This document shows positions 1 to 64,000 of a DNA stretch of 64,000 bases, in pieces. This DNA is from Methylomagnum ishizawai (GTDB lineage: Bacteria > Pseudomonadota > Gammaproteobacteria > Methylococcales > Methylococcaceae), in assembly GCF_019670005.1 (NCBI RefSeq), contig NZ_AP019783.1:2692150-2756149 (forward strand), read 5' to 3'. Each line of letters opens with the position of its first letter. The stretch's first letter is position 1. Both the position numbers and the translations under genes were made by a program. The notes below the pieces were generated by a model that was not told the DNA's origin, did no database searches, and worked only from the letters and a program-made list of their open reading frames with translations.

Positions 1-1101
1 CAGCATCAGGTGCGCCTGCCCCTGCAAGATGGTGGCGCGTCCGCTGACCAGGGTGATGAGCAGCACCAAGAGGCTGGCGTAGAGCAAGGTGGGATCGATG
101 CCTTCCAGCCCCAGTTCCAGGGTGTGGTTGGACAGGCTGGCGGCGATCAAGACGGTGGGCACGGTCAGGGCGATGGTGCTGAGGGCCGAACCCAGGCAGA
201 TGTTCACCGCCCGCTGCATCCGGTTGGCCAGCGCGGCCCGCAACGCTCCCAAGCCCTCCGGGGCCAACACCAGGCCCGACACCACCAAGCCGCCCAAGGC
301 TCCCGGCGCATGCAAGGTTTCGATGCCGAAATCGATGAAGCCGCCCAGATGCTCGGCCAGCAACACGATGGGCACCACCGACAACAGCAACCCCGCCGCC
401 GACCGGGCGATATCGCCGGGCCCGGCGGGCAGTTTATGCACGGGTTTCTCGCCCAGGTTGTCGTCGAAGCCGTTTTGCTGGGTATTGAACGGATGGTCGA
501 ACAGCGAGCGGTGCCTGCCGGTTTGCAACAACAGGAAACCGGCGTAGACCAGAACGCACAGCGCCCCCAGGAAGCCCTCCTGTTGCGGGGCGAGGGTGTG
601 GCCCGCCGAGGACCGGCTGTAGTTCGGCATGACCAGCAGCACCAGGGACAGGGGCGCGATCAAATGCAGGAACGACAGCGCCCCCCGCAGGTTGAACTCC
701 TGCTCCAGATGCCGCCAACCGCCCGCCGCCAAAGACAAACCCACCAGCCCATTGAGCAGGACCATCAGGGTCGCGAACACGGTATCGCGCAACAAAGTGG
801 GGTTCTGCTGGCCGGTCAACATGATCATCAGCATCAGGCTGACCTCGATGGCGGTGGCCGAGAGGGTCAGGACCAGGGTGCCCAGGGGTTCGCCCAAGAT
901 ATCGGCCAGATGGTCGGCATGGCGCACCACGGTGAACACGCAGCCCAACATGGCGGCGAACACCCCGAGCGCGATGGCCGCCGTCCAGCCCAGGCCGATT
1001 CGGTGCGGGTCCAGGCTGGGGGCCAGGATGAACGCCAGCCAGACCAGCCAGCAGGTCAGGGTGTAGGCGTGGCGGGAGAGGAAATCGCTCGCTATCCGCA
1101 C
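1..1101 (-). CDS. chaA: Calcium/sodium:proton antiporter ChaA, C-terminus beyond window
   Basis: Membrane cation/proton exchanger that expels Ca2+ or Na+ in exchange for protons. I translated the minus strand from the GTG at 1101 and the frame stays open to base 1 (367 codons). It shows alternating hydrophobic segments and two repeats typical of the Ca2+/cation antiporter family: VVRHAD...LGEPLGTLVLTLSATAIEVS in the first half and SPEGLGALRAAL...NICLGSALSTIALTVP in the second. The frame ends at SGRATILQGQAHL, which in E. coli ChaA lies about ten residues before the C-terminus, so nearly the whole protein is present. The frame begins directly after the uup stop codon, so no start further upstream is possible. 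Probably translated with uup. Family identity is strong; ion preference is not deducible. Confidence 0.85.
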   Translation of the reverse strand, partial: MRIASDFLSRHAYTLTCWLVWLAFILAPSLDPHRIGLGWTAAIALGVFAAMLGCVFTVVRHADHLADILGEPLGTLVLTLSATAIEVSLMLMIMLTGQQNPTLLRDTVFATLMVLLNGLVGLSLAAGGWRHLEQEFNLRGALSFLHLIAPLSLVLLVMPNYSRSSAGHTLAPQQEGFLGALCVLVYAGFLLLQTGRHRSLFDHPFNTQQNGFDDNLGEKPVHKLPAGPGDIARSAAGLLLSVVPIVLLAEHLGGFIDFGIETLHAPGALGGLVVSGLVLAPEGLGALRAALANRMQRAVNICLGSALSTIALTVPTVLIAASLSNHTLELGLEGIDPTLLYASLLVLLITLVSGRATILQGQAHLML

Positions 1102-1104
1102 GGC

Positions 1105-2994
1105 CTATCCCGCCGCTTCCCGCAAAGCCTCCAAGGCTTCCCAGCGCTCGTAGGCCAGGGCCAAGCCTTGCTCCAACTCGGCCATCCGCGCCTGGGCCTG
1201 GGTGATGGCGTCCCGGCTTTGCTGGTAGAAACCGGGATCGGCCATGCGCTGGTTCAACGCGGCGATTTCGGTTTCCAAATCCTCGATTTTCCCGGGCAAG
1301 CCTTCCAATTCCTTTTGCTCCTTGAAGCTCATTTTCTTGGATTTGGCGGGCGCGGCGGTTTTTTCGGGAGCGGGCTTGGCCGGGGATGGGGCCGCCACCG
1401 ACGCGGGCCTTTGCCGCAACCAATCGTCGTAGCCCCCCACATACTCGTTGACCTTGCCATCGCCCTCGAACACCAAGACGCTGGTCACCAGATTGTTGAG
1501 GAAGGCGCGGTCGTGGCTGACCACCAACACCGTGCCGTTGAACTCGGTCAAAAGCTCTTCCAGCAAGTCCAGGGTGTCGGCGTCGAGGTCGTTGGTGGGT
1601 TCGTCCAGCACCAGCAGATTGGCCGGCTGGGTGAACAAGCGGGCCAGGAGCAGCCGGTTGCGCTCGCCGCCCGACAGAGATTTCACCGGCTGGCGGGCGC
1701 GGTCGGGGCTGAACAGGAAATCCCTGAGATAGCCGATGGCGTGGGTGTTGCGGCCATTGATAGTGACCCGGTCGCTGCCCTGGGCCACGTTGTCGATCAC
1801 CGAAGCCTCCTCGTCCAACTGGGCGCGGTATTGGTCGAAATAGGCGATTTCCAGGTTCGTACCCAGCTTGATCTTGCCACTGGTGGGTTGTAATTGACCC
1901 AGGATCAGGCGCAGCAAGGTGGTCTTGCCACAGCCGTTGGGACCGATGATGCCGATCTTATCGCCGCGCAGGAGGGTGGCCGAGAAATCGCGCACGATGG
2001 TACGGTCCGCGTAGCCGAAACCCACGTTCTCGGCCTCGGCCACCAACTTGCCGGAACGCTCGGCCTGCTGCACCAGCATATTGACCTGCCCCACCCTGGT
2101 CCGCCGCTCGCCGCGCTCTTTCCGCATCTCCACCAAGCGCTTGACCCGGCCCATGTCGCGGGTACGGCGGGCCTTGATCCCGGTGCGGATCCACACCTCC
2201 TCCTGGGCCAGTTTCTTGTCGAACTCGGCCTCCTGCTTGGCCTCGGCCTCCAACAGTTCCTCCTTGCGGCGCAGATAGGTCGGGTAATCCCCTGGGAAAT
2301 CGGTGAGCCGACCCCGGTCCAGTTCGATGATGCGGGTGGCGAGCTTTTGCAGGAACACCCGGTCGTGGGTGATGAAGATCAAGGTGCCGGGCCAACCCAG
2401 CAGGAATTCCTCCAGCCAGAGGATGGCGTCGAGGTCGAGATGGTTGGTGGGTTCGTCCAGCAGCAGCACATCGGGCTGGGTGGCCAAGGCCCGCGCCAAC
2501 AACACCCGCCGCTTCAAGCCGCCCGACAAAGAGGCGATATCGTCGTCGCTGGGCAGGCCCAGCCGGGTCAGGAGGTTCTGTATGCGCTGTTCGATATCCC
2601 AGGCCCCGGCGGCCTCGATGGCGTGCTGGCAGGCTTCCAACTCGGCCAGGTCGGCGGGGTCCGGTTCGGCCCCGATGCGGTGCGAGAGTTTGTGGAAGCG
2701 GCGCAGGGTCGCGCCGATGCCGCCCAGGCCCCCCACCACCACATCGAACACGCTGCCCGAGGTGTCCAGCGGCACCTCCTGGTCCAGCCGCGCCACCCTG
2801 GCCCCGTCGGCATAGGCGATATCGCCGTCGTCCGGGCCGATGTCGCGGGACAGCAACTTGAGGAAGGTGGATTTGCCGGTGCCGTTGCGGCCCACCAAGG
2901 CCACCCGCTCGCCTTTCTCCACGGAGAAATCGATGCCGTCCAACAGCGGATGGCCGTAGCCGAGATGCACATTGCGTAGGGAAATCAGGGTCAT
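1105..2994 (-). CDS. uup: ABC-F family ATPase Uup
   Basis: Soluble twin-ATPase of the ABC-F class; Uup proteins act on ribosomes and DNA and influence transposon excision. The 629-residue product from the ATG at 2994 has two nucleotide-binding domains: Walker A GRNGTGKST near the N-terminus and GPNGCGKTT in the second half, signatures LSGGLKRR and LSGGERNR, and the Walker B block LLLDEPTNHLDLDA and its second copy LVLDEPTNDLDADT. There are no membrane segments. A basic linker and a C-terminal coiled coil (KIEDLETEIAALNQRM) match the DNA-binding tail of Uup rather than EttA. The frame is open further upstream, but those residues are unlike the family and the ATG begins the conserved MTLISLRNV. 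It lies just upstream of chaA. Confidence 0.93.
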   Translation of the reverse strand: MTLISLRNVHLGYGHPLLDGIDFSVEKGERVALVGRNGTGKSTFLKLLSRDIGPDDGDIAYADGARVARLDQEVPLDTSGSVFDVVVGGLGGIGATLRRFHKLSHRIGAEPDPADLAELEACQHAIEAAGAWDIEQRIQNLLTRLGLPSDDDIASLSGGLKRRVLLARALATQPDVLLLDEPTNHLDLDAILWLEEFLLGWPGTLIFITHDRVFLQKLATRIIELDRGRLTDFPGDYPTYLRRKEELLEAEAKQEAEFDKKLAQEEVWIRTGIKARRTRDMGRVKRLVEMRKERGERRTRVGQVNMLVQQAERSGKLVAEAENVGFGYADRTIVRDFSATLLRGDKIGIIGPNGCGKTTLLRLILGQLQPTSGKIKLGTNLEIAYFDQYRAQLDEEASVIDNVAQGSDRVTINGRNTHAIGYLRDFLFSPDRARQPVKSLSGGERNRLLLARLFTQPANLLVLDEPTNDLDADTLDLLEELLTEFNGTVLVVSHDRAFLNNLVTSVLVFEGDGKVNEYVGGYDDWLRQRPASVAAPSPAKPAPEKTAAPAKSKKMSFKEQKELEGLPGKIEDLETEIAALNQRMADPGFYQQSRDAITQAQARMAELEQGLALAYERWEALEALREAAG

Positions 2995-3080
2995 GGGTAA
3001 TATCGGATGAAGTGGGCGGGAACGGGGAATCCCGGCCCAAGGCTTAAAGGACGGGGATTTTAACATCCCCGGCCCCGGCT

Positions 3081-5510
3081 TCACTGGTGCGGACCGGCGG
3101 CGGTCTCGCGCTGGGACACCAGCCCGGCGGCGACCAGCCGCACCATCAGTTCCTTGGTGACCTGCGGGTCGGTGACGACTTCGTAGAACAAGCGCCCGCC
3201 GGTTTCCTCGACATCGGCGTCGTTGCCGATCCACAGCCGCACCGGGGCTTCGCGGATCACCAGCCAATGCATGGCCCCGATCTTGTCGGGATAGCGCCCG
3301 ACATAGAACAGGCTATTGGGGCTGTATTGAGGAAACCGCGCCTCGATCCGCTGCAAAGCCAGTTCCTTGCATAGCTTGGGAAAGGCCGCCGCGTCCAATT
3401 CGATGCCGTTGACGTTGTAGCGCAGCAGGCTGTCGCCGCTGTCCTTCTGCATGATGCCCTGGTTGACCGGCTCGGCCACCTCGACCCCGCGCGGCAACCG
3501 CGCCCCGATGCGGGTCTGGCGCAAGGACGCCGCGCAGGACGACAGCCGGTCGGCGCGGTTGATGGCGGCGGAGATCATGATCTCGTGGTCGCCGTCGTAG
3601 AGGAAGGCCGGGGCTTCGTCGAGATAGCAAATCCCCAGGCCCAGCTCCAATGGCGGCAAATCATGCTTGCGGTTCTGGGCGTTCTGTAGGTCCACCACGT
3701 CCAGGATTTTGCGGGCCAAGCCGGCGGCACGACACACCGACAGCCAATCCTGCGGGGCGCTCTCGTATTCGTAGAGGCTGAGGATGACCGCGTCGCCCTC
3801 CACGAACACCTTCTTGGCCCCGAACTTCTCCAACAGGTCGTTGATGGGGGTAAAGAAATTGAGGGTGAAATGGGTGGCGGGATTGAGGTTACGCTTGCGC
3901 AATTCCTTGGTGATGCGGCTGGAACCGCGCAAATCGGCCTTGAGGATGGTATGGCCGCAAATATCGTTGGGGTCCTTGACCCGCTCCTCGGGCAGCACGA
4001 ATTCGTGCAGGCTGCGGTTGCTGCGCGATAGCTCGATATGCGACGGCTGCTCCAACAGGTTGATCTGGTCCATGATCCAGAAGGCGCGATGGGCCAGCTT
4101 GAGGTCGCGCCGCAAGCGGGCGAAGCGCACCATGAAATCGGCCACGCATTTCTCGCGCTCGGGCTGGCCGCGGCGGCGCAGGCCGGTTTTGCTGTGTTCC
4201 AGCCGCTTGATGGCGGCATCGACATCGGCGATGCCCTTGATATGGGCCAAACGCTTGCCCATCGCCACGCGGGTGATATCGCCTTCCAGGTACTCGATGA
4301 TCATCCGCACCGGCACCTGTCCGCCCAGTTGCTCGAACACCGCCGGGGCTTCGTACAAGGCGTAGACCCGCTCCAACAAGCCGATGGAGCGGAAGCGCAA
4401 CTGGGCCTCCCGCGCCAGTTGGAGCCGGAAAGCCATGTGGTATTGGGGTTGGGGCGAAGGCGGGTCCAGCAACAGGCTGCTTTCATCGGCGCGGTCCAGG
4501 GCTTCGGGCTCCTCGCCCTCGATGGAGAGGAGGCGCTTGAAATTGCCGGGGTCGTCCAGCCAACTGGTGCGGCCCTGGGCGTATTCCTCCTCGCGCAAGG
4601 CCCGGTCCAGCAGCAAATCCACATCCAGGAAGCCGGGCAGGTTGCCCTGGTCCAGCCTGAGGCGCGAGCCGAACCTGGCGCTGGCCGCCGCTTCCGGCAA
4701 GGCGTCCGTGGGCAGCGGGGGCTGGGTCCATTCCGGCAGGTAATCGGCGAACAAGCCGGTGATGACCTGGTTGATCTCGGCGAATTCGCCCAGGTTGTCG
4801 CGCCGCCCGCCGACCGGCGGATAGTGCTTGACCAATTGCTCGTCCTGCCAGGGACTCGGCAACAGCAGGATGGGATTGAACAAAATTTCACGCGGCACCG
4901 GCCAGGAACGCCCGAGCAAGGATTTGCGGCGCTTGGCCAGCACCCCCGCTTCGACCTTCAACACCTGCCCGAACAGGTTCTGCGCCACCCGGTGGTGGAT
5001 TTGCGGCATCTCGCGGGACAGGGCCGCCAATTGGTCGTAGATGCGCATGGCCTTGCCGCCGCCGCATTCCTGGTAGCCGCGCTCCTGGTGGAGCCCGTCG
5101 CGGAAATTCCGCAATTCCGCCCCGACCAGCACCAACAGGAATTTGAACAGGGCGAACTGGGCGAGTTGTATCGGCTCGCGCTGGCTGGCCTTGCGGGCCA
5201 CGCCCAGGGCCGCATCCATCAACTCGGCATAGTGCCTCAAGAAGGCATCGACGGTTTTGGGGGTGGGCGGGGCGATCCATTTGGATTTCCAGCCCAGGTT
5301 TTCGTTGGCGTCGTGTTCTATGGACTGGCGGACCAGGCGGACGGCGGCGTCGGCGAATTTCGGACTCAGCATCACATCGATATGGACGTTATCGATGCCC
5401 TTGTTGAAACGGTCGAGCTTGAAGCGGAACGGCGGGGGCGCCGCCAAGGGGGCGACGAGCTTCCCGGTATCCGGCTTCTGCTTCAAGAAAAAATCGAATC
5501 CGAACAACAT
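3081..5510 (-). CDS. Large protein with class III nucleotide-cyclase-like domain
   Basis: 809-residue protein with no recognised name. Residues about 1-500 are largely helical and unfamiliar. From about 520 to 690 there is a class III adenylate/guanylate cyclase-like fold: KADLRGSS carries the first metal-binding aspartate (about residue 526), KKVFVEGDAVILSLYE the second (about 573), followed by LGLGICYLDEAP and a C-terminal piece ending near MISAAINRADRLSSCAASL. If active it would make a cyclic nucleotide from ATP or GTP; the transition-state and base-selecting residues cannot be confidently aligned by eye, so a degenerate or effector-binding role is possible. No signal peptide or clear transmembrane segment. 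The ATG at 5510 starts MLFGFDFFLKQ; an in-frame start 17 codons upstream adds only a Thr/Ser/Pro-rich stretch. Monocistronic in appearance. Confidence 0.6.
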   Translation of the reverse strand: MLFGFDFFLKQKPDTGKLVAPLAAPPPFRFKLDRFNKGIDNVHIDVMLSPKFADAAVRLVRQSIEHDANENLGWKSKWIAPPTPKTVDAFLRHYAELMDAALGVARKASQREPIQLAQFALFKFLLVLVGAELRNFRDGLHQERGYQECGGGKAMRIYDQLAALSREMPQIHHRVAQNLFGQVLKVEAGVLAKRRKSLLGRSWPVPREILFNPILLLPSPWQDEQLVKHYPPVGGRRDNLGEFAEINQVITGLFADYLPEWTQPPLPTDALPEAAASARFGSRLRLDQGNLPGFLDVDLLLDRALREEEYAQGRTSWLDDPGNFKRLLSIEGEEPEALDRADESSLLLDPPSPQPQYHMAFRLQLAREAQLRFRSIGLLERVYALYEAPAVFEQLGGQVPVRMIIEYLEGDITRVAMGKRLAHIKGIADVDAAIKRLEHSKTGLRRRGQPEREKCVADFMVRFARLRRDLKLAHRAFWIMDQINLLEQPSHIELSRSNRSLHEFVLPEERVKDPNDICGHTILKADLRGSSRITKELRKRNLNPATHFTLNFFTPINDLLEKFGAKKVFVEGDAVILSLYEYESAPQDWLSVCRAAGLARKILDVVDLQNAQNRKHDLPPLELGLGICYLDEAPAFLYDGDHEIMISAAINRADRLSSCAASLRQTRIGARLPRGVEVAEPVNQGIMQKDSGDSLLRYNVNGIELDAAAFPKLCKELALQRIEARFPQYSPNSLFYVGRYPDKIGAMHWLVIREAPVRLWIGNDADVEETGGRLFYEVVTDPQVTKELMVRLVAAGLVSQRETAAGPHQ

Positions 5511-5713
5511 GCCTGGGGTCGTCGTCGTTGAGGGAGTGGATGGGTTCCGTGACCGGCCCATTCCCGCGCCGCTCCGGGGCGGACGTCCACTATATCGCAG
5601 AAGGAATTGCCGTTACGCGGGAACCGTACAAGAAACATGGACCTATACACAAGCCGCTAGTGTAACAGGCGACATGGTCGGTGATGGCGAAATCGCGCAA
5701 GCGGCACAAACGA

Positions 5714-5737
5714 AAACACGGCCCGCGGGCCGTGTTT
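5714..5737 (-). terminator. Perfect palindrome downstream of gltA, probable terminator
   Basis: A 24-bp perfect palindrome (AAACACGGCCCG and its complement) lies 27 bases beyond the gltA stop. On the minus strand it is followed by a T-rich stretch (TTTTCGTTTG), consistent with a rho-independent terminator closing gltA. Confidence 0.65.
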
Positions 5738-5763
5738 CCAGGGGGAAAACCCAGCGCCCGGCC

Positions 5764-7074
<1,311 letters not shown>

Positions 7075-7329
7075 GGCTGATTGACCTCTCTTGCCGGGAT
7101 TGAGCTTCGCCGGAGTGTAACGACAACCCGCCAGGCTAGGCTAGCCCGGCGGAACGATGGGATTCCGGGAACGGGGCCCCGGACGGAAACCGGGCCGATA
7201 GTACGGGAAAAGCCGGAGCGCCCGGAAATCAAGCCCCATGATCCGGCCAGCACGGACCCAAGGGCGGAATTGCCTGATCTTGGGCGGATTTTGGTCCAAC
7301 TTGGCCGGGGACGCGGAAACAGTATATTT

Positions 7330-7788
7330 TCAGCCGCCCGCCCCGTCGGGCCGACGCCAGTTCCCGCAACGCAAACCCACCCGCAAACGCCGGAACGCTT
7401 CCGCGTCCACGGCGTCGCGGACTATGGGAATCGCCAGCAAGCGCCCGTCCAGGGTCCGCAGGCGCAGGATCACAATCCAGGCCGTGACCACGCAACCCCC
7501 GGCCAGCGTCCCCCCGACCGGCCCGGCGCGGCCCGAAACCACGACCGTCCCCTCCCCGTCCAATACGATTTCCCGCACCCGCGGCATCACTCCGTAATCC
7601 CGGCGCACGGCGCGATAACTCAAAGCGACGGCGGATAGCAGCGGCGGTTTGGCCCACCACGGCAGGCCGTTCGCCACGGCGCACCCCCCGGCCAGGAGAT
7701 GCAGGGCCGCGAGGAGGCCCAGCAACCGCCGGGACGGTTCAAGCCGGAGAGGAAGGGAGGTTCTGGAGTTTGCGGATGAGGACGGCAA
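7330..7788 (-). CDS. YgfX/CptA-like inner membrane protein
   Basis: Small membrane protein that usually follows sdhE in gammaproteobacteria; the E. coli homologue YgfX (CptA) was described as a toxin-like partner acting on cell division and cytoskeletal proteins. The frame gives up to 152 residues with two N-terminal hydrophobic segments (LLGLLAALHLLAGGCAVA and PPLLSAVALSYRAV) and a soluble C-terminal half with VLDGEGTVVVSG and WIVILRLRTLDGR, the expected layout. The first start is a TTG at 7788 that overlaps sdhE by 50 bases; the family normally begins close to residue 13 (LPLRLEPSRR), so the true start may be a little downstream. Assignment rests on position and topology more than on residues. 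Confidence 0.7.
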   Translation of the reverse strand: MPSSSANSRTSLPLRLEPSRRLLGLLAALHLLAGGCAVANGLPWWAKPPLLSAVALSYRAVRRDYGVMPRVREIVLDGEGTVVVSGRAGPVGGTLAGGCVVTAWIVILRLRTLDGRLLAIPIVRDAVDAEAFRRLRVGLRCGNWRRPDGAGG

Positions 7789-7984
7789 GCTCGGCCTCCT
7801 CGGGCAAGGGACCGCCGCCGAGATAATGCCAAAGCTCGTCGTCCTGGAGTTCCAGCAAGCGCTGGAACGCCCGCTGCTCGGCGGGCGGGGCGGCCGCGTA
7901 GCTTTGGGCCAGATAGCGCCCGATCAGGAGATCGAGTTCGCGCATCCCGCGCCGACACAGCCAGCGCTGCCTCGCCGAGAGCAT
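7739..7984 (-). CDS. sdhE: FAD assembly factor SdhE
   Basis: 81-residue helical chaperone that promotes covalent FAD attachment to the SdhA flavoprotein. The RGMRELD sequence at residues 12-18 is the conserved RGxxE motif of the family, followed by DLLIGRYL and the downstream FQRLLELQDDELWHYLGG block. The start is 3 bases after the sdhB stop, and it sits in the usual position at the end of the succinate dehydrogenase operon. Confidence 0.93.
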   Translation of the reverse strand: MLSARQRWLCRRGMRELDLLIGRYLAQSYAAAPPAEQRAFQRLLELQDDELWHYLGGGPLPEEAELAVLIRKLQNLPSSPA

Positions 7985-7987
7985 GGG

Positions 7988-8770
7988 CTAGCGCTGGCGT
8001 TCGACCAGCAGTTTCTTGATCTCGGCGATGGCCTTGGCCGGGTTCAAGGATTTGGGGCAGGTGTCGGTGCAGTTCATGATGGTATGGCAGCGGTAGAGCT
8101 TGAACGGGTCTTCCAGGGCGTCCAAACGCTCGCCGGTGAATTCGTCGCGGCTATCCTGGATCCAGCGCTGGGCTTGGAGCAAGGTGGCGGGACCGAGATA
8201 GCGCTCGCTGTTCCACCAATAGCTAGGGCAACTGGTCGAGCAACAGGCGCACAGGATGCAGTCGTACAACCCGTCGAGCTTGGCCCGTTCCTCGCGGCTT
8301 TGCGGACGCTCGCGGTCGGCGGGCGGCGGGGTCTGGGTTTGGATCCAGGGCTTGACCGAGGCGTATTGGGCGAAGAAATGGGTCATGTCCGGCACCAAAT
8401 CCTTCACCACCGGCAAATGCGGCAGCGGGTAGATTTTCACGGTGTCGGCGCAATCTTCGAGCGCCTTGGTGCAGGCCAGGGTGTTGCGCCCGTCGATGTT
8501 CATGGCGCAGGAACCACAGACGCCCTCCCGGCAGGAACGCCGGAACGCCAGGGTGCTGTCGATCTCGTTCTTGATCTTGAGGACGGCGTCCAACACCATC
8601 GGCCCGCAGCGGTCGAGGTCGATATGGAACACATCCAGGCGCGGGTTGCCGCCGGTCTCGGGATCGTAGCGGTAGACCTCGATGCGGCGGACGCGGGTCG
8701 CGCCCTGCGGGGCGGGATAGACCTTGCCGGACTGGACTTGGGAATGCTTGGGGAGGGTGAGTTGGACCAT
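7988..8770 (-). CDS. sdhB: Succinate dehydrogenase iron-sulfur subunit
   Basis: Electron-transfer subunit of respiratory complex II, passing electrons from SdhA FAD to quinone. The 260-residue protein has the plant-type [2Fe-2S] motif ([12 protein letters not shown] with a distal Cys), then the [4Fe-4S]/[3Fe-4S] motifs [16 protein letters not shown] and [11 protein letters not shown]. Quinone-site residues around [11 protein letters not shown] are as expected. It lies 43 bases after sdhA and 3 bases before sdhE. Confidence 0.96.
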
Positions 8771-8813
8771 GGTCTTGGATTCGCTCGCTGGGAAAAGCCG
8801 GGGAGGGCCGCGC

Positions 8814-10601
8814 TCAATACACCCGCTTCTTGGGCGGTATCACCGCGACCTCGTCGGTCAGGGTGTACATGTGGACCGGGCGGTAGCCGATGGCGACCTT
8901 GTTGTCCGCATCCAGCCACAACAGCGAATGCTTGAGCCAGTTTTCGTCGTCGCGCTCGGGGAAATCCTCCCGCGCATGGCCGCCGCGGCTTTCCTCGCGG
9001 TTCAGGGCGCCGGCGATGGTCACCATGGCCTGGCCCAGGAGGTTGTCGAGTTCCAGGGTTTCGGCCAGATCGGTATTCCACACCAGGGAATGGTCCTCGA
9101 CCTTCACATCCGGGAAAGTGGCCATCACCTGGGCCAGTTGTTCCACTCCTTCGCGCAGCACCTCGCCGGTACGGAACACGCTGGCGTGGTTCTGCATGGT
9201 CTTCTGCATCGCGAGGCGGATTTCGGAAGTCTTGAGCGAGCCATTGGCGTGGCGCAGGCGGTCGAAACGGCCCAGTTGCGCCTCCCAGGCGCTCTCCGCC
9301 AGCGGCTTGTGCGGTTGGCCGGATCTGATCAGTTCGGCGCAACGGATACCGGCGGCGCGTCCGAACACCACCAAGTCCAGCAGCGAATTGGAGCCCAGGC
9401 GGTTGGCCCCATGCACCGAGACGCAAGCCGCCTCGCCGATCGCCATCAATCCCGGTACCACGGTTTCCGGGTTGCCGTCCTTGAGCGTGACCACTTCGCA
9501 ACGGTAATTGGTGGGGATGCCGCCCATGTTGTAGTGGACGGTCGGCAGCACCGGCATCGGTTCCTTGCGGCAATCGACCCCGGCGAAAATCTTGGCGGTC
9601 TCGGCGATGCCGGGCAGGCGCTCGTCGATGATGGCCGGGTCCACATGCTGGATATTCAGATGGATGTAGTCCTTGTCCGGCCCACAGCCCCGGCCCGCGC
9701 GGATTTCCATGGTGATGGCCCGGCTCACCACGTCGCGGGAAGCCAAATCCTTGGCATGGGGGGCGTAGCGCTCCATGAAGCGCTCGCCCTCGGAATTGGT
9801 GAGATAACCGCCCTCCCCGCGCACGCCTTCGCTGATGAGGCAACCCGCGCCATAGATGCCGGTGGGATGGAATTGCACGAACTCCATATCCTGCAAGGGC
9901 AAACCCGCCCTAAGCACCATGCCGTTGCCATCGCCCGTGGTGGTATGGGCGGCGGTGCAGGAGAAATAGGTGCGGCCATAACCGCCGGTCGCCAGGATCA
10001 CCATATGCGAGCGGAACAGGTGCAGGCTGCCGTCTTCCAAACGCCAAGCCAACACGCCCCGGCACACGCCTTCGTCCATGACCAGGTCGAGGGTGATGTA
10101 TTCGACGAAGAATTCGACCTCGTGCTTGAGCGATTGCTGATAGAGGGTATGCAGGATGGCGTGGCCGGTCTTGTCGGCGGCGGCGCAGGTGCGCTGGGCG
10201 GTGCCTTCGCCGAAGCGGGTGGTCATGCCGCCGAAGGGCCGCTGGTAAATCTTGCCGTTCTCGGTGCGGGAGAACGGCACGCCGTAATGCTCCAGTTCGA
10301 TCACGGCGGGGATGGCCTCGCGGCACATGTATTCGATGGCGTCCTGGTCGCCCAGCCAGTCCGAACCCTTGACGGTGTCGTACATATGCCAGCGCCAATC
10401 GTCCTCGCCCATGTTGCCGAGCGCGGCGCTGATGCCGCCCTGGGCCGCCACCGTGTGGCTGCGGGTCGGGAACACCTTGGTCAGGCAGGCGGTTTTCAAG
10501 CCCTTCTCGGCCAGGCCGAGCGCGGCGCGGAGTCCGGCCCCGCCTGCGCCCACCACGACGGCGTCGTAGGTGTGGCGGATGATTTCGTAAGCCTTGGCCA
10601 T
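8814..10601 (-). CDS. sdhA: Succinate dehydrogenase flavoprotein subunit
   Basis: Catalytic subunit that oxidises succinate to fumarate. The 595 residues contain the dinucleotide-binding motif [13 protein letters not shown] at the N-terminus, the FAD attachment block [16 protein letters not shown] with its histidine, the substrate loop [22 protein letters not shown], and the C-terminal [18 protein letters not shown] with the active-site histidine/arginine region. Start at 10601 leaves one base after the sdhD stop, so translation is probably coupled. Confidence 0.97.
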
Positions 10602-10602
10602 A

Positions 10603-10983
10603 TCAATTCACGAAAAGGATGCGGAAGGTGGCGTAAATCGCCGCCAGCCCGAGGAAATAAAACACCAGTTTGACAGCGAGCAGGGCGAAGATTTTGACCC
10701 AATCGGTATGGACGTAGTCTTCGATGATGACTTGCAGCCCCAACACGGCATGGTGGGCGGTGGCGATGATGAAGGACAGCAGCAGCAGGCTGTTCCAGGG
10801 GTTTTTAACCCAAGCCAGCACGGCGGCGTGGTCCAGGCCGGGCAGGGCCGCGACCGAGAGCGCGAACCAGAAGGTCAAGGGCACCAGGGCGATGGCGGTG
10901 ACGCGCTGGCGCCACCATTCATGGGAACCCACGCCCGCCGAACCCAGGCCGCGGGCCTTGGCGAGCGGTGTTTGATAATTCAT
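10603..10983 (-). CDS. sdhD: Succinate dehydrogenase membrane anchor subunit
   Basis: 126-residue membrane anchor of complex II. Three hydrophobic segments are visible: about 29-49 ([21 protein letters not shown]), 68-90 with a central histidine in [18 protein letters not shown], and 100-122. The histidine and the following IIEDYVH are the family haem/quinone-site signature. It lies between sdhC and sdhA on the same strand, confirming the role. Confidence 0.92.
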
Positions 10984-11023
10984 AGGCAGCCTCGAAGTTG
11001 CGTATCCAAGCGGGAATCCGGAC

Positions 11024-11404
11024 CTAGCCGCCGATCCAGGCGGCGAGCATCGCGCCCAGGGTCAGCAGCGCCGAGGCCGCCAGTTCCACATAGCCATAAA
11101 ATTGCAGGGTGTCGCGCTCCAGGCCATGCACGGTGTCCCAGACCAGATGGCGGACACCATGGCAGAGATGGAAGAACAGCGCGTAAATCCAGCCCCACAA
11201 CAGCAGCCGCCCCAGGAAGGAATCCAGCAGCGCCTGGGCCAGGGCGTAATGGGAACCGCCCTGCGCCACCGCCATCAGGAACACGACCCACAACACCAAG
11301 CCGAGGCTCAACACCACCCCGGTGATCCTGTGGCTGATGGAGAGCAGCGCCGTGAGGGGCAGGCGATAGACTTGGAGGTGCGGCGAGAGGGGACGTTCGC
11401 TCAT
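11024..11404 (-). CDS. sdhC: Succinate dehydrogenase cytochrome b556 subunit
   Basis: First gene of the sdh operon; 126 residues with three transmembrane helices. The N-terminal RPLSPHLQVYRLPLTALLSISHRITGV is the classical SdhC signature, with the conserved Ser and Arg of the quinone pocket. The LCHGVRHLVWDTVHGL block carries the haem-axial histidine. The start at 11404 is set by MSERPLSPHLQ. The operon promoter should lie in the gene-free stretch upstream. Confidence 0.95.
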   Translation of the reverse strand: MSERPLSPHLQVYRLPLTALLSISHRITGVVLSLGLVLWVVFLMAVAQGGSHYALAQALLDSFLGRLLLWGWIYALFFHLCHGVRHLVWDTVHGLERDTLQFYGYVELAASALLTLGAMLAAWIGG

Positions 11405-11920
11405 TGTGGCTTTCTTATCAAGGTTACGCAGTAAACACCGCTAGGAAACAGTCGCCGCGCTAGAAGTCGATGCAACGGCCCCCGACTTGCCAATCGCCGT
11501 AGCGGGTGGGGTCGGGAGGGGGCGCGGGCTGTGTTGGCCGTGGCGCGGGTTCCGGGGGCCGGGCGGCGGCCCGGTCCGGGACGGGGTCGCCGTCGGTGGG
11601 TGGGGATTCGGACTCTGGGGCCATGTCGGGGGTTCCATGGGGGGCTTGGGGTTTTTATACCTTGTGCCCCATCCAATCACAAGCGGGGGGTGGGAAGCAT
11701 GGATTGTTTCGCGTTGGGGTGGGAAGGTGGGCTTATCGCCCGCCGCGCCGTTGCGGTTTGGTGCCGGGCGTTTCGAGTTGGGCGATATACCGCAATGAAG
11801 ATGGAAAAATCCAACATGGCAAGCGCCCACATTGCCGAAATGGGGCGATTCTGTGCCAAAAATAGACAGGAAACAACACCCCGCCCCCAGGACGAGACTA
11901 ACGCCCCGCCCAAAAGCGCC
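11405..11920. other. Gene-free stretch upstream of sdhC
   Basis: 516 bases between the sdhC start and the end of the permease gene. Open frames exist on both strands but their translations are Gly/Pro/Arg-rich artefacts of high GC without any recognisable domain. The part nearest 11404 should hold the sdh promoter. A short inverted repeat CTTGTG-N11-CACAAG near 11663-11685 is the only structure I noticed. Confidence 0.5.
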
Positions 11921-13471
11921 CTACCCAGCCCGCTCCCGATACCGCCAATGGAACCCCAGCAACACCCCCCCGCTCAGCGCATAGCCATAGGCGAAGGCCG
12001 GCGCGGCCCCGAAACCGAAATGGTTCGCCACTCCCGAGGGCGTCAAGGTGTAGGCGTGGATCAAACCGAACCAGGCCAAACCCGCCGCCGCGAAGGTCCA
12101 CACCGCCGCCTTGAGGAAATCGCGTTCGGCGAGATGCGCCAGCACGGCGGCCAGCACCATCGAGGTCAGCATGAACCCCTGGCTCAGGGCGATCAGGCCA
12201 TGGATGTATAAATCCTGGCCGAACCTGGGCGCGGCGGCGTACAGGCTCGACCCCCCCGCCCGCAAGGCCGTCTCGACCAACAACAAACCCCAGGCCGCCA
12301 GCGCCGGCACCAAGCCCAGGCTCACCGCCAAGGCATGGGCGGGCGGCACGGCCTGGAACGCCTGCGCGGTGATGACGATGCCGATCCACAGCAAGATGCC
12401 CAGGGCCGCTTCCAAGGGCACGAGCTTGAGCAGCCAAGCATAAGCCCCGACCATGCACAGCAAGGCGATGACCCAGCCGTTCAAGGCCGAATAAGCCGCC
12501 CGCGCCCCCATGGCTTTCCAACCCGGATGGCCAATGTAAATCGTGGTGGGGAAGGCGCTGCCGAACAGCGCCGCGACCAAGCTCCCCAAGCCATTCGCCA
12601 GCAAAGAAGGCCGGGTTTCGTAGCGGTCGCCCGCCGCCTCGGCGCTTTCCAGGTTTTGCAGGGAGCCGATCAGGTTGAACAAACCCATGGGCACGATCAC
12701 CGCCAGATAGGACCAAGCCTTGGGACTCGCCAATAAGGCCAGGGCCTCGCCCGGCACCGGCAGCGGCGGATAAAAACCCAGGGCGGGCGTATCGGCCATG
12801 GGCTGGAAATCCAGCCAACCCAGCCAGCGCCCGGCCCAGGCCAGCCCGCTGCCCAGCACCATCGCCGCCAAGCCGCCCGGCAACCCGGACGGTGGCCGCA
12901 GCCCGGAACCATAGCTGGTCAGGATCAGCATCATCGGCACCAGCCCCAGCGCGGGCGCGGCGAACAACTGGAACACGAAACCCATGGCGATGAAGCCCAG
13001 GGCGATCCCGGCCAGGGTCGAGAGCAAGGCGGCGCGGGGCGTGTGGCGGCGCAGCCAATCGCCGCAGAACGCCCCGGCGATTTCCATCAGGGCGTTGAAC
13101 AAACAGGCGAATAAGCCCACCCGCCACGCCAGTTGGGCATCGCCGGTTTCCCGGTACACCGGCCCCATCACCAGGAACACGAAGGCGAACAGGCTGACCG
13201 TGTTAATGCCATAGGGCAAGGCGGTCACATCGTCGCGGCCCGTCCGCGCCATGAGCCGCCGGGCCTGCCAGGCATAGAACAAATTGCCGAACAGGATGGA
13301 AAGCCCCGCGCCCGGCAGGATGCGCCCGACCAGCAATTCATCCGGGAAACCGCACACCCCCCGGCACAGCACCGCGATCAGCATGAGTTGCAGTAGGTTG
13401 TCGATGAACAGCCCGAAAAAACCGTCCAAATCGCCGCGGGTAAAGCCTTTGAGTCCGAGGATCGCCCCCAT
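11921..13471 (-). CDS. NCS2-family permease (xanthine/uracil/adenine type)
   Basis: 516-residue integral membrane protein with about 12-14 hydrophobic segments, resembling the NCS2 nucleobase transporters. Supporting features are the N-terminal GFTRGDLDGFFGLFIDNLLQL, GVCGFPDEL, the conserved VIVPMGLFNLIGSLQNLESAEAAGD block with acidic residues, and SAFPTTIYIGHPGWKAMGAR in the second half. It probably imports a nucleobase using proton symport, but the substrate cannot be read from the sequence. The ATG at 13471 is preceded by a purine-rich AGGGGGC. No purine or pyrimidine catabolic genes are adjacent. Confidence 0.78.
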   Translation of the reverse strand: MGAILGLKGFTRGDLDGFFGLFIDNLLQLMLIAVLCRGVCGFPDELLVGRILPGAGLSILFGNLFYAWQARRLMARTGRDDVTALPYGINTVSLFAFVFLVMGPVYRETGDAQLAWRVGLFACLFNALMEIAGAFCGDWLRRHTPRAALLSTLAGIALGFIAMGFVFQLFAAPALGLVPMMLILTSYGSGLRPPSGLPGGLAAMVLGSGLAWAGRWLGWLDFQPMADTPALGFYPPLPVPGEALALLASPKAWSYLAVIVPMGLFNLIGSLQNLESAEAAGDRYETRPSLLANGLGSLVAALFGSAFPTTIYIGHPGWKAMGARAAYSALNGWVIALLCMVGAYAWLLKLVPLEAALGILLWIGIVITAQAFQAVPPAHALAVSLGLVPALAAWGLLLVETALRAGGSSLYAAAPRFGQDLYIHGLIALSQGFMLTSMVLAAVLAHLAERDFLKAAVWTFAAAGLAWFGLIHAYTLTPSGVANHFGFGAAPAFAYGYALSGGVLLGFHWRYRERAG

Positions 13472-13556
13472 CGTTGCCCCCTGTGTTCATTGTGATATCG
13501 ACGCGGCAGGAAACGGGCGTTCCAAAGCAAGCTTCGGACCCCAAGCGGGCGGTGCA

Positions 13557-14657
13557 TCAGCCCGCGATGCCGCGTTCCGCCAACAAGCGGCCATACAATT
13601 CCAGATACGCCCCCAGCACCGCCTCGCGGCTGAAGCGCCGCGCCACTACTTCCCTCCCCGCCTCGCCCAATCCTTGCCGGTCCCCGTCCGGGGCCGCCAG
13701 CACGTCCCGGATTTGCCCGGCCAGGGCTTCGGGATCGGCGCAGGGGCAGGACAGCCCGTTCCGGCCCGGTTCGATCAATTCCAAGGCGGCGGGCGTATGG
13801 GTGCTGACCACCGGCAGGCCATGGCTCCAAGCCTCCAGGATGACATTGCCCAAGGCTTCATGCCGCGACGGGCACACGAACACATCGGCCAGCGCATAGA
13901 ACACCGCCACCGGATTGCGCCAACCCAGCCATAGCACCCGCCCCGCCACGCCCAAATCCTCCGCCAGCTGGCGCAAATCCGCGGCCAACGGCCCATCGCC
14001 CACCAGCAGCAAGACCCAGGGCCGCCCCGCGATTTCCCCCGGCAGCCGCGCCACGGCCTTGAGCAAATCGTCGAAGCCCTTGATATCGATGAAGCGCCCC
14101 ACGGCCAACAAGGCCCACGCCCCTTCGGGCACGCCATGGCCGCGCCGCAGCGCCTCCCGCTCGGCGGGGGCCAACACCACCGGTTCGGGCACGAAATTGC
14201 CGATTCGATAGACCCGGTCGGCGGGCATCCCGCCCCGGACCAGATGGTCGCACACACCCTGGGTATTGCCGACCCAGGCATGGGCGTGGTGGTAGTAGCC
14301 ATCGAGCTTGTAATAGCCACCCAAGCGGGCGATATGCACGGCGGGCGCGTGCCTGGGCAACCGGGTCAGGCGCGTGGCCCGGCCCATATAGGTCTGCACC
14401 ACGCAGGGCCGCCGGGCTTCGGCCAAGCACCGGATGCGCCAGACCGACCACACATCCCATTGATTGGCCAGCGGCAGATGGATTTGCTCGACCGGCCCTT
14501 GCGCCAGTTCCAAGGCCACCGGGCTATCGCGGCGGTTGACCGCCACCACCGGCTGTCCGGCCCCGGCCAGGGCGTTCACCAACCGCACATAGAATTGATC
14601 CGCGCCGCCGAATTGGCGGCTCCCCAACACATGCAGGGAACAATATTTTTCAGGCAT
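13557..14657 (-). CDS. Glycosyltransferase, GT4-type
   Basis: 366-residue cytosolic transferase with a two-Rossmann (GT-B) layout. The N-terminal half has LGSRQFGGADQFYVRLVNAL, a typical acceptor-domain opening; the C-terminal half has the donor-site blocks LLAVGRFIDIKGFDDLLKAVA, VLLLVGDGPL, VLWLGWRN and the EX7E-like SRHEALGNVILEAWSHGLPVVS. The start at 14657 gives MPEKYCSLHVLG and overlaps the end of the deacetylase gene by 8 bases, indicating translational coupling. Likely adds a sugar to a cell-surface glycan; donor and acceptor are unknown. Confidence 0.85.
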   Translation of the reverse strand: MPEKYCSLHVLGSRQFGGADQFYVRLVNALAGAGQPVVAVNRRDSPVALELAQGPVEQIHLPLANQWDVWSVWRIRCLAEARRPCVVQTYMGRATRLTRLPRHAPAVHIARLGGYYKLDGYYHHAHAWVGNTQGVCDHLVRGGMPADRVYRIGNFVPEPVVLAPAEREALRRGHGVPEGAWALLAVGRFIDIKGFDDLLKAVARLPGEIAGRPWVLLLVGDGPLAADLRQLAEDLGVAGRVLWLGWRNPVAVFYALADVFVCPSRHEALGNVILEAWSHGLPVVSTHTPAALELIEPGRNGLSCPCADPEALAGQIRDVLAAPDGDRQGLGEAGREVVARRFSREAVLGAYLELYGRLLAERGIAG

Positions 14658-15402
14658 AGCGCTCCTTGCGCCGGTTTTTGAAGCGTAGTTTCCAGAAAAA
14701 GCCCAGCAAATCATCGCCCCAGGCGATGGCTTTACGGGGGATTTCCAAAGGATGGGGAGCGGTCCGGGCCGCGCCCCGGCTGCACGTCACCGCCACCCGG
14801 TAGCCCGCCCCGGCCACGGCATCGCGGACTTCCGGGGTGTAGTCGCCGTAGGGGTAGGCGAAGGACTCGACCGCCGTGCCCAGGAGGTCTTCCAGCGCGG
14901 CCTTGCTATCGGCGATTTCGGCGCGATAGGCGGCGGGGTCGAGCCGGCCCAGGCGCGGATGGCTGACGCTGTGCGAGCCGATCTCGATACCACCGGCCCG
15001 GAGTTCCCGCAGTTCCGCCCCCGACAGCAAAGGCGCGTCCACGCCGCCATTGGCGAGCCAGCGGGCCGGTTGGCCCAATAATCCCGACACCGCGAACAAG
15101 GTGGCGGGATGCCCATATTCCCGCAGGATGGGATAGGCGTATTCGGCGAAATTCCGGTAGCCATCGTCGAAAGTCAGCACCACGGCAGGGCGGGATCGGG
15201 GCTGCTGATCGAACACGGCGGCGCGGGCTTGTTCGAGGCTAATCACCCGGTAGCCCAGCAAACTGAGCAGAGCCATCTGCCGCCGGAAACTATCGACCTC
15301 GCAGTAACAAGAGCGATGTTGCTTGGGATTGGCGAACCGTCCGACCTGATGGTACATCAGCACGGAAATCGGCGCGGAAACCTGGGGTTGCGACGGCGGC
15401 AT
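14650..15402 (-). CDS. Polysaccharide deacetylase (NodB domain)
   Basis: 250-residue carbohydrate esterase family 4 protein. The metal and catalytic motifs are visible: VVLTFDDGYRNF (catalytic Asp and metal Asp), GIEIGSHSVSHPRLG (metal histidines) and ESFAYPYGDYTPEV. The N-terminus ISVLMYHQVG is typical of deacetylases acting on surface polysaccharide or lipid-linked glycan. No clear signal peptide, so it may act on a cytoplasmic intermediate. It sits 4 bases after the methylase gene and overlaps the glycosyltransferase. Confidence 0.87.
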   Translation of the reverse strand: MPPSQPQVSAPISVLMYHQVGRFANPKQHRSCYCEVDSFRRQMALLSLLGYRVISLEQARAAVFDQQPRSRPAVVLTFDDGYRNFAEYAYPILREYGHPATLFAVSGLLGQPARWLANGGVDAPLLSGAELRELRAGGIEIGSHSVSHPRLGRLDPAAYRAEIADSKAALEDLLGTAVESFAYPYGDYTPEVRDAVAGAGYRVAVTCSRGAARTAPHPLEIPRKAIAWGDDLLGFFWKLRFKNRRKERYA

Positions 15403-15406
15403 GGTT

Positions 15407-16351
15407 TTAATCCTCGTGCAGCGGGATGGAAGGATCGGGCGGAAGCAACGGCTTTGAACCGCCCTCCCGGAAAATCCGCTCCGGCTCCGGCAGGGCGATC
15501 ACTTGGTTATCCGGCGCGAAATTCAGCACCAGGGCTTCCGTCACCGGATTGCGGTTTTCTTGCCTCCCGCCCACATGGTAGAAATGGCGGCGGGTCAACA
15601 CCCGGTAGCGCGACCAAAGGGTTGCCATATACCCATTCTCGCGGTAATCGTTGCGCTGCCACGTGGACAGGATGAACCGGCCACCATAATCCGCCAACCG
15701 CTCGAATAGCCGGTATTCCAAGGCCGCATCCCAACCGTTGTAATAATCGCCATGCCTATCGATATAGGGCGGGTCGCAATAGACGATATCCCCGGAACCG
15801 GCCTGGGCCAGGGTGGCGGTGAAATCCTGGCAGCGGAATTGGTATTGGTTGGCCTGGATGATCCGGGAAACCCAGGCCACTTGGTTGACGATCTTGGTGA
15901 TATAGGCCGGGGCGAAACGTTGGGGTTTCCGGCAGAACGGGGTGTTATAACCCCCTTTGCGATTGAAGCGGACCATGCCGTTGAAGCCGGCCCGGTTGAG
16001 GAATAGGAAATCCAGGGGCGAAAACCCCGTATTGAACCTATCGCGGACCCGATAATAATGTTCCTCGCCCCGCGCCGCCAATAACGCCCCTTCCCGCGCC
16101 AGATACGCCCCGACCCGTTCCGGGGTGATCCCGCCCTGGGCGATACCGGCGTAGAAGCGGATGAGATGGGGATTGCTATCGCAGAGCAGCGCCCGGCGCG
16201 GGGCGATATTGAAAGCCACCGCCCCCGTGCCCAGGAAAGGCTCGATCCAGGTGCCCGCGCCGACGGCGGGCACCACGGCCTTGATCCAGGGCACCAGCTT
16301 GGTTTTGATGCCTTGCGACTTGATCGGCGGGACGCCCACTTTGTCCGTCAT
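15407..16351 (-). CDS. Adenine-specific DNA methyltransferase, Dam family
   Basis: 314-residue class D12 (Dam-like) methylase that would transfer a methyl group from SAM to adenine N6. The SAM motif is WIEPFLGTGAVAFNI near residues 35-50 and the catalytic motif is DIVYCDPPYIDRHGDYY (DPPY). The region PLDFLFLNRAGFNGMVRFNRKGGYNTPF is the Dam block. No restriction endonuclease gene is beside it, so it looks like an orphan methylase. I chose the ATG at 16351 (MTDKVGVPPIKSQGIKTK) over one five codons upstream. Its neighbours are glycan genes, an unusual setting. Confidence 0.88.
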   Translation of the reverse strand: MTDKVGVPPIKSQGIKTKLVPWIKAVVPAVGAGTWIEPFLGTGAVAFNIAPRRALLCDSNPHLIRFYAGIAQGGITPERVGAYLAREGALLAARGEEHYYRVRDRFNTGFSPLDFLFLNRAGFNGMVRFNRKGGYNTPFCRKPQRFAPAYITKIVNQVAWVSRIIQANQYQFRCQDFTATLAQAGSGDIVYCDPPYIDRHGDYYNGWDAALEYRLFERLADYGGRFILSTWQRNDYRENGYMATLWSRYRVLTRRHFYHVGGRQENRNPVTEALVLNFAPDNQVIALPEPERIFREGGSKPLLPPDPSIPLHED

Positions 16352-16610
16352 GCCCGCGTATTCCACTCCTAACTTGCCAGGGAAAACCGCCGTTCCGGGG
16401 CGGGCTGGGCATTATAGCCGCCACGCCCCAAAAAATACCCCGGCCCATATGGAACGGACAGGGCAGCCCCGCTGTCTGACCGCCGCCCCGTCTCACAACT
16501 TGGCTATTGGCCCTACCCCGGCCATGCAATACACTTGCGGGGGAAAGTCCATCCCACCCACCTTCCGCCCCCACCCCGGACAGCGCCCAAGGACCACGAG
16601 CAACACCGCC

Positions 16611-17483
16611 ATGAACCTGGAAGAGGCCACATTTCGCAGGAACAACGGCATCCGGCTGGTCAAGCGGCTGCCCGCCAACCGGGCCGGGCGGGATTTCGTG
16701 GTCGGCGACCTGCACGGCTGCCGCAAGGAACTGGACCGCCTGCTGTTGCTGGTGAAATTCGACCGCGGCGTGGACCGCCTCATCTCGGTGGGCGATTTGG
16801 TGGACCGCGGCCCCTATTCGCTGGATTGCCTGTCGCTGCTGAAAGCGCCCTGGTTCCACGCGGTCATGGGCAACCACGAGCAATTGATGTTGAATTTCTT
16901 CGCGCCCTGGCTGAAGGACGGCTCGTCCGCCGATCCCTACGACGACACCGGCCTGAGCTTCCTGGTCAACGGCGGCAATTGGGCGCTGCACGAATGCGAT
17001 TCGCGCTGGCGTCCGGTGCAGCCCCTGCGCGAGTTGTTGGAACTGGTGATCGCCCTGCCGCAAATCCTGGTGGTGGGCGAGGGCGGCAACCGCTACAACG
17101 TGGTCCACGCCGAACTGGTCGCCCCCCGCAGCCGCGAGCAGAAACCGGAAGTCTGGTCCGACGCCGATATCGACGCCCTGCCCGACTACAGCCCGGTCCA
17201 GGCGGATTACCCGGCCCTGCGCTGGTCGCGCCAGTTCATGGGCGCGAACCGCCGCCACCACGGCTTCCCGGCCAAGGTGCCCGAGTTGTCCCAGACCTTC
17301 TGCGGCCATACCGTGGGGCTCGGGGTGCGTACGGCGCTGTCCCATGTTTGCCTGGATACCGGGGCTTTCCTGCTCCACCGCCAAGACACGCCCAAGGAGA
17401 ACTACGGACTGACCCTGCTGGACGTGCGGGAAGGCCGCTATATGACCCTGCGGGATTACTATCTGGAAGACGGGGATTTGTAG
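16611..17483 (+). CDS. Metallophosphoesterase, serine/threonine-phosphatase-like
   Basis: 290-residue calcineurin-like phosphoesterase close to the phage lambda/PrpA bacterial protein phosphatases. The dimetal motifs are all present: FVVGDLHGCRKEL, LISVGDLVDRGPYS and AVMGNHEQLML, then NVVHAEL and FCGHTVGLGVRTALS near the C-terminus. Likely dephosphorylates protein Ser/Thr/Tyr or a small phosphorylated metabolite. The frame is open upstream, but the ATG at 16611 starts the part that looks like protein. The following secreted-protein gene begins 42 bases later. Confidence 0.85.
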   Translation: MNLEEATFRRNNGIRLVKRLPANRAGRDFVVGDLHGCRKELDRLLLLVKFDRGVDRLISVGDLVDRGPYSLDCLSLLKAPWFHAVMGNHEQLMLNFFAPWLKDGSSADPYDDTGLSFLVNGGNWALHECDSRWRPVQPLRELLELVIALPQILVVGEGGNRYNVVHAELVAPRSREQKPEVWSDADIDALPDYSPVQADYPALRWSRQFMGANRRHHGFPAKVPELSQTFCGHTVGLGVRTALSHVCLDTGAFLLHRQDTPKENYGLTLLDVREGRYMTLRDYYLEDGDL

Positions 17484-17525
17484 CGCCCGCCACGAGATTT
17501 TCGGACCCCCTAGGAGAAAAACCCC

Positions 17526-18110
17526 ATGACCGTCCCGACCCCGGCGAGGCCCACGGCCATCGCCATCCTAGCGCTCGCCCTGTTCTTCTGCGCCTGGCCG
17601 GCGCGGGCCGCGCAACTCAACGGCGTCACCGGCACCTGGAGCGCCAGCCTGAAAACCCATTTCACCATCAAGGGCTACGGCGGCCACAAGGCGAAGGGGG
17701 ACGGCAACTGCGTCCTGACCCTGGTGGACAACCTGAACGCGGGCTTCGCCTGCGCGGGCTTCGACACCGCCGCCGGCCAGACCTACAGCGGCAACCTCAG
17801 CGCCCTGGTGCGGCGCGACAAGCTGGGCTGGTCGCTGGACACGCAAGGCCTGGATCAAACCAAGGCCAACATGACCCAGTGGCTGATCGCCAGGAACCTG
17901 AAAAAAGGCCGGCAACTCGCCGCCGAGAACGTGGGCTATGAATTCCTGCGCTTCTCCTACAAGCCGATCCGGCTCAAGGCCAACCTGACCCAACCGGCCA
18001 AGGCCAACGCGACGATCAAGGGGCGGGTCACCCAACTGGTCAACAACCGCTACATCATCAAGCCCTTCACCTACCAGATCGCCATCAAATACCTGTCCAG
18101 GGCGCCCTGA
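17526..18110 (+). CDS. Secreted protein of unknown function
   Basis: 194 residues with an apparent Sec signal peptide (AIAILALALFFCAWPARAA, cleavage about residue 29). The mature part is a basic beta-rich domain with repeated polar strands (THFTIKGYGGHKAKGDGNC, KPIRLKANLTQPAKANATIKG) and two cysteines that could form a disulfide. I recognise no family. An AGGAGAAAAACCCC ribosome-binding site precedes the ATG. Probably periplasmic or extracellular. Confidence 0.65.
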   Translation: MTVPTPARPTAIAILALALFFCAWPARAAQLNGVTGTWSASLKTHFTIKGYGGHKAKGDGNCVLTLVDNLNAGFACAGFDTAAGQTYSGNLSALVRRDKLGWSLDTQGLDQTKANMTQWLIARNLKKGRQLAAENVGYEFLRFSYKPIRLKANLTQPAKANATIKGRVTQLVNNRYIIKPFTYQIAIKYLSRAP

Positions 18111-18126
18111 GGCCCATTCCCGGCGT

Positions 18127-18717
18127 TCATTCCTTGACGGCGTAGACCTCCCCGCCCCGGTCCAGGAAGAAGGTCTTGCTCTGGGTGACATAGACGCCCA
18201 GCACGTTCTTGGAGCGGTACTTGCACCGCACCTGGTAGCCCTTCTTGGTCTCGACCACCGGGCTCCATTCGATGGCCTCGAACGAGGCCGCGTCGTACAG
18301 GCTGTTCTTGAGGTAGCGCTCGACCTGCCGCACCGACCCGTTCCACGGGCTGTTCACCACCACGGGGTGTTCCGGGGCGGCGGGCTGGGTCTTGGCGGGG
18401 GCGGAACCAGGCTTGGGCGAGGCGTCGGGCTTGCGCGGCGCTTCGGCGGTTTTCGGCGGGACCGGCTTCTGCAGGCGCGGCTCGGGACGGGCGGGCTTGG
18501 CCTCGGCCCGGGATTCGCGGGGCGCGGCGGCGGGCGGCGCCGCCGGGGTCCGCCGGGCCTCGTGGGGCAGGAACTTGCCCAGGATCGCGACCAGGCCCAC
18601 CCCGACGATCAAGGGCGCGCAGCCCAATCTCAGCTTGGGCGGCGGGTTGGCGGCGGCGGGCGGCGACGCGCCGGCCCCCTCGGGCGCGGGCGGTTTTCTA
18701 GGGGTTTTGGACGCCAT
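18127..18717 (-). CDS. Membrane-anchored protein with Pro/Ala-rich linker
   Basis: 196 residues of unknown function. A short cytoplasmic Pro-rich N-terminus is followed by one transmembrane segment (CAPLIVGVGLVAILGKFL, about 33-50), a long Pro/Ala/Lys linker to about residue 115, and a folded C-terminal domain of about 75 residues (SVRQVERYLKNSLYDAASFEAIEWSPVVETKKGYQVRCKYRSKNVLG in shortened form: VERYLKNSLYD, AIEWSPVV, VRCKYRSKN). The C-terminal pattern recalls small periplasmic domains that read as 'lysine-rich beta sandwich', but I cannot name it. Convergent with the preceding secreted-protein gene, 16 bases apart. Confidence 0.6.
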   Translation of the reverse strand: MASKTPRKPPAPEGAGASPPAAANPPPKLRLGCAPLIVGVGLVAILGKFLPHEARRTPAAPPAAAPRESRAEAKPARPEPRLQKPVPPKTAEAPRKPDASPKPGSAPAKTQPAAPEHPVVVNSPWNGSVRQVERYLKNSLYDAASFEAIEWSPVVETKKGYQVRCKYRSKNVLGVYVTQSKTFFLDRGGEVYAVKE

Positions 18718-18945
18718 GGCTATGGATCGGCGGGCTACGGGAGATGGGCGGGATTCGGACGGCTATTCTACCAAGCCGGGCCGGGGTTCCAGGACCGGCG
18801 GTGGCATCCACCCGCGGAGGCTTCCCCGTGGGTAAAAATCACCGGAAAAATGGGTAATATTCACGTTCGGGCCATGGATTCCCGGCATAGACTGGCGATT
18901 GGAATCCGGATAGCAAGCCCACCCACGTGGGCGGCGAGGAAAACC

Positions 18946-19149
18946 ATGATTGCCGACATCCTCTACCTCAGCCTCCAAGAAGGCCAGGCCTACCGCCAGG
19001 CGAACCCGGCTTCGGACCTGCAAGACGCCCAGGCCGAAGCCCGCCGCCGCTGGCCCGAAGAACCCTATATCGGGCTTTGCCGGGCGTTCTTCCTGAGCGG
19101 CTGGGTCCAGGCCGGGTTCGAGGACGGGGCCGAACCCGCCGAATCCTGA
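18946..19149 (+). CDS. Small conserved-looking hypothetical protein
   Basis: 67-residue acidic protein preceded by GGCGAGGAAAACC, a good ribosome-binding site for the ATG at 18946. It is mostly helical (LYLSLQEGQAYRQAN, DAQAEARRRWPEE, YIGLCRAFFLSGWVQAGF) with a charged C-terminus. No domain recognised. The longer open frame upstream is Gly-rich and not credible as protein. Confidence 0.5.
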   Translation: MIADILYLSLQEGQAYRQANPASDLQDAQAEARRRWPEEPYIGLCRAFFLSGWVQAGFEDGAEPAES

Positions 19150-19157
19150 GCGGGGCT

Positions 19158-21053
19158 TCAAGGCGGGACCAGGACGACGCTCCGCCCCGCCGCCTCCACC
19201 CGGACCGCGCCCCCAGGGCGGATACGCAATCCGGCCTCGAACAAGGCCGGCGCGTCGTTCCCACCGGGCCGCTCCTCCGCGAACCGCAACAGCCCGAACC
19301 AAGCCCGCGCCTCCAGGAAAGCCACCCCCCCCAGCCAGATCGGCACGCCCCGCGCGTCCCGGCCACTGGGCCAGAACCGCACGATCAGCCAACGCCCCCC
19401 GGAAACCGGCTTGACCATCCGCAAGGCATCCACCTCGGCCTGGTTGAAATGCGGCAGGACCGGCAGGGCGGCGATATCGGCGTCGGGATTCAATACCCCC
19501 AAGGCCGTGCCCGGCGCCCAGGACCGCGCCCCGCGCCAGCCGTCCCGGACCAGTTCGGCGCGGATATCCGCCAAGGGCGCGGCCCATTGCACAGCCAGGG
19601 GCTGGTCGGGACGCCCGAAAATCCGCGCCCGGTGGGACGGCAAATCCCGCCAACGCCATGCCAGCCACTCGGCGGCGTCCACCGCCGTCCAGGCCGCGGG
19701 CCGGGTGAATTCGGCGAGGGAATGGCCATGCCACAAGCCCGCCAAGATCGCGGCCAGGACCAAGGCCACCCGCCAGGAAAACCCGGCGGGCGGCGGCACC
19801 GGGCCGCGATGCCGCCGATAGGCCACCCCCAACACCGCCAGCCAAACCGCGCCCAACGCCAACCCGAACCCCACCGCCAGCGCGTCCCCGGTCCCGGCAT
19901 AGAGCCGGGCGAACGCCACCGCGACGATCAACAAAGCCGCCGCCGGATAGACCGGCCAGCGCCAGCCGGACCCGGCCCGTTCCGCCAACAGGACCGCCAG
20001 GAAGCCATACGCCACCACGGCACCCAGGGTCTCCGCGTCCAGCGCCGGCGCTGCGAACAGGGCACGGCAAACCCAACCCAAGCCGACCGCGAACCCCAAT
20101 CCAGCCAGCCAATGCCCGGCGGCGGAACGGCACCCCGCGAACCATAAGATCGCGCCCACGCCCAATCCCAAGGCCGACAAGGCGGGCGCGCCGCCCAAGC
20201 CGGCGCAGACGGTCAAGGCATAATCGGCCCAGGGATTGCGCCAAGCCCGCAGGAACACCGGCAACGAACCGGGCGGCACCCACCCGCACAGCGCAAGGGC
20301 GACCCCGCCGAGCAGGACCGCCCACAGCGCCAGCCCCGGATAATCGCGGCGGCTGGGATCGACGAGGGGAATGGTCAAGCGGCCCAGCCAAGGATGGCCA
20401 CGGCCGGAATCGAACAAGGCGAGGACCAGCCCATGGGCGCGGGGCTGGCAATAACCGTACAGGCGTTTGGCCAACCAAGCCGTGGACCATAGCGCCGCCA
20501 ACAGGGCGAGGGCCAGGGCGACGAGGCGCTCGGTGATCCGCGCCGCCAATTCCATGGACGCCCCGAAGGCCATCCCCGGCAGCAGATAGGCCGGTGCCCA
20601 CAGCAGGGCCGAGGCGATATTGACGGCCAGGAAACGCCGCCCCGGCATGTCCATCATGCCCGCCACCAGGGGGATCACCGCCCGGACCGGTCCCACGAAG
20701 CGCCCGAACAGCACGCTGCCGCCGCCATGGCGGCGGAAGAACGCCATACCGCGCTCGACCATGCCGGGATGGCGCGAGAACGGCCAGACCCACAGCAACC
20801 TATCGCGGTAATGCCGCCCCAGCCAGAAGCTCAGCCCATCGCCGACGATGGCCCCGGCCACCGCATAGGCGCAGACCGGCGCGAACTCCAGGGCCCCCGC
20901 CCCGACCAAGGCACCCGCCGTGAACATCATCGCCACGCCCGGCACCAACAACCCGACCACCGCCAGCGACTCGGCCAGCGCGGTCAGAAAGACCGCGAAC
21001 CCGGCGAGTTGGGGATGCTGGGCGATCCAGCCGTAGAGTTCGGGGAGGTTCAA
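19158..21053 (-). CDS. DedA (VTT) - LssY fusion membrane protein with degenerate PAP2 region
   Basis: 631-residue membrane protein in three parts. Residues 1-190 are a DedA/VTT domain: [30 protein letters not shown], and the family block [30 protein letters not shown]. Residues about 225-425 are hydrophobic helices in the position of a PAP2 phosphatase domain, but the usual KxxxxxxRP, SGHA and R-x5-H motifs are not present. The C-terminus (about 440-631) resembles the soluble LssY C-terminal domain ([34 protein letters not shown]). Related proteins handle undecaprenyl or other lipid phosphates and surface glycan export. The TTG start overlaps the hemL stop (TTGA), so it is translationally coupled to hemL. 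Confidence 0.78.
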
Positions 21054-22327
21054 AGCGTGGCGAACACCTGTTCGGCGGCGTCGAGGGTGGCCTGGATGAC
21101 GGCGTCGTCGTGGGCGGCGGACACGAAACCGGCCTCGAAGGCGGAAGGCGCGAGGTAGACGCCCCGCTCCAACATGGCATGGAAGAAGCGGTTGAAGCGC
21201 GGCTGGTCGCAGGCCATCACCCCGGCGAAGCTGGGCACGCTGCCCGCCCCGGTGAAGAACAGGCCGAACATGCCGCCGACCGCCTGGGTGGCGAAGGGGA
21301 CGCCCGCCCGCTCCGCCCGCGCCCGCAAGCCATCGGTCAGGCTCCGGGTGCTGGCGGCCAAATCCTCGAAAAAGCCGGGCCGCGCCAGCAAGCGCAAGGT
21401 GGCGAGCCCCGCCGCCATCGCCACCGGGTTGCCGGACAAGGTGCCCGCCTGATAGACCGGACCCAAGGGGGCCAGATGTTCCATGATATCGCGCCGCCCG
21501 CCGAAGGCACCGACCGGCATCCCGCCACCGATCACCTTGCCCAGCGTGGTCAGGTCGGGGCGGACGCCGTACAGCGCCTGCGCCCCGCCCAAGGCCACCC
21601 GGAAGCCGGTCATCACCTCGTCGAAGATCAACACCGCGCCGTGGGCGTCGCACACCTCGCGCAGGGTTTCCAGGAAGCCCGGCAGCGGCGGCACGCAATT
21701 CATGTTGCCGGCCACCGGCTCGACGATGACGCAGGCGATGTCATCCCCGCGGCGGGCGAATGCCTCCCGCACGGCCCCGGCGTCGTTATAGGCCAGGGTC
21801 AGGGTATGTTCGGCCAGGGCGGCGGGCACGCCCGGCGAACTCGGCACGCCCAGGGTCAAGGCACCGGAACCGGCCTTGACCAGCAGCGAATCCGAATGCC
21901 CGTGGTAGCAACCCTCGAACTTGACGATCTGGTCGCGCCCGGTGAAACCCCGCGCCAAACGGATGGCGCTCATGGTGGCCTCGGTGCCGGAACTCACCAT
22001 CCGCACCAAATCCATGGAAGGCACGAAGCCGCACAGGGTTTCCGCCATCTCGGTCTCGATGGCCGTGGGCGCACCGTAGCTCAAGCCCCGGTCCACCGCC
22101 GCGTGGACCGCCGCGAGGACTTCCGGGTGGGCATGGCCCAATACCATCGGTCCCCAGGAACCGACATAGTCGATATAGCGCCGCCCATCCGCGCCATGGA
22201 GATAAGGCCCCTCGGCCCGTTCGACGAAAACCGGGGTGCCGCCGACGCTCTTGAAGGCGCGGACGGGGGAATTGACGCCGCCTGGGATGTGGGTCCGGGC
22301 GGCCACGAAAAGATCGTTATCGTTCAT
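21050..22327 (-). CDS. hemL: Glutamate-1-semialdehyde 2,1-aminomutase
   Basis: PLP enzyme that converts glutamate-1-semialdehyde to 5-aminolevulinate in the C5 tetrapyrrole pathway. The 425-residue product from the ATG at 22327 shows [77 protein letters not shown] and the PLP-lysine block [18 protein letters not shown]. All are diagnostic for HemL over other class III aminotransferases. It is followed by the DedA-LssY gene with a 4-base overlap and preceded by exosortase-associated genes 19 bases away. Confidence 0.96.
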
Positions 22328-22346
22328 ATTGAAGTGGAAAAAAGGA

Positions 22347-23579
22347 CTAGACCAAGACTTCGAGGGCCGGAGGATGGCCCAGGAACGCCATGGGACTGGA
22401 AGTGAAGCCATAGGCCCCGGATTGGAGGATGACCACCAGGTCGCCGACATTGGCATGGCCCAGCGGCATCCTATCCGCCAACAGGTCCAGCGGGGTGCAA
22501 AGCGGCCCGACCACCGAGGCCGACCCCGCAGCCACGGCGGCGACCCGGTTGCCGACCAGGACCGGATAGTTCTTGCGGATCACCTGGCCGAAATTGCCGG
22601 AGGCCGACAGGTGGTGATGCAAACCGCCATCGACCACCAGGAACACCTGGCCCCGCGATTCCTTGCGGTCCAACACCCGCGCGACATACACCCCGGCCTC
22701 GCCCACCAGATAGCGGCCCAGTTCGATCACGAACTCGGCCTTCGGGAAATCGCGGCGGGCCGCAGGCATCAGGCTGGCCAGATATCCGCCCACCGCCCCC
22801 AAGTCCAGCGGTTTCTCCCCTGGGAAATAGGGAATCCCGAAACCGCCGCCCAGGTTCAACAAGCGGACCGGGCCGGGAGCGCTGGCCGCGAGCCGCCGCG
22901 CCAATTCGAGGGTGTTGCGCTGGGCCTCCATGATCGATTCGGCCTTGAGATTCTGCGAGCCCGAGAAAATATGGAACCCATAGAAATCGACCGGAAGCCC
23001 GGCCATACGGGCCAGCAGTTCCGGCACCCGCTCGGCGTCCACGCCGAATGGTTTGGGACCGCCGCCCATTTTCATGCCGGAGGATTTCAGCTCGAAATCG
23101 GGATTCACCCGCACCGCGACCTTGGGGCGCAGGCCCAACTCCCGCCCCGCATGCGCCAGGATATCCAGTTCGCGCCCGGATTCCAGGTTGATGACGATGC
23201 CGGCGGCGGTGGCCTGCCACAGTTCGCGCTCGGTCTTGCCGGGACCGGCGAAACTGATTTTATCCGGGGCCATCGGCGTATCCAGCGCGGTCTTCATTTC
23301 GCCCGCCGAGGCCACGTCGAAACCGTCGATCAAACCGGCCAGGTGCTGGACCACGGCGGGCATGGGATTGGCCTTGATGGCGTAGTGCAGATGGATATCG
23401 GCGGGCAAGGCGGCCCGTAGCTCGCCCACCCGCTGGGTGATCAACCCCCGGTCGTAGGCGTAGAAGGGCGTATAGCCGACGCGCTCGACCAAGCGGGACA
23501 AGGGGGTTCCGCCGAGGGTCAAGCAATTGTCCCGTACTGGGAACAAAATGGGATGGGTATACCGGATCGCTTCGTTCAT
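22347..23579 (-). CDS. PLP-dependent decarboxylase, exosortase A system-associated
   Basis: 410-residue fold-III PLP decarboxylase related to diaminopimelate/ornithine decarboxylases. The PLP lysine lies in [20 protein letters not shown]; the glycine-rich phosphate site is [29 protein letters not shown] and [15 protein letters not shown] form the second-subunit active site. Genes of exactly this type accompany exosortase A (EpsH) loci and their ligase partner. The true substrate of this family is not established. The ATG at 23579 overlaps the ligase stop (ATGA), so the two are made together. Confidence 0.88.
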
Positions 23580-25162
23580 GGCCCCGCCTCCTCGAACATA
23601 GCGCCCAGTTCGGTGGCGAGGCGCTTGCGGTCGATCTTCCCGTTGGGATTGCGCGGCAAGGGTTCCGTCCTGGCGACGATCCTGGCCGGCACCATGAAGG
23701 CGGGCAGTTGGCGCTTGCACGCCTCCAACACCCTGCCGCTCGCCGCTTCGCCATTATCCACGGCGAAAGTCACCAGCACGACGGCCTGCCCCAGCACGGG
23801 ATGGGCGACACCCACCGCGGCGGTTTCCGTCACCGCCCCGGCGGAATAGGCGACCTCCTCGATCTCGGTCGGGCTGATGCGGTAGCCCGAGGTCTTGATC
23901 ATCTCGTCGCGGCGACCGATGAAATAGAGAAAGCCTTCTTCGTCCTTGCGCACCGTATCGCCGGACCAGACCGCCATTTCCGGCAAGGGGAGGCCCGGCA
24001 GTTGCCCCGGCGCGGGTTTGTAGCGCTCGGCGGTCTTCTCGGGATCGTTCCAATAGCCCAGGGCCACATGGATGCCACGGTGCACCAATTCGCCAGGCTC
24101 GCCGGGCATACAAGGCGTGCCGTCCTCCCGCACCACCATGATTTCGGCGTTGGGAATCGCCTTGCCCATGGAATCGGGACGCCGGTCCACCTCCTCGGGC
24201 GGCAGGTAGGTGGAGCGGAAGGCTTCGGTCAAGCCGTACATCAGATAGGGCTTGGTCTTCGGCAGTTTGCCCCTGAGCGCGTCCAGGGTCGGCTTGGGCA
24301 TATGCCCGCCGGAGTTCGTGATATAGCGCAGGTGTTGGTCGGTGCCTTCCGGCCAATCCAATTGCGCCAATTGCACCCACAGGGGCGGCACCGCCGCCAA
24401 GCCCGTGATGCGCTCGCGGGCAACCATACGTATCACATCGCGCGGCAGCAGGTAGTTCATCAGCACGGCGCAAGCACCGACGCGGAAGGCCGTGGTCAGC
24501 TGCGACAGCCCATAATCGAACGAGAGCGGCAAAACCGCCAAGATGCGGTCCTCCGCCGTATTTCCGAGATACTCGGCGACGCTGTCGGCCCCGGCGACCA
24601 GATTGCGGTGCGACAGCACCACGCCCTTGGGCCTGCCGGTACTGCCCGAGGTGTAGAGGATCGCGGCCATGTCCTGGTCGATCACCCGGTGGGCCGGACG
24701 CGCCACGGCACCCAGCCGCTCGGACCAGCTCGCCATGCGCAGCCCCACGACCTCGGGCAGGGGCCGATCCCCTGTCAGAACGACGGCACGCAAGTCGCGG
24801 CATTTGGATACAGTGTCCGCGATCAAATCCCATCTTTCGGGCGAGGTCACCAGGATCCTGGCGCAGCAATCCGACAGGATATGGCCGACCTGCTCGGGCT
24901 TCAGCAGCGGATTCACCGGGACGAAAACACCGCCCGCCGCCGCCGCGCCGAACATGGCGACCACGGTTTCAAGACGTTTTTCGAGGTAGATCGCCACCCT
25001 ATCGGTACGCTCCAACCCCAATCCAAGCATCAAGTTGGCGGAAACCTCGATTTCTTTACGTAAATCCGCAAAGCTGCACTCTCGTCCGCCATCCCGGAGC
25101 GCCACCGCTCCGGGGTTCGCGAGCGCCGCGGCGCTCGCCAAATCATGGATTAAATTTGTCAT
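23576..25162 (-). CDS. Acyl-CoA ligase (AMP-forming), exosortase A system-associated
   Basis: 528-residue adenylate-forming enzyme that would activate a carboxylic acid through an acyl-AMP. Motifs: AILYTSGSTGRPKGVVLSH (P-loop), YLMYGLTEAFRSTYLPPEE (A5), SGDTVRKDEEGFLYFIGRRDE with MIKTSGYRISPTEIEE (A7-A8), and LPRNPNGKIDRKRL carrying the C-terminal catalytic lysine. The pairing with the fold-III decarboxylase is characteristic of exosortase A accessory loci. The acceptor could be CoA or one of the two acyl carrier proteins encoded divergently; that is inference. The gene starts at 25162 and is transcribed away from the ACP run. Confidence 0.88.
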   Translation of the reverse strand: MTNLIHDLASAAALANPGAVALRDGGRECSFADLRKEIEVSANLMLGLGLERTDRVAIYLEKRLETVVAMFGAAAAGGVFVPVNPLLKPEQVGHILSDCCARILVTSPERWDLIADTVSKCRDLRAVVLTGDRPLPEVVGLRMASWSERLGAVARPAHRVIDQDMAAILYTSGSTGRPKGVVLSHRNLVAGADSVAEYLGNTAEDRILAVLPLSFDYGLSQLTTAFRVGACAVLMNYLLPRDVIRMVARERITGLAAVPPLWVQLAQLDWPEGTDQHLRYITNSGGHMPKPTLDALRGKLPKTKPYLMYGLTEAFRSTYLPPEEVDRRPDSMGKAIPNAEIMVVREDGTPCMPGEPGELVHRGIHVALGYWNDPEKTAERYKPAPGQLPGLPLPEMAVWSGDTVRKDEEGFLYFIGRRDEMIKTSGYRISPTEIEEVAYSAGAVTETAAVGVAHPVLGQAVVLVTFAVDNGEAASGRVLEACKRQLPAFMVPARIVARTEPLPRNPNGKIDRKRLATELGAMFEEAGP

Positions 25163-25505
25163 TGGCTACTCATCACTAATCAACTTGAGTGGACATAACG
25201 AAAGGGCGCTTTTTTAATCGCTAGCGATTCCCCTTGCCCCCCGCGTCACCCTCATCAACAATCAACGCTTGCACGCTTTCTACCGCAACGACCTCCTCCG
25301 CAAAAACGATTGTCCGCAACTAAAGCCACCTTCTCTTTCCAACCTCCCTCGTCTATGCGATTTGTTGTATGCTAGCATATTAGCATAGCGCGCCAGCCAC
25401 GCCATGGCAGTGTCACCGCCCCCTACGCGAGGGTGTTCAATACCCATCACCCTCCTACCCCGTCAACCAACCACAGTTACCCTCCATAATAACGGAATCC
25501 CTCCC
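25163..25505. promoter_or_regulatory. Divergent control region between exosortase-associated units
   Basis: About 340 bases separate the ligase start from the first acyl carrier protein and must hold promoters for both directions. This stretch is AT-richer than its surroundings. A 20-bp dyad at 25368-25387 (TATGCTA-N6-TAGCATA, perfect 7-bp arms) also contains the direct repeat TAGCATAT/TAGCATAG and looks like an operator. No convincing -24/-12 sigma-54 element was found. Confidence 0.4.
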
Positions 25506-25751
25506 GTGCTCGAACAGAAAATCATTAGAATACTTGATCATGTATTGCAGCTTGGTGATCGCGGTATAAATTTCAATAATTCCACATTGTTATTATGTAA
25601 TGTGCCGGAGTTCGATTCGATGGCCGTGGTCTCCGTGCTGACCGCCATCGAAGAAGAATTTGGAATCTCCGTGGACGACGACGAAATCAGCGCCTCGATT
25701 TTCGAAACGGTCGGCTCATTGGTTGCCTTCGTGGAATCAAAACTCACTTGA
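25506..25751 (+). CDS. Acyl carrier protein 1 (exosortase-associated)
   Basis: 81-residue acidic four-helix carrier protein. The 4'-phosphopantetheine serine is Ser38 in EFDSMAVVS, followed by the helix LTAIEEEFGISVDDDEIS typical of ACPs. The start is a GTG at 25506 (LEQKIIRILDHVLQL); the upstream in-frame residues are Pro/Thr-rich and not ACP-like. Codons in the first half are AT-richer than neighbours. Probably carries the acyl group processed by the enzymes that follow. Confidence 0.85.
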   Translation: MLEQKIIRILDHVLQLGDRGINFNNSTLLLCNVPEFDSMAVVSVLTAIEEEFGISVDDDEISASIFETVGSLVAFVESKLT

Positions 25752-25815
25752 ATCCTTAAACCCTACCGCTCGCCCTCCCCGCCCGATTGAGTATTAAAAA
25801 CCTTATTCCCCCATT

Positions 25816-27807
25816 ATGCGGATCAGTATTCCCGGCTTTTCCCTAGACCGCCATGGCAAACCCGTGATCGGCATGGACGACGCCAGCCTGTATGCCTACG
25901 GCGATCTCATCCGCGGCACGGAGCGGCTCATCCTCGACCTGTTCGGACGTGGCCTGCTGTCCGGGACCACGCACACCTGTATCGGCCAAGAACTGTGCCA
26001 GATGTCCGTGGTGCGGGCGCTCAACCACCCCCAAGACGCGGTGCTTTCGAATCACCGCAACCATGGCCATTTCCTCAGCTATTCCGGGGACGCGCTGGGG
26101 CTGATCGCCGAGATCATGGGGCGGCGGGACGGCGTCTGCGGCGGCTATGGCGGCAGCCAACACATCGCCTATCGTCATTTCCATAGCAACGGCGTACAGG
26201 CCGGGATGACGGGCATCGGCACGGGGCTCGCGTTCGCGCGCCAACGGCGGGACAGCCCGGGCCTCGTCGCCATTATGATCGGCGACGGCACCTTGGGCGA
26301 AGGGCTCCTCTACGAAAGCTTCAACCTCGCTTCCATTTGGAAGGCTCCGGCGCTGTTCGTGGTTGAGAACAACCGCATCGCCCAAACCACCCCCACCGCG
26401 CACACGCTCGGCGGCGACATCACAGCACGCGGCGCGGCGTTCGGTTTGAAGACCTACGAACTCGACGATGCCGCGCCCGACTTCATGCGGCAGGCCGACG
26501 CAATCATCGCCGAACTGCGCGGGCTGCGGCATCCGGCCCTGCTCGTCATCGAAACCCGGCGGCTGGGACCGCACAGCAAGGGCGACGACTTGCGCAGCGA
26601 CGCGGAAAAACGCCACATCGCCGAACGTGATCCCTTGCAACATCTGGGCCGCCGGCTGGCCGCGGCGGAACGCGCCGCCATCGAAGCCCGCAATGCGGCG
26701 TTCCTGCGGGAAGTCGAAGCCGCGGCCCTGGACTCTCCCGAAGCCCGCTTCCAACCGGAGTCCAGCCCTGTCTTCCGGCCCATCCCGGCGGTTTCCGCCC
26801 CCGTCCTGCCCGCCACGGCCCCCAATGTGCGCGCCTCGCTCAACCAAGCCTTGCGCCAACTGCTCGCGGCGCACGGAGATATCCTCCTGCTGGGCGAGGA
26901 TTTGCACGATCCCTACGGCGGCGCCTTCAAGGTCACGGCGGGACTCTCCACCGACTTCCCGGACCGGGTGATCTCGACCCCGATCAGCGAGGCCGGCATC
27001 ACCGGCGCGGGCATCGGGTTGGCGCTGGCGGGGCTGAGGCCCATCGTGGAAATCATGTTCGCGGACTTCCTCAGCCTGTGCCTGGATCAAATCTACAACC
27101 ACGCCGTGAAATTCCCCGGCATGTTCCCAAGCGTGGACGTGCCCTTGATACTCCGCACGCCTTGCGGCGGTCGGCGCGGCTACGGTCCCACCCACAGCCA
27201 AAGCCCGGAAAACCTGTTCGTCTCGGTACCCGGCCTGACCGTGGTCTATCCCAGCCACCGGCACAACGCCGGCCAGCTATTGGCGGACGCGGCCACCCGC
27301 TGGCCCAATCCGACCCTGTTCCTCGAACACAAGCTTCTGTATGGGGAAGCCCAAAACCCCCAGGATTACACCGAATTGCCCGCCGACCCGGCCGACCTGG
27401 GGAGCGGCCTGTTCCCCACGCTGCGGCGGGGCGCCGCCGAACCGGATATTAGCTTGATCGCCTTCGGCGGGATGCTGCCCATCGTCGAACACGCCGCCCG
27501 GCGGCTGGCGGAGGAGGAAGAACTCGCGGTGGAAATCATCGCCCCGTCGCTATTGGCCCCCCTGCCCCGCGCCGGCCTGCTGGCGGCCTTGGCGGACCGC
27601 CCCATCGTCGCCGTCATCGAGGAATCGCACCACGAGTTCGGCGTCAGCGCCGAAATCCTCGCGTGCTTGGCGGAATCGGGCCACCAGGGCCGGCTGGCCC
27701 GCATCGGCGCGGCCGCCCGGCCCATCGCCGCCGCCCGCGGCATCGAGCGGGAACTCCTGCCCGACGCGGACACGATCATCGCCGAGATCGTGGAATTATT
27801 TTCATAA
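25816..27807 (+). CDS. 2-oxoacid dehydrogenase E1, fused alpha-beta subunits
   Basis: 663-residue thiamine-diphosphate enzyme that decarboxylates a 2-oxoacid and acylates the lipoyl group of E2. Residues 1-290 are the alpha part: TCIGQELCQMSVVRAL, SNHRNHGHFLSY, GGYGGSQHIA and the ThDP motif IGDGTLGEGLLYESFNLASIWKAPALFVVENN. Residues about 335-663 are the beta part: LLLGEDLHDPYGGAFKVTAGL, STPISEAGITGAGIGLALAGLRPIVEIMFADF and HSQSPENLFVSVPGLTVVYPS. Such fusions occur among acetoin/branched-chain type E1 enzymes. Located between an ACP and the E2 gene (19 bases before it). No E3 gene is nearby, so the housekeeping lipoamide dehydrogenase would be needed. Substrate unknown. Confidence 0.88.
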   Translation: MRISIPGFSLDRHGKPVIGMDDASLYAYGDLIRGTERLILDLFGRGLLSGTTHTCIGQELCQMSVVRALNHPQDAVLSNHRNHGHFLSYSGDALGLIAEIMGRRDGVCGGYGGSQHIAYRHFHSNGVQAGMTGIGTGLAFARQRRDSPGLVAIMIGDGTLGEGLLYESFNLASIWKAPALFVVENNRIAQTTPTAHTLGGDITARGAAFGLKTYELDDAAPDFMRQADAIIAELRGLRHPALLVIETRRLGPHSKGDDLRSDAEKRHIAERDPLQHLGRRLAAAERAAIEARNAAFLREVEAAALDSPEARFQPESSPVFRPIPAVSAPVLPATAPNVRASLNQALRQLLAAHGDILLLGEDLHDPYGGAFKVTAGLSTDFPDRVISTPISEAGITGAGIGLALAGLRPIVEIMFADFLSLCLDQIYNHAVKFPGMFPSVDVPLILRTPCGGRRGYGPTHSQSPENLFVSVPGLTVVYPSHRHNAGQLLADAATRWPNPTLFLEHKLLYGEAQNPQDYTELPADPADLGSGLFPTLRRGAAEPDISLIAFGGMLPIVEHAARRLAEEEELAVEIIAPSLLAPLPRAGLLAALADRPIVAVIEESHHEFGVSAEILACLAESGHQGRLARIGAAARPIAAARGIERELLPDADTIIAEIVELFS

Positions 27808-27826
27808 ACCGATAGAGCAGCACGCC

Positions 27827-28951
27827 ATGGCCATCCCGGTACATACGCCGAGAGTCAATAACAATGACGATGAAGTCCGCCTCGTCGGGCTGGAAGTCGC
27901 GGTCGGCGACCGGGTGTCCCGTGGACAAGCCGTCGCGCAGATCGAGACCGACAAGGCGATCATGGAGATCGAAGCGCCCGCCGAGGGCTACGTACTGGAC
28001 ATCGCCGCCCCCCTCGACAGCCAGATCGCCGTGGGGAGCGTCTTGATCTGGCTGGGCGCCACGCCCGACGAAGCGGTACCCCAGGCGGCGACGGACCTGG
28101 ACACCCCGCCGCCGGAGGGTGCCATCGCCACGCCCACCGCCAAGGCGCGGCAACTGTTACAGCGCTACGGGCTGACCGCCGCCCAGGTTCCCGCCCAAGG
28201 CCCGCGCTTGACCGCCGCGGCGGTGTCGAGCTACGCCGCATCCCAAGGACTCGCCCCGCTGGCCGGTCCGCCACCGCCCCGCTCCACCGCCCGCGCCCCG
28301 GAACCCACGCCCGGCGTTCCGGGCCAATGGCGCGAACTCCAGGGCGACGAGAAAGGCATGCTGGCCACGGTGACTTGGCATCGCGACCACGCCGTGCCCG
28401 GTTATATCGAACTGGAATACGATCCCCGGCCCTGGGCCGAGTATGCCCGGACTTTCGCGGAACGCCACAAGCTGATGCTCAACCCCTTGCTCTCGCTGAT
28501 GGCATGGCGCCTGACCCGGCTGGCCGCCGCCATGCCCAAGCTCAACAGCGCCCTGGTCGGCGAACGCCGCTACGAATACGCCGCCGTGAACCTGGGCTTC
28601 ACCGCGCAGGTGGATGAAACCCTCTACCTGTGCGTGCTGCGGGACGCGGAACAGCGCGATGCGCTGGAATTCGTCAACGCCCTGCTGGATTTGCAGCGGC
28701 GCGCCGCGGTGCATAAACTCGCCGCCGATGAAACCAGGGGCGCGACCCTGGGGTTTTCCAGCATGGAGCGCTGGAAAGTCAGCCAGCATATCCCCGTGCT
28801 GCCCCCGCTCGCGTCCTTGATGGTGGCCCACACCGCCGACGCCCAAGGCCGCGCCGTGCTGGGCGCGACCTACGACCACCGCGTGCTGAACGGTTTCCAA
28901 GTCGTCTCGGCCCTACGCAAGCTGGGCAAACCGCCTTCGGACACCCCCTGA
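27827..28951 (+). CDS. 2-oxoacid dehydrogenase E2-like acyltransferase
   Basis: 374 residues in the standard E2 order. A lipoyl domain (1-78) carries the lipoylation lysine Lys43 in ETDKAIMEIEAP. A peripheral-subunit-binding-like segment spans about 103-145 (ATPTAKARQLLQRYGL...GPRLTAAAVSSY). The catalytic domain spans about 165-374. The active-site motif reads YDHRVLNG at 349-356: the catalytic histidine (351) is kept, but the usual aspartate of DHRVxDG is Asn355. It would pass an acyl group from lipoate to CoA or possibly to one of the adjacent carrier proteins. The next gene, a second ACP, starts 17 bases later. Confidence 0.85.
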   Translation: MAIPVHTPRVNNNDDEVRLVGLEVAVGDRVSRGQAVAQIETDKAIMEIEAPAEGYVLDIAAPLDSQIAVGSVLIWLGATPDEAVPQAATDLDTPPPEGAIATPTAKARQLLQRYGLTAAQVPAQGPRLTAAAVSSYAASQGLAPLAGPPPPRSTARAPEPTPGVPGQWRELQGDEKGMLATVTWHRDHAVPGYIELEYDPRPWAEYARTFAERHKLMLNPLLSLMAWRLTRLAAAMPKLNSALVGERRYEYAAVNLGFTAQVDETLYLCVLRDAEQRDALEFVNALLDLQRRAAVHKLAADETRGATLGFSSMERWKVSQHIPVLPPLASLMVAHTADAQGRAVLGATYDHRVLNGFQVVSALRKLGKPPSDTP

Positions 28952-28968
28952 CCCCCGGAACCCCCATC

Positions 28969-29238
28969 ATGGCCCCCGACCGCAACGCTATTGAACAGGC
29001 CATCAAGGCCAAGATCGTCGAAATCGCCGACCAGTTGGGCGAAGACGCCCGCGCATTGACCCACGACGAGTTGATCCCGGCGACGGGCTTGATCGACTCG
29101 GCGGGACTGCTGCAATTGCTGGCCTGGTACGAGCATCGTTTCCAGATTCCCCTGGCCCAGGACGAAATCACCGTCGATAACCTCGGCACCATCGCGACCA
29201 TGGCCGGGTTCGCGCTCAAGAAAAAGGGCTCGCTGTAG
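28969..29238 (+). CDS. Acyl carrier protein 2
   Basis: 89-residue carrier protein with the phosphopantetheine site Ser44 in GLIDSAGLLQLLAWYEHRFQIPL. The motif D-S-A-G-L and the helix after it are ACP-like, and length and acidity fit. It differs clearly from the first ACP of the cluster, so the two may serve different enzymes. Its stop codon shares a base with the GTG start of the next hydrolase gene. Confidence 0.83.
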   Translation: MAPDRNAIEQAIKAKIVEIADQLGEDARALTHDELIPATGLIDSAGLLQLLAWYEHRFQIPLAQDEITVDNLGTIATMAGFALKKKGSL

Positions 29239-30110
29239 TGGCCGGGACTTTAAAACCCCAGGCTGCGAGCGTGGAAGTCGCTCCCGGCTTCCTCGATAGC
29301 CGCGGGGGACGGTTGTTCGCCGTGCATCACCGCCCAGGGCCGGACGCCCCCTGCCACGGCCACGTCCTGGTCGTCCCGCCCTTCAACGAGGAGATGAACC
29401 GCTGCCGGGCCATACTCACCCTGCAAGCGCGGGCGTTGGCCGCCCATGGCATCGGCACCTTGGTGCTGGATTTGTTCGGCACCGGCGACAGCGAGGGCGG
29501 ATACCGCGACGGGCGCTGGGAAATCTGGCTGGACAATCTTCAAGCCGCGCTGGCCTGGCTGGATGGTCAGCGCGGTGCCCGCCGGGCGCTGCTCGGCGTC
29601 CGCATGGGCGTTTTGCTGGCGGCGGAAAGCCTGCGCCGCCGCAACGATCCCGCCACCGCGCTGCTGGCTTGGCAGCCGGTGATCGATGGCAAGCAACATT
29701 TCACCCAATTCCTGCGCCTGCGCCTGGCCGCGCAACTGGACCGCCCCGATCTGGCCAAGGAAACCACCGGCTTCCTGCGCCAACAGTTCGCCGCGGGCCA
29801 CTGCGTCGAGGTGGCCGGCTATGAAATCCACCCGGAATTGGCCGCGGCCATCGACGCCGCCCATCTGGCCCGGCTCGCGCCGCCCGCGGGCACCCCGGTC
29901 TTCTGGCTGGAACAAGTCCTCGCCGCCGACACTCCCGAACCGACCAGCGCCAGCCTCAAGCTCTTGGAAACCTGGTCCGCCGCCGGCTTGAACCCGGACG
30001 TGGCCGTCTACCAAGACCCGCCGTTCTGGCAGGCCCATGAACGGGCCATCGCGCCCAAGGCACTGGAACTCACCACCGGCTGGCTGCGCGACCAATGGAT
30101 TCCCGCATGA
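29238..30110 (+). CDS. Exosortase A system-associated hydrolase 2
   Basis: 290-residue alpha/beta-hydrolase-fold protein. HVLVVPPFNEEMNRCRAILTLQARALAAHG and VLDLFGTGDSEGGYRDGRWEIW form the core opening strands; the nucleophile-elbow region LLGVRMGVLLAA lacks an obvious catalytic serine (G-V-R-M-G), as noted for this family, so it may not be a hydrolase in practice. The GTG start overlaps the ACP stop by one base. It stands beside hydrolase 1, the arrangement typical of exosortase A loci. Confidence 0.85.
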   Translation: MAGTLKPQAASVEVAPGFLDSRGGRLFAVHHRPGPDAPCHGHVLVVPPFNEEMNRCRAILTLQARALAAHGIGTLVLDLFGTGDSEGGYRDGRWEIWLDNLQAALAWLDGQRGARRALLGVRMGVLLAAESLRRRNDPATALLAWQPVIDGKQHFTQFLRLRLAAQLDRPDLAKETTGFLRQQFAAGHCVEVAGYEIHPELAAAIDAAHLARLAPPAGTPVFWLEQVLAADTPEPTSASLKLLETWSAAGLNPDVAVYQDPPFWQAHERAIAPKALELTTGWLRDQWIPA

Positions 30111-30991
30111 AAGAAACCACCTTCACCTTCGACTGCCAAGGTTCGCCCTTGGTCGGCATCTGCCACCACCCGGACCGGCCCGCCCGCCGTGGCGTGCTGA
30201 TGGTGCTGGCGGGCGGTCCCCAGTACCGCGTCGGCGGCCACCGCCAGCTCACGCTCTGGGCGCGGCGCCTCGCCGCCGAAGGCTATCCCGTGTTCCGCTT
30301 CGATTATCGCGGCACGGGCGACAGCCACGGCGAATTCCGCGGCTACAAATGGATAGACGAAGACATCCGCGCCGCCATCGACCGTTTCTGCGAGGAAACG
30401 CCGGGACTCACCGAAATCGTCCTGTGGGGCGAATGCAACGCGGCGACGGCCATCGTGTTCTACGCCTACCGCGACCCGCGGGTACGCGGGATGGTGCTGC
30501 TCAATCCCTGGACCCGCACCGCCGAGGGCCAAGCCCGGACCCTCATGCGGCACTATTACCTCGACCGCCTCAAGAACCCGGATTTCTGGAAGAAGGTGTT
30601 CTCCTTCCAATTCGACCCGGTCGCTTCGCTACGGTCCTTGGTCCGGCTCGCCCGGCTCGCCCGGCAAGCGGGCCCGGCATCCCCTGGCGCGGCCCAGGCG
30701 GGCACCGGGACCGAAGCCCCGTTGTCCCGCGACCTGCCCCTACCGGAAGCCTTCCTGGCGGGCTTCTCGCGCTTCCAAGGCGGTCCCGTCATGCTAGTGA
30801 TGAGCGGCAGGGACCTCATCGCCCGCGAATTCGACGAAGCCATCCAGGCCGATCCCCAGCGCTGGGAGCCCGAACTCCGCGCCAAACGCTGCTGCCGCCA
30901 CGACACCCTCGATGGCGACCACACCTTCTCCTCCGAAGCCCAGCGCGCCCAAGTGGCCGATTGGGCCATCGCCTGGCTGGCGTCCTGGTGA
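30107..30991 (+). CDS. Exosortase A system-associated hydrolase 1
   Basis: 294-residue alpha/beta hydrolase: GVLMVLAGGPQYRVGGHRQLTLWARRLAAEGYPVFRFDYRGTGDSHGE is the family hallmark, and the elbow LWGECNAATAIVFY replaces the usual serine with Cys in G-E-C-N-A. A C-terminal HDTLDGDHTFSS offers the catalytic histidine. It probably acts on a thioester in the same pathway as the ACPs. The ATG at 30107 overlaps the upstream stop (ATGA); an in-frame ATG at 30095 is possible but leaves a longer overlap. Confidence 0.88.
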   Translation: MKETTFTFDCQGSPLVGICHHPDRPARRGVLMVLAGGPQYRVGGHRQLTLWARRLAAEGYPVFRFDYRGTGDSHGEFRGYKWIDEDIRAAIDRFCEETPGLTEIVLWGECNAATAIVFYAYRDPRVRGMVLLNPWTRTAEGQARTLMRHYYLDRLKNPDFWKKVFSFQFDPVASLRSLVRLARLARQAGPASPGAAQAGTGTEAPLSRDLPLPEAFLAGFSRFQGGPVMLVMSGRDLIAREFDEAIQADPQRWEPELRAKRCCRHDTLDGDHTFSSEAQRAQVADWAIAWLASW

Positions 30992-30996
30992 AGCCC

Positions 30997-31839
30997 ATGC
31001 CCCCCGTCATCGAACCCATCACCACGGACAGCCTGCCGGGATTCTCGGCCTTCCTGCATGAAAACCTGAATCCCGCCTTCCGGGCCGATCAATGGGAAGC
31101 CTTTTTCCGCGGGCAATGGACCCCGGAACCGCCCAATTACGGTTTCCTGCTGCGCGACGGGGACCGGATCGTCGGCGGCATCGGCGCGCTCTACGCCGAC
31201 CGCGTGATCCGGGGCCGGCCCGAACGTTTCTGCAACATCACCAGTTGGTGCGTGCTGGACGCCCACCGCAAGCAGAGCATGAAGCTGGCGATGGCGGTGG
31301 TTGCGCAACCGGGTTTCCATTTCACCGATTTCTCGCCGACCCAGGTGGTCGCCGGGACGCTGCGCTTCCTCAAGTTCAAGCCGCTGGACGACCGGCAGGC
31401 GGTGGTTTTCAATGTACCGGGATTTTGCGGCGGGAAAGTGCTGGACCGGGAGGATGAGCTTAAGGCCAAGCTCGGCCCGGAAGACGGGGCGGCCTACCGC
31501 GACCACGCCGGCTTCCCCTGGCTCAAACATCTCGCGCTTGGGGACGCGGACGCATGGTGCCACGTGGTCTATAAACGGACCCGCTTCAAGGGGCTGCCCG
31601 CCGCCAAGATCATCCACCTCAGCGATCCCGGCGTATTCGAGCGCAACCTGGGTAAGCTCCGGTCCTATTTCCTGCGCCATGGCCTGGCGACGACGCATGT
31701 GGAATGCCGCCATTTGAGCGGTCGGCCCTGGCCGGGCAAATTGCGCTCGGGGTTCATTCCCAAGCTCTACCTCAGCTCGACCCTGGCGGATACCGATATC
31801 GATTATCTATATTCCGAATCCGTGGCGCTGGATTTATAA
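30997..31839 (+). CDS. GNAT-like acyltransferase in exosortase locus
   Basis: 280 residues resembling the acyl-CoA N-acyltransferase fold: FLLRDGDRIVGGIGALYADRVIRGRPERFCNITSWCVLDAHRKQSMKLAMAVVA corresponds to the beta4/alpha3 acyl-CoA site (NITSWCVLDAHRKQS). The remainder is less typical. Acyltransferases of this class accompany PEP-CTERM/exosortase systems, and with two ACPs upstream an ACP-dependent acyl transfer is plausible but unproved. An alternative GTG at 30988 overlaps the hydrolase stop (GTGA) and would add three residues. Confidence 0.6.
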   Translation: MPPVIEPITTDSLPGFSAFLHENLNPAFRADQWEAFFRGQWTPEPPNYGFLLRDGDRIVGGIGALYADRVIRGRPERFCNITSWCVLDAHRKQSMKLAMAVVAQPGFHFTDFSPTQVVAGTLRFLKFKPLDDRQAVVFNVPGFCGGKVLDREDELKAKLGPEDGAAYRDHAGFPWLKHLALGDADAWCHVVYKRTRFKGLPAAKIIHLSDPGVFERNLGKLRSYFLRHGLATTHVECRHLSGRPWPGKLRSGFIPKLYLSSTLADTDIDYLYSESVALDL

Positions 31840-31907
31840 CAATGGCCGTCGAAAACCCCTTGCATTACCCCCGCGCGGATTCCGCCCGCCGCCCACCGGA
31901 AAACGCC

Positions 31908-32651
31908 ATGAAACCCCTGCTCCGTTTCTTTTACTTCGTATCCTCGGGTTTGGGTCTGATTTCAGCCCCGCCGATCCACGCGGCCATTCCCACCGAACAA
32001 GAAATCCGCAGGCTTCCCCTGGCGTGCAAATTCCAATCCAATACCAGCCATGGCCAACCCACTTTCGGCAGAACCTCGGAGCAAATGAATCAGGACCACA
32101 ATAAATGGCTGAAAATGCTTGGCCCCGGCTTCAATCATTACCACCATTTCTGTTGGGGGCAGACCACCGTAAATAGATATTTTAGCAGCTTTGGCACGCC
32201 TCCCACCGAGAGGAATTCGCTCTTAAAATATGCGATCGAGGATTACAACTACTCCATAGAAAGATCCCCTCCCGATTTTTCCCTCCTACCCGAAATACTG
32301 GTCGCCAGGGCCAAGGCTTACGTATTGCTCAAAGAAACCGTCAAGGCGATACCGGATTTGCAGCGGGCGATCAAACTCAATCCGAAATACGAAAAAGCCT
32401 ATGCCGACCTCGCGGAAATCTATGCGAAAGACGGACAGCCGGAAATAGCCAAGAAAATAATACAGACGGGCCTGCAACTATCGCCCAACTCCCCGATCCT
32501 GACCCGGCGCGCGGCCCGGCTGAACGCGGAGGCCAAAAGGGCCTCCGGCAGTGGAACCACACCCAAGCCGGATACCCAGCATACCGGGAGTGGAAGTCCC
32601 CCGGAAAACACCCAGAAAAACACTCCGGGCGGCCCGAAGGCCAACCCTTGA
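31908..32651 (+). CDS. Secreted TPR-repeat protein
   Basis: 247 residues from the ATG at 31908, which opens a signal peptide (MKPLLRFFYFVSSGLGLISA, cleavage near HAAIP). Residues about 105-200 contain tetratricopeptide-type helices: LPEILVARAKAYVLLKETVKAIPDLQRAIKLNPKYEKAYADLAEIYAKDGQPEIAKKIIQTGLQLSPN in outline (AYVLLKETVKAIPDLQRAI, PKYEKAYADLAEIYAKDG). A disordered Gly/Ser/Pro tail ends the protein. TPR proteins are common in exosortase/EPS clusters as export-complex scaffolds. An upstream ATG at 31842 would give a longer, unsupported N-terminus. Confidence 0.72.
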   Translation: MKPLLRFFYFVSSGLGLISAPPIHAAIPTEQEIRRLPLACKFQSNTSHGQPTFGRTSEQMNQDHNKWLKMLGPGFNHYHHFCWGQTTVNRYFSSFGTPPTERNSLLKYAIEDYNYSIERSPPDFSLLPEILVARAKAYVLLKETVKAIPDLQRAIKLNPKYEKAYADLAEIYAKDGQPEIAKKIIQTGLQLSPNSPILTRRAARLNAEAKRASGSGTTPKPDTQHTGSGSPPENTQKNTPGGPKANP

Positions 32652-32749
32652 AATGTGAGCAACGCGGTTTTCCAAAGGGTCCTCCAAGGGACCGCTCGAA
32701 TACCCCCGCCCATCAACCGCCAGCAAAGCCGAACAGGTCCACCCTCCCC

Positions 32750-33991
32750 ATGAAGCGCGTCTTGATGATCGCCTACCATTTCCCGCCGCTGGCGGGCAGC
32801 AGCGGTATCCAGAGAACCCTCAGGTTCGCCAAGTACCTGCCGGAATTCGGCTGGACACCGATGGTGCTGACCGCCCACCCCATCGCCTACGAGCAGACCT
32901 CCCCCGACCAACTCGGCGAGATTCCGGCGGGCACCACCGTCAGCCGCGCCCCGGCCCTGAATACCGCCCGGCACCTCTCGATCAAAGGACGCTATCCGCA
33001 ATGCCTGGCCCTGCCCGACCGCTGGGCGACCTGGTGGCTGGGCGCGATCCTGCCGGGACTCTGGATGATCCGCCAGCACCGCCCCGACCTGATCTGGTCC
33101 ACCTATCCCATCGCCACCGCGCACAAGATCGGCGGCACCTTGCACCGGCTGACGGGCCTGCCCTGGGTGGCGGACTTCCGCGACCCGATGGTGGAGGCCA
33201 ACTATCCCCGCGACCCCGTGGTGCGCGAAAGCTACCGCCGCATCGAGGCCTACGCCGTGAACCACGCGGCCCTGTCGGTCTGCACCTCGCCCGGCAACAT
33301 CCGCCTCTACTCCGAACGCTATCCCCACCGCGCCGACCGCCTGAACCTGATCGAGAATGGCTACGACGAGGAATGCTTCGAAGGACTGGCACCGGGCGGC
33401 GAACCCTTGAACCCCGGCAAGCTCACCCTGCTGCACAGCGGCATCGCCTACCCCTCGGAACGCAACCCCACCCATTTCTTCGCCGCCCTGCGCCGGCTAC
33501 GCGAAACCCATGCCCTGTCGCCCGAACGCTTCGTGGTGCGCTTCCGGGCCCCCGCGCACGAGGCACCACTTTTGGCGATAGCCGAGCAGCAAGGCGTGCG
33601 CGACTTCATCGAAATCGCCCCGCCCGTGCCCTACCGCGACGCCCTGGCCGAGATGATGCGGGCCGACTTGTTGCTCATCATGCAGGCCGGCAACTGCAAC
33701 GACCAGATTCCCGCCAAATTCTACGAATACCTGCGCGCCGGGAGGCCCATCCTGGGGCTGACCGACCCCAGGGGCGATACCGCCCGCGCCCTCGCCGCCG
33801 CCGGCGTGGAACTCGTGGCCCCGCTGGACGACACCGCCGCCATCGCCGCGCTGCTAGCCCGCATCACGGACACGGGGGCGACGCCTCCCTCGCCTTCCGC
33901 CACGACCATCCAAGCCGCCTCCCGCCGGAACCGCACCGCACGATTGGCCGAGCATTTCGACGCGCTTTATGCCCGCAAGGCCAGCGCATAA
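32750..33991 (+). CDS. Glycosyltransferase (GT-B fold) of the exopolysaccharide cluster
   Basis: 413-residue glycosyltransferase. KRVLMIAYHFPPLAGSSGIQRTLRFAKYLP is the classical N-terminus of the GT4-like EPS/O-antigen transferases; PWVADFRDPMVEANYP and LSVCTSPGNI lie in the acceptor domain; the donor domain has LTLLHSGIAYPSERNP, IEIAPPVPYRDALAEMMRADLLLIMQ and IPAKFYEYLRAGRPILGLTDPRGD, where the final Glu-containing loop binds the nucleotide sugar. Start at 32750 chosen over an upstream Pro-rich extension. Probably builds the exopolysaccharide that accompanies PEP-CTERM proteins. Confidence 0.86.
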   Translation: MKRVLMIAYHFPPLAGSSGIQRTLRFAKYLPEFGWTPMVLTAHPIAYEQTSPDQLGEIPAGTTVSRAPALNTARHLSIKGRYPQCLALPDRWATWWLGAILPGLWMIRQHRPDLIWSTYPIATAHKIGGTLHRLTGLPWVADFRDPMVEANYPRDPVVRESYRRIEAYAVNHAALSVCTSPGNIRLYSERYPHRADRLNLIENGYDEECFEGLAPGGEPLNPGKLTLLHSGIAYPSERNPTHFFAALRRLRETHALSPERFVVRFRAPAHEAPLLAIAEQQGVRDFIEIAPPVPYRDALAEMMRADLLLIMQAGNCNDQIPAKFYEYLRAGRPILGLTDPRGDTARALAAAGVELVAPLDDTAAIAALLARITDTGATPPSPSATTIQAASRRNRTARLAEHFDALYARKASA

Positions 33992-34034
33992 CCGCCGTCC
34001 CCGCCCAAGCATCCACCACGACCCCGCATCGCCT

Positions 34035-35243
34035 ATGAAAACCACCGCGACCCGACTCAAGCAAATCGCCGCCCGGATCAAAACCCGCTACCTGGACGAG
34101 CCCCGCCTGCCCGCGCCCGCCCAGCGGCAACTCCTGCTGGACCGGGCGGGCCTGTCCGACCTCGATCCCGGACCCGAGGCCGTGGCGGCGGCGGGCATCG
34201 CCTGGCTCAAGCGCTCGCAGGACCAATCCCTCCACCGCGACGGCGGCTCCGCGCGCGACTTCAGCCTGCTCAAGGGCTGGGCCAGTGCCTACCCGGAAAC
34301 CTCGGGCTACATCGTCCCCACGCTGATCGACTACGCCGACCGCACCCACGACCCCGCGCTCGCCGACCGCGCCCGGCGGATGCTGGACTGGCTGGTGTCC
34401 ATCCAATTCCCCGAAGGTGGCTTCCAAGGCGGCAAGATCGACGCCGACCCGCGCGTGCCGGTCACGTTCAACACCGGGCAAATCCTGATTGGGCTGGCGG
34501 CGGGGGTACGCAAATTCGGCGAGGCCTACCAAGAACCCATGCGCAAGGCCGCCGCCTGGCTCAGGGACAGCCAGGACGCCGACGGCTGCTGGCGCAAGCA
34601 TCCCACGCCGTTCGCCGCGCCCGGCGAAAAAGCCTACGAAACCCATGTATCCTGGGGCTTGTTCGAGGCGGCGCGGCTGGCCCCGGACCAAGGCTATGGC
34701 GAGGCCGGCCTCCGGCAAGTCCGCTGGGCGCTGACCCAACAGCGCGATAATGGCTGGTTCGCCAGCAATTGCCTGTCCTCCCCCGAACAACCGCTGACCC
34801 ACACCATCGGCTATGCGCTGCGCGGCGTCATCGAAGCCTACCGCTACTCGGGCGAGGCCGACCTGCTGGCGGCGGCGCGGAAGACGGCGGACGCGCTGCT
34901 GCGGACCCTGGCGGCCGACGGGCGCATCGCCGGGCAACTCGATTGCGATTGGAAGGGCACGGTGGATTGGGTGTGCCTGACCGGCAGCGTACAAATCGCG
35001 GCCTGCTGGTTCCTGCTGCACGCGATCACCGGGAACGCCGCCTACCTCGACGCCGCCCGCCGCGCCAACCGCTACGTCCGCCGCACGGTGCATATCAGCG
35101 GCGATCCCGATATCGTCGGTGGCGTCCGGGGCGCGTTCCCGGTCGATGGCGATTACGGGCGCTTCGAATATCTCAACTGGGCTGCCAAATTCTGCGTCGA
35201 CGCCCAATTGATGGAACTCGACTGCCCGGCCGCCGCCCCATAA
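34035..35243 (+). CDS. Alpha/alpha-toroid protein of exopolysaccharide cluster
   Basis: 402-residue protein with repeated helical hairpins bearing G-(G/C)-W/F motifs: GIAWLKRSQDQSLHRDGGSARDFSLLKGWASAYPETSGYI, MLDWLVSIQFPEGGFQGG, AAAWLRDSQDADGCWRK, RWALTQQRDNGWFASN and WKGTVDWVCLTGSVQIA as individual units. This is the (alpha/alpha)6-barrel pattern shared by squalene-cyclase-like proteins and polysaccharide-modifying enzymes such as VpsJ-type proteins. No signal peptide. Function probably in surface polysaccharide formation, inferred from position between a glycosyltransferase and an acetyltransferase-like gene. Confidence 0.65.
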   Translation: MKTTATRLKQIAARIKTRYLDEPRLPAPAQRQLLLDRAGLSDLDPGPEAVAAAGIAWLKRSQDQSLHRDGGSARDFSLLKGWASAYPETSGYIVPTLIDYADRTHDPALADRARRMLDWLVSIQFPEGGFQGGKIDADPRVPVTFNTGQILIGLAAGVRKFGEAYQEPMRKAAAWLRDSQDADGCWRKHPTPFAAPGEKAYETHVSWGLFEAARLAPDQGYGEAGLRQVRWALTQQRDNGWFASNCLSSPEQPLTHTIGYALRGVIEAYRYSGEADLLAAARKTADALLRTLAADGRIAGQLDCDWKGTVDWVCLTGSVQIAACWFLLHAITGNAAYLDAARRANRYVRRTVHISGDPDIVGGVRGAFPVDGDYGRFEYLNWAAKFCVDAQLMELDCPAAAP

Positions 35244-35355
35244 TCCGGAATTTGGATATTGGAAATCCTTGACTTGGCCGGCGGCGACTTCGATTTATCG
35301 CTGCCGCCAACAATAGGTGGGGGACACCGTCCGCCCCCCCATAGGCGACGCCCTT

Positions 35356-36309
35356 ATGGACTTCAACCAGCCCTGGAACCTACCCATGCGCCACCCCCTC
35401 TCGGTCTATGCCAGATCCATCCAGCGCGACGCCTGCCGCTTATCGGCGAAAATCCAACGCCGTCTGCGCAAGTTTACGCAGGAAAACGGCGATAATACCC
35501 CCAAGCCATCCCGTGCGGCCCGAGTTATCGTCGATAAAGCGGCCATCGCCACGGCCTTGACCGACCTGGGCTTGGGTTCCGGGGATACCGTCATGGTCCA
35601 TAGCGGGATCAGCAATCTCGGCAAAATAACCGGCGGGCCGCAGGCGGTATTCAATCTCATCGCCGAGCAAGTCGGCGGTGAAGGACATATGCTATATCCG
35701 GTATTTCCCTTCAATACCTTGATGTATGGATATCTAGCTTCGCATCCGGTATTCGACGCCGCCAATTCGCCCAGCAAAATGGGCTCGCTGAGCGAATATG
35801 CGCTCCGAACCCCAGGAGGGCAACGCAGCCTGCATCCTAGCCATTCGATATTGGCTTTCGGACCACGCGCCGGGTATTTCGTGGGGGAACACCACCTATG
35901 CCGAACCCCCTTCGCCGACCTATCCCCCTTCGCGCGGCTGGTGGAAGCGAAAGGCAAGATACTACTGATCGGGGTGGACTTGAATAGCACCACCAGCTTC
36001 CACCGTACCGAGGACCGGATGGGAAATGATTTTCCGGTGAAGGTCTATGCGGATGAGATATTCGAGGTTTCCTGCGTAGATACCCAAGGACAGGGATATA
36101 AAGTCATTACCCAGGCGCATGATCCATTCATTTCCAGGATTCGCGACTGCGAATTGGTAAGGAACGCATTTATACGGGCAGGAGTGATACGCGAGGCCAA
36201 GGTCGGCAGCGGTGTCCTGGCATTAATCGATGCCGCCTTAATGGATCAAACACTGGAAAACCTTTGGCGGCAGGAACGCTTCACCATATATGGCCGGATT
36301 TGGGGTTGA
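35356..36309 (+). CDS. AAC(3)-like N-acetyltransferase of polysaccharide cluster
   Basis: 317-residue protein of the aminoglycoside 3-N-acetyltransferase/YokD-like superfamily. Key stretches are LGLGSGDTVMVHSGISNLGKITGGPQAV, MLYPVFPFNTLMYGY, LHPSHSILAFGPRAGYF and GKILLIGVDLNSTTSFHRTEDR. Members in EPS clusters probably acetylate an amino sugar or a precursor; antibiotic resistance is not implied by the context. Codon use is somewhat AT-richer than neighbours in the 3' half. Starts at 35386 or a GTG at 35317 are alternatives. Confidence 0.75.
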   Translation: MDFNQPWNLPMRHPLSVYARSIQRDACRLSAKIQRRLRKFTQENGDNTPKPSRAARVIVDKAAIATALTDLGLGSGDTVMVHSGISNLGKITGGPQAVFNLIAEQVGGEGHMLYPVFPFNTLMYGYLASHPVFDAANSPSKMGSLSEYALRTPGGQRSLHPSHSILAFGPRAGYFVGEHHLCRTPFADLSPFARLVEAKGKILLIGVDLNSTTSFHRTEDRMGNDFPVKVYADEIFEVSCVDTQGQGYKVITQAHDPFISRIRDCELVRNAFIRAGVIREAKVGSGVLALIDAALMDQTLENLWRQERFTIYGRIWG

Positions 36310-36446
36310 ATTTCCGACATGGGAATAGGCATCGTATTCAACCCGCCAGGTCGCCATCCAACCAAGAGGCTCCGCCCAGAAACACCAGCCATCCGTAACT
36401 ATGGGCGATAGGATTCCCCTCGCCGGAGCCTTGTTTTTGGATTTAA

Positions 36447-36457
36447 GCGACATTGAT
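36447..36457. repeat. Target-site duplication, left copy
   Basis: GCGACATTGAT immediately outside the left inverted repeat; identical to 37875-37885 at the other end of the IS4-family element. Confidence 0.9.
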
Positions 36458-37874
36458 CAGCCCTTTCAAAGTGACTGCTTCTTCTTCCTAAGTAATTGAT
36501 ATGTCGAGACATGTGGCTGTTTCGGGTCGTAGGGCGGTTTGTCGATGGGCTTTTTCGGGCCGCGCGGATGCTTTTTGAGGGTACGCAACGGGATGTTCCG
36601 GGCGGTTTCGCGCAGCCACGCGGCGAATTCCGCCGGGGTTTGTTCGGAGACGAACAGCCAGTCGCCGACCCCGCTGAGTTGGATGAGCGCGAGGAAAGTG
36701 GCGGCGATCTCGTGGGAGAGATAATACCCGGAGATATCCTTGGACACGGGTTTTCCATGGGCGCAGTCCAGCGCCGAGATCATGACCGAGAAGAGGTTAT
36801 AGGCGACCAGGGCCAGGGCGAATCCGAACAGGGCGGCCTTGGGATAGGCCAGGGTTTCGATCTCGGACTTGAAATGTTTTTCGACGTGTTGGAACGCGGT
36901 TTCCAGGGTCCAGCGCCTGCGGTAGAGGTCGGCGACGGTGGCGGCGGGTATGTCCGCCGGGAGGTCGGTCAGGATATCGACGAAGGCATCGCCGTCGCGG
37001 GTGGGTTGTTCGAGTTCGACGCGGACGAGGCGATAGGGCCGCCCGGCCACGCCGACCCGCTTTTCCAAAAGCCGCCCGCCGCCCTGTTCCCCGGCCTGGG
37101 AAAACAGGGTTTCCTCGGTCAGCGGCAGGTTCAGGTGCAAGCGCATCAAGGCGTGGGCGTTCCGGCCCTGGAGCCGGTCGAGGAATCCCACGGTGCAGAA
37201 GTTGCGGTCGGCGATCCACAGTTCGCCGGCCTTGGGGATACCGGCCACGGCGTCGAGCAGGCGGCGCTCCTGGGCATGTCCGTCCTCGCAAGGGAACACG
37301 TCCCGCATCAGGCGGCGCTCCGGGTCGAACACCACCAGCGACTTGCCCGGCAACGCGGCACCGCCGACCTCGCGGTGGACGGCGAGGCGTTTCTCGCTCG
37401 CCGCCAGACAGTTGCCGTCGAGGAGGCGGACCGGATAACCCGGCAACCAGGGTTCGGGGGTGAAACCCAGGGCATCGAGAATATCCGACAGGTCTTCCGA
37501 GGTATCGCGCAGCAGGGCTTGGGACACGGATAATTCAACGCCCTTGAGTTTCTCGTAGAGCGCGGATACCGTTACCCCCAGGGGTTCCGGGTGTTTCTGG
37601 TAGGCCGCGTTGATCGAGGGATGGACCTTGAGGACCACGCTCAGCATGAGGTCGCACACCGTCGAAAATAGGATTTCCCGCGTGTATTGCTCCTTCGCGT
37701 TCTCCAGGAAAATCCTGTCCAGCCTCTCCGCCGCAAAGCAGCGTTCCAGTAGGCCGTGCAGCAGGCAGGACAGGGGCATTTTCTGGCGGAATAGCTCTAG
37801 CATTGATCTCGACTATTGGTGTTGGTATGTTGAGCGCCGATAATACTATCGGTTATTTCAGTTTGAAAGGGCTG
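36458..37874 (-). mobile_element. Intact IS4-family insertion sequence with 11-bp target duplication
   Basis: 1,417-bp element with perfect 13-bp terminal inverted repeats (CAGCCCTTTCAAA at 36458-36470 and its complement at 37862-37874). The identical 11-mer GCGACATTGAT flanks it on both sides (36447-36457 and 37875-37885), which is the target-site duplication expected of IS4-family transposition. It contains one transposase gene. It lies between the AAC(3)-like and the methyltransferase genes without breaking either. Confidence 0.93.
36466..37803 (-). CDS. IS4-family transposase
   Basis: 445-residue DDE transposase that cuts and pastes its own element. The first acidic residue lies in GYPVRLLDGNCLAASEKR, the second in GELWIADRNFCTVGFLDRL, and the third in the YREK-type block DLYRRRWTLETAFQHVEKHFKSEI. 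The stop codon is inside the left inverted repeat, as usual for compact IS elements. The frame is intact, so the element may be active. Confidence 0.92.
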   Translation of the reverse strand: MLELFRQKMPLSCLLHGLLERCFAAERLDRIFLENAKEQYTREILFSTVCDLMLSVVLKVHPSINAAYQKHPEPLGVTVSALYEKLKGVELSVSQALLRDTSEDLSDILDALGFTPEPWLPGYPVRLLDGNCLAASEKRLAVHREVGGAALPGKSLVVFDPERRLMRDVFPCEDGHAQERRLLDAVAGIPKAGELWIADRNFCTVGFLDRLQGRNAHALMRLHLNLPLTEETLFSQAGEQGGGRLLEKRVGVAGRPYRLVRVELEQPTRDGDAFVDILTDLPADIPAATVADLYRRRWTLETAFQHVEKHFKSEIETLAYPKAALFGFALALVAYNLFSVMISALDCAHGKPVSKDISGYYLSHEIAATFLALIQLSGVGDWLFVSEQTPAEFAAWLRETARNIPLRTLKKHPRGPKKPIDKPPYDPKQPHVSTYQLLRKKKQSL

Positions 37875-37885
37875 GCGACATTGAT
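37875..37885. repeat. Target-site duplication, right copy
   Basis: GCGACATTGAT immediately outside the right inverted repeat; identical to 36447-36457. Confidence 0.9.
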
Positions 37886-37937
37886 TTAATCAACCATCCC
37901 AGCGCGTTTTTCAATTTCATCCTGGCAGGCTAATTCG

Positions 37938-38588
37938 ATGAACCCGATACCTTGGCGCATCAGGGCCGCGATCTCGCGGCATTTCCCGCTGGTATACCAC
38001 TTGGCCGCGAACCTCTTCGGAAGGCACCAATCACCCGGTTATTGGGACGCCCGCCTCGCGGAAACCTGGCATCTTAGGACCTGGCCGACCAAAAACGCGC
38101 TGATCGCACGGTATACCCCCCTGGATGCGGCCATCCTCGATATCGCCTGCGGCAACGGCAGTATACTCCGCGACCTCAAAGCACGCGGCTATGGCGATCT
38201 CTCAGGCATTGAGATTTCCGAGTACGCCGTCGGTCGTCTACGGGAAGAAGGCTTCACAATGTACCCAGGAAAAGTACCTTATTTGCCGGTGCCCGATGCG
38301 GGCTTCGACGCGATCATCGCTTCCCAGATACTCGAGCATGTTATCCGCCGGGATGTTTTCGCCAACGAAATCAAACGCGCCTTGAAGCCGGGTGGACAAG
38401 CCTTTTTCTTTGTCCCAGACGATTGCCTCGGCCCCATCGACGAGCCGGAACATGTCGTCCAGTTCAACGCCCGCACTTTCGAGGCATTCCTCGTCCGGCA
38501 CTTCGAGGTGATCTCGATAGAACGCATCAAAGACGAGAATTTCAGCATGCCGATATTATTTGGCCGGGTCCGCCCAAGAAACACCTAG
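37938..38588 (+). CDS. Class I SAM-dependent methyltransferase
   Basis: 216-residue methyltransferase. The SAM-binding motif I is AAILDIACGNGSILRDLKARGYGDLSGIEISEYAVG; YLPVPDAGFDAIIASQILEHV is the motif around strand 4, and LKPGGQAFFFVPDDCLG the post-motif. Likely methylates a sugar or lipid-linked glycan given the flippase directly downstream (11 bases). Separated from the rest of the exopolysaccharide run only by the inserted IS element. Confidence 0.85.
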   Translation: MNPIPWRIRAAISRHFPLVYHLAANLFGRHQSPGYWDARLAETWHLRTWPTKNALIARYTPLDAAILDIACGNGSILRDLKARGYGDLSGIEISEYAVGRLREEGFTMYPGKVPYLPVPDAGFDAIIASQILEHVIRRDVFANEIKRALKPGGQAFFFVPDDCLGPIDEPEHVVQFNARTFEAFLVRHFEVISIERIKDENFSMPILFGRVRPRNT

Positions 38589-38599
38589 AAACCCCACCC

Positions 38600-40087
38600 G
38601 TGAACCTCCGCACCCAAGTATTGTCCGCGCTCAAGTGGACTTTAATCGGTAGATTAAGCTCGCAGATCGTGTCTTGGGCCATTACCATCGTCGTGATGCG
38701 CCTACTGGCTCCCAACGATTATGGACTGGTGGCGATGACCACCATATTCAGCGGATTATTCGCCTTCATCGCCGAAATCGGGCTGGGCTATAGCCTCGTG
38801 CAATCGAAAGAGGTTTCAACCCGACAAACCCGGCAGGTTTTCGCCGTCGTATTGACTTCGAATTTTTGCGTGTCCGCGCTCCTGGCCTTCGGGGTCGCGC
38901 CGCTCGCGTCATGGTTTTTCGCGGAGCCACGCATAGAGGCGGTCATGCAAGTCATCAGCTTGCAATTCATCCCCGCCGCGTTCGCGGTCATCCCCAACGC
39001 GACCCTGGACCGTGCGATGCGCTACCGGGAACGGGCGTTCATCGACTTTTCGTCCCATTTCCTCGGCGCTTTGCTCATACTTTTCCTGGCCCGCGAGGGA
39101 TATGGCGCTTTATCCTTGGTTTGGGGCACGGTATTCCAAACCACATTCCGGGCGATAGGGTTAAACTGCATCAGCCCCTATTTCCACCTACCCTTATTCC
39201 GTTTTTCCGGCAGTGGCCAGATCATCCGGTTCGGGCGGGACGTGGCGGCCACCCAGTTCATATTCTATATCTATTCCCAAGCCGATTCGTTCGTGATCGG
39301 AAAACTGCTGGGGGGCCACGACCTCGGACTATATTCCGTCTCGATGAACCTGGCATCGATGCCCGCATCGCGCTTTTCCGCCATCCTCAACCAAGTGGCT
39401 TTTCCCGCCATGTCCAAGGTCAAGCGTGACGGTGGCAATGTCAACCAATACCTATTGAAAAGCCTGCGTGGTATCAGCCTGCTATCCTTCCCCGTCATGT
39501 GGGGCATGTCGTGCGTGTCCCCGGAACTCGTGGCCGGGTTGCTCGGCGGGCAATGGCTGGAAGCGACCGACTCGCTCGCGCTGCTCTGCCTCATCATGCC
39601 ACTGCGGGTGCTGAGCCCGATCATAAACGCCGGGCTGCAATCGGTCGGACGCGCCGATGTGAGCTTCCGCAACACGGTTTCGACCGCCATCGTGATGTGC
39701 GCCGCGTTCGTCGTCGGCTGCCAAGCCGGCCTGCCGGGCATGGCGCTGGCCTGGATATCCGCGTTCCCGCTGGTCTTCCTCGCCAATGTGGCCCTCTCCC
39801 GCCGGCACCTCGACTTGACCCTGTCCGCGGTGATCCTGGCGTTTTTGAAGCCCCTGTTCGCCAGCCTGCTGATGTACGGCGCGGTGTGGGGTATGCGCGA
39901 GGGCCTGGCCTCCTTGGCGGTGCCGCCAGCACTTCACGCCCTAACCCTGCTGCCCCTGCCCCGGCTGGGAATACTGGTATTCACCGGCGCGCTGGCTTAT
40001 CTGCTGGGGAACCTGCTGTTCAACCGTACGGGACTGGCCGAAGTGATGGGCCTGCTGCGGCCCGCCAGGCTCGAAACGTCCTCTTGA
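38600..40087 (+). CDS. Polysaccharide flippase, Wzx/PST type
   Basis: 495-residue membrane protein with about 12-14 transmembrane helices, of the MATE/MOP superfamily branch that moves lipid-linked oligosaccharide across the inner membrane. Typical sequences are SALKWTLIGRLSSQIVSWAITIVVMRLLAPNDYGLVAM at the N-terminus, EIGLGYSLVQ, and IIRFGRDVAATQFIFYIYSQADSFVIGKLLGGHDLGLYSVS mid-protein. The GTG start at 38600 begins NLRTQVLSALKW. Convergent with the O-glycosylation ligase gene. Confidence 0.9.
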   Translation: MNLRTQVLSALKWTLIGRLSSQIVSWAITIVVMRLLAPNDYGLVAMTTIFSGLFAFIAEIGLGYSLVQSKEVSTRQTRQVFAVVLTSNFCVSALLAFGVAPLASWFFAEPRIEAVMQVISLQFIPAAFAVIPNATLDRAMRYRERAFIDFSSHFLGALLILFLAREGYGALSLVWGTVFQTTFRAIGLNCISPYFHLPLFRFSGSGQIIRFGRDVAATQFIFYIYSQADSFVIGKLLGGHDLGLYSVSMNLASMPASRFSAILNQVAFPAMSKVKRDGGNVNQYLLKSLRGISLLSFPVMWGMSCVSPELVAGLLGGQWLEATDSLALLCLIMPLRVLSPIINAGLQSVGRADVSFRNTVSTAIVMCAAFVVGCQAGLPGMALAWISAFPLVFLANVALSRRHLDLTLSAVILAFLKPLFASLLMYGAVWGMREGLASLAVPPALHALTLLPLPRLGILVFTGALAYLLGNLLFNRTGLAEVMGLLRPARLETSS

Positions 40088-40114
40088 CCCGGCACGCCAG
40101 CGCGGTGCACGAGA

Positions 40115-41458
40115 TCAAGCGCCGCCCTGCCTCGTCCTGACGAAACCCGCCTGCGTGGCGGGGTGGCCGGAGGCCGCGTCCACGCCTACGCCTACGCCAG
40201 CGGCGGAAGCCGCTATTTCCTTGCCGACGGCGGTCTTGACCGCGCCCACGATGAAGAGCAGGCACCAAGGCAAATCGAAATACGCCAACCCCAGGAACGC
40301 GCCGCCGGTCGCATAGGCGATCAGGGAAACCTGTGTCATCCGCGCCAAATCCCCGGCCCATTGCAAGGCCGCGACGCCCTTGGCTTTCGCGGTTATCCAA
40401 CGGGTATCCCTGAACACCAGCCACCATATGGTCAAATAGGCGATCAACCCTGGGAAACCATGCTCGCCGAGTATCTCGAAATAAATACTATGCACGTCGA
40501 ACGCGCCGCCCTGGGAATTCCTGTAGAAACCCTCGGGCGAATATAAGGTATACGCATTGACCGACCACAGTTCGAAGCCCCCCCCGGTCAGCCTGTCCTG
40601 GGCGATCCTTGTCGCCACGGTCCAGGCTTGGAGCCGGCTCATCGCGGACGCATCTTGCTGGTAGGTTTCGATGGTATGCATGCGCTGGTACCATGCGGCC
40701 GGCATCATGGCGAGGATCACCCCGACCAGCAATCCCCCCAGCAACGCGATCCTGAACTTGTTCTTGACCTTGAACCAGAAGTAGAACAGCATCGCGCAGC
40801 CCGCCAAGAGGGCGCCACGCGATTGCGTCCCGGCGGCGGCGACCACGGTCAAACCCATGCCGGCCAGCAGGGCCAACCTCAGAAACCGCTGCCGCACCTG
40901 CGACGACAAATAATAAAAGAAAGGCGCCGTCATCAGCAGGGCGACGGCGACCTCGTTATTCCCTTCCACGAAGGATCCGCTCGGCCCCCAAACCCGCTGT
41001 GTCCCCCCGGTTATTATGGTGAATATCCCCCCTTTCACCCCGTAATATCCGAACGAACCCACGACCACCGCGATCATCTTATTGATCGCGGCCTTATCCA
41101 CCAGCAGCATCCCGGTGACGATGGCCATGAAAAATATCTTCGAAACCTTCTTGTACTGGATCCAGGCCTCGTCCGGGATCATCGCATACGCAGAGGTGAC
41201 CGCCATCCACGCCCACAGCACGCACATCCCAATCGCGGCGGCGGACATCGGATTGATCTTCCGCCTGGCGCCGAAGGCCAAGGGTATCGTCACGACCGCG
41301 GAGATCAGGGCGAACGGGAACGAATAGGCGAACCCGTAGGCCAAGCGATGCGGATTCATGAAGGATACCCAGTTCCACAACAGGACGCCGTAAAGGGGCT
41401 CCTTGAAGACCCTGAGCAGGACCAGGCAAAAAATCACGACCAAAGCGATATCACGCAT
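40115..41458 (-). CDS. O-glycosylation ligase, exosortase A system-associated (Wzy/O-antigen ligase family)
   Basis: 447-residue membrane protein with about 11 hydrophobic segments. EPLYGVLLWNWVSFMNPHRLAYGFAYSFPFA is the hallmark N-terminus of the ligase family that occurs with exosortase A. The large periplasmic loop contains TQSRGALLAG, SRLQAWTVATRIAQDRLTGGGFE and VHSIYFEILGEHGFPGLIAYL, the Wzy_C region with catalytic Arg/His. Expected to attach glycan to PEP-CTERM proteins or a lipid carrier outside the inner membrane. It faces the flippase gene, 27 bases apart. Confidence 0.9.
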   Translation of the reverse strand: MRDIALVVIFCLVLLRVFKEPLYGVLLWNWVSFMNPHRLAYGFAYSFPFALISAVVTIPLAFGARRKINPMSAAAIGMCVLWAWMAVTSAYAMIPDEAWIQYKKVSKIFFMAIVTGMLLVDKAAINKMIAVVVGSFGYYGVKGGIFTIITGGTQRVWGPSGSFVEGNNEVAVALLMTAPFFYYLSSQVRQRFLRLALLAGMGLTVVAAAGTQSRGALLAGCAMLFYFWFKVKNKFRIALLGGLLVGVILAMMPAAWYQRMHTIETYQQDASAMSRLQAWTVATRIAQDRLTGGGFELWSVNAYTLYSPEGFYRNSQGGAFDVHSIYFEILGEHGFPGLIAYLTIWWLVFRDTRWITAKAKGVAALQWAGDLARMTQVSLIAYATGGAFLGLAYFDLPWCLLFIVGAVKTAVGKEIAASAAGVGVGVDAASGHPATQAGFVRTRQGGA

Positions 41459-41729
41459 TACGCTTGCCTAAATACGTAGATCATCGAACACCCCGCCAAA
41501 CAAACCCGGCGGGCGGGGAAGCCGGATGGAGAAATCCATCCCACGGACTTGGGAAGGAGCCGGAACCGTCAAACCAGGGCGGGCGTGGCGGATTAGCCGA
41601 AAGGAAGCGGAGGAAGTGGATGGCGCGGAAGGAGGGGGGCGGTGTGCGGAGCCACCGGCGGGGCAGTAGGACGACCGACCCGGCGTCCGCCCGGACCGGC
41701 CACGGTCCAGGCGGACGCCGGACGATCCC

Positions 41730-42671
41730 TTAGCTGATCCCATATTTCTGCATACGGTACAACAAGGTATCCCTGGAAATCCCCAACAGCCGCGCCGAGC
41801 GGCTGCGGTTGCCGTTGGTGCGGTTGAGGGCCTGGCGGATCAGGTCCATCTCCACCTTCTCCAGGTCGATACCGAGTTCGGGCAGGTCGAACAAGGGCTT
41901 TTGCACCGGCACCCGGTTGATGATTTCCGAGGGCAGGTTGTTTTCCTCGATCACGCGCCCGGCCAGGAGGATCGACAGGCGCTCGCAGACATTGCGCAGC
42001 TCGCGGACATTGCCCGGCCAGTGGTAGGCCGACAGGCGGTTGAGGGCGACTTTGCTGAAGCTGGCCTCCGGCAAACGATGCTCCTCGGCGAACTGGCGCA
42101 TGAAATGCTGTAACAAGACCTGGATATCGCCCATGCGCTCGCGCAGCGGCGGGATTTCCAAGGGGACGACATTGAGCCGGTAATAGAGGTCGCGGCGGAA
42201 TTCGCCCCTGGCGATCTTTTCTTGGAGGTTGGAGTTGGTGGCGGCCAGGATGCGGACATTGACCCTGGAGGTCTGGGTTTCGCCCACCGGCTGGATTTCG
42301 CCGGTTTCCAGGAAGCGCAGCAGCTTGGCCTGCAAGGCCACGGGCAGGGAATCCACCTCGTCCAGGAACACCGTGCCGCTGTCGGCGGCCTGCAAACGCC
42401 CGAGTTGGTTGCCGATGGCCCCGGTGAACGCGCCCTTCCTGTGGCCGAACAATTCGGATTCGGCCAGGGATTCCGGCAGGGCGGCGCAATTGAGGGTGAT
42501 GAACGGTTTGTCGGCGCGGGGGCTATGCTGCTGCAACGCCTGGGCCAATACTTCCTTGCCGGTACCGGTTTCGCCGACCACCAGTACCGTCACATCGGTC
42601 GCGGCCACCATCCTGGCACTCCGCAGCAAAGCCTCGAAATTCGGCGACTGGCCGATCAATCTTTGAAACAT
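41730..42671 (-). CDS. Sigma-54 activator lacking an N-terminal sensor domain
   Basis: 313-residue AAA+ bacterial enhancer-binding protein. Walker A VVGETGTGKEV, GAFTGA loop (GHRKGAFTGAIG), Walker B VFLDEVDSLP, R-finger region FRRDLYYRLNV, and a C-terminal Fis-type helix-turn-helix (NRSRSARLLGISRDTLLYRMQKYG). The protein begins directly with the AAA+ domain, so there is no receiver, GAF or PAS domain; activity would be controlled by expression or a partner. It lies 22 bases after the TauE/SafE-like gene on the same strand. Target promoters unknown; the exosortase and NO genes nearby are candidates only by position. Confidence 0.85.
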   Translation of the reverse strand: MFQRLIGQSPNFEALLRSARMVAATDVTVLVVGETGTGKEVLAQALQQHSPRADKPFITLNCAALPESLAESELFGHRKGAFTGAIGNQLGRLQAADSGTVFLDEVDSLPVALQAKLLRFLETGEIQPVGETQTSRVNVRILAATNSNLQEKIARGEFRRDLYYRLNVVPLEIPPLRERMGDIQVLLQHFMRQFAEEHRLPEASFSKVALNRLSAYHWPGNVRELRNVCERLSILLAGRVIEENNLPSEIINRVPVQKPLFDLPELGIDLEKVEMDLIRQALNRTNGNRSRSARLLGISRDTLLYRMQKYGIS

Positions 42672-42693
42672 AGCCTCAACCTCCCATCGTTGA

Positions 42694-43437
42694 TTACATA
42701 CCTATCGAGTGCCGCACCATGGGATTCAACCAGGGGAACGCAGCCAATAGGGCCAGGGCGATCAAGGTGATACCCGTCGCCTGGCGGAATTTTTTCATGC
42801 TGGATAAACGCACCATCCAAGAGGTCATTATACCGACCCCCATTACCGCGGGCATAGTGCCGAGTCCGAAAGCGAACATGGTGAAGGTGCTGCGCACCAC
42901 ATCCCCCGTGGTCGCGGCCAAGGTCAGGGCGGTATAGACCAGCCCGCACGGCAGCCAACCCCAGACCATGCCGAACACGAAGGCCTGCGGCAGGGTCTCG
43001 ACCGGGATCAAGCGCCGCCCATAAGGCTCGATCCTGCGCCACATGGTGCCGCCGATCTTTTCGATATAGGCGAAGCGCGGGAACCAGCCGCCGATATGCA
43101 AGCCCGCCCCGGCCATGATCAGGGCGGAGAGGATTTGTAGGATGCGGTGGCCGTGGCCCTCGCCCAAGGGCATGCTCAACATATGCTCGGCCAACCCGGC
43201 CAATAGCCCGCCCAGGGAGTAGCTGGCGATCCGCCCGAGGTTGTAGCTGAACACGAAGGGCATCAGGAGATGCTTCTGCTCGCGGATTTCCCGCTTGAGG
43301 CTCAGGGTGAGGGAACCGATGATGGAACCGCACATCCCCAGGCAATGCAGGGCGCTGAACAGCCCCATGAGCAGGGCGACCAGGTAGGAAGTACTGAAGG
43401 TTTCGTCGAAATGGTGCATGGGCGCGAAAGATACCAT
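42694..43437 (-). CDS. TauE/SafE or UreH-like membrane protein
   Basis: 247-residue inner-membrane protein with six or seven helices. The signature LLMGLFSALHCLGMCGSIIGS (H-C-x-G-M-C-G) near the N-terminus and FGMVWGWLPCGLVYTAL later are those of the UreH/DsbD-like transmembrane family often found with cytochrome oxidase and metal-handling genes. The paired Cys/Met residues suggest metal or thiol chemistry. Two starts are possible; the ATG at 43437 has AGGA about ten bases upstream, the ATG at 43419 is closer to the conserved region. Co-transcribed with the downstream sigma-54 activator. Confidence 0.78.
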   Translation of the reverse strand: MVSFAPMHHFDETFSTSYLVALLMGLFSALHCLGMCGSIIGSLTLSLKREIREQKHLLMPFVFSYNLGRIASYSLGGLLAGLAEHMLSMPLGEGHGHRILQILSALIMAGAGLHIGGWFPRFAYIEKIGGTMWRRIEPYGRRLIPVETLPQAFVFGMVWGWLPCGLVYTALTLAATTGDVVRSTFTMFAFGLGTMPAVMGVGIMTSWMVRLSSMKKFRQATGITLIALALLAAFPWLNPMVRHSIGM

Positions 43438-43503
43438 AAAAGGCGCATCCTAAGATAAGCGTTGGCACGCTTTTTCCTCACCGGACCCATACCCCGGTCC
43501 CGG

Positions 43504-45060
43504 CTATTTGATACCCAGGCGCCGCGCCAGCCGGTGCAAATTGCCAGGGTCCAAGCCCAAGCGCCGCGCCGCCCCGGCCCAGTTACCCCCGGCCGCCGCC
43601 AGGGCCGCGAGGATCGCGCGCCGCTGGAAATCGTCCACCGCCACCGACAATGGCATATCTTCCCGCGCGGGCATCCCTTCGCCGGGCACCGGAACCTCGG
43701 CCATATCCAGATCGCCCGGCTCCAGCACCACCGCCCCGCCCCGGTTGGCCGCGGCCCGGAGGGCGGCGCGGAGCATGGCGTGTTCGAGTTCGCGCACATT
43801 GCCGGGCCAGGCATACCGGTTCAGCGCCTCGATGGTGGCGGGCATCATCGCCAAGCGTTCCAGGCCCAGCTTGACCCGCGCCCGATCCAGGAAATGTCCG
43901 GCCAGCACCGCGATATCCTCCACCCGTTCGCGCAACGGCGGCACCCGTAAGGGATACATCGTCAGCCGGTGATAAAGATCGGCGCGGAACCGGCCCGCCC
44001 TCACCTCCTCTTCCAAAAGCCGGTTGGTGGCGGCGATGATCCTGACATCGGCCCAGTGCGCTTTGTCCGAGCCGGGCCGTTGGATTTCCCCGAACTGCAC
44101 CGCCCGCAGCAGCTTGGCCTGGATCGCCAGGGGCAGCTCGCCCACCTCGTCCAGGAACAGCGTACCGCCGTCGGCCAGTTCGAACTTCCCGGCCCGCTCG
44201 CTCCCCGCCCCGCTGAACGCGCCCTTGGCATGGCCGAACAATTCGCTCTCGGCCAGGGCTTCCGGCAGGGCGGCGCAGTTCACATAGACCAAGGCTTGGC
44301 CGGCCCGCGCCGAGCGGGAATGGATGATCCGCGCCAGGACTTCCTTGCCCACCCCGGTTTCCCCCAGCAGCAGCACGGTCAGGTCGGACTTGGCGACGAT
44401 ATCGATCTCGCGGTCCAGCTTGAGCATGGCCGGGCTTTGGCCCAGCACCGGGCCGCTCCGCGCCAGCGCCTCGTTCACCAACTCAGCGGCGACCTGGCCG
44501 CGATGGCGGGCGAGGTCTTCCAAGGTACCGATATAGGTTTCGTAGCGCAGGGCCACGGTGGCGATGGCGGCGAAGGTCTGGAAAACGTGGTCGTCGATGC
44601 GGTCGAACACCCCGGCTTGCAAGGCGTCCGCCGTCAGCGCCCCGAACAAGGTGTTTTCGTTGTAGAGGCCGCAGCCCAGGCAGGAATGGACTTGCAACTT
44701 GCCATGGGCATCCCCGGCCAACCAACCGTCATAGGGATCGGGGCGGGGATCGTGGGCGGGGAAGCGCAACGGCGCGCGCGATTCGACGATGGCCGCCAAG
44801 CGCGGATGTTCCGCCGGGAGGAACTTGCGGCCCAGCACCTCGGGCGAAAGCCCCAAGGTCGCCACCGGCACCAAGGCCCCTTCCCGGTAGCGCAGCAGGG
44901 CGCAGGCTTGGTTCCCTGTGACGCGGGCGAAGATTTCCAGGAAGCGGAGATGGCGCTCGCGCATCGACACCTCGGCGGTCAGGTTCAACACCGCGGCGCG
45001 GATGGCCTCATCGACGTTGGCTTGGGAAATATTCGGATGGGAAGCGGGCCGGGATTTCAT
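43504..45060 (-). CDS. norR: Nitric oxide-responsive sigma-54 regulator NorR
   Basis: 518-residue activator with the NorR domain order. Residues 1-180 are a GAF domain that in E. coli holds the NO-sensing mononuclear iron; LQVHSCLGCGLYNENTLFGALTAD is a strongly NorR-like block. The AAA+ domain (about 203-435) has Walker A GETGVGKEV (233-241) and Walker B LFLDEVGELPLAIQ. The Fis-like helix-turn-helix is at the C-terminus (NWAGAARRLGLDPGNLHRLARRLG). The sigma-54-contacting loop reads GAFSGA (280-285) instead of GAFTGA. Divergent from the globin-norCB operon across a region with GT-N7-AC sites. Confidence 0.92.
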   Translation of the reverse strand: MKSRPASHPNISQANVDEAIRAAVLNLTAEVSMRERHLRFLEIFARVTGNQACALLRYREGALVPVATLGLSPEVLGRKFLPAEHPRLAAIVESRAPLRFPAHDPRPDPYDGWLAGDAHGKLQVHSCLGCGLYNENTLFGALTADALQAGVFDRIDDHVFQTFAAIATVALRYETYIGTLEDLARHRGQVAAELVNEALARSGPVLGQSPAMLKLDREIDIVAKSDLTVLLLGETGVGKEVLARIIHSRSARAGQALVYVNCAALPEALAESELFGHAKGAFSGAGSERAGKFELADGGTLFLDEVGELPLAIQAKLLRAVQFGEIQRPGSDKAHWADVRIIAATNRLLEEEVRAGRFRADLYHRLTMYPLRVPPLRERVEDIAVLAGHFLDRARVKLGLERLAMMPATIEALNRYAWPGNVRELEHAMLRAALRAAANRGGAVVLEPGDLDMAEVPVPGEGMPAREDMPLSVAVDDFQRRAILAALAAAGGNWAGAARRLGLDPGNLHRLARRLGIK

Positions 45061-45066
45061 AGGGCA

Positions 45067-45097
45067 GTCAAATCGACACGGGGCTTGTTATTTCGAC
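45067..45097. promoter_or_regulatory. Two putative NorR-binding sites near the norR start
   Basis: GTCAAATCGAC (45067-45077) and GTTATTTCGAC (45087-45097) both fit the GT-N7-AC core of NorR enhancer sites and are spaced 20 bp apart. They lie just upstream of norR, where they could also autoregulate it. The core is short, so individual matches can occur by chance; the cluster is the argument. Confidence 0.5.
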
Positions 45098-45179
45098 ACC
45101 ACGGCCCGATTCCCCCGCGAGGGCCGCGAATCCTCGGGCATTCCCTGGCCGGACCGGCCCAGGCCACCCGACCGGGGCT

Positions 45180-45190
45180 GTCATCTTAAC
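45180..45190. promoter_or_regulatory. Putative NorR-binding site
   Basis: GTCATCTTAAC fits GT-N7-AC with a good left half-site GTCA, about 55 bp upstream of the -24 element. With the two sites near norR it gives three, the number known upstream of E. coli norVW. Confidence 0.5.
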
Positions 45191-45244
45191 AACATCGGGT
45201 CGATACAAGAATATAAATCCATTTTTTATCAATGGGATAGGCTC

Positions 45245-45260
45245 TGGCACCGGGCTTGCT
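45245..45260 (+). promoter_or_regulatory. Sigma-54 (-24/-12) promoter of the globin-nor operon
   Basis: TGGCACCGGGCTTGCT matches the sigma-54 consensus TGGCAC-N5-TTGCW at every fixed position, with GG at 45246-45247 and GC at 45258-45259 (10 bases between). Transcription should begin near 45271, about 65 bases before the globin ATG. A NorR gene is divergent from it. Confidence 0.85.
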
Positions 45261-45334
45261 AACACCGGCGTTCCGAGGACCGGCCTCTTGTGGCCATCCC
45301 GCGCAACCCTTATCAGCCCCCATCGGAGCCAAGC

Positions 45335-45712
45335 ATGTCGCAGAATACCCCCTCCCTGTACGAACAACTCGGCGGCCAAGCCGCCGTCGATGCCGCCGTC
45401 GATATCTTCTACCGCAAGGTGCTGGGCGACGACCGCATCAGCCATTTCTTCGAAGGCGTGGACATGGACCAGCAGGCCGCCAAGCAGAAAGCCTTCCTCA
45501 CCATGGCCTTCGGCGGACCGCACCACTATACCGGGCTCGACATGCGGCGCGGCCATGCCCATCTGGTGGCGAAAGGCTTGGACGATAGCCATGTGGATGC
45601 CGTGATCGAGAACCTGGGCGGCACGCTGCGGGACCTGGGCGTCGCCGAGGGCCTCATCGCCCAGGTCGCGGCCATCGCCGAAAGCACCCGCGCCGACGTG
45701 CTGGGCCGCTAG
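45335..45712 (+). CDS. Group I truncated haemoglobin
   Basis: 125-residue globin of the TrHbN class. SLYEQLGGQAAVDAAVDIFYRKVLGDDRISHFFEGVDM is the characteristic N-terminus with Phe/Tyr of the B helix, and FGGPHHYTGLDMRRGHAHL carries the proximal histidine region. Such globins oxidise NO to nitrate with bound O2, or bind NO/O2. First gene after the sigma-54 promoter, followed 16 bases later by a reductase that could reduce its haem. Confidence 0.93.
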   Translation: MSQNTPSLYEQLGGQAAVDAAVDIFYRKVLGDDRISHFFEGVDMDQQAAKQKAFLTMAFGGPHHYTGLDMRRGHAHLVAKGLDDSHVDAVIENLGGTLRDLGVAEGLIAQVAAIAESTRADVLGR

Positions 45713-45728
45713 GACCGGAGGTTACGCC

Positions 45729-46715
45729 ATGGCCGCGATCCATTACGCCGACCAGCGTTTTGAACTCGAACCGGGGCAATCGGTGTTGGATGGCCTAACC
45801 GGCCAGGGCGTGCCCGTGCCTTCGTCGTGCCGGGCGGGCGTCTGCCAAACCTGCCTGATGCGTTCCACCGAAGGCACGCCGCCAACCGCAGCCCAGCACG
45901 GCCTGAAAGACAGCCTCAAGGCCCGGAATTACTTCCTGGCCTGCGTCTGCCATCCCACGCAAGACCTGCGGGTGGTCCTGCCCGATGCGGAGGAAGACCG
46001 CCAGACCGCCACCGTGCGCGGCCTGGACCTTTTGGGCGGCGGGATCATGCGGGTGGCGCTGGAATGCCACGCGCCGCTGGATTACCGCCCCGGCCAATTC
46101 ATCAACCTGTTCCAGGGCACCGGGCAGGTCCGCAGCTATTCCATCGCCAGCGTGCCGGGCTTGGACGACCATATCCACCTGCATGTGCGGCGCTTGGCCG
46201 GGGGCCGGGTGAGCGGCTGGGTCCACGGGGAACTGCGGCCCGGCCAGACCGTGACGATCCAGGGTCCGGCCGGCGATTGCTACTACCCGTCCGGCACGCC
46301 CGGACAGCCGCTGCTCTTGATCGGCACCGGGTCCGGGCTGGCCCCGTTGTACGGCATCGTCCGCGACGCGCTGGCCCAGGGCCATTGCGGGCCGATCCGG
46401 CTGTATCACGGCAGCCGCGCACCGGAAGGCCTGTATCTGGCCGAGGAACTGCGGGCTCTGGCCCAACGGCACGCCCATTTCGATTACATCCCCTGCCTGT
46501 CCGGGCCGGACGCGCCCGAGGGCTACGCCCAAGGCCGGGTCCACGAGGTGGCTTTGCGGGACAACCCCAAGCTCGACGGCTGGCGTATCTTCTTCTGCGG
46601 CCACCCGGAGATGGTCAAGCTGGGCAAGAAAAAAGCCTTCCTGGCCGGTGCCGCGCTACGGAATATCCACGCCGACGAATTCACGGTCGGACCCGCCACG
46701 GAACCGGGCGCATGA
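45729..46715 (+). CDS. 2Fe-2S ferredoxin / FAD-NAD(P) oxidoreductase
   Basis: 328-residue electron-transfer chain of the MmoC/Vanillate-reductase type. A plant-type [2Fe-2S] domain (1-90) has CRAGVCQTC plus a distal Cys in FLACVCHP. The FAD domain has RSYSIAS (RxYS flavin motif), and the NAD(P) domain has LLLIGTGSGLAPLYGIVRDAL and FFCGHPEMV. It should pass electrons from NAD(P)H to the globin encoded upstream, making an NO dioxygenase pair; this is inference from position. An AGGAGG-like GGACCGGAGGTTACGCC precedes the ATG in part. Confidence 0.88.
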   Translation: MAAIHYADQRFELEPGQSVLDGLTGQGVPVPSSCRAGVCQTCLMRSTEGTPPTAAQHGLKDSLKARNYFLACVCHPTQDLRVVLPDAEEDRQTATVRGLDLLGGGIMRVALECHAPLDYRPGQFINLFQGTGQVRSYSIASVPGLDDHIHLHVRRLAGGRVSGWVHGELRPGQTVTIQGPAGDCYYPSGTPGQPLLLIGTGSGLAPLYGIVRDALAQGHCGPIRLYHGSRAPEGLYLAEELRALAQRHAHFDYIPCLSGPDAPEGYAQGRVHEVALRDNPKLDGWRIFFCGHPEMVKLGKKKAFLAGAALRNIHADEFTVGPATEPGA

Positions 46716-47878
46716 ACGGCGACACCGCGCCGGGATTCCGCGGGCGCTTCAAGCTGCCGGCGCTTCGGCCCAGGGAAGCCAATCCGGTCGCCCTCCCGGC
46801 CCGGCTGCGGATCGCCGCGTCCGCCGGGCTGGCGATCTATGCCACGGCCTGGGTCGGCGGCGCAACCAGCCCGGCCCTGCCGATGGTGGCGTCGATGGGC
46901 GCGTCGGCGGTCATCCTGTCCGCCGTTCCGCACAGCCCGATGGCCGGAACCTGGGCGGTGCTGGGCGGGCATTTATTGTCGGGGCTGGTCGGCGTGGCCT
47001 GCGCCGGCTGGATCGCCGATCCCTGGAGCGCCGCCGGTTTGGCGCTGGGACTGTCCATCTTCGCCATGCACAGCGCCCGCTGCCTGCATCCGCCCGGCGG
47101 GGCCACCGCCTTGTACGCGGTCCTGGGCGGGGACGGCGTGCGGGCGCTGGGCTATGAATTCCTGCTGACACCACTGGCGCTCAATCTCGGCCTCCTGCTG
47201 GCGCTCGCCAAACTCGCCCACCGCCCACGCCCACCCGCCAAACCCGCGCCGACCCCGGCCCACCCGCCGCCCTTGGAACGGCTGGGCCTGAACGGCGCGG
47301 ACCTCCGCGCCGCCCTGCACGATATCCATGCCTTCGTCGACGTGAGCGAAGCCGAACTGCGCCAACTCTACGAACTCGCCGCCAACCACGCCTACCGGCG
47401 CGGATTCGGCGAACAGGATTGCATCGGCATCATGTCGCGCGATCCGGTCACGGTCGAATTCGGGACCGACCTGGAAGAAACCTGGGCCTTGATGCGCCGC
47501 CACAACATCAAGGCGATCCCGGTCATCGACCGCGGCCGCCATGTCATCGGCATCATCACCCTGACCGATTTCTTCCGCCACGCCCAAATCGAGCGCCTCG
47601 ACGGCATGGGCGGCAAGCTGCGGCGGCTGCTCCAAACCACGCCGGGCGTCCACTCGCGCAAGCCCGAGGTCGCGGGGCAGATCATGACCGCGCCGGTGGT
47701 CAGCGTGCGGGCGGGCACCCCGGTCGCCGACCTCGCCCCGCTCCTGTGCGGACGCGGCATCCACCAAATCCCCGTCGTCGATGCCCGCGACAAACTGGTC
47801 GGCATCGTCACCCAGTCCGATTTGATCGCGGCGATGTACCGCAACCTCGTCCCGCAACCCGTGGTCCAAGCCCCATGA
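46712..47878 (+). CDS. HPP-family membrane protein with CBS domain pair
   Basis: 388 residues. Residues 30-175 hold four transmembrane helices and the HPP motif (ARCLHPPGGATALYAVLGG, about 122-140). Residues about 245-380 form two CBS repeats: GIMSRDPVTVEFGTDLEETWALMRRHNIKAIPVIDRGRHVIGIITLTDF is the first and MTAPVVSVRAGTPVADLAPLLCGRGIHQIPVVDARDKLVGIVTQSDL the second, in outline. HPP proteins of cyanobacteria and chloroplasts transport nitrite; CBS domains usually sense adenine nucleotides. Its place in an NO operon suggests nitrite or NOx handling. ATG at 46712 overlaps the upstream stop (ATGA). Confidence 0.85.
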   Translation: MNGDTAPGFRGRFKLPALRPREANPVALPARLRIAASAGLAIYATAWVGGATSPALPMVASMGASAVILSAVPHSPMAGTWAVLGGHLLSGLVGVACAGWIADPWSAAGLALGLSIFAMHSARCLHPPGGATALYAVLGGDGVRALGYEFLLTPLALNLGLLLALAKLAHRPRPPAKPAPTPAHPPPLERLGLNGADLRAALHDIHAFVDVSEAELRQLYELAANHAYRRGFGEQDCIGIMSRDPVTVEFGTDLEETWALMRRHNIKAIPVIDRGRHVIGIITLTDFFRHAQIERLDGMGGKLRRLLQTTPGVHSRKPEVAGQIMTAPVVSVRAGTPVADLAPLLCGRGIHQIPVVDARDKLVGIVTQSDLIAAMYRNLVPQPVVQAP

Positions 47879-48222
47879 TCCAGCCGGTCGAACTCCAGGA
47901 TTTCCTGCTCACCTTTTTCGCCGCCGCCGCGATTATCCTCGGCGGGGCCAGCTATGCGCTGTGCTATGCCTGGGCCAGGCTCGGGCGGCGTCCCGGCTTG
48001 CTGCGCTGGGCCTACGCGGCCTATGCCGTACTGGCGGTGTCGGTGTGGATATTGACCGCCACCGCCCATCTCGATGGCTATTGGCGGACCTTGGCGGCGG
48101 CGATGCTGGTCGGCTATTTCCTCGCGCCCCGCGCCATCTTCCGGCTCTGCGCCGACACCCACGCAGCCGAAGACGACGCAGTCCCTCCCCCCTCCCACCC
48201 ACCACAGGAGCCATCCCCATGA
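47875..48222 (+). CDS. Small membrane protein of the nor operon
   Basis: 115 residues with three hydrophobic helices (LLTFFAAAAIILGGASYALCYAW, WAYAAYAVLAVSVWILTATAHL, TLAAAMLVGYFLA) and an acidic, Pro-rich tail. No family recognised. Both ends overlap the neighbouring genes by four bases (ATGA), so it is firmly embedded between the HPP-CBS gene and norC and probably works with the NO reductase or its assembly. Confidence 0.7.
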   Translation: MIQPVELQDFLLTFFAAAAIILGGASYALCYAWARLGRRPGLLRWAYAAYAVLAVSVWILTATAHLDGYWRTLAAAMLVGYFLAPRAIFRLCADTHAAEDDAVPPPSHPPQEPSP

Positions 48223-48821
48223 ATTCCCCGCCACGCTGGGCTTCCGAAGCCTTTTGGAAGAAAACCGCGGTCTGGGTGACCGCCGGTTCGTTCGTGCTGC
48301 TGATCGGCCTGACCTTCGATTCCCTCTCCCAGGTCGCGGCGGGCGGCAAGCGCGTACCCGCCTACGCCGTCATCAACCAAAAGATCGACTACCGTTTCGA
48401 CCCGCAAGCCAACCGCTACCTGCCGGTGATCGGCGGCGACGAACCCTTGTTCGGCAAGGTGTTCAGCGAAACCGAAGCCGAAGCCTTGGTCGCCCTCGGC
48501 AAGAAAACCACCCAGGCCAAGAACTGCATCAACTGCCATACCCTGCTGGGCAACGGGGCTTATTACGCGCCCGATCTCACCAAAGCCTGGCTGGACCCCG
48601 GCTGGATCGACGCCGCCAACCGCGAACAGCTGATGCTGGAGTTCCTGAAAGACCCGCCCAACCATCCCCGCACCTACGGCAGCGGTCGGCGGATGCCGCA
48701 ACTCGGCATCACGGACGCGGAAGCCCATGGCGTCGTCGCCTTCCTCAAATGGATGTCGGCCATCGATACCAACGGTTTCCCGCACAACTTCAAAACTTTG
48801 TACGCCCAGGAGCAGCCATGA
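48219..48821 (+). CDS. norC: Nitric oxide reductase cytochrome c subunit
   Basis: 200-residue membrane-anchored cytochrome c of cNOR. One N-terminal helix (VWVTAGSFVLLIGLTF) precedes a periplasmic domain with a single haem site C103-I-N-C-H107 (AKNCINCHTLLGNGAYYAPDL) and a distal Met in GRRMPQLGI. It feeds electrons to NorB. CAGGAG lies 10 bases before the ATG; the start overlaps the small-protein stop (ATGA) and its stop overlaps the norB start. Confidence 0.95.
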   Translation: MNSPPRWASEAFWKKTAVWVTAGSFVLLIGLTFDSLSQVAAGGKRVPAYAVINQKIDYRFDPQANRYLPVIGGDEPLFGKVFSETEAEALVALGKKTTQAKNCINCHTLLGNGAYYAPDLTKAWLDPGWIDAANREQLMLEFLKDPPNHPRTYGSGRRMPQLGITDAEAHGVVAFLKWMSAIDTNGFPHNFKTLYAQEQP

Positions 48822-50335
48822 TCAGACGCGCAGCCGCCCTGCCCGGCCAAGTCGCCGGGGCTTTCGCCCGCCTCGACAGCCACCACCTCAACGGCGGGCA
48901 ACAACTCGCCGTGAAATATTTCGCGGTGGCGATGGTCCTGTTCCTGGCCCAATTGCTGTTCGGGCTATTGGCCGCCATCCAGTTCGTGTGGCCGGGATTC
49001 CTGTTCGATCTCGTCGATTTCAGCGTGAACCGCATGGTCCATATCAACGCCATGGTGGTGTGGATGCTATATGGCTTCATCGGCTCGGTGTACTGGTTCC
49101 TGGAGGACGAGAGCGGCACCGAAATCGCCGGCTTGAAATGGGGCGAAACCGCCTTCTACGTGCTGACCGCCGCCGTGACCGTGGTGGTGCTGGTCTACCT
49201 CCTGGTCCAGACCGGCCCCGGCAACGACACCACCCGCTGGCTCATCAACGAGGGCCGCGAATATATCGAAGCCCCGCGCTGGGCCGATATCGGCATCGTC
49301 GCCGTGATGCTGGTATTCTTCTACAACGTGGCCGGGACTTTCGCCAAGGGCCGCTGGTCGGGGATTTCCGGCGTGTTGACCCTGGACCTCGTGGCCTTGG
49401 CTGGCCTTTACATGGCGGGCATGTTCTACGCCACCAATATCACCGTGGACCAATACTGGTGGTGGTGGGTCATCCACCTGTGGGTGGAGGCGACCTGGGA
49501 AGTCTTGGTGGGCTGCATCATGGCCTGGAGCCTGATGAAACTGCTGGGCGCGCGCCGCCGCATCGTCCAGACCTGGCTCTATATCGAAGTGGCCCTGATG
49601 TTCGGCTCCGGCATCCTGGGGCTGGGGCATCATTATTTCTGGATCGGCACCCCGGATTATTGGCTGGCGATAGGCGGCTTCTTCTCGGCGCTGGAACCGA
49701 TCCCGCTGGTGGCGATGGTGGTGCATTCCATCTACGATTCCGGCACCCATAATTTCAGGAGCAGCAACCATCCGGCCCTGGCCTGGATCATCGCCCACAC
49801 CTTCGGCAATTTCCTGGGCGCGGGCGTGTGGGGCTTCATGCATACCCTGCCCCAGATCAACCTCTACACCCATGGCACGCAATGGTCGGCCTCGCACGGG
49901 CATCTGGCCTTTTTCGGCGCCTACGCCACCATCAACATCGCCTTCTTCTATCTGGCGGTGCAGCAATGGCGGGGCAATGTGTGGATGGGCGGCAACCTGG
50001 CCCACGGCTGGCGCTGGAAATGGGCCATGGGACTATTGAATTTCGGTGTGCTGGGAATGACCGTGGCCTTGTTGATCGCGGGCTACGAGCAATCCTTCAT
50101 CGAACGCGCCGTGGAAGGCTCGACCTGGAGCGGCTATTTCGCGGCCCAGACCCATCCCTGGTTCGTGCAGTCGATGGTGTGGCGGTTGGTGTTCGGCTTG
50201 ATGACCCTCGCCGGGGCGGTGTTGTTGACCTGGGATTTGCTGACCATCGGCGCGGGGGAAACCCGTGCGGCCCTGGTGATCGAGCCCGAATCGCCGACCG
50301 GGGAAACTGGAACGGTGGCCGCGCCCGCGGCTTGA
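48818..50335 (+). CDS. norB: Nitric oxide reductase catalytic subunit
   Basis: 505-residue, about 12-helix haem-copper-oxidase-like subunit that reduces two NO to N2O. Metal and haem ligands are in place: VHINAMVVWM (low-spin haem His), WVEATWEVLVG (conserved glutamate), LGLGHHYFWIG (paired FeB histidines), FSALEPIPL (Glu) and SASHGHLAFFGAY (haem histidines). Together with NorC it forms the cytochrome-c-dependent type; there is no quinol-type N-terminal extension. Assembly genes norQ/norD are not in the window. The C-terminal about 30 residues (after VLLTWDLLTIGAGE) are polar and unconserved. Confidence 0.95.
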   Translation: MIRRAAALPGQVAGAFARLDSHHLNGGQQLAVKYFAVAMVLFLAQLLFGLLAAIQFVWPGFLFDLVDFSVNRMVHINAMVVWMLYGFIGSVYWFLEDESGTEIAGLKWGETAFYVLTAAVTVVVLVYLLVQTGPGNDTTRWLINEGREYIEAPRWADIGIVAVMLVFFYNVAGTFAKGRWSGISGVLTLDLVALAGLYMAGMFYATNITVDQYWWWWVIHLWVEATWEVLVGCIMAWSLMKLLGARRRIVQTWLYIEVALMFGSGILGLGHHYFWIGTPDYWLAIGGFFSALEPIPLVAMVVHSIYDSGTHNFRSSNHPALAWIIAHTFGNFLGAGVWGFMHTLPQINLYTHGTQWSASHGHLAFFGAYATINIAFFYLAVQQWRGNVWMGGNLAHGWRWKWAMGLLNFGVLGMTVALLIAGYEQSFIERAVEGSTWSGYFAAQTHPWFVQSMVWRLVFGLMTLAGAVLLTWDLLTIGAGETRAALVIEPESPTGETGTVAAPAA

Positions 50336-50482
50336 TCTTCGCGGAATCGTGCCGTCCCGGCGCTGGCGCGATCCGCCGGTTGACGGAAAGTGTCCCTTTA
50401 TCGTGCATATCGCCATGCTCCGCCGTATGCTATCCGTGTCCCGGTTGGGGGGATTCCTTTCATAGTTCCACGAGGACACATC

Positions 50483-51436
50483 ATGCGATCCATCATCAGG
50501 CTACTCGCCTTGGCCGGGCTATTGGCCGTAGCGGGCACCGCCGCTCCGGCGGCTCCACCCGAAGGCACCCAGATCTATGCCAGCGGCTACGCCCAGGGCG
50601 GCAGCAATGCCAACTTCACTTGGCTCAATCCCGGCCCGCTCATCTACAAGGTATGGGTACAGATACCGGCCCAGGGCACGGCCAGCAAGGCGCCCTACCG
50701 GGTCTATCCCAAGGGCAACCCCTCGGGCGGGGCGGCCTGTTCGCCGGACGACCCGCTCGCGCCCTGCTTCGAAGTACCGGTCAACCAAGCCTCCCGGCAA
50801 AAGCGATGGGTGCAACTGACCCTCAACAAAGACCCCGAAACCGCCTGGAGATTCACCAAGGCGGGTTTCGTGAGCGTGGACGCCAGCACCGTCAGCCCCG
50901 GCGAGACGCTGGGCGCGGCGGCGGCGGTGTTCCAGGATGCCAGCCCCCTGGCGATAGGCAAGACCTACCAGGGCGGGATCATCTTCTATCTCAACGCGGC
51001 CAAGAGCCATGGCCTGATCGCCGCGCCGACCGATCAAGGCACGGACAGCACTTGGTGGAATGGCATGTACTTCCCGGTCGCGGGCGGCCCGGACAACACC
51101 GCTATCGGCATGGGCCAGGCCAACACCGAGGCCATCGTCGCCGCGCAGGGCGCGGGCGGCTATGCCGCACGGCTCTGCTACGACCTGGTGATCGGCAAAT
51201 ACACCGACTGGTATTTGCCCTCCAAGGACGAACTGAACCTCATGTACACCAATATCGGGCCGGGGGCCGCCGCGCCGCTGACCAATGTGGGGGGATTCGC
51301 CAGCGCCCTCTATTGGAGTTCCTCTGGATACCAATACGACGACCGCTATGCCTGGGGCCAGGGTTTCGGTGCCAGCGGCCAAAGCCCGACCCCCAAGAGC
51401 TACCCGTTCCACGTGCGCGCCGTGCGGAGTTTTTAG
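50483..51436 (+). CDS. Secreted protein with DUF1566/Lcl-like C-terminal domain
   Basis: 317 residues with a Sec signal peptide (IIRLLALAGLLAVAGTAAPAA). The middle is a beta-type domain with two Cys (ACSPDDPLAPCF). The C-terminus from about 160 is an Lcl/DUF1566 domain: GKTYQGGIIFYLNAAKSHGLIA, GYAARLCYDLVIGKYTDWYLPSKDELNLMYTNIG and YWSSSGYQYDDRYAWGQGF. These domains occur in surface proteins, often with adhesion roles. GAGGA precedes the ATG. It begins 147 bases after norB and is probably separate from that operon. Confidence 0.78.
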   Translation: MRSIIRLLALAGLLAVAGTAAPAAPPEGTQIYASGYAQGGSNANFTWLNPGPLIYKVWVQIPAQGTASKAPYRVYPKGNPSGGAACSPDDPLAPCFEVPVNQASRQKRWVQLTLNKDPETAWRFTKAGFVSVDASTVSPGETLGAAAAVFQDASPLAIGKTYQGGIIFYLNAAKSHGLIAAPTDQGTDSTWWNGMYFPVAGGPDNTAIGMGQANTEAIVAAQGAGGYAARLCYDLVIGKYTDWYLPSKDELNLMYTNIGPGAAAPLTNVGGFASALYWSSSGYQYDDRYAWGQGFGASGQSPTPKSYPFHVRAVRSF

Positions 51437-51562
51437 CCCCCACCGGAGCCATCCGCCTGGATTCGGAAAACCGCGCAGGACCGGCACCTTGAATTTTCCG
51501 CAACATCCGCCGTCTATACTTGCGCCTTTTCCCGAAATAACCCCAACACAAGGAGTTTTCCC

Positions 51563-52072
51563 ATGAGCGAATTGATCGTCATCGGCTATGACAGCCCGTT
51601 CCAGGCGGAGGAAGTCCGGCTCAAGCTCTTGAAGATGCAGCGCGATTACCTGATCGACCTGGAGGACGCGGTGGTCGCGGTCAAGCAGGCCGACGGCAAG
51701 GTCAAGCTGAACCAGGTGTTCAACCTGACCCAGGCCGGAGCCATTGGCGGGAGTTTCTGGGGCGCCCTGGTCGGGATGCTGTTCCTGAATCCGCTGCTGG
51801 GCGCGGCGGTGGGCGCGGGGGCCGGGGCCATCTCCGGTGCCTTGAGCGATGTCGGCATCAACGACGACTTCATGAAGAACCTGGCCGACACCTTCAAGCC
51901 CGGCACTTCCGCCCTGTTCATCCTGGTCCGCAAGGCCACGCCGGACAAGGTCTTGGGCGAACTGAGCGGCGCGGGCGGCAAGATCATCCAGACCTCGCTC
52001 TCGCACGGGGACGAAGCCAAGCTGCAAGCGGCCCTGGACGCGGCGCAAACCCGCACCACCGCCGTTTTCTGA
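51563..52072 (+). CDS. DUF1269-family protein with glycine-zipper segment
   Basis: 169 residues. SELIVIGYDSPFQAEEVRLKLLKMQ...LIDLEDAVVAVKQADGKVKLNQ is the DUF1269 opening; a hydrophobic glycine-zipper stretch (GGSFWGALVGMLFLNPLLGAAVGAGAGAISGAL in outline, about 56-90) could insert in a membrane; the C-terminal half is soluble. The family is stress- or envelope-associated with no defined function. A strong AAGGAG precedes the ATG. Confidence 0.85.
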   Translation: MSELIVIGYDSPFQAEEVRLKLLKMQRDYLIDLEDAVVAVKQADGKVKLNQVFNLTQAGAIGGSFWGALVGMLFLNPLLGAAVGAGAGAISGALSDVGINDDFMKNLADTFKPGTSALFILVRKATPDKVLGELSGAGGKIIQTSLSHGDEAKLQAALDAAQTRTTAVF

Positions 52073-52132
52073 TCCCGATCCCCCCGCGGGTTCCCAAGCC
52101 CCGCTTGGGAGCCCGCGACCCAATCGCCGGGG

Positions 52133-52819
52133 TTATTTCCCCAGCGTCCGCAGAAAAGCCGGCAAGGCCGCCGCATCCTCCCAAAACGTCAAACCCCGCA
52201 ACGGCCCGATCTCGCGGGCCTCCCCGGCCTCGACAGCGGCGATCCAAGCGCTGGGAATCGCGTAGCCCCGCGACTGCGCGGCGGACAGGAAAGTCGCCAA
52301 GCCCACCAAACGGCCTTGCCCATCGAACAAGCCCCCGCCGCTGCCACCGAAGGTGAAATCCGCCGTGGTTTCGATCACCCACCCGCCCTCGAAAGGATGC
52401 AAAGCCCGCACACGGGCCTCGGCGTAGGCGATCCCGATGGCATGGGGATAGCCATAGAAATACAACGGCTGACCGACGCCCACTTCCCCATCCCGCCCCA
52501 AACGCGCCACCGGGAACGGCAGGCCCGGCACCACCAGCACGCACAGGTCGCGCCGGGTATCGGCCCGCTGCGCGGTGGCCGGGAAGCTCAGCGCCCCCTT
52601 GCCGACAGTGATCCGCCCGGCGTCGCGGGTGACATGGCAATTGGTCGCCACCCGGTCCTGCGCCACCACCACGCCCGAGCCATAAAACACCCGGCCCCCC
52701 GCCATATAACCCCGTATCTGCACCACGCTGAGGGAAGCCGTATGGTCCACCTCCGCCGCCACGGACCACGCCAAGCCCGCGCAGACCGCCCCTATTCCGC
52801 ATCGCATCGCTAATCGCAT
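52133..52819 (-). CDS. Trypsin-like serine protease, periplasmic
   Basis: 228-residue S1-type protease. A short signal peptide (MRLAMRCGIGAVCAGLAWSVAA) is followed by the triad: His in RVATNCHVTRDAG, Asp in DTRRDLCVLVV, Ser in FTFGGSGGGLFDGQGRLVG. The layout without PDZ domain resembles small HtrA/DegP-like or DUF-type proteases. GGAGG stands 9 bases before the ATG at 52819, deciding this start against the longer open frame. Confidence 0.85.
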   Translation of the reverse strand: MRLAMRCGIGAVCAGLAWSVAAEVDHTASLSVVQIRGYMAGGRVFYGSGVVVAQDRVATNCHVTRDAGRITVGKGALSFPATAQRADTRRDLCVLVVPGLPFPVARLGRDGEVGVGQPLYFYGYPHAIGIAYAEARVRALHPFEGGWVIETTADFTFGGSGGGLFDGQGRLVGLATFLSAAQSRGYAIPSAWIAAVEAGEAREIGPLRGLTFWEDAAALPAFLRTLGK

Positions 52820-52896
52820 GATGGTTTTCCTCCGCCGGTATGGATCGACACTGGTTTTTTGGAAACCCGGCGCGACACCCAGGTTCCCGCCGGAAC

Positions 52897-54075
52897 TCAA
52901 GCGGGCGGAGTCCCGGCCTTGCGATGGCCCCATACCCCGCCATCGCCCAGGCCCGGAATGCCGACGTCCTGGATGTGCTGGGCGTTGTTGCCCTCCTCGT
53001 AGCGGGGCAAGCGGCCATCGGTGCGCCACAGCCGGTAGGCCAGGGCCGCGCTCAACACCCGGACCGGATAATCGCGGGGCAGATTCTGGAGATAGGGCTG
53101 GATGGTGACGAAATCGCGGGCGCCGTATTGGTTCATGATGGAGCGCAAACCGCCGTTCTTGGGACCGATGTTGTAGGCCAACAGCGCCAGGAACAAATCG
53201 CCCCCCATCTCCCTGAGGTAATGGCGCAGGGTGGCGGCGGCGAGATGGGCGTTATGGGTGGGGTTGAGCGGGTCGGGCTTGTCGGTGCCGAGTTGGCGGC
53301 GGGCGGCGTCGATGGCGGCTTTGGGGGGCGCGGTGATTTGGAACAGGCCGCGCCCGCCGTCCTTGCTGTCGCGGGGCAGGAACGAGGATTCCGCCGCGCC
53401 GATGCCCAGCAGGATTTCGCCGTCGATCTCGTTGGCCAGGGCGGCGGCGCGGATGGCGGGGAGGTAGGGCTGGGCGCGGTCGAGGATGCGGCGCGTCTGG
53501 GCGAGGTCGGAACGGCGGTAGGCGGCGAACACCTGATGGGCGATGGTGACGCGCTCGGCCTCCTCGCTGCCGCCGACCAGGGCGCGGAGATGGGCGAGTT
53601 CGCGCCGGAACGGTTCGCGCCCGGCCAGGAACCCGGCCCCCAAGGCCAAGCCCAGGGCCAGCGCGGCGGGCAAATATCGGGATAACCGCCATAGCCAGCC
53701 CCGCGCCCGCCACCACGCCCACAACAAGCCCGACCCCAACAGCACCAACAACAGCACCATCCCGGCGAAAGGCAGGAGGTTTTCGGCAAGGCCGGTGCCG
53801 CCGAACCAATCCGCCGCCCGGCCCAGCACCGCGATGATGAGGATGAGGCCGACCCCGGCGAACGCCAGGATTTCCGTGCCGATCAACCCGGTCATACGCC
53901 AAGGGAAGCGCCGCAGCAAGGCCATGAGGAAGGCGGCGACCCTGCGCCCGAGCTTGGGCTGGACCTGCGGGATTGCTTCCTTGGGCTTGACGACCGCCTT
54001 GCGCTTGCGGGTTTTCTTGGGTTTTTGCTCCGGGTGTTCACCGGTCGCCGTCGTCGCCGTTTCCCGCCCCACCAT
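52897..54075 (-). CDS. Membrane-anchored lytic transglycosylase (SLT domain)
   Basis: 392 residues. A basic cytoplasmic N-terminus (KKTRKRKAVVKPK) is followed by three hydrophobic helices (about 60-160) and a periplasmic SLT/goose-lysozyme domain (about 235-370): catalytic Glu in GIGAAESSFLPRDSKDGGRGLFQIT, then NPTHNAHLAAATLRHYLREMGG and LALLAYNIGPKNG. It should cleave the glycan strands of peptidoglycan. GAGGTGG before the ATG at 54075 sets the start. Directly upstream (in transcription) of the protease gene; 77 bases separate them. Confidence 0.85.
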   Translation of the reverse strand: MVGRETATTATGEHPEQKPKKTRKRKAVVKPKEAIPQVQPKLGRRVAAFLMALLRRFPWRMTGLIGTEILAFAGVGLILIIAVLGRAADWFGGTGLAENLLPFAGMVLLLVLLGSGLLWAWWRARGWLWRLSRYLPAALALGLALGAGFLAGREPFRRELAHLRALVGGSEEAERVTIAHQVFAAYRRSDLAQTRRILDRAQPYLPAIRAAALANEIDGEILLGIGAAESSFLPRDSKDGGRGLFQITAPPKAAIDAARRQLGTDKPDPLNPTHNAHLAAATLRHYLREMGGDLFLALLAYNIGPKNGGLRSIMNQYGARDFVTIQPYLQNLPRDYPVRVLSAALAYRLWRTDGRLPRYEEGNNAQHIQDVGIPGLGDGGVWGHRKAGTPPA

Positions 54076-54364
54076 GCCGCCACCTCGTGTCTGGATTGGG
54101 GCGATATTACCAGAGGGCGGGGAGCGCTTCAGGGGTGCTATGGCGGTTGCAAGATCAGCCCTGGCCCGCCCCGCCTCCCTTGCCAGCATCGGCCACACTC
54201 AACCCTGCCCCCGAGCAGCCTCATCCAATACTGGACATAACCACGGATGAGGTTTACTTTGAGACCCGATGGCCTTTCCTATAGGCCGTTTAACCCCAGG
54301 AGGTAACCCACCTATCCCAGCTTGATCCTATCCAAATAACCAGACCAATCAATTGGGTATCTAT

Positions 54365-55231
54365 ATGCAACGAGAAAACAAAATATCGGCGTGGCTGTTA
54401 ACCGGCTATGTCAGCTTGTGCATTCATAGTTCCAACACCCCGGCGGCACCGGTTTCCGGCTTTCTCGGAACCTCCCCCGCTGTCCTGTCAGAACCCTCTG
54501 CGGGCAATCTCGACTGGGGCGACAACACCGCCAACAACGCGGACGATACATCGGTATACGCCCCCTTCTCCCAGATAGCGCTCACCAACAACGGCGATAC
54601 GATCACCCTTTCCGGCCAAGTCACCCTACTCGGCATGAACAGCCTGACAAACCGGGACGATCAATTCCGCTGGGGGCTCTACAATGTCAATGGCAGCGCC
54701 AACCTCACGAACTGGCTGGGCTATTTCGCCAGCAACGACACCTCGTCCAATGTGGCCGGCGGCACGTTCAGGGAGCGCATCAACCCTAATTCCAACATCT
54801 TCTCTTCCTTGACCGGGGCCAACACCCTGGTTACGACCACCAACTCGGTCACGGAACTCCTGAACTCGACCCTCTATAAATTCGACCTATCCCTGACCCG
54901 CACGGTGGCCGGGTTGAATTACTTCGCCGAATTCATGTCGAGTTCCAACTCCGTCATCAATTCGTTCACCGGTACCGATACCACCGTATCGACCTATACC
55001 TTCGACCGGGTCGGCTTCCTTTCCGGCGGCAACTTGAATGCCGATCAATTGCAGCTCCGCAACGTCGATGTCAGCTTCACCCCGGCCACGACCTCGACAC
55101 CGGTGCCCGAACCCTCCCCGGTCCTGCTGTTACCTCTAGGTCTCGCATTATTGAAAACGGGGGGCCGACGCAACACAACGGGACAGGCTCTCCGCACATT
55201 CCCGTTGAGCTTATCCGTCCCGAAACCTTAG
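54365..55231 (+). CDS. PEP-CTERM sorting-signal protein
   Basis: 288-residue secreted protein. The N-terminal signal peptide (MQRENKISAWLLTGYVSLC) precedes a Ser/Thr/Asn-rich beta-type domain. The C-terminus carries a PEP-CTERM signal: VPEPSPVLLLPLGLALLKTGGRR (V-P-E-P, hydrophobic helix, basic pair), the substrate mark of exosortase. Unusually it is followed by about 18 further residues (NTTGQALRTFPLSL...) beyond the basic pair. The Asn/Thr/Ser-rich body is the kind that becomes glycosylated. It lies about 14 kb from the exosortase-associated ligase gene, in a mobile-element zone. A TTG at 54353 is an alternative start. Confidence 0.82.
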   Translation: MQRENKISAWLLTGYVSLCIHSSNTPAAPVSGFLGTSPAVLSEPSAGNLDWGDNTANNADDTSVYAPFSQIALTNNGDTITLSGQVTLLGMNSLTNRDDQFRWGLYNVNGSANLTNWLGYFASNDTSSNVAGGTFRERINPNSNIFSSLTGANTLVTTTNSVTELLNSTLYKFDLSLTRTVAGLNYFAEFMSSSNSVINSFTGTDTTVSTYTFDRVGFLSGGNLNADQLQLRNVDVSFTPATTSTPVPEPSPVLLLPLGLALLKTGGRRNTTGQALRTFPLSLSVPKP

Positions 55232-55263
55232 CCGACTGGCTTCCTACTGGCTCCATGTGGAGC

Positions 55264-55330
55264 CGGGTGGGGCGGTATTCCCGGCCCACCGTAACCTTTG
55301 AAGGTGGTGGGCATGAACACATGCCCACCC
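55264..55330 (-). repeat. Dispersed palindromic repeat, copy A (inverted)
   Basis: On the minus strand this reads as the same element as copy D at 61735-61800: GGGTGGGCATG, a short loop, CATGCCCACCACC, a variable spacer, then GGTGGGCCGG-AATACCGCC-CCACC. The inner halves form a GTGGGCATG/CATGCCCAC hairpin. Confidence 0.7.
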
Positions 55331-55587
55331 TATTCCGTCGCCCCGAACCGGAACCGATCCCGCAACGCCCTTTCCTTCGGCGGCACATACAGCCCCCTTT
55401 CCGTCAACGCCCGCCGCCGCAGCCGCAGCCGCGCCTTCACCGACCGCGCCAAATCCCGCCCCGAGATGGCCATGTCGGGATGCTTCGCCGTGAAGGCTTC
55501 CGCCTCCGCCACGCCCCCCGGCGTCAGAATAGTTGTCGCCTCTAATTTTCCGAATGTAAGAGGAAAGAAGAGCTCGACTTTGGCCAT
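55330..55587 (-). CDS. Small basic protein or truncated gene beside an insertion sequence
   Basis: 85-residue Arg-rich frame ending PPKERALRDRFRFGATE. The first five codons (MAKVE) come from the terminal repeat of the adjacent insertion sequence, so any original protein would have begun elsewhere and has probably lost its 5' end. The rest (LTPGGVAEAEAFTAKHPDMAISGRDLARSVKARL) looks like real protein with a helical basic tail, but I recognise no family. Confidence 0.3.
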   Translation of the reverse strand: MAKVELFFPLTFGKLEATTILTPGGVAEAEAFTAKHPDMAISGRDLARSVKARLRLRRRALTERGLYVPPKERALRDRFRFGATE

Positions 55588-57032
55588 TTTCACTTCCGCT
55601 GAAAGCGGGGGCTGCCGCCGTAGACAATAGCCGTCCGAACGATGGCTTGGAAATGCTAGGCGATGTTGATTTTTCCCGATGAGGCGATGAAGGTTCTGGT
55701 CCTGTTCGCGCCGATGTTCACGCAGCCGGTATGGGGCCATGTCCAGGAATTGGTGGCGGGGGCGGTCCTGTGCCGTGGCCCGCGCACGGTGGCGGCGGCG
55801 TTGCGGACCCTGGGCTTGGCGGACGAGAAGGGATTCTGCAAGTACCACCGGGTGCTGAGCCGGGCGCGGTGGTCGGGCTTGCTGGGGGCGCAAATCCTGT
55901 TGGGGCTGCTGGTGGCGTTGGCGGCGCATCTGGGCTACCCGGTGATCATCGTGGTGGACGAGACCGTGGAGCGGCGGAAAGGCAAACAGATCAAGGCCAA
56001 GGGCCGCTACCGGGATGCGGTGCGCTCGACGCGGGGCAAGGTGGTCAAGGGCCTGGGGTTGAAATGGATCTGCCTGATGGTCCTGGTGCCGCTGCCGTGG
56101 AATCCGCGCCCGTGGGCGCTGCCGTTCCTGACGGTGCTGGCCCCCTCGGAGCGGGCCGACGAGGCGGCCAATCGCCGCCACAAGACCACGGTGGATTGGA
56201 CGGCCCAGGCCGTCAAGCAGGTTTCGCGGTGGCTGGAGGCCACGGCGTTCACGGTGGTGGGCGACGGGGCCTATGCCTGCGTGGCCCTGGCCCATGCCTG
56301 CTCGGCGAACCGCGCCACCCTGGTGTCCCGCCTGCGGCTGGACGCGCGCCTGTTCGGCTTCCCGGAAACCCCGCCGCCCGGCAAGCGGGGGCGCAAACCC
56401 AAGAAAGGCATCCGCCTGCCCAGCCTGAAAACCCTGCTGGACCGGCCGGACGAGCCCTGGCGGGAAACCGGGCTGGCTTGGTACGGGGGCGAGCGCAAGG
56501 CGGTCCGGCTGCTCAGCGGGGTGGCCCTCTGGCACACGCCCGGCGAAGAGCCGGTCCGCCTGCGCTGGGTCCTGGTCGCGGACCCCACCGGCGAAACCCG
56601 GCCCCAGGCCTTCTTCGCCACCGACGCCGAATTGACGCCCGAGCGGATCGTGGAGGTGTTCGTTTTGCGCTGGAGCGTGGAGGTCACCTTCGAAGAGAGC
56701 CGCCGCCACCTCGGCGTGGAAACCCAGCGGCAGTGGTCCGACCTCGCCATCGCAAGGACCACGCCCGCCTTGATGGGGCTGTTTCCCCCGGTCTGCCTGA
56801 TGGCTTCGCGCCTGGTGGAAAACGGAACCCTACCGGTGCGGCAGGCCGCCTGGTATCCAAAGACCGACGCGACGTTTTCCGACGTGCTGGCCTTCGTCCG
56901 CCGCTCCATCTGGGCCGAAAAGTATTTCGTCAACTCCGCATCCAGCGGCGAGCGGTTGGAATTATCGCCCCGCGATTGCGAGGCCCTGCTGAATCAACTC
57001 GCCGCTACGGCGTGAAAGGCCAAAGTCGAGCA
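55572..57032 (+). mobile_element. Insertion sequence with IS701-like DDE transposase
   Basis: About 1.46 kb bounded by terminal inverted repeats: GCTCGACTTTGGCC at 55572-55585 and its complement at 57019-57032, with further similarity inside (TTTCAC). One transposase gene fills it. I see no target duplication, and the right flank is a fragment of an IS256-type transposase. Confidence 0.75.
55663..57015 (+). CDS. DDE transposase, IS701-like
   Basis: 450-residue transposase of the large DDE_5/IS701-type group. The first Asp is in YPVIIVVDETVERRKGKQI, a middle one in AFTVVGDGAYACVALAH, and the Glu is in LRWSVEVTFEESRRHLGVETQRQ. N-terminal GPRTVAAALRTLGLADEKGFCKYHRVLSRARW is the family's helix-turn-helix-like region. 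The frame is intact. Family placement within IS4-superfamily relatives is by eye. Confidence 0.82.
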   Translation: MLIFPDEAMKVLVLFAPMFTQPVWGHVQELVAGAVLCRGPRTVAAALRTLGLADEKGFCKYHRVLSRARWSGLLGAQILLGLLVALAAHLGYPVIIVVDETVERRKGKQIKAKGRYRDAVRSTRGKVVKGLGLKWICLMVLVPLPWNPRPWALPFLTVLAPSERADEAANRRHKTTVDWTAQAVKQVSRWLEATAFTVVGDGAYACVALAHACSANRATLVSRLRLDARLFGFPETPPPGKRGRKPKKGIRLPSLKTLLDRPDEPWRETGLAWYGGERKAVRLLSGVALWHTPGEEPVRLRWVLVADPTGETRPQAFFATDAELTPERIVEVFVLRWSVEVTFEESRRHLGVETQRQWSDLAIARTTPALMGLFPPVCLMASRLVENGTLPVRQAAWYPKTDATFSDVLAFVRRSIWAEKYFVNSASSGERLELSPRDCEALLNQLAATA

Positions 57033-57140
57033 GGTTGACCCCCGTGGCGATTATGGCCGCCACCGACACCACCCGCCCGCCCAGCCGCACCTTCAGGTAC
57101 GTCGCGTCCAGCCAGAGGTAGACCCAGGTCCCGTCCAGCG
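57033..57140 (-). pseudogene. IS256-family transposase fragment
   Basis: On the minus strand 36 codons read TLDGTWVYLWLDATYLKVR followed by LGGRVVSVAAIIATGVN. This is the conserved core around the first catalytic aspartate (WLDATY) of Mutator/IS256 transposases. Both sides are cut off by other elements, leaving only this sliver. Confidence 0.75.
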
Positions 57141-58550
57141 TCAATGCTGTTGAATTAACCGCTGGCGATGCGTTTGGACTTATCGACCTGCCATTTGCTG
57201 ACGGGCTTTTTACAGACCCGTGGCTGCGGGGGCTTGGCGGTTCTAGGGCGGTAATAGCGTACCCGCGCGATCTCGTCGAGGAGTTCGCCGAAGACGAGCA
57301 GCGCCAGTTCGGGGTATCGTGGCGACAGGACGAAGGCCTCCCCGGGCAGTGTGATCATGGTGTTCTTGAACTGTGGCTGGGCGTCGATGGCGGGGTCCGG
57401 GTGCGGCGCGAGGGACATCAATATCCGGGAGATGACGGCCATGGTCAGGATGGCGAAGAGTTCCTGGCGGACGCCGTTCTCGGTGCGGGTATGGAAAGTC
57501 TCGATGTCCAGCGAAGATTTTTCGTCACGGTAATGGACCTCCAGTTCCCAGCGGCGGAAGTAGAGGCCGGTGACGGCGTGGGCGGGGAAGCGGTTTCCAT
57601 CCACGAGGTTGGTGATGAGCACGGAAAGTTCGCCGTCCGGGCCGACCAGGCGGATGGCGCGGACGGCGACGGGATCGGACCGGGGCGGCGTCAGGGTGAG
57701 GAGTTCCTCGGTCCGGCCGGATTGGGCGAAGGCCTCCACGGCGGCGAAGGTGCCGGAAGCCGGGCAGCGCATCAGCCAGTAGCCGCGATAGTTCCGGGTT
57801 AGGTGGTCGATGAGGTCGTGGCCGGGGTAGCCCCGGTCGAACAGGATGACGCCGCCGGGCGGGATGTGGGGGAGCAGGGCCTTGGCCTCCTCCCGCTCGT
57901 CGGCCCGCGCCATCGGCTGGACGGTCCGGGCGATGGGTATCCGGCGGAACACGTCGTGGGCGGTCGAAACCAGGCAGAGCGGATAATGCCCCCGGCCCGG
58001 CCGGTCCAGCCCGCCGTCGGGGTCGAAGGCGGCCCTCAACTCGGCGGAGGCGGGCAGGCGGTACTTGGAGCCGTCGATGGCGAACACGGACAAGCCCATC
58101 CAGGTATCCCCCTCGGCACGCGGCCAGGCCTCGTAGGCCAGCCGCACCGCGTCGTGGTGCAGTTGCTCGAAGGCCCGCCAGGACAGGTGGGCGCGCGCCT
58201 TGGTCACGGTGCTGCGATGGACGGCCCCGGCTTCGGGCCATAGCCCGCTCCGGCGGGCCGGGCGGAAGAATGCGCCCGCCTTGCCGTCCACGCCCTGGCT
58301 CTTGCCGCTGGCCACCAGCGACAGAAGGAAAACGGTGAGGACGGGAAGGGTCAGCTTGCCCCGCCGGACAAAGGCCTTGGGGGAAAGGACAAAGTCCCGA
58401 GAGGAGAGGCAACCGGGGATGAGTTGCAGGAGGGCGTCCAGGACGGCGGCATGCTGCGGGGGATTTTAATAACTTGCGCCATGGCTCACAGACCCTTTCA
58501 ACCAAATGGCGGGAATTGTGTGCAAGACAGGGATAATTCAACAACATTGA
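57141..58550 (-). mobile_element. IS4-family insertion sequence
   Basis: About 1.41 kb with imperfect 20-bp inverted repeats, TCAATG(C/T)TGTTGAATTA(A/T)CC, at 57141-57160 and 58531-58550 (two mismatches). It contains one transposase gene. No target duplication: the left flank is an IS256-type fragment and the right flank a different transposase fragment, so the ends were joined by rearrangement or a deletion. Confidence 0.75.
57155..58482 (-). pseudogene. IS4-family transposase with apparent frameshift near the start
   Basis: The main frame below 58315 gives 386 residues with IS4 motifs: SVFAIDGSKYRLPASAELR (first Asp), GVILFDRGYPGHDLIDHL (second Asp), and GLYFRRWELEVHYRDEKSSLDIE (YREK Glu). 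The natural N-terminus begins at the ATG at 58482 (MAQVIKIP) in a different frame; a missing base in the run of five G at 58458-58462 (C on the coding strand) would join it to the frame QHAAVLDALLQLIPGCLSSRDFVL and restore about 442 residues. Either a real mutation or a homopolymer error. Confidence 0.72.
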
Positions 58551-58994
58551 GGCCACAAGGACCCCTGGCTCGTCCTGACGGACCTGCCGCCGGAAGCCGC
58601 CAACGCCTGCTGGTACGGATTGCGCGGTTGGATCGAGCAAAGCTTCAAGAAAATCAAGGGCGGCGGCTGGCAATGGCAGAACACCCGCATGGACGATCCC
58701 GAGCGGGCGGAGCGCCTCTGGTTGGCGATCGCCATCGCCACCTGGTGGCTGCTCTCGGTGGGCGGGGAGGCCGAGGCCGGAATGGCCGCCGCCACCTTCC
58801 CGGCCATTCCGGGCTCTCCCCGCCAACAGGCCCACCGCTGGCGGCTGGTGGGGATTTTCCGCCATGGCCGTTCCCTGATCCTGGCCGCCCTCTTCGAGCG
58901 CCGCGCCTTGCCGGTGGGGAAGGCCCGCCCAGAACCCTGGCCATCGGTGCCAATCCCAGGGGCAACCGTGGCGATCCTCACGGGGGCGGTATGA
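58551..58994 (+). pseudogene. Transposase C-terminal fragment
   Basis: In frame from 58551 the plus strand reads GHKDPWLVLTDLPPEAANACWYGLRGWIEQSFKKIKGGGWQWQNTRMDDPERAERLWLAIAIATWWLL in outline: the DPWLVLTDL strand and GWIEQSFKKIKGGGWQWQ (third catalytic Glu) are those of an IS4-superfamily DDE transposase. The N-terminal two-thirds are missing, replaced by the IS4-family element on the left. Confidence 0.72.
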
Positions 58995-59163
58995 ATAAAC
59001 CTACACCTGTAAGCTCCCCCTCCGCCGGGTCGATCCGCCCCTGTGCGGTCAGGGTGTCCAGGTGTTTTTCCAGGCAATTCATCGGGGGGATACCTCGCGG
59101 GGAACAACGCTAACGATGGGCGTGTTAAGCGGCGTGCATTGCGCTGGCCGCAGGGTTGAAACC

Positions 59164-59274
59164 TTAAATTTCTTCCAGAAGATTCACGAAGGGATGCCGA
59201 TTCTTCCAGCGGTAGGCATTGAAATCGCGCCGGTCGAGTAAGGCCCCCCAAAACCCGGTATCGGCGATAATCAC
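59164..59274 (-). pseudogene. PIN-domain toxin with internal deletion
   Basis: 36 codons from a GTG at 59274 (overlapping the antitoxin stop, GTGA). The first 16 residues, VIIADTGFWGALLDRR, are the beginning of a VapC-type PIN nuclease with its first Asp; the next, DFNAYRWKNRHPFVNLLEEI, are the very end of such proteins. The roughly 90 residues between, with the other catalytic acids, are gone. The junction falls at an R-R-D sequence that occurs at both places in this family, so recombination between short repeats is likely. Confidence 0.68.
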
Positions 59275-59522
59275 GGCTTGCCCCAGAGATGGTTCTTGTA
59301 ATCGACGGCAAGTTGTCCATCGCCCTCCATGCAGCCGAGCAACCCGTGTTGTTCCAGGATGCGCAGCACCTTCCCGCCTTCGGTTTCCAGGGGCGGGGGG
59401 GTTTCGTCCAGGGCTTTGGTTAGGAGTTTGGCGACGATTTCCGATAAGGGTTGATCCGAGTGTTTTTGCAGTTCCAGCAGGCGGGCGGCGTGGATGTCGT
59501 CCAGTTCGGTTTCGATGTGCAT
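59271..59522 (-). CDS. Antitoxin of a type II toxin-antitoxin pair
   Basis: 83 residues. The N-terminus MHIETELDDIHAARLLELQKHSDQPLSEIVAKLLTKALDE reads as strand plus two helices, the ribbon-helix-helix pattern of DNA-binding antitoxins; the acidic C-terminus would wrap the toxin. Its stop overlaps the start of the broken PIN toxin. It should still bind its own operator although its toxin is disabled. Confidence 0.7.
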   Translation of the reverse strand: MHIETELDDIHAARLLELQKHSDQPLSEIVAKLLTKALDETPPPLETEGGKVLRILEQHGLLGCMEGDGQLAVDYKNHLWGKP

Positions 59523-59576
59523 TTCAGGTTCTCCAAAGAGGGGGCAGGGTTAGCCAGTTGGCCCGTATATGGAAGT

Positions 59577-59615
59577 AGGGTGGGCATGTACCCATGCCCA
59601 CCACCTCCGAACATC
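59577..59615 (+). repeat. Dispersed palindromic repeat, copy B (partial)
   Basis: GGGTGGGCATGTACCCATGC-CCACCACCTCCG: the hairpin half of the repeat. It is in the same orientation as copy C at 60481-60518. Confidence 0.75.
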
Positions 59616-59631
59616 ACAGTGTTTTGTGATG

Positions 59632-60444
59632 TTAATTTGCATTTTTACAATTCGTTATTGCCTTAACAATTTCATCTGAAAATGCTTTTTTGTTCTCATC
59701 AAAAAGCGAATTAAGCAAATCAACCAAAAGCGGCTCAAATTGTTGGGACGGGAAAAGAGATACAGCCTCAACCGCCCAAATACCAAAGAATTCCCCTGTT
59801 AATTCTTGCGCGATTTTATCAATCACGCGCTCATCTTTTCTTTTGGCAAGGCCAATAAGCGCTTCACCTCTAATTTCCGGTTCAGGATCATTTGTACGTT
59901 CGATTAAAGCTTTTCTTAGTTGATCGTTATCAATATCACATTGGCTACCAAGACCAAAAGTGGCCCAGTTTCTTACGTCAAATTCAGCATCTTGGGAAAG
60001 AAGAATAAGGCCATTAACCGCCGAATTGTCATCATGGCAGCTTAAACCAAAGGCTACTCCGTGCCTGACCCATGGGTTTGGATGGCCCGTAAGCTTCAAT
60101 AATTCAGGAATAGCAGAAGGATCATTGCGATGACCTAAAGCAAAAGCAGCCGATGCGATTACATCAGGCTCGGAATCCGAGAGTAGTTTTTTTAAAATGG
60201 CTACAGATTTTTTGTGAAAAGTACGCTTAGACCACCCAAGCTGGCCGAGCATATCAGCGCCGATTTCCCGGTTAATTGGATCGGGATCGTCAGTGAGTTT
60301 CTTGGCCGCATCGAATTCTGTTTTTGATCCACGCTCATGGAGCGTAGCAATAATATGCCAGTACTCACCTTCGTCTTGGATGATATACGCAGATTCAATT
60401 AATTCCTTTGTTGATCTGCTATCGGAATTTATTGTCTTTTTCAT
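59632..60444 (-). CDS. HEAT-repeat protein, AT-richer than neighbours
   Basis: 270-residue soluble alpha-helical protein built of HEAT-like repeats: DVIASAAFALGHRNDPSAIPELLKL, PWVRHGVAFGLSCHDDNSAVNGLILL, FDVRNWATFGLGSQCDIDNDQLRKAL, PEIRGEALIGLAKRKDERVIDKIA. HEAT proteins mediate protein contacts, often as lyases or immunity-type proteins; no function can be assigned. Its base composition is visibly lower in GC than the rest of the window, a sign of recent acquisition. Palindromic repeat copies lie on both sides. Confidence 0.8.
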   Translation of the reverse strand: MKKTINSDSRSTKELIESAYIIQDEGEYWHIIATLHERGSKTEFDAAKKLTDDPDPINREIGADMLGQLGWSKRTFHKKSVAILKKLLSDSEPDVIASAAFALGHRNDPSAIPELLKLTGHPNPWVRHGVAFGLSCHDDNSAVNGLILLSQDAEFDVRNWATFGLGSQCDIDNDQLRKALIERTNDPEPEIRGEALIGLAKRKDERVIDKIAQELTGEFFGIWAVEAVSLFPSQQFEPLLVDLLNSLFDENKKAFSDEIVKAITNCKNAN

Positions 60445-60480
60445 CGAAATTCAAAAATATAACGGCCACATTCATCTGGG

Positions 60481-60518
60481 CAGAGTGGGATGTACCCATG
60501 CCCACCACCTCCGAATAT
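60481..60518 (+). repeat. Dispersed palindromic repeat, copy C (partial)
   Basis: CAGAGTGGGATGTACCCATG-CCCACCACCTCCGAATATCA: nearly identical to copy B with one base missing in the left arm. Confidence 0.75.
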
Positions 60519-60556
60519 CACTTGGTATTGCTTGCCCATGGAATCCTCCCAGAGGT

Positions 60557-61483
60557 TCAAGGGATATCCGGTATTGGCGCAGGGGCTAGGAAGTTTGATA
60601 GTTGCTCCACCAAAAACACCGGCGCTTCTTCCGGCACGAAATGTCCGCTGTCTTCGGCGATGGCTGACGTAATGGTATCGGCCTTCGCTTGCAGCGCCTT
60701 GGAAAGCTTGTCGGCAACCCCGTAGCGTCCGGCGACGGCCAGGATAGGCATGGCGAATTTTTTATCCGCGTAGGCCGCGACGAATTGGGCATCGTCCAGC
60801 AGGGCGCGGTAATAATTGAACCCGGCGGTCATGCCACCGGGGCGGGCATAATACTTGGCATATTCGTCTATAGCCTGCAGGGTAATAGCCTGTTTTTGAT
60901 GCGCCCATTGCTTGATTTGCGCCGAGATATATTCCCGCTCCCGGTGCTTGGTGAGCATTTCTGGAAAATCCGCCGCCATATGGAATCCATAATGCCACAT
61001 TCCACCCTTGGCCGAATCCATATTCTCGGTTCCGGGCGGCATACAATCCACCAGGACCAGTTTGGCCACCAATTCGGGATGGATTAAGCCGAGGACATAG
61101 GCCGCTTTGCCGCCCATATCGTGGCCCACGACGAAGGCCGGACCCCCACCCAAATGCCGGATCAGCGCCGCTATATCGTCGGCGATGGTATGTTTGTCGT
61201 ATCCCGACCGGGTTTTCTCCGAGAGCCCCAGGCCGCGCAAATCCGGGGCGACGACGGTGAATTTTTCGGCGAGCATCGGCATGACTTGGTGCCATTCGTA
61301 CCAAGTTTGTGGCCAGCCGTGCAAAAGGATAAGCAATGGGCCTTTCCCCATCTTCACATAATGCATCTGGATGCCGTTCACCTGCGCGAATCCGCTTTGT
61401 GCGCCTTTGGGCAATGGGGTGGCCTGGGCCGGAACAATCAGGCAAGACAGGGCCAATAACAACGGAGCTATCAGTTTCTTCAT
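60557..61483 (-). CDS. Secreted alpha/beta hydrolase, epoxide-hydrolase-like
   Basis: 308 residues with a signal peptide (MKKLIAPLLLALSCLIVPAQA). LLILLHGWPQTWYEWHQVMPMLAEKFTVVAPDLRGLGLSEK supplies the oxyanion HGWP motif, FVVGHDMGGKAAYVLGL the nucleophilic Asp (G-H-D-M-G-G, as in epoxide hydrolases and dehalogenases rather than serine esterases), and DSGHFVPEEAP the catalytic His. Probably a periplasmic epoxide or haloester hydrolase; substrate unknown. Confidence 0.85.
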   Translation of the reverse strand: MKKLIAPLLLALSCLIVPAQATPLPKGAQSGFAQVNGIQMHYVKMGKGPLLILLHGWPQTWYEWHQVMPMLAEKFTVVAPDLRGLGLSEKTRSGYDKHTIADDIAALIRHLGGGPAFVVGHDMGGKAAYVLGLIHPELVAKLVLVDCMPPGTENMDSAKGGMWHYGFHMAADFPEMLTKHREREYISAQIKQWAHQKQAITLQAIDEYAKYYARPGGMTAGFNYYRALLDDAQFVAAYADKKFAMPILAVAGRYGVADKLSKALQAKADTITSAIAEDSGHFVPEEAPVFLVEQLSNFLAPAPIPDIP

Positions 61484-61514
61484 GGGTTGGACACCGAGGT
61501 TGGATGGTAGGAAA

Positions 61515-61734
61515 TCAAGCGTCGGCCTTGGCGCTTTGGAGTTGGTGATATACGCCGAGGCGGTCGGTGATTTGCCAATACGCGGCGAGCTTATCGCCCT
61601 CGAAAAAATAAACCGTCGCGCCCGACATGGTGATTTTCCTTCCCGTGGCAGGAAAGCTGGGAATATCGCCTTGGTGGGTAGCGGACCACAGCCTAGTCAT
61701 CACCACTGCTCCATCGTCCGCGAACAGCCGGGTA
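61515..61734 (-). pseudogene. SnoaL-like/ester cyclase remnant
   Basis: The C-terminal ~70 codons of a SnoaL-like NTF2-fold protein: VMTRLWSATHQGDIPSFPATGRKITMSGATVYFFEGDKLAAYWQITDRLGVYHQLQ in outline. The 5' part is absent; upstream in the frame is the inserted palindromic repeat copy D. The longer open frame through the repeat is not credible as protein. Confidence 0.6.
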
Positions 61735-61800
61735 GAGTGGGCATGTACCCATGCCCACCACCTCCGGGCATCCCGGTGGGCCGGAAATACCGCCCACCCT
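61735..61800 (+). repeat. Dispersed palindromic repeat, copy D (full)
   Basis: GAGTGGGCATGTACCCATGC then CCACCACCTCCGGGCATCCC then GGTGGGCCGGAAATACCGCC then CACCCT: a nested inverted-repeat structure about 66 bp long. Copy A at 55264-55330 is the same element in the opposite direction. Confidence 0.78.
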
Positions 61801-61843
61801 GCCCGACCTTCCCCTTTAGCCGTCGCGTGCCTGCCGCGCCAGA

Positions 61844-62539
61844 TCAATAACTTGAGCAATGAATATATGAAGCACCAGATAAGCCGCCACCCATGGCCGA
61901 GCAATTAGTAATTACCATTCTATTCATGCCGTAAGGCGTCGGTTGACTATAAAACGAAGCCCGTTGCTGAATCGACCATGCGGATAGCGAGGCAAGGGCT
62001 ATTTTAAGAGCGCCACTAAGGAATCCTTGCACATTCGACACAATGGCCTGTCTCGATTCCGCTTCGGCTTGGCGCTCAAGCGCTTCCGCGTGGGCTTGCG
62101 CCGAGAGCGCCTTACTTGTCGCTTCGCGCCTCAAAACCATTCGCCGCCTATTCGCTTCACCCCAGGTTATTTTTCTCTGTATCAAATCGGCGAGAATCAG
62201 GTCGCTAACCTGATAACCCTCGACAGCAGCGGGAATCATCGCGGGGATGATTTGGGAGAAGTCTTCGATTGCTCGCTCGCGGCAAGGCGCAATGTCGTTA
62301 TGAACGGCGATGAGGGCTTGAATATCCTCGGGGGAGGGTATGGTCTCATCGGCCAGCTGTTCAGGAGTGGAATCGATTCTCCCATCAAGCGGGATGTGTT
62401 TCATTATTCCTTGATAAGCAGGGTTTGCCCGGATGTCGGCGACACAGTTCTGAGCGTTTTGCGCGGCACGTATGGTTCTAATGGTCTGGCATCCCATTAA
62501 TAAAATGCAGAACGAAACAAGCATTATGATACGACTCAT
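61844..62539 (-). CDS. Lipoprotein of unknown function
   Basis: 231 residues starting MSRIIMLVSFCILLMGCQTIR, a lipoprotein signal with lipobox LMGC. The centre is long-helical with Ala/Glu/Gln heptads (REATSKALSAQAHAEALERQAEAESRQ), probably coiled coil. The C-terminus ends ITNCSAMGGGLSGASYIHCSSY, a Cys/Ser/Gly-rich tail seen in small secreted proteins. No family identified. Less GC-rich than neighbours. Confidence 0.65.
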   Translation of the reverse strand: MSRIIMLVSFCILLMGCQTIRTIRAAQNAQNCVADIRANPAYQGIMKHIPLDGRIDSTPEQLADETIPSPEDIQALIAVHNDIAPCRERAIEDFSQIIPAMIPAAVEGYQVSDLILADLIQRKITWGEANRRRMVLRREATSKALSAQAHAEALERQAEAESRQAIVSNVQGFLSGALKIALASLSAWSIQQRASFYSQPTPYGMNRMVITNCSAMGGGLSGASYIHCSSY

Positions 62540-62895
62540 CGGTGTTTCTCTTGTTTCCATTATGGGCGGAAACCTGAAGGCTGACCCAACCCACAATGCC
62601 TTGCAACGTAAATATTCACCATTGACAACCGCCAGAAAACGCGCCTACCCTACCCACGCCCCGCATTGCTGGGGTCGGGTGTCGAAACCCGGTTGATTAC
62701 TCGGCGCACAGCCCCCAATTTTCGCGCATCGGGCTTTTTTCATGCCCGTGCGCCCGAGTTATGACGGCGGTGCGTGGGCACCCTCACGGGTGGCCGGTTT
62801 CCGAGTTGCCGGTTTTCGACCCCACGCGCCGTCCGTCACCCTTTCTCGTCGAAAAGAAAGATGACGGCCTCAATCCGCCCAACTCGGAGGCCATC
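62540..62895 (+). promoter_or_regulatory. Leader region of a phage-type gene with a stable hairpin
   Basis: No convincing gene in these 356 bases. A hairpin at 62724-62753 (GCGCA-t-CGGGC, T-rich loop, GCCCGTGCGC) precedes a frame reading RGHPHGWPVSELPVFDP, which resembles the 'Ash'-type leaders found upstream of KilA-N genes in P4-like satellites and prophages. This suggests an integrated phage remnant; the similarity is by memory of that family and not tested. Confidence 0.4.
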
Positions 62896-63360
62896 ATGGC
62901 TAACCTCATCATCGCGAACACCCGCATCCATCAAGACGCCGAAGGGAGTTACTCCCTCAACGATCTTCACAAAGCCAGCGGCGGCTTGGCCCGACACAAG
63001 CCCGGCAACTGGCTGATGCTAGAACAAACCAAAAGCCTAATTGCCGAAATCGAAAAAGATGATGCTGGAATCCCAGCATCAAAAACCGTGCGAGGTAAAG
63101 GCAAGGTCCAAGGCACCTTCGTCGTCAAGGAACTGGTCTACGCCTACGCCATGTGGATCAGCGCTTCGTTCCACCTCAAGGTCATCCGTGCCTACGACGC
63201 GCTGGCGACCCAACCGCGCAACGCCCTGCGATACCTCCCCGACGCCCCCGCGCCCTTCGTGGACATCCCGCCCGACCTGGAAACCCGCATCGCCGCCCAC
63301 GTCGCCGGGCTGGCCTACGTCTCGGTGCGCGACCTCATCGCCATGTTCGGAAGATTTCAA
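62896..63360 (+). pseudogene. KilA-N domain protein, truncated by an insertion sequence
   Basis: About 155 codons of a phage-type regulator. ANLIIANTRIHQDAEGSYSLNDLHKASGG, HKPGNWLMLEQTKSLI and GTFVVKELVYAYAMWISASFHLKVIRAYDAL make up the KilA-N DNA-binding domain. The downstream part (after VRDLIAMFG) is interrupted: from about 63361 the sequence belongs to an IS3-family element, and the open frame that runs on to 63447 is no longer phage protein. GGAGGCCATC before the ATG fixes the start. Confidence 0.72.
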
Positions 63361-64000
63361 TGTAGTTGTCGCCTCGCCGTTGTGGGTTCAGGCCGCTTTT
63401 GGAGGCGTGGCGTGAACCTCGGATTGGGTCTTGGCTGGCGCGGCTGATCGTTCCGGGTTCAGGTGTACGGCCGGGATCGGCCGCCAATTGCGGAGGCCAC
63501 CGGTCCATCGTTGCGGATGCCGTGCGCGGGCGGCCTCATAGACGGCTCGGCGCCGCTTCAGGAGGTCGGCGTCCTGGCCGGCATGCCGCTCGGCGGGGGT
63601 GACGAAGCGGATCGCGCCGTGGCGGTGCTCGTGGTTGTACCACCGGACCAGGCCTTCGGCCCAACGGCGCGCCGCCGCCAGGTCGTCGAACGGCCGAACC
63701 GGATGGTCGGGCCGGTATTTCAGGGTCTTGAACACCGCCTCGGCATAGGGGTTGTCGTTGCTGACGGCGGGCCGGCTGAAGGACGCCGCGACGCCGAGGG
63801 ATTGCAAGGTCGCGAGCATGGTCGAGCCTTTCATGGGCCCGCCGTTGTCCGAATGTAGGACGACCTGGCCCGGGGCCACGCCCTCGCGCCGACATACGTC
63901 GCGCAGGAGTTCGCCGGCCAGGGCGCTGCTTTCCTCGCCGTAGACCTGCCAGCCCACGACCTTGCGGCTGAACAGGTCGAGGAACAGATAGAGGTAGAAG
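63361..64000 (-). mobile_element. IS3-family element, extends beyond the window
   Basis: The left end is inferred at TGTAGTTGTCGCC (63361), where the KilA-N homology stops and 27 bases before the transposase stop. Only the 3' part of the element is inside the window. Confidence 0.6.
63388..64000 (-). CDS. IS3-family transposase OrfB, 5' part beyond window
   Basis: The frame is open to base 64000, beginning inside FYLYLFLDLFSRKVVGWQVYG, a conserved rve integrase-core strand. It continues with VVLHSDNGGPMKGSTMLATLQSLGVAASFSRPAVSNDNPYAEAVFKTLKYRP, containing the second Asp (HSDNG) and third Glu (NPYAEAVFKTLKY) of the DDE triad, then RWYNHEHRHGAIRFVTPAERH. About 204 codons are present; the first Asp lies off the edge. 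Confidence 0.9.
   Translation of the reverse strand, partial: FYLYLFLDLFSRKVVGWQVYGEESSALAGELLRDVCRREGVAPGQVVLHSDNGGPMKGSTMLATLQSLGVAASFSRPAVSNDNPYAEAVFKTLKYRPDHPVRPFDDLAAARRWAEGLVRWYNHEHRHGAIRFVTPAERHAGQDADLLKRRRAVYEAARARHPQRWTGGLRNWRPIPAVHLNPERSAAPAKTQSEVHATPPKAA

Follow-up and report, generated by a model that had tools for sequence, protein, structure and literature searches.

A dehydrogenase-like E1-E2 unit with a dedicated carrier protein in a probable detached exosortase A accessory locus of Methylomagnum ishizawai

What does an E1-E2 pair of the 2-oxoacid dehydrogenase type do between two acyl carrier proteins (ACPs), among accessory genes of exosortase A systems? The question is raised by a nine-gene cassette in a 64-kb stretch of the Methylomagnum ishizawai genome, hereafter the window. 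Our reading, to which we assign a probability of roughly 0.55, is that the cassette belongs to an exosortase A glycan system as an accessory part separated from it, with a carrier-protein-loading ThDP-lipoyl module added before hydrolase 2 and hydrolase 1. The dehydrogenase-like pair probably loads a small acid on a dedicated carrier for fixing onto amino sugars of a polymer. Gene content, conservation, the predicted fold of a GNAT acyltransferase, motif changes and exosortase linkage were computed.

Gene content of the locus

Open reading frames, NCBIfam and domain matches and junction distances recovered all nine genes of the initial annotation, in the order claimed and with tight spacing or overlaps. 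The features of the window are:

22347..23579, minus strand: PLP decarboxylase, TIGR03099 (599 bits, cut-off 478)
23576..25162, minus strand: AMP-forming acyl/aminoacyl ligase, TIGR03098 (777 bits, cut-off 592)
25506..25751, plus strand: ACP1, carrier that goes with ligase and decarboxylase (start tentative, 25404 an alternative)
25816..27807, plus strand: fused E1 alpha-beta, ThDP-dependent (domain matches, active-site motifs)
27827..28951, plus strand: E2, lipoyl domain and acyltransferase core, HxxxNG replacing HxxxDG
28969..29238, plus strand: ACP2, dedicated carrier of E1-E2 (weak ACP family match)
29238..30110, plus strand: hydrolase 2, TIGR03101, without nucleophile (236 bits, cut-off 203)
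30107..30991, plus strand: hydrolase 1, TIGR03100, Cys nucleophile elbow (284 bits, cut-off 168)
30988..31839, plus strand: predicted GNAT-fold acyltransferase (structure model)
14650..15402, minus strand: polysaccharide deacetylase, PF01522, PgaB/HfsH-like but under those curated cut-offs; possible non-adjacent partner
38423..40087, plus strand: MOP/Wzx-like flippase, under curated cut-offs
40115..41458, minus strand: putative O-glycosylation ligase, exosortase A system-associated, TIGR03097 (442 bits, cut-off 188)

The plus strand thus reads ACP1, E1, E2, ACP2, hydrolase 2, hydrolase 1 and GNAT; decarboxylase and ligase lie on the minus strand. Gaps of 64, 19 and 17 nt separate ACP1 from E1, E1 from E2 and E2 from ACP2, followed by overlaps of 1 nt (ACP2-hydrolase 2), 4 nt (hydrolase 2-hydrolase 1) and 4 nt (hydrolase 1-GNAT). 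By the range of the HMM matches, the start at 23579 is likelier for the decarboxylase than the first ORF start at 23720, and 25506 likelier for ACP1 than 25404. As claimed, E1-E2 comes without its own E3: the cassette holds none, and a genome search for lipoamide dehydrogenase found one, at C1:1984124.

Ligase, decarboxylase and both hydrolases exceed the curated cut-offs of TIGR03098, TIGR03099, TIGR03100 and TIGR03101 and so are exosortase A families, as first annotated. Together with TIGR03097, all five families of the accessory set TIGR03097-TIGR03101 exceed cut-off in the window, which differs from this set by the added E1-E2-ACP2 and GNAT. The ligase is the only match in the genome above the TIGR03098 cut-off. 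The exosortase A accessory genes bear only provisional NCBIfam names, and our searches of open-licence papers found no functional account of ligase, decarboxylase, ACP and the two hydrolases.

E1 is a single ORF of 663 aa, joining an E1-alpha half to a transketolase-type E1-beta half. Its ThDP motif and active-site motifs are conserved in the rows displayed, and the lipoyl lysine of E2 is present. The GNAT gene gave no Pfam match at E <= 0.001 and no NCBIfam match within the longer frame scanned, and a PDB sequence search with its profile yielded nothing useful. Its predicted model (pLDDT 93) has the GNAT fold and scores Z of about 13-14 against AAC(2')-Ia, glucosamine acetyltransferases, Eis and NMT (5us1: Z 14.1, rmsd 3.5, 159 aligned; 5kga: Z 13.3, rmsd 5.1, 253 aligned). 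This high-confidence model supports the GNAT-like transferase proposed from the sequence.

Conservation of E1-E2-ACP2 and linkage to exosortases

Related loci were compared with genes called by a custom script. The 37 loci L013-L049, from the best 80 of 152 matches, were picked by likeness to the window's E1 and are therefore not independent samples; the more distant loci L050-L092 were inspected in part. A class sample of 370 genomes included the window's own genome, and class-wide searches for E1 and ligase scored the three best candidates per genome.

ACP2 is found in 34 of the 37 related loci, the remaining three being cut right after E1. It lies about 10.8 kb off within the cluster in two of the 34 (L025, L047), and its DS motif is present in 29/29 rows. 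Recurrence in 34/34 uncut related loci excludes chance for the E1-E2-ACP2 arrangement. ACP1 behaves differently: among the same loci from the best 80 of 152 matches its homologues occur in 15/37, all 15 in ligase-bearing genomes, and of 45 ligase loci that lack E1, 19 have one too. The DSM motif is present in 19/19 ACP1 rows. The idea of two ACPs as conserved companions of E1-E2 consequently holds for ACP2 and fails for ACP1, which follows the ligase. A shared service of both carriers to E1-E2 is ruled out, since ACP1 tracks the ligase and ACP2 tracks E1-E2.

The window itself holds no exosortase, and the assumption that it did was rejected. Exosortase A (TIGR03109, 355 bits) is encoded at G000:C1:1527031, about 1.17 Mb from the cassette, in a genome with 16 PEP-CTERM matches over cut-off. 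Exosortase is present in 32/37 related genomes (from the best 80 of 152) versus 130/370 in the class sample, a comparison whose Fisher test ignores kinship and sets genomes from several phyla against one class; it was not detected in the other five related genomes. An exosortase lies within 50 kb of E1 in 15/37 related genomes, with about 1.2 expected by chance (a count made by hand on contigs of uneven length), and in L017 and L044 E1-E2-ACP2-GNAT is embedded in an exosortase locus. The conserved E1-E2 unit with its own ACP is thus linked to exosortase systems both in statistics and in physical position, and the linkage is non-accidental.

Sequence motifs and phylogeny set the pair apart from PDH-like sequences. 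In E2 the His of HxxxDG is retained in 33/33 rows and the Asp is lost in 30/33 (not counting L016, L028, L042 and L048, which the E2 set lacks, and the truncated L036); the three rows retaining Asp all come from genomes without detected exosortase. PDH-like E2s have HxxxDG in 4/4 with a match. In the E1-beta tree, the window and 17 of the 37 related loci form one clade (99 aLRT). Two lone rows and an actinobacterial group of 22 rows (100) join this clade, apart from 17 PDH-like rows. The actinobacterial E2s carry HxxxNG in 19/19 examined (19 of 23 loci).

The initial annotation had named a finding that would make the linkage accidental: E1-E2 commonly beside catabolic and no exosortase genes, with unconserved ACPs. 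We found a conserved ACP2 and linkage to exosortase. That an ordinary catabolic 2-oxoacid dehydrogenase of the acetoin, branched-chain or pyruvate type lies here by chance is accordingly highly improbable and largely refuted. E1 and E2 do match PDH-family models at domain level, but their scores are far under every curated equivalog cut-off shown (best match 174 bits versus 394 for E1 and 83 versus 552 for E2, among PDH, SucB and acetoin models), and the cassette carries no catabolic genes. Locus conservation with the dedicated ACP, the altered E2 motif, the E1-beta tree and the exosortase linkage led us to reject an accidental neighbour.

The acyl group, its carriers and its acceptor

We infer every chemical step of the cassette, the acyl group and the acceptor. 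E1 would make an activated short acyl group, with glycolyl derived from a ketose phosphate as the favoured candidate and an acyl group from a 2-oxoacid as the alternative. The lipoyl arm of E2 would take it up, the modified E2 core would hand it to ACP2 and not to CoA, and the housekeeping E3 would reoxidise the lipoyl group. GNAT would then transfer the acyl group from ACP2; the likeliest amine acceptor is a deacetylated amino sugar of the exosortase-linked polysaccharide.

Passages of PMC5384830, PMC6335953 and PMC7570522 describe E1-E2 modules that prime a carrier protein, by report or by proposal, in the naphthyridinomycin, quinocarcin, scleric acid and pepteridine pathways; the first three are reported or proposed makers of glycolyl-ACP. 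The modules for naphthyridinomycin, quinocarcin, dnacin and scleric acid (NapB/C/D, QncN/L/M, DinS/T/U, SclQ1-4) likewise pair a ThDP E1 and a lipoyl E2 with an ACP of their own. The likeness runs through the parts and the HxxxNG motif of the nearest large E1-beta group, which is actinobacterial: locus L087 of that group has the order KAS III-ACP-E1a-E1b-E2 and a PKS farther along, and its parts match those named for the din and nap sets and, minus KAS III, the scl set in the relevant parts of PMC7570522 and PMC6335953. The window differs by its fused E1 and by glycan and exosortase partners in place of NRPS/PKS genes. In the pepteridine system of Photorhabdus, carrier priming instead of CoA, again without an own E3, is likewise proposed in part of PMC5384830; there, carrier and condensation domain are fused to E2 (E2-T-C) and the acceptor is a pterin.

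The nearest E1 group resembles glycolyl-ACP modules, so a ketose phosphate may take the place of the 2-oxoacid first proposed as donor; the 2-oxoacid stays as the alternative. Glycolyl from ketose phosphate is our tentative first choice, at slightly less than even odds. In the scleric acid study residual product remained after deletion of sclQ1-4, according to a passage of PMC6335953. Near the E1 active site the window clade has FHSNGVQ versus YLSTGVQ in the actinobacterial group, so the donor may differ between the groups.

For the acceptor, the neighbours of GNAT are informative. It adjoins or is fused to one partner family in 10 related loci. This family has no Pfam match and only chance-level PDB profile matches; modelled in one locus (L030, pLDDT 83), it shows a CE4 fold (3rxz: Z 23.0, rmsd 2.7, 241 aligned). 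The pairing suggests that amino sugars are re-acylated after deacetylation. A search without positive control did not find the CE4 family in the window's genome, so deacetylation here would need another enzyme, either that at 14650-15402 or a deacetylase at the exosortase locus. GNAT homologues are missing from 10/37 related loci, L036 and L048 among them being cut right after E1. L140, a ligase locus without E1, carries a CE4-family gene together with a remote GNAT-like one, so that GNAT need not depend on E1-E2. Two partner families from Acidobacteria gave nothing in NCBIfam, Pfam or PDB sequence searches.

It is improbable that the cassette makes an N-acyl compound, small and diffusible or located in the membrane, instead of decorating the polysaccharide. 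N-acyl amino acid synthases are described next to PEP-CTERM/exosortase genes (in a passage of PMC7293339 that refers to Craig et al. 2011), and ACP2 weakly matches an ornithine-lipid ACP model; the recurring partners, however, are glycan-related, namely the CE4-like protein, glycosyltransferases and the flippase (38423..40087), whose cluster is found again in 5/37 related loci, with TIGR03097 here.

Ligase, decarboxylase and ACP1 resemble an aminoacyl-carrier module in its own right, which would build a second substituent, bearing an amine, on a carrier of its own. The best solved ligase relatives are adenylation domains, beta-aminoacyl-ACP synthetases included. The best solved relative of the decarboxylase is BtrK, the L-glutamyl-[BtrI ACP] decarboxylase of butirosin (7ru7, 4.5e-76; 2j66, 9.7e-76), followed by diaminopimelate decarboxylase (4.3e-47). 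An ACP adjoins in both systems; the loader is an AMP-forming ligase in the window and BtrJ, an ATP-grasp enzyme, in butirosin. A second ACP1-like gene in five related loci (L015, L020, L021, L026, L049) implies that the carrier scheme is sometimes more than two-part. The ligase occurs in 46/370 class-sample genomes, and among these a clade-type E1 is found only in the window's genome (best three candidates per genome). In a quick tree the window's ligase groups with three E1-less rows (91 aLRT; the L042 row is a 28% match), as if the E1-E2 block and the ligase had different histories; we give this little weight.

In hydrolase 1, a candidate acyltransferase, the nucleophile elbow carries Cys in 35/35 rows; hydrolase 2 has Arg there in 33/33 rows and no nucleophile. 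The hydrolases of 17 E1-bearing rows including the window form one clade (support 100/100, 100/99). Hydrolase 1 with its inactive partner would transfer a carrier-bound group to the glycan or a glycan precursor. Alternatively, the decarboxylated aminoacyl group on ACP1 could offer its free amine to GNAT, which would attach the acyl group of ACP2 there; the hydrolases would move the product to the glycan, and the acceptor of GNAT would be the cargo of ACP1 and not a sugar. Both carriers and GNAT do share one cluster here, BtrK is named as acting on ACP-bound glutamate, and all 16 related loci with both hydrolases are in ligase-bearing genomes. We nevertheless consider this scheme unlikely: E1-E2 and GNAT also occur where no ligase passed threshold (six Methylomonas, L028, L040, L041, L044), and in those genomes GNAT adjoins or is fused to the CE4-like family.

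Implications for exosortase-linked glycans

Acylation of a polymer amino sugar, our preferred reading, recalls Nod factor synthesis, where NodB, NodA and NodF are deacetylase, amine acyltransferase and ACP. The window would hold the same roles, with E1-E2 as acyl source in place of fatty acid synthesis. The initial annotation knew of no described pathway of this composition. Carrier-priming E1-E2 modules were already reported or proposed; their combination with exosortase, deacetylase and GNAT was not found in our searches of open-licence papers.

To our knowledge, N-glycolyl sugars arise through hydroxylation of N-acetyl groups. The boldest form of our proposal is de novo N-glycolylation (or other short N-acylation) of exopolysaccharide amino sugars, in which a transketolase/PDH hybrid would supply glycolyl-ACP and an exosortase-tied deacetylase-GNAT pair would exchange the acetyl group. 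We regard it as speculative and rather unlikely; if true, it would be a route distinct from N-acetyl hydroxylation. If our overall reading is right, exosortase-linked polysaccharide should bear an unusual acyl group, for example in Methylomonas and Zoogloea relatives. A missing E2 aspartate would likewise serve as a sequence mark of E2 enzymes that load carrier proteins, not CoA. For the accessory genes the analysis proposes roles open to test: carrier-bound decarboxylation by a BtrK-like module, acyl transfer by a Cys-type enzyme with an inactive partner and, in this variant, synthesis of acyl-ACP by a dedicated enzyme.

Layout of the cassette and its place in the genome

The gene order that the initial annotation had given for the exosortase A accessory genes and the 2-oxoacid-dehydrogenase-like pair was borne out, on divergent strands and with tight or overlapping spacing. 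The plus strand carries, in this order, ACP1, a fused E1, E2, ACP2, hydrolase 2, hydrolase 1 and a GNAT-like gene; the junctions from ACP1 to GNAT are gaps of 64, 19 and 17 nt followed by overlaps of 1, 4 and 4 nt. All four exosortase A accessory families of the cassette pass their curated cut-offs. The minus-strand genes, divergent from these, and further features of the window are:

22347-23579, minus strand, PLP decarboxylase
23576-25162, minus strand, AMP-forming ligase
14650-15402, polysaccharide deacetylase
38423-40087, flippase-like gene
40115-41458, exosortase A-associated O-glycosylation ligase (family match, TIGR03097)

Elsewhere in the window two glycosyltransferase matches occur, one clear and the other weak. 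A protein at 33969-35243 weakly matches prenyltransferase/squalene-cyclase toroid models and has relatives near E1 in two related loci, L026 (59%) and L045 (76%). The AAC(3)-family N-acetyltransferase at 35317-36309 scores 117 bits, well under the curated resistance cut-off of 270, and its position makes acetylation of a glycan or amine the more likely role.

The exosortase A locus of the host genome lies about 1.17 Mb from the cassette (contig C1, 1515000-1534900), and the only ligase match over the family cut-off is that of the window; the cassette is thus a detached part of the exosortase system. IS4- and IS701-family transposases lie downstream of it (36466-37803, 55663-57015, 57155-58315) and are possibly linked to this detachment. 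Outside the window, the genome holds a second, weak exosortase-like gene (C1, 3313698-3314339; 35 bits, 598-aa frame) and, on contig C2 (230834-264087), three open frames, each some 3300-4450 aa long, whose repeated adenylation-domain matches indicate a large NRPS-like cluster.

Recurrence of the block and linkage to exosortase

When GTDB genomes were scanned with E1, 152 relatives came up, the best 80 of which were kept: 37 related loci at 52-69% identity and a more distant remainder. Among the 37 loci E2 was found in 36, ACP2 in 34 (the other three end at a contig edge directly past E1), GNAT in 27 and hydrolases 1 and 2 in 16; the ligase is present in 17 of the 37 genomes. Where E1-bearing loci have hydrolases, E1-E2-ACP2 usually precedes hydrolase 2 and GNAT follows hydrolase 1. 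Loci L014, L025 and L047 depart from this order, ACP2 of the latter two lying about 10.8 kb off in the same cluster, ahead of hydrolase 2. In trees of both hydrolases the 17 E1-bearing rows, window included, form one clade (supports 100/100 and 100/99) and the E1-less rows, 15 and 18 in number, stand outside it; this fits a cassette that would evolve and move as one block. This E1 occurs in two of 38 genomes of the window's family, both from one genus, and the second (locus L095) has kept the entire block.

Side variants were also seen. Five E1-bearing loci (L015, L020, L021, L026, L049) have a second ACP1-like gene. In three acidobacterial loci (L033, L034, L038) two conserved proteins of about 310 and 370 aa lie downstream of E1-E2, in the places held elsewhere by GNAT and deacetylase; neither the L034 copies nor their profiles gave a database match. 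Locus L088 (160-5220) carries an E1-beta of another lineage; behind it lie a glycosyltransferase, an ACP, genes resembling hydrolase 2 and hydrolase 1, and another glycosyltransferase.

The class sample (370 genomes of the window's class, its own among them) shows the accessory set in its ordinary state. The ligase occurs in 46 genomes, 37 of which also have exosortase. At E <= 1e-120 E1 matches only the window's own genome and G347, which has no ligase and whose E1, at 40% identity, falls outside the clade of the window in the tree; the other 45 ligase genomes therefore all lack this E1. In the sequence flanking these 45 ligases, up to 20 kb per stretch, neither E1 nor E2 nor ACP2 turned up; 14 of the 45 stretches hold both hydrolases as well as ACP1. 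Eight of nine hand-picked ligase loci are ordered ACP1-hydrolase 2-hydrolase 1, the decarboxylase and ligase lying farther out. The ninth, L140 (genome G383, about 4600-11600), lacks the hydrolases and E1-E2, and combines ligase, decarboxylase and ACP1 with a CE4 family member and a remote GNAT-like gene (21%; the one such match among the 45 ligase stretches); it may be a cassette of intermediate form.

Of the 37 related genomes, 32 have a detected exosortase, as compared to 130/370 of the class sample (kinship ignored; the 37 span several phyla). In 15/37 it lies on the contig of E1 within 50 kb, at a random expectation of about 1.2, kinship again ignored. E1-E2-ACP2-GNAT stands within the exosortase locus itself in L017 (a Nitrosomonas MAG) and L044 (a Rhodospirillales MAG).

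Proposed carrier-protein loading

In an E1-beta tree (quick method, drawn from the midpoint) the window forms a clade (99 aLRT) with 17 of the 37 loci; this clade is joined with a 22-row actinobacterial group (100) and two single rows, L063 and L142, away from 17 PDH-like rows. GGSQH and PHSKGDD are common to clade and actinobacterial E1s and absent from the PDH-like rows printed; the clade reads FHSNGVQ where the actinobacterial E1 has YLSTGVQ. L087 (Streptomyces noursei), of the actinobacterial group, is ordered KAS III-ACP-E1a(310 aa)-E1b(332)-E2(370), with a PKS gene further along. The consulted parts of two sources name these gene parts: KAS III, a 76-aa ACP and a two-part transketolase for dnacin and naphthyridinomycin (PMC7570522), and ACP (76 aa), ThDP (305), transketolase (338) and lipoyl-acyltransferase (386) proteins for scleric acid (PMC6335953). 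The consulted part of PMC6335953 states that quinocarcin QncN/L/M was shown to form a glycolyl unit bound to a carrier, and puts forward the same role for SclQ1-4, with a ketose phosphate as donor; residual product remained upon sclQ1-4 deletion.

In the E2 core of the clade the HxxxDG motif retains its His, but its Asp is missing from 30 of 33 rows. All 19 actinobacterial E2s examined have HxxxNG, and HxxxDG is intact in the four PDH-like E2s that gave a match. The Asp-keeping clade E2s (L035, L037, L043) belong to genomes without detected exosortase and loci without GNAT. From these motifs we infer that Asp loss may mark acyl transfer to a carrier protein.

The best solved relatives of the decarboxylase are BtrK structures (4.5e-76), named as decarboxylases of carrier-protein-bound glutamate, followed by a diaminopimelate decarboxylase (4.3e-47). 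The ligase is nearest to adenylation domains and has beta-aminoacyl-ACP synthetases among its relatives. From both results, ligase, decarboxylase and ACP1 most likely build an amine-bearing thioester on ACP1. At the nucleophile elbow, in E1-bearing and E1-less loci alike, hydrolase 1 has Cys (35/35 rows) and hydrolase 2 has Arg (33/33) and no nucleophile; the Asp and His positions of hydrolase 1 are for the most part conserved. Cys-type alpha/beta-hydrolases that work as acyltransferases exist, e.g. polyhydroxyalkanoate synthase; hydrolase 1 is therefore a candidate transferase and hydrolase 2 its putative inactive partner. The exosortase A "hydrolases" (29238-30991) seem misnamed, with or without E1.

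Proposed fate of the acyl group and the glycan/exosortase setting

The AlphaFold model of the window GNAT (pLDDT 93) matches GNAT-fold enzymes including AAC(2')-Ia, glucosamine N-acetyltransferases, Eis and N-myristoyltransferase, tied at Z of about 13-14. GNAT adjoins a second gene in six Methylomonas loci and L028; in L040, L041 and L044 a domain of that gene's kind is fused with it. The partner protein of L030 is modelled (pLDDT 83) with a CE4 polysaccharide deacetylase fold (3rxz, Z 23.0, rmsd 2.7, 241 aligned). L030 comes from the laboratory methanotroph Methylomonas sp. LW13, which has E1-E2-ACP2-GNAT-CE4. The joint occurrence of deacetylase, amine acyltransferase and acyl-ACP suggests that the acetyl group on an amino sugar would be exchanged for the E1-E2-derived acyl group. 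A genome search, run with no positive control, did not find the CE4 partner family in the window's own genome, where a different deacetylase would thus have to serve. L140 has the CE4 family and a remote GNAT-like gene without E1, which means that GNAT would not have to rely on E1-E2.

The initial annotation knew of no described pathway of this composition. For E1-E2 priming of a carrier protein this goes too far, since it is known or proposed in the parts consulted of PMC5384830, PMC6335953 and PMC7570522; the E1-E2-ACP2-GNAT set was not found in the open-licence PMC literature among the matches listed, nor, in that same scope, was any paper on what the ligase, decarboxylase and hydrolases of exosortase A do. 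A term search of the main text of the 2006 PEP-CTERM/EpsH paper found none of the words ligase, decarboxylase, hydrolase and acyl carrier. The consulted part of PMC7293339 reports that N-acyl amino acid synthases are linked to exosortase genes. The cassette would be a carrier-protein-loading ThDP-lipoyl module placed in a glycan/exosortase setting, its acyl group, acceptor and reactions being putative.
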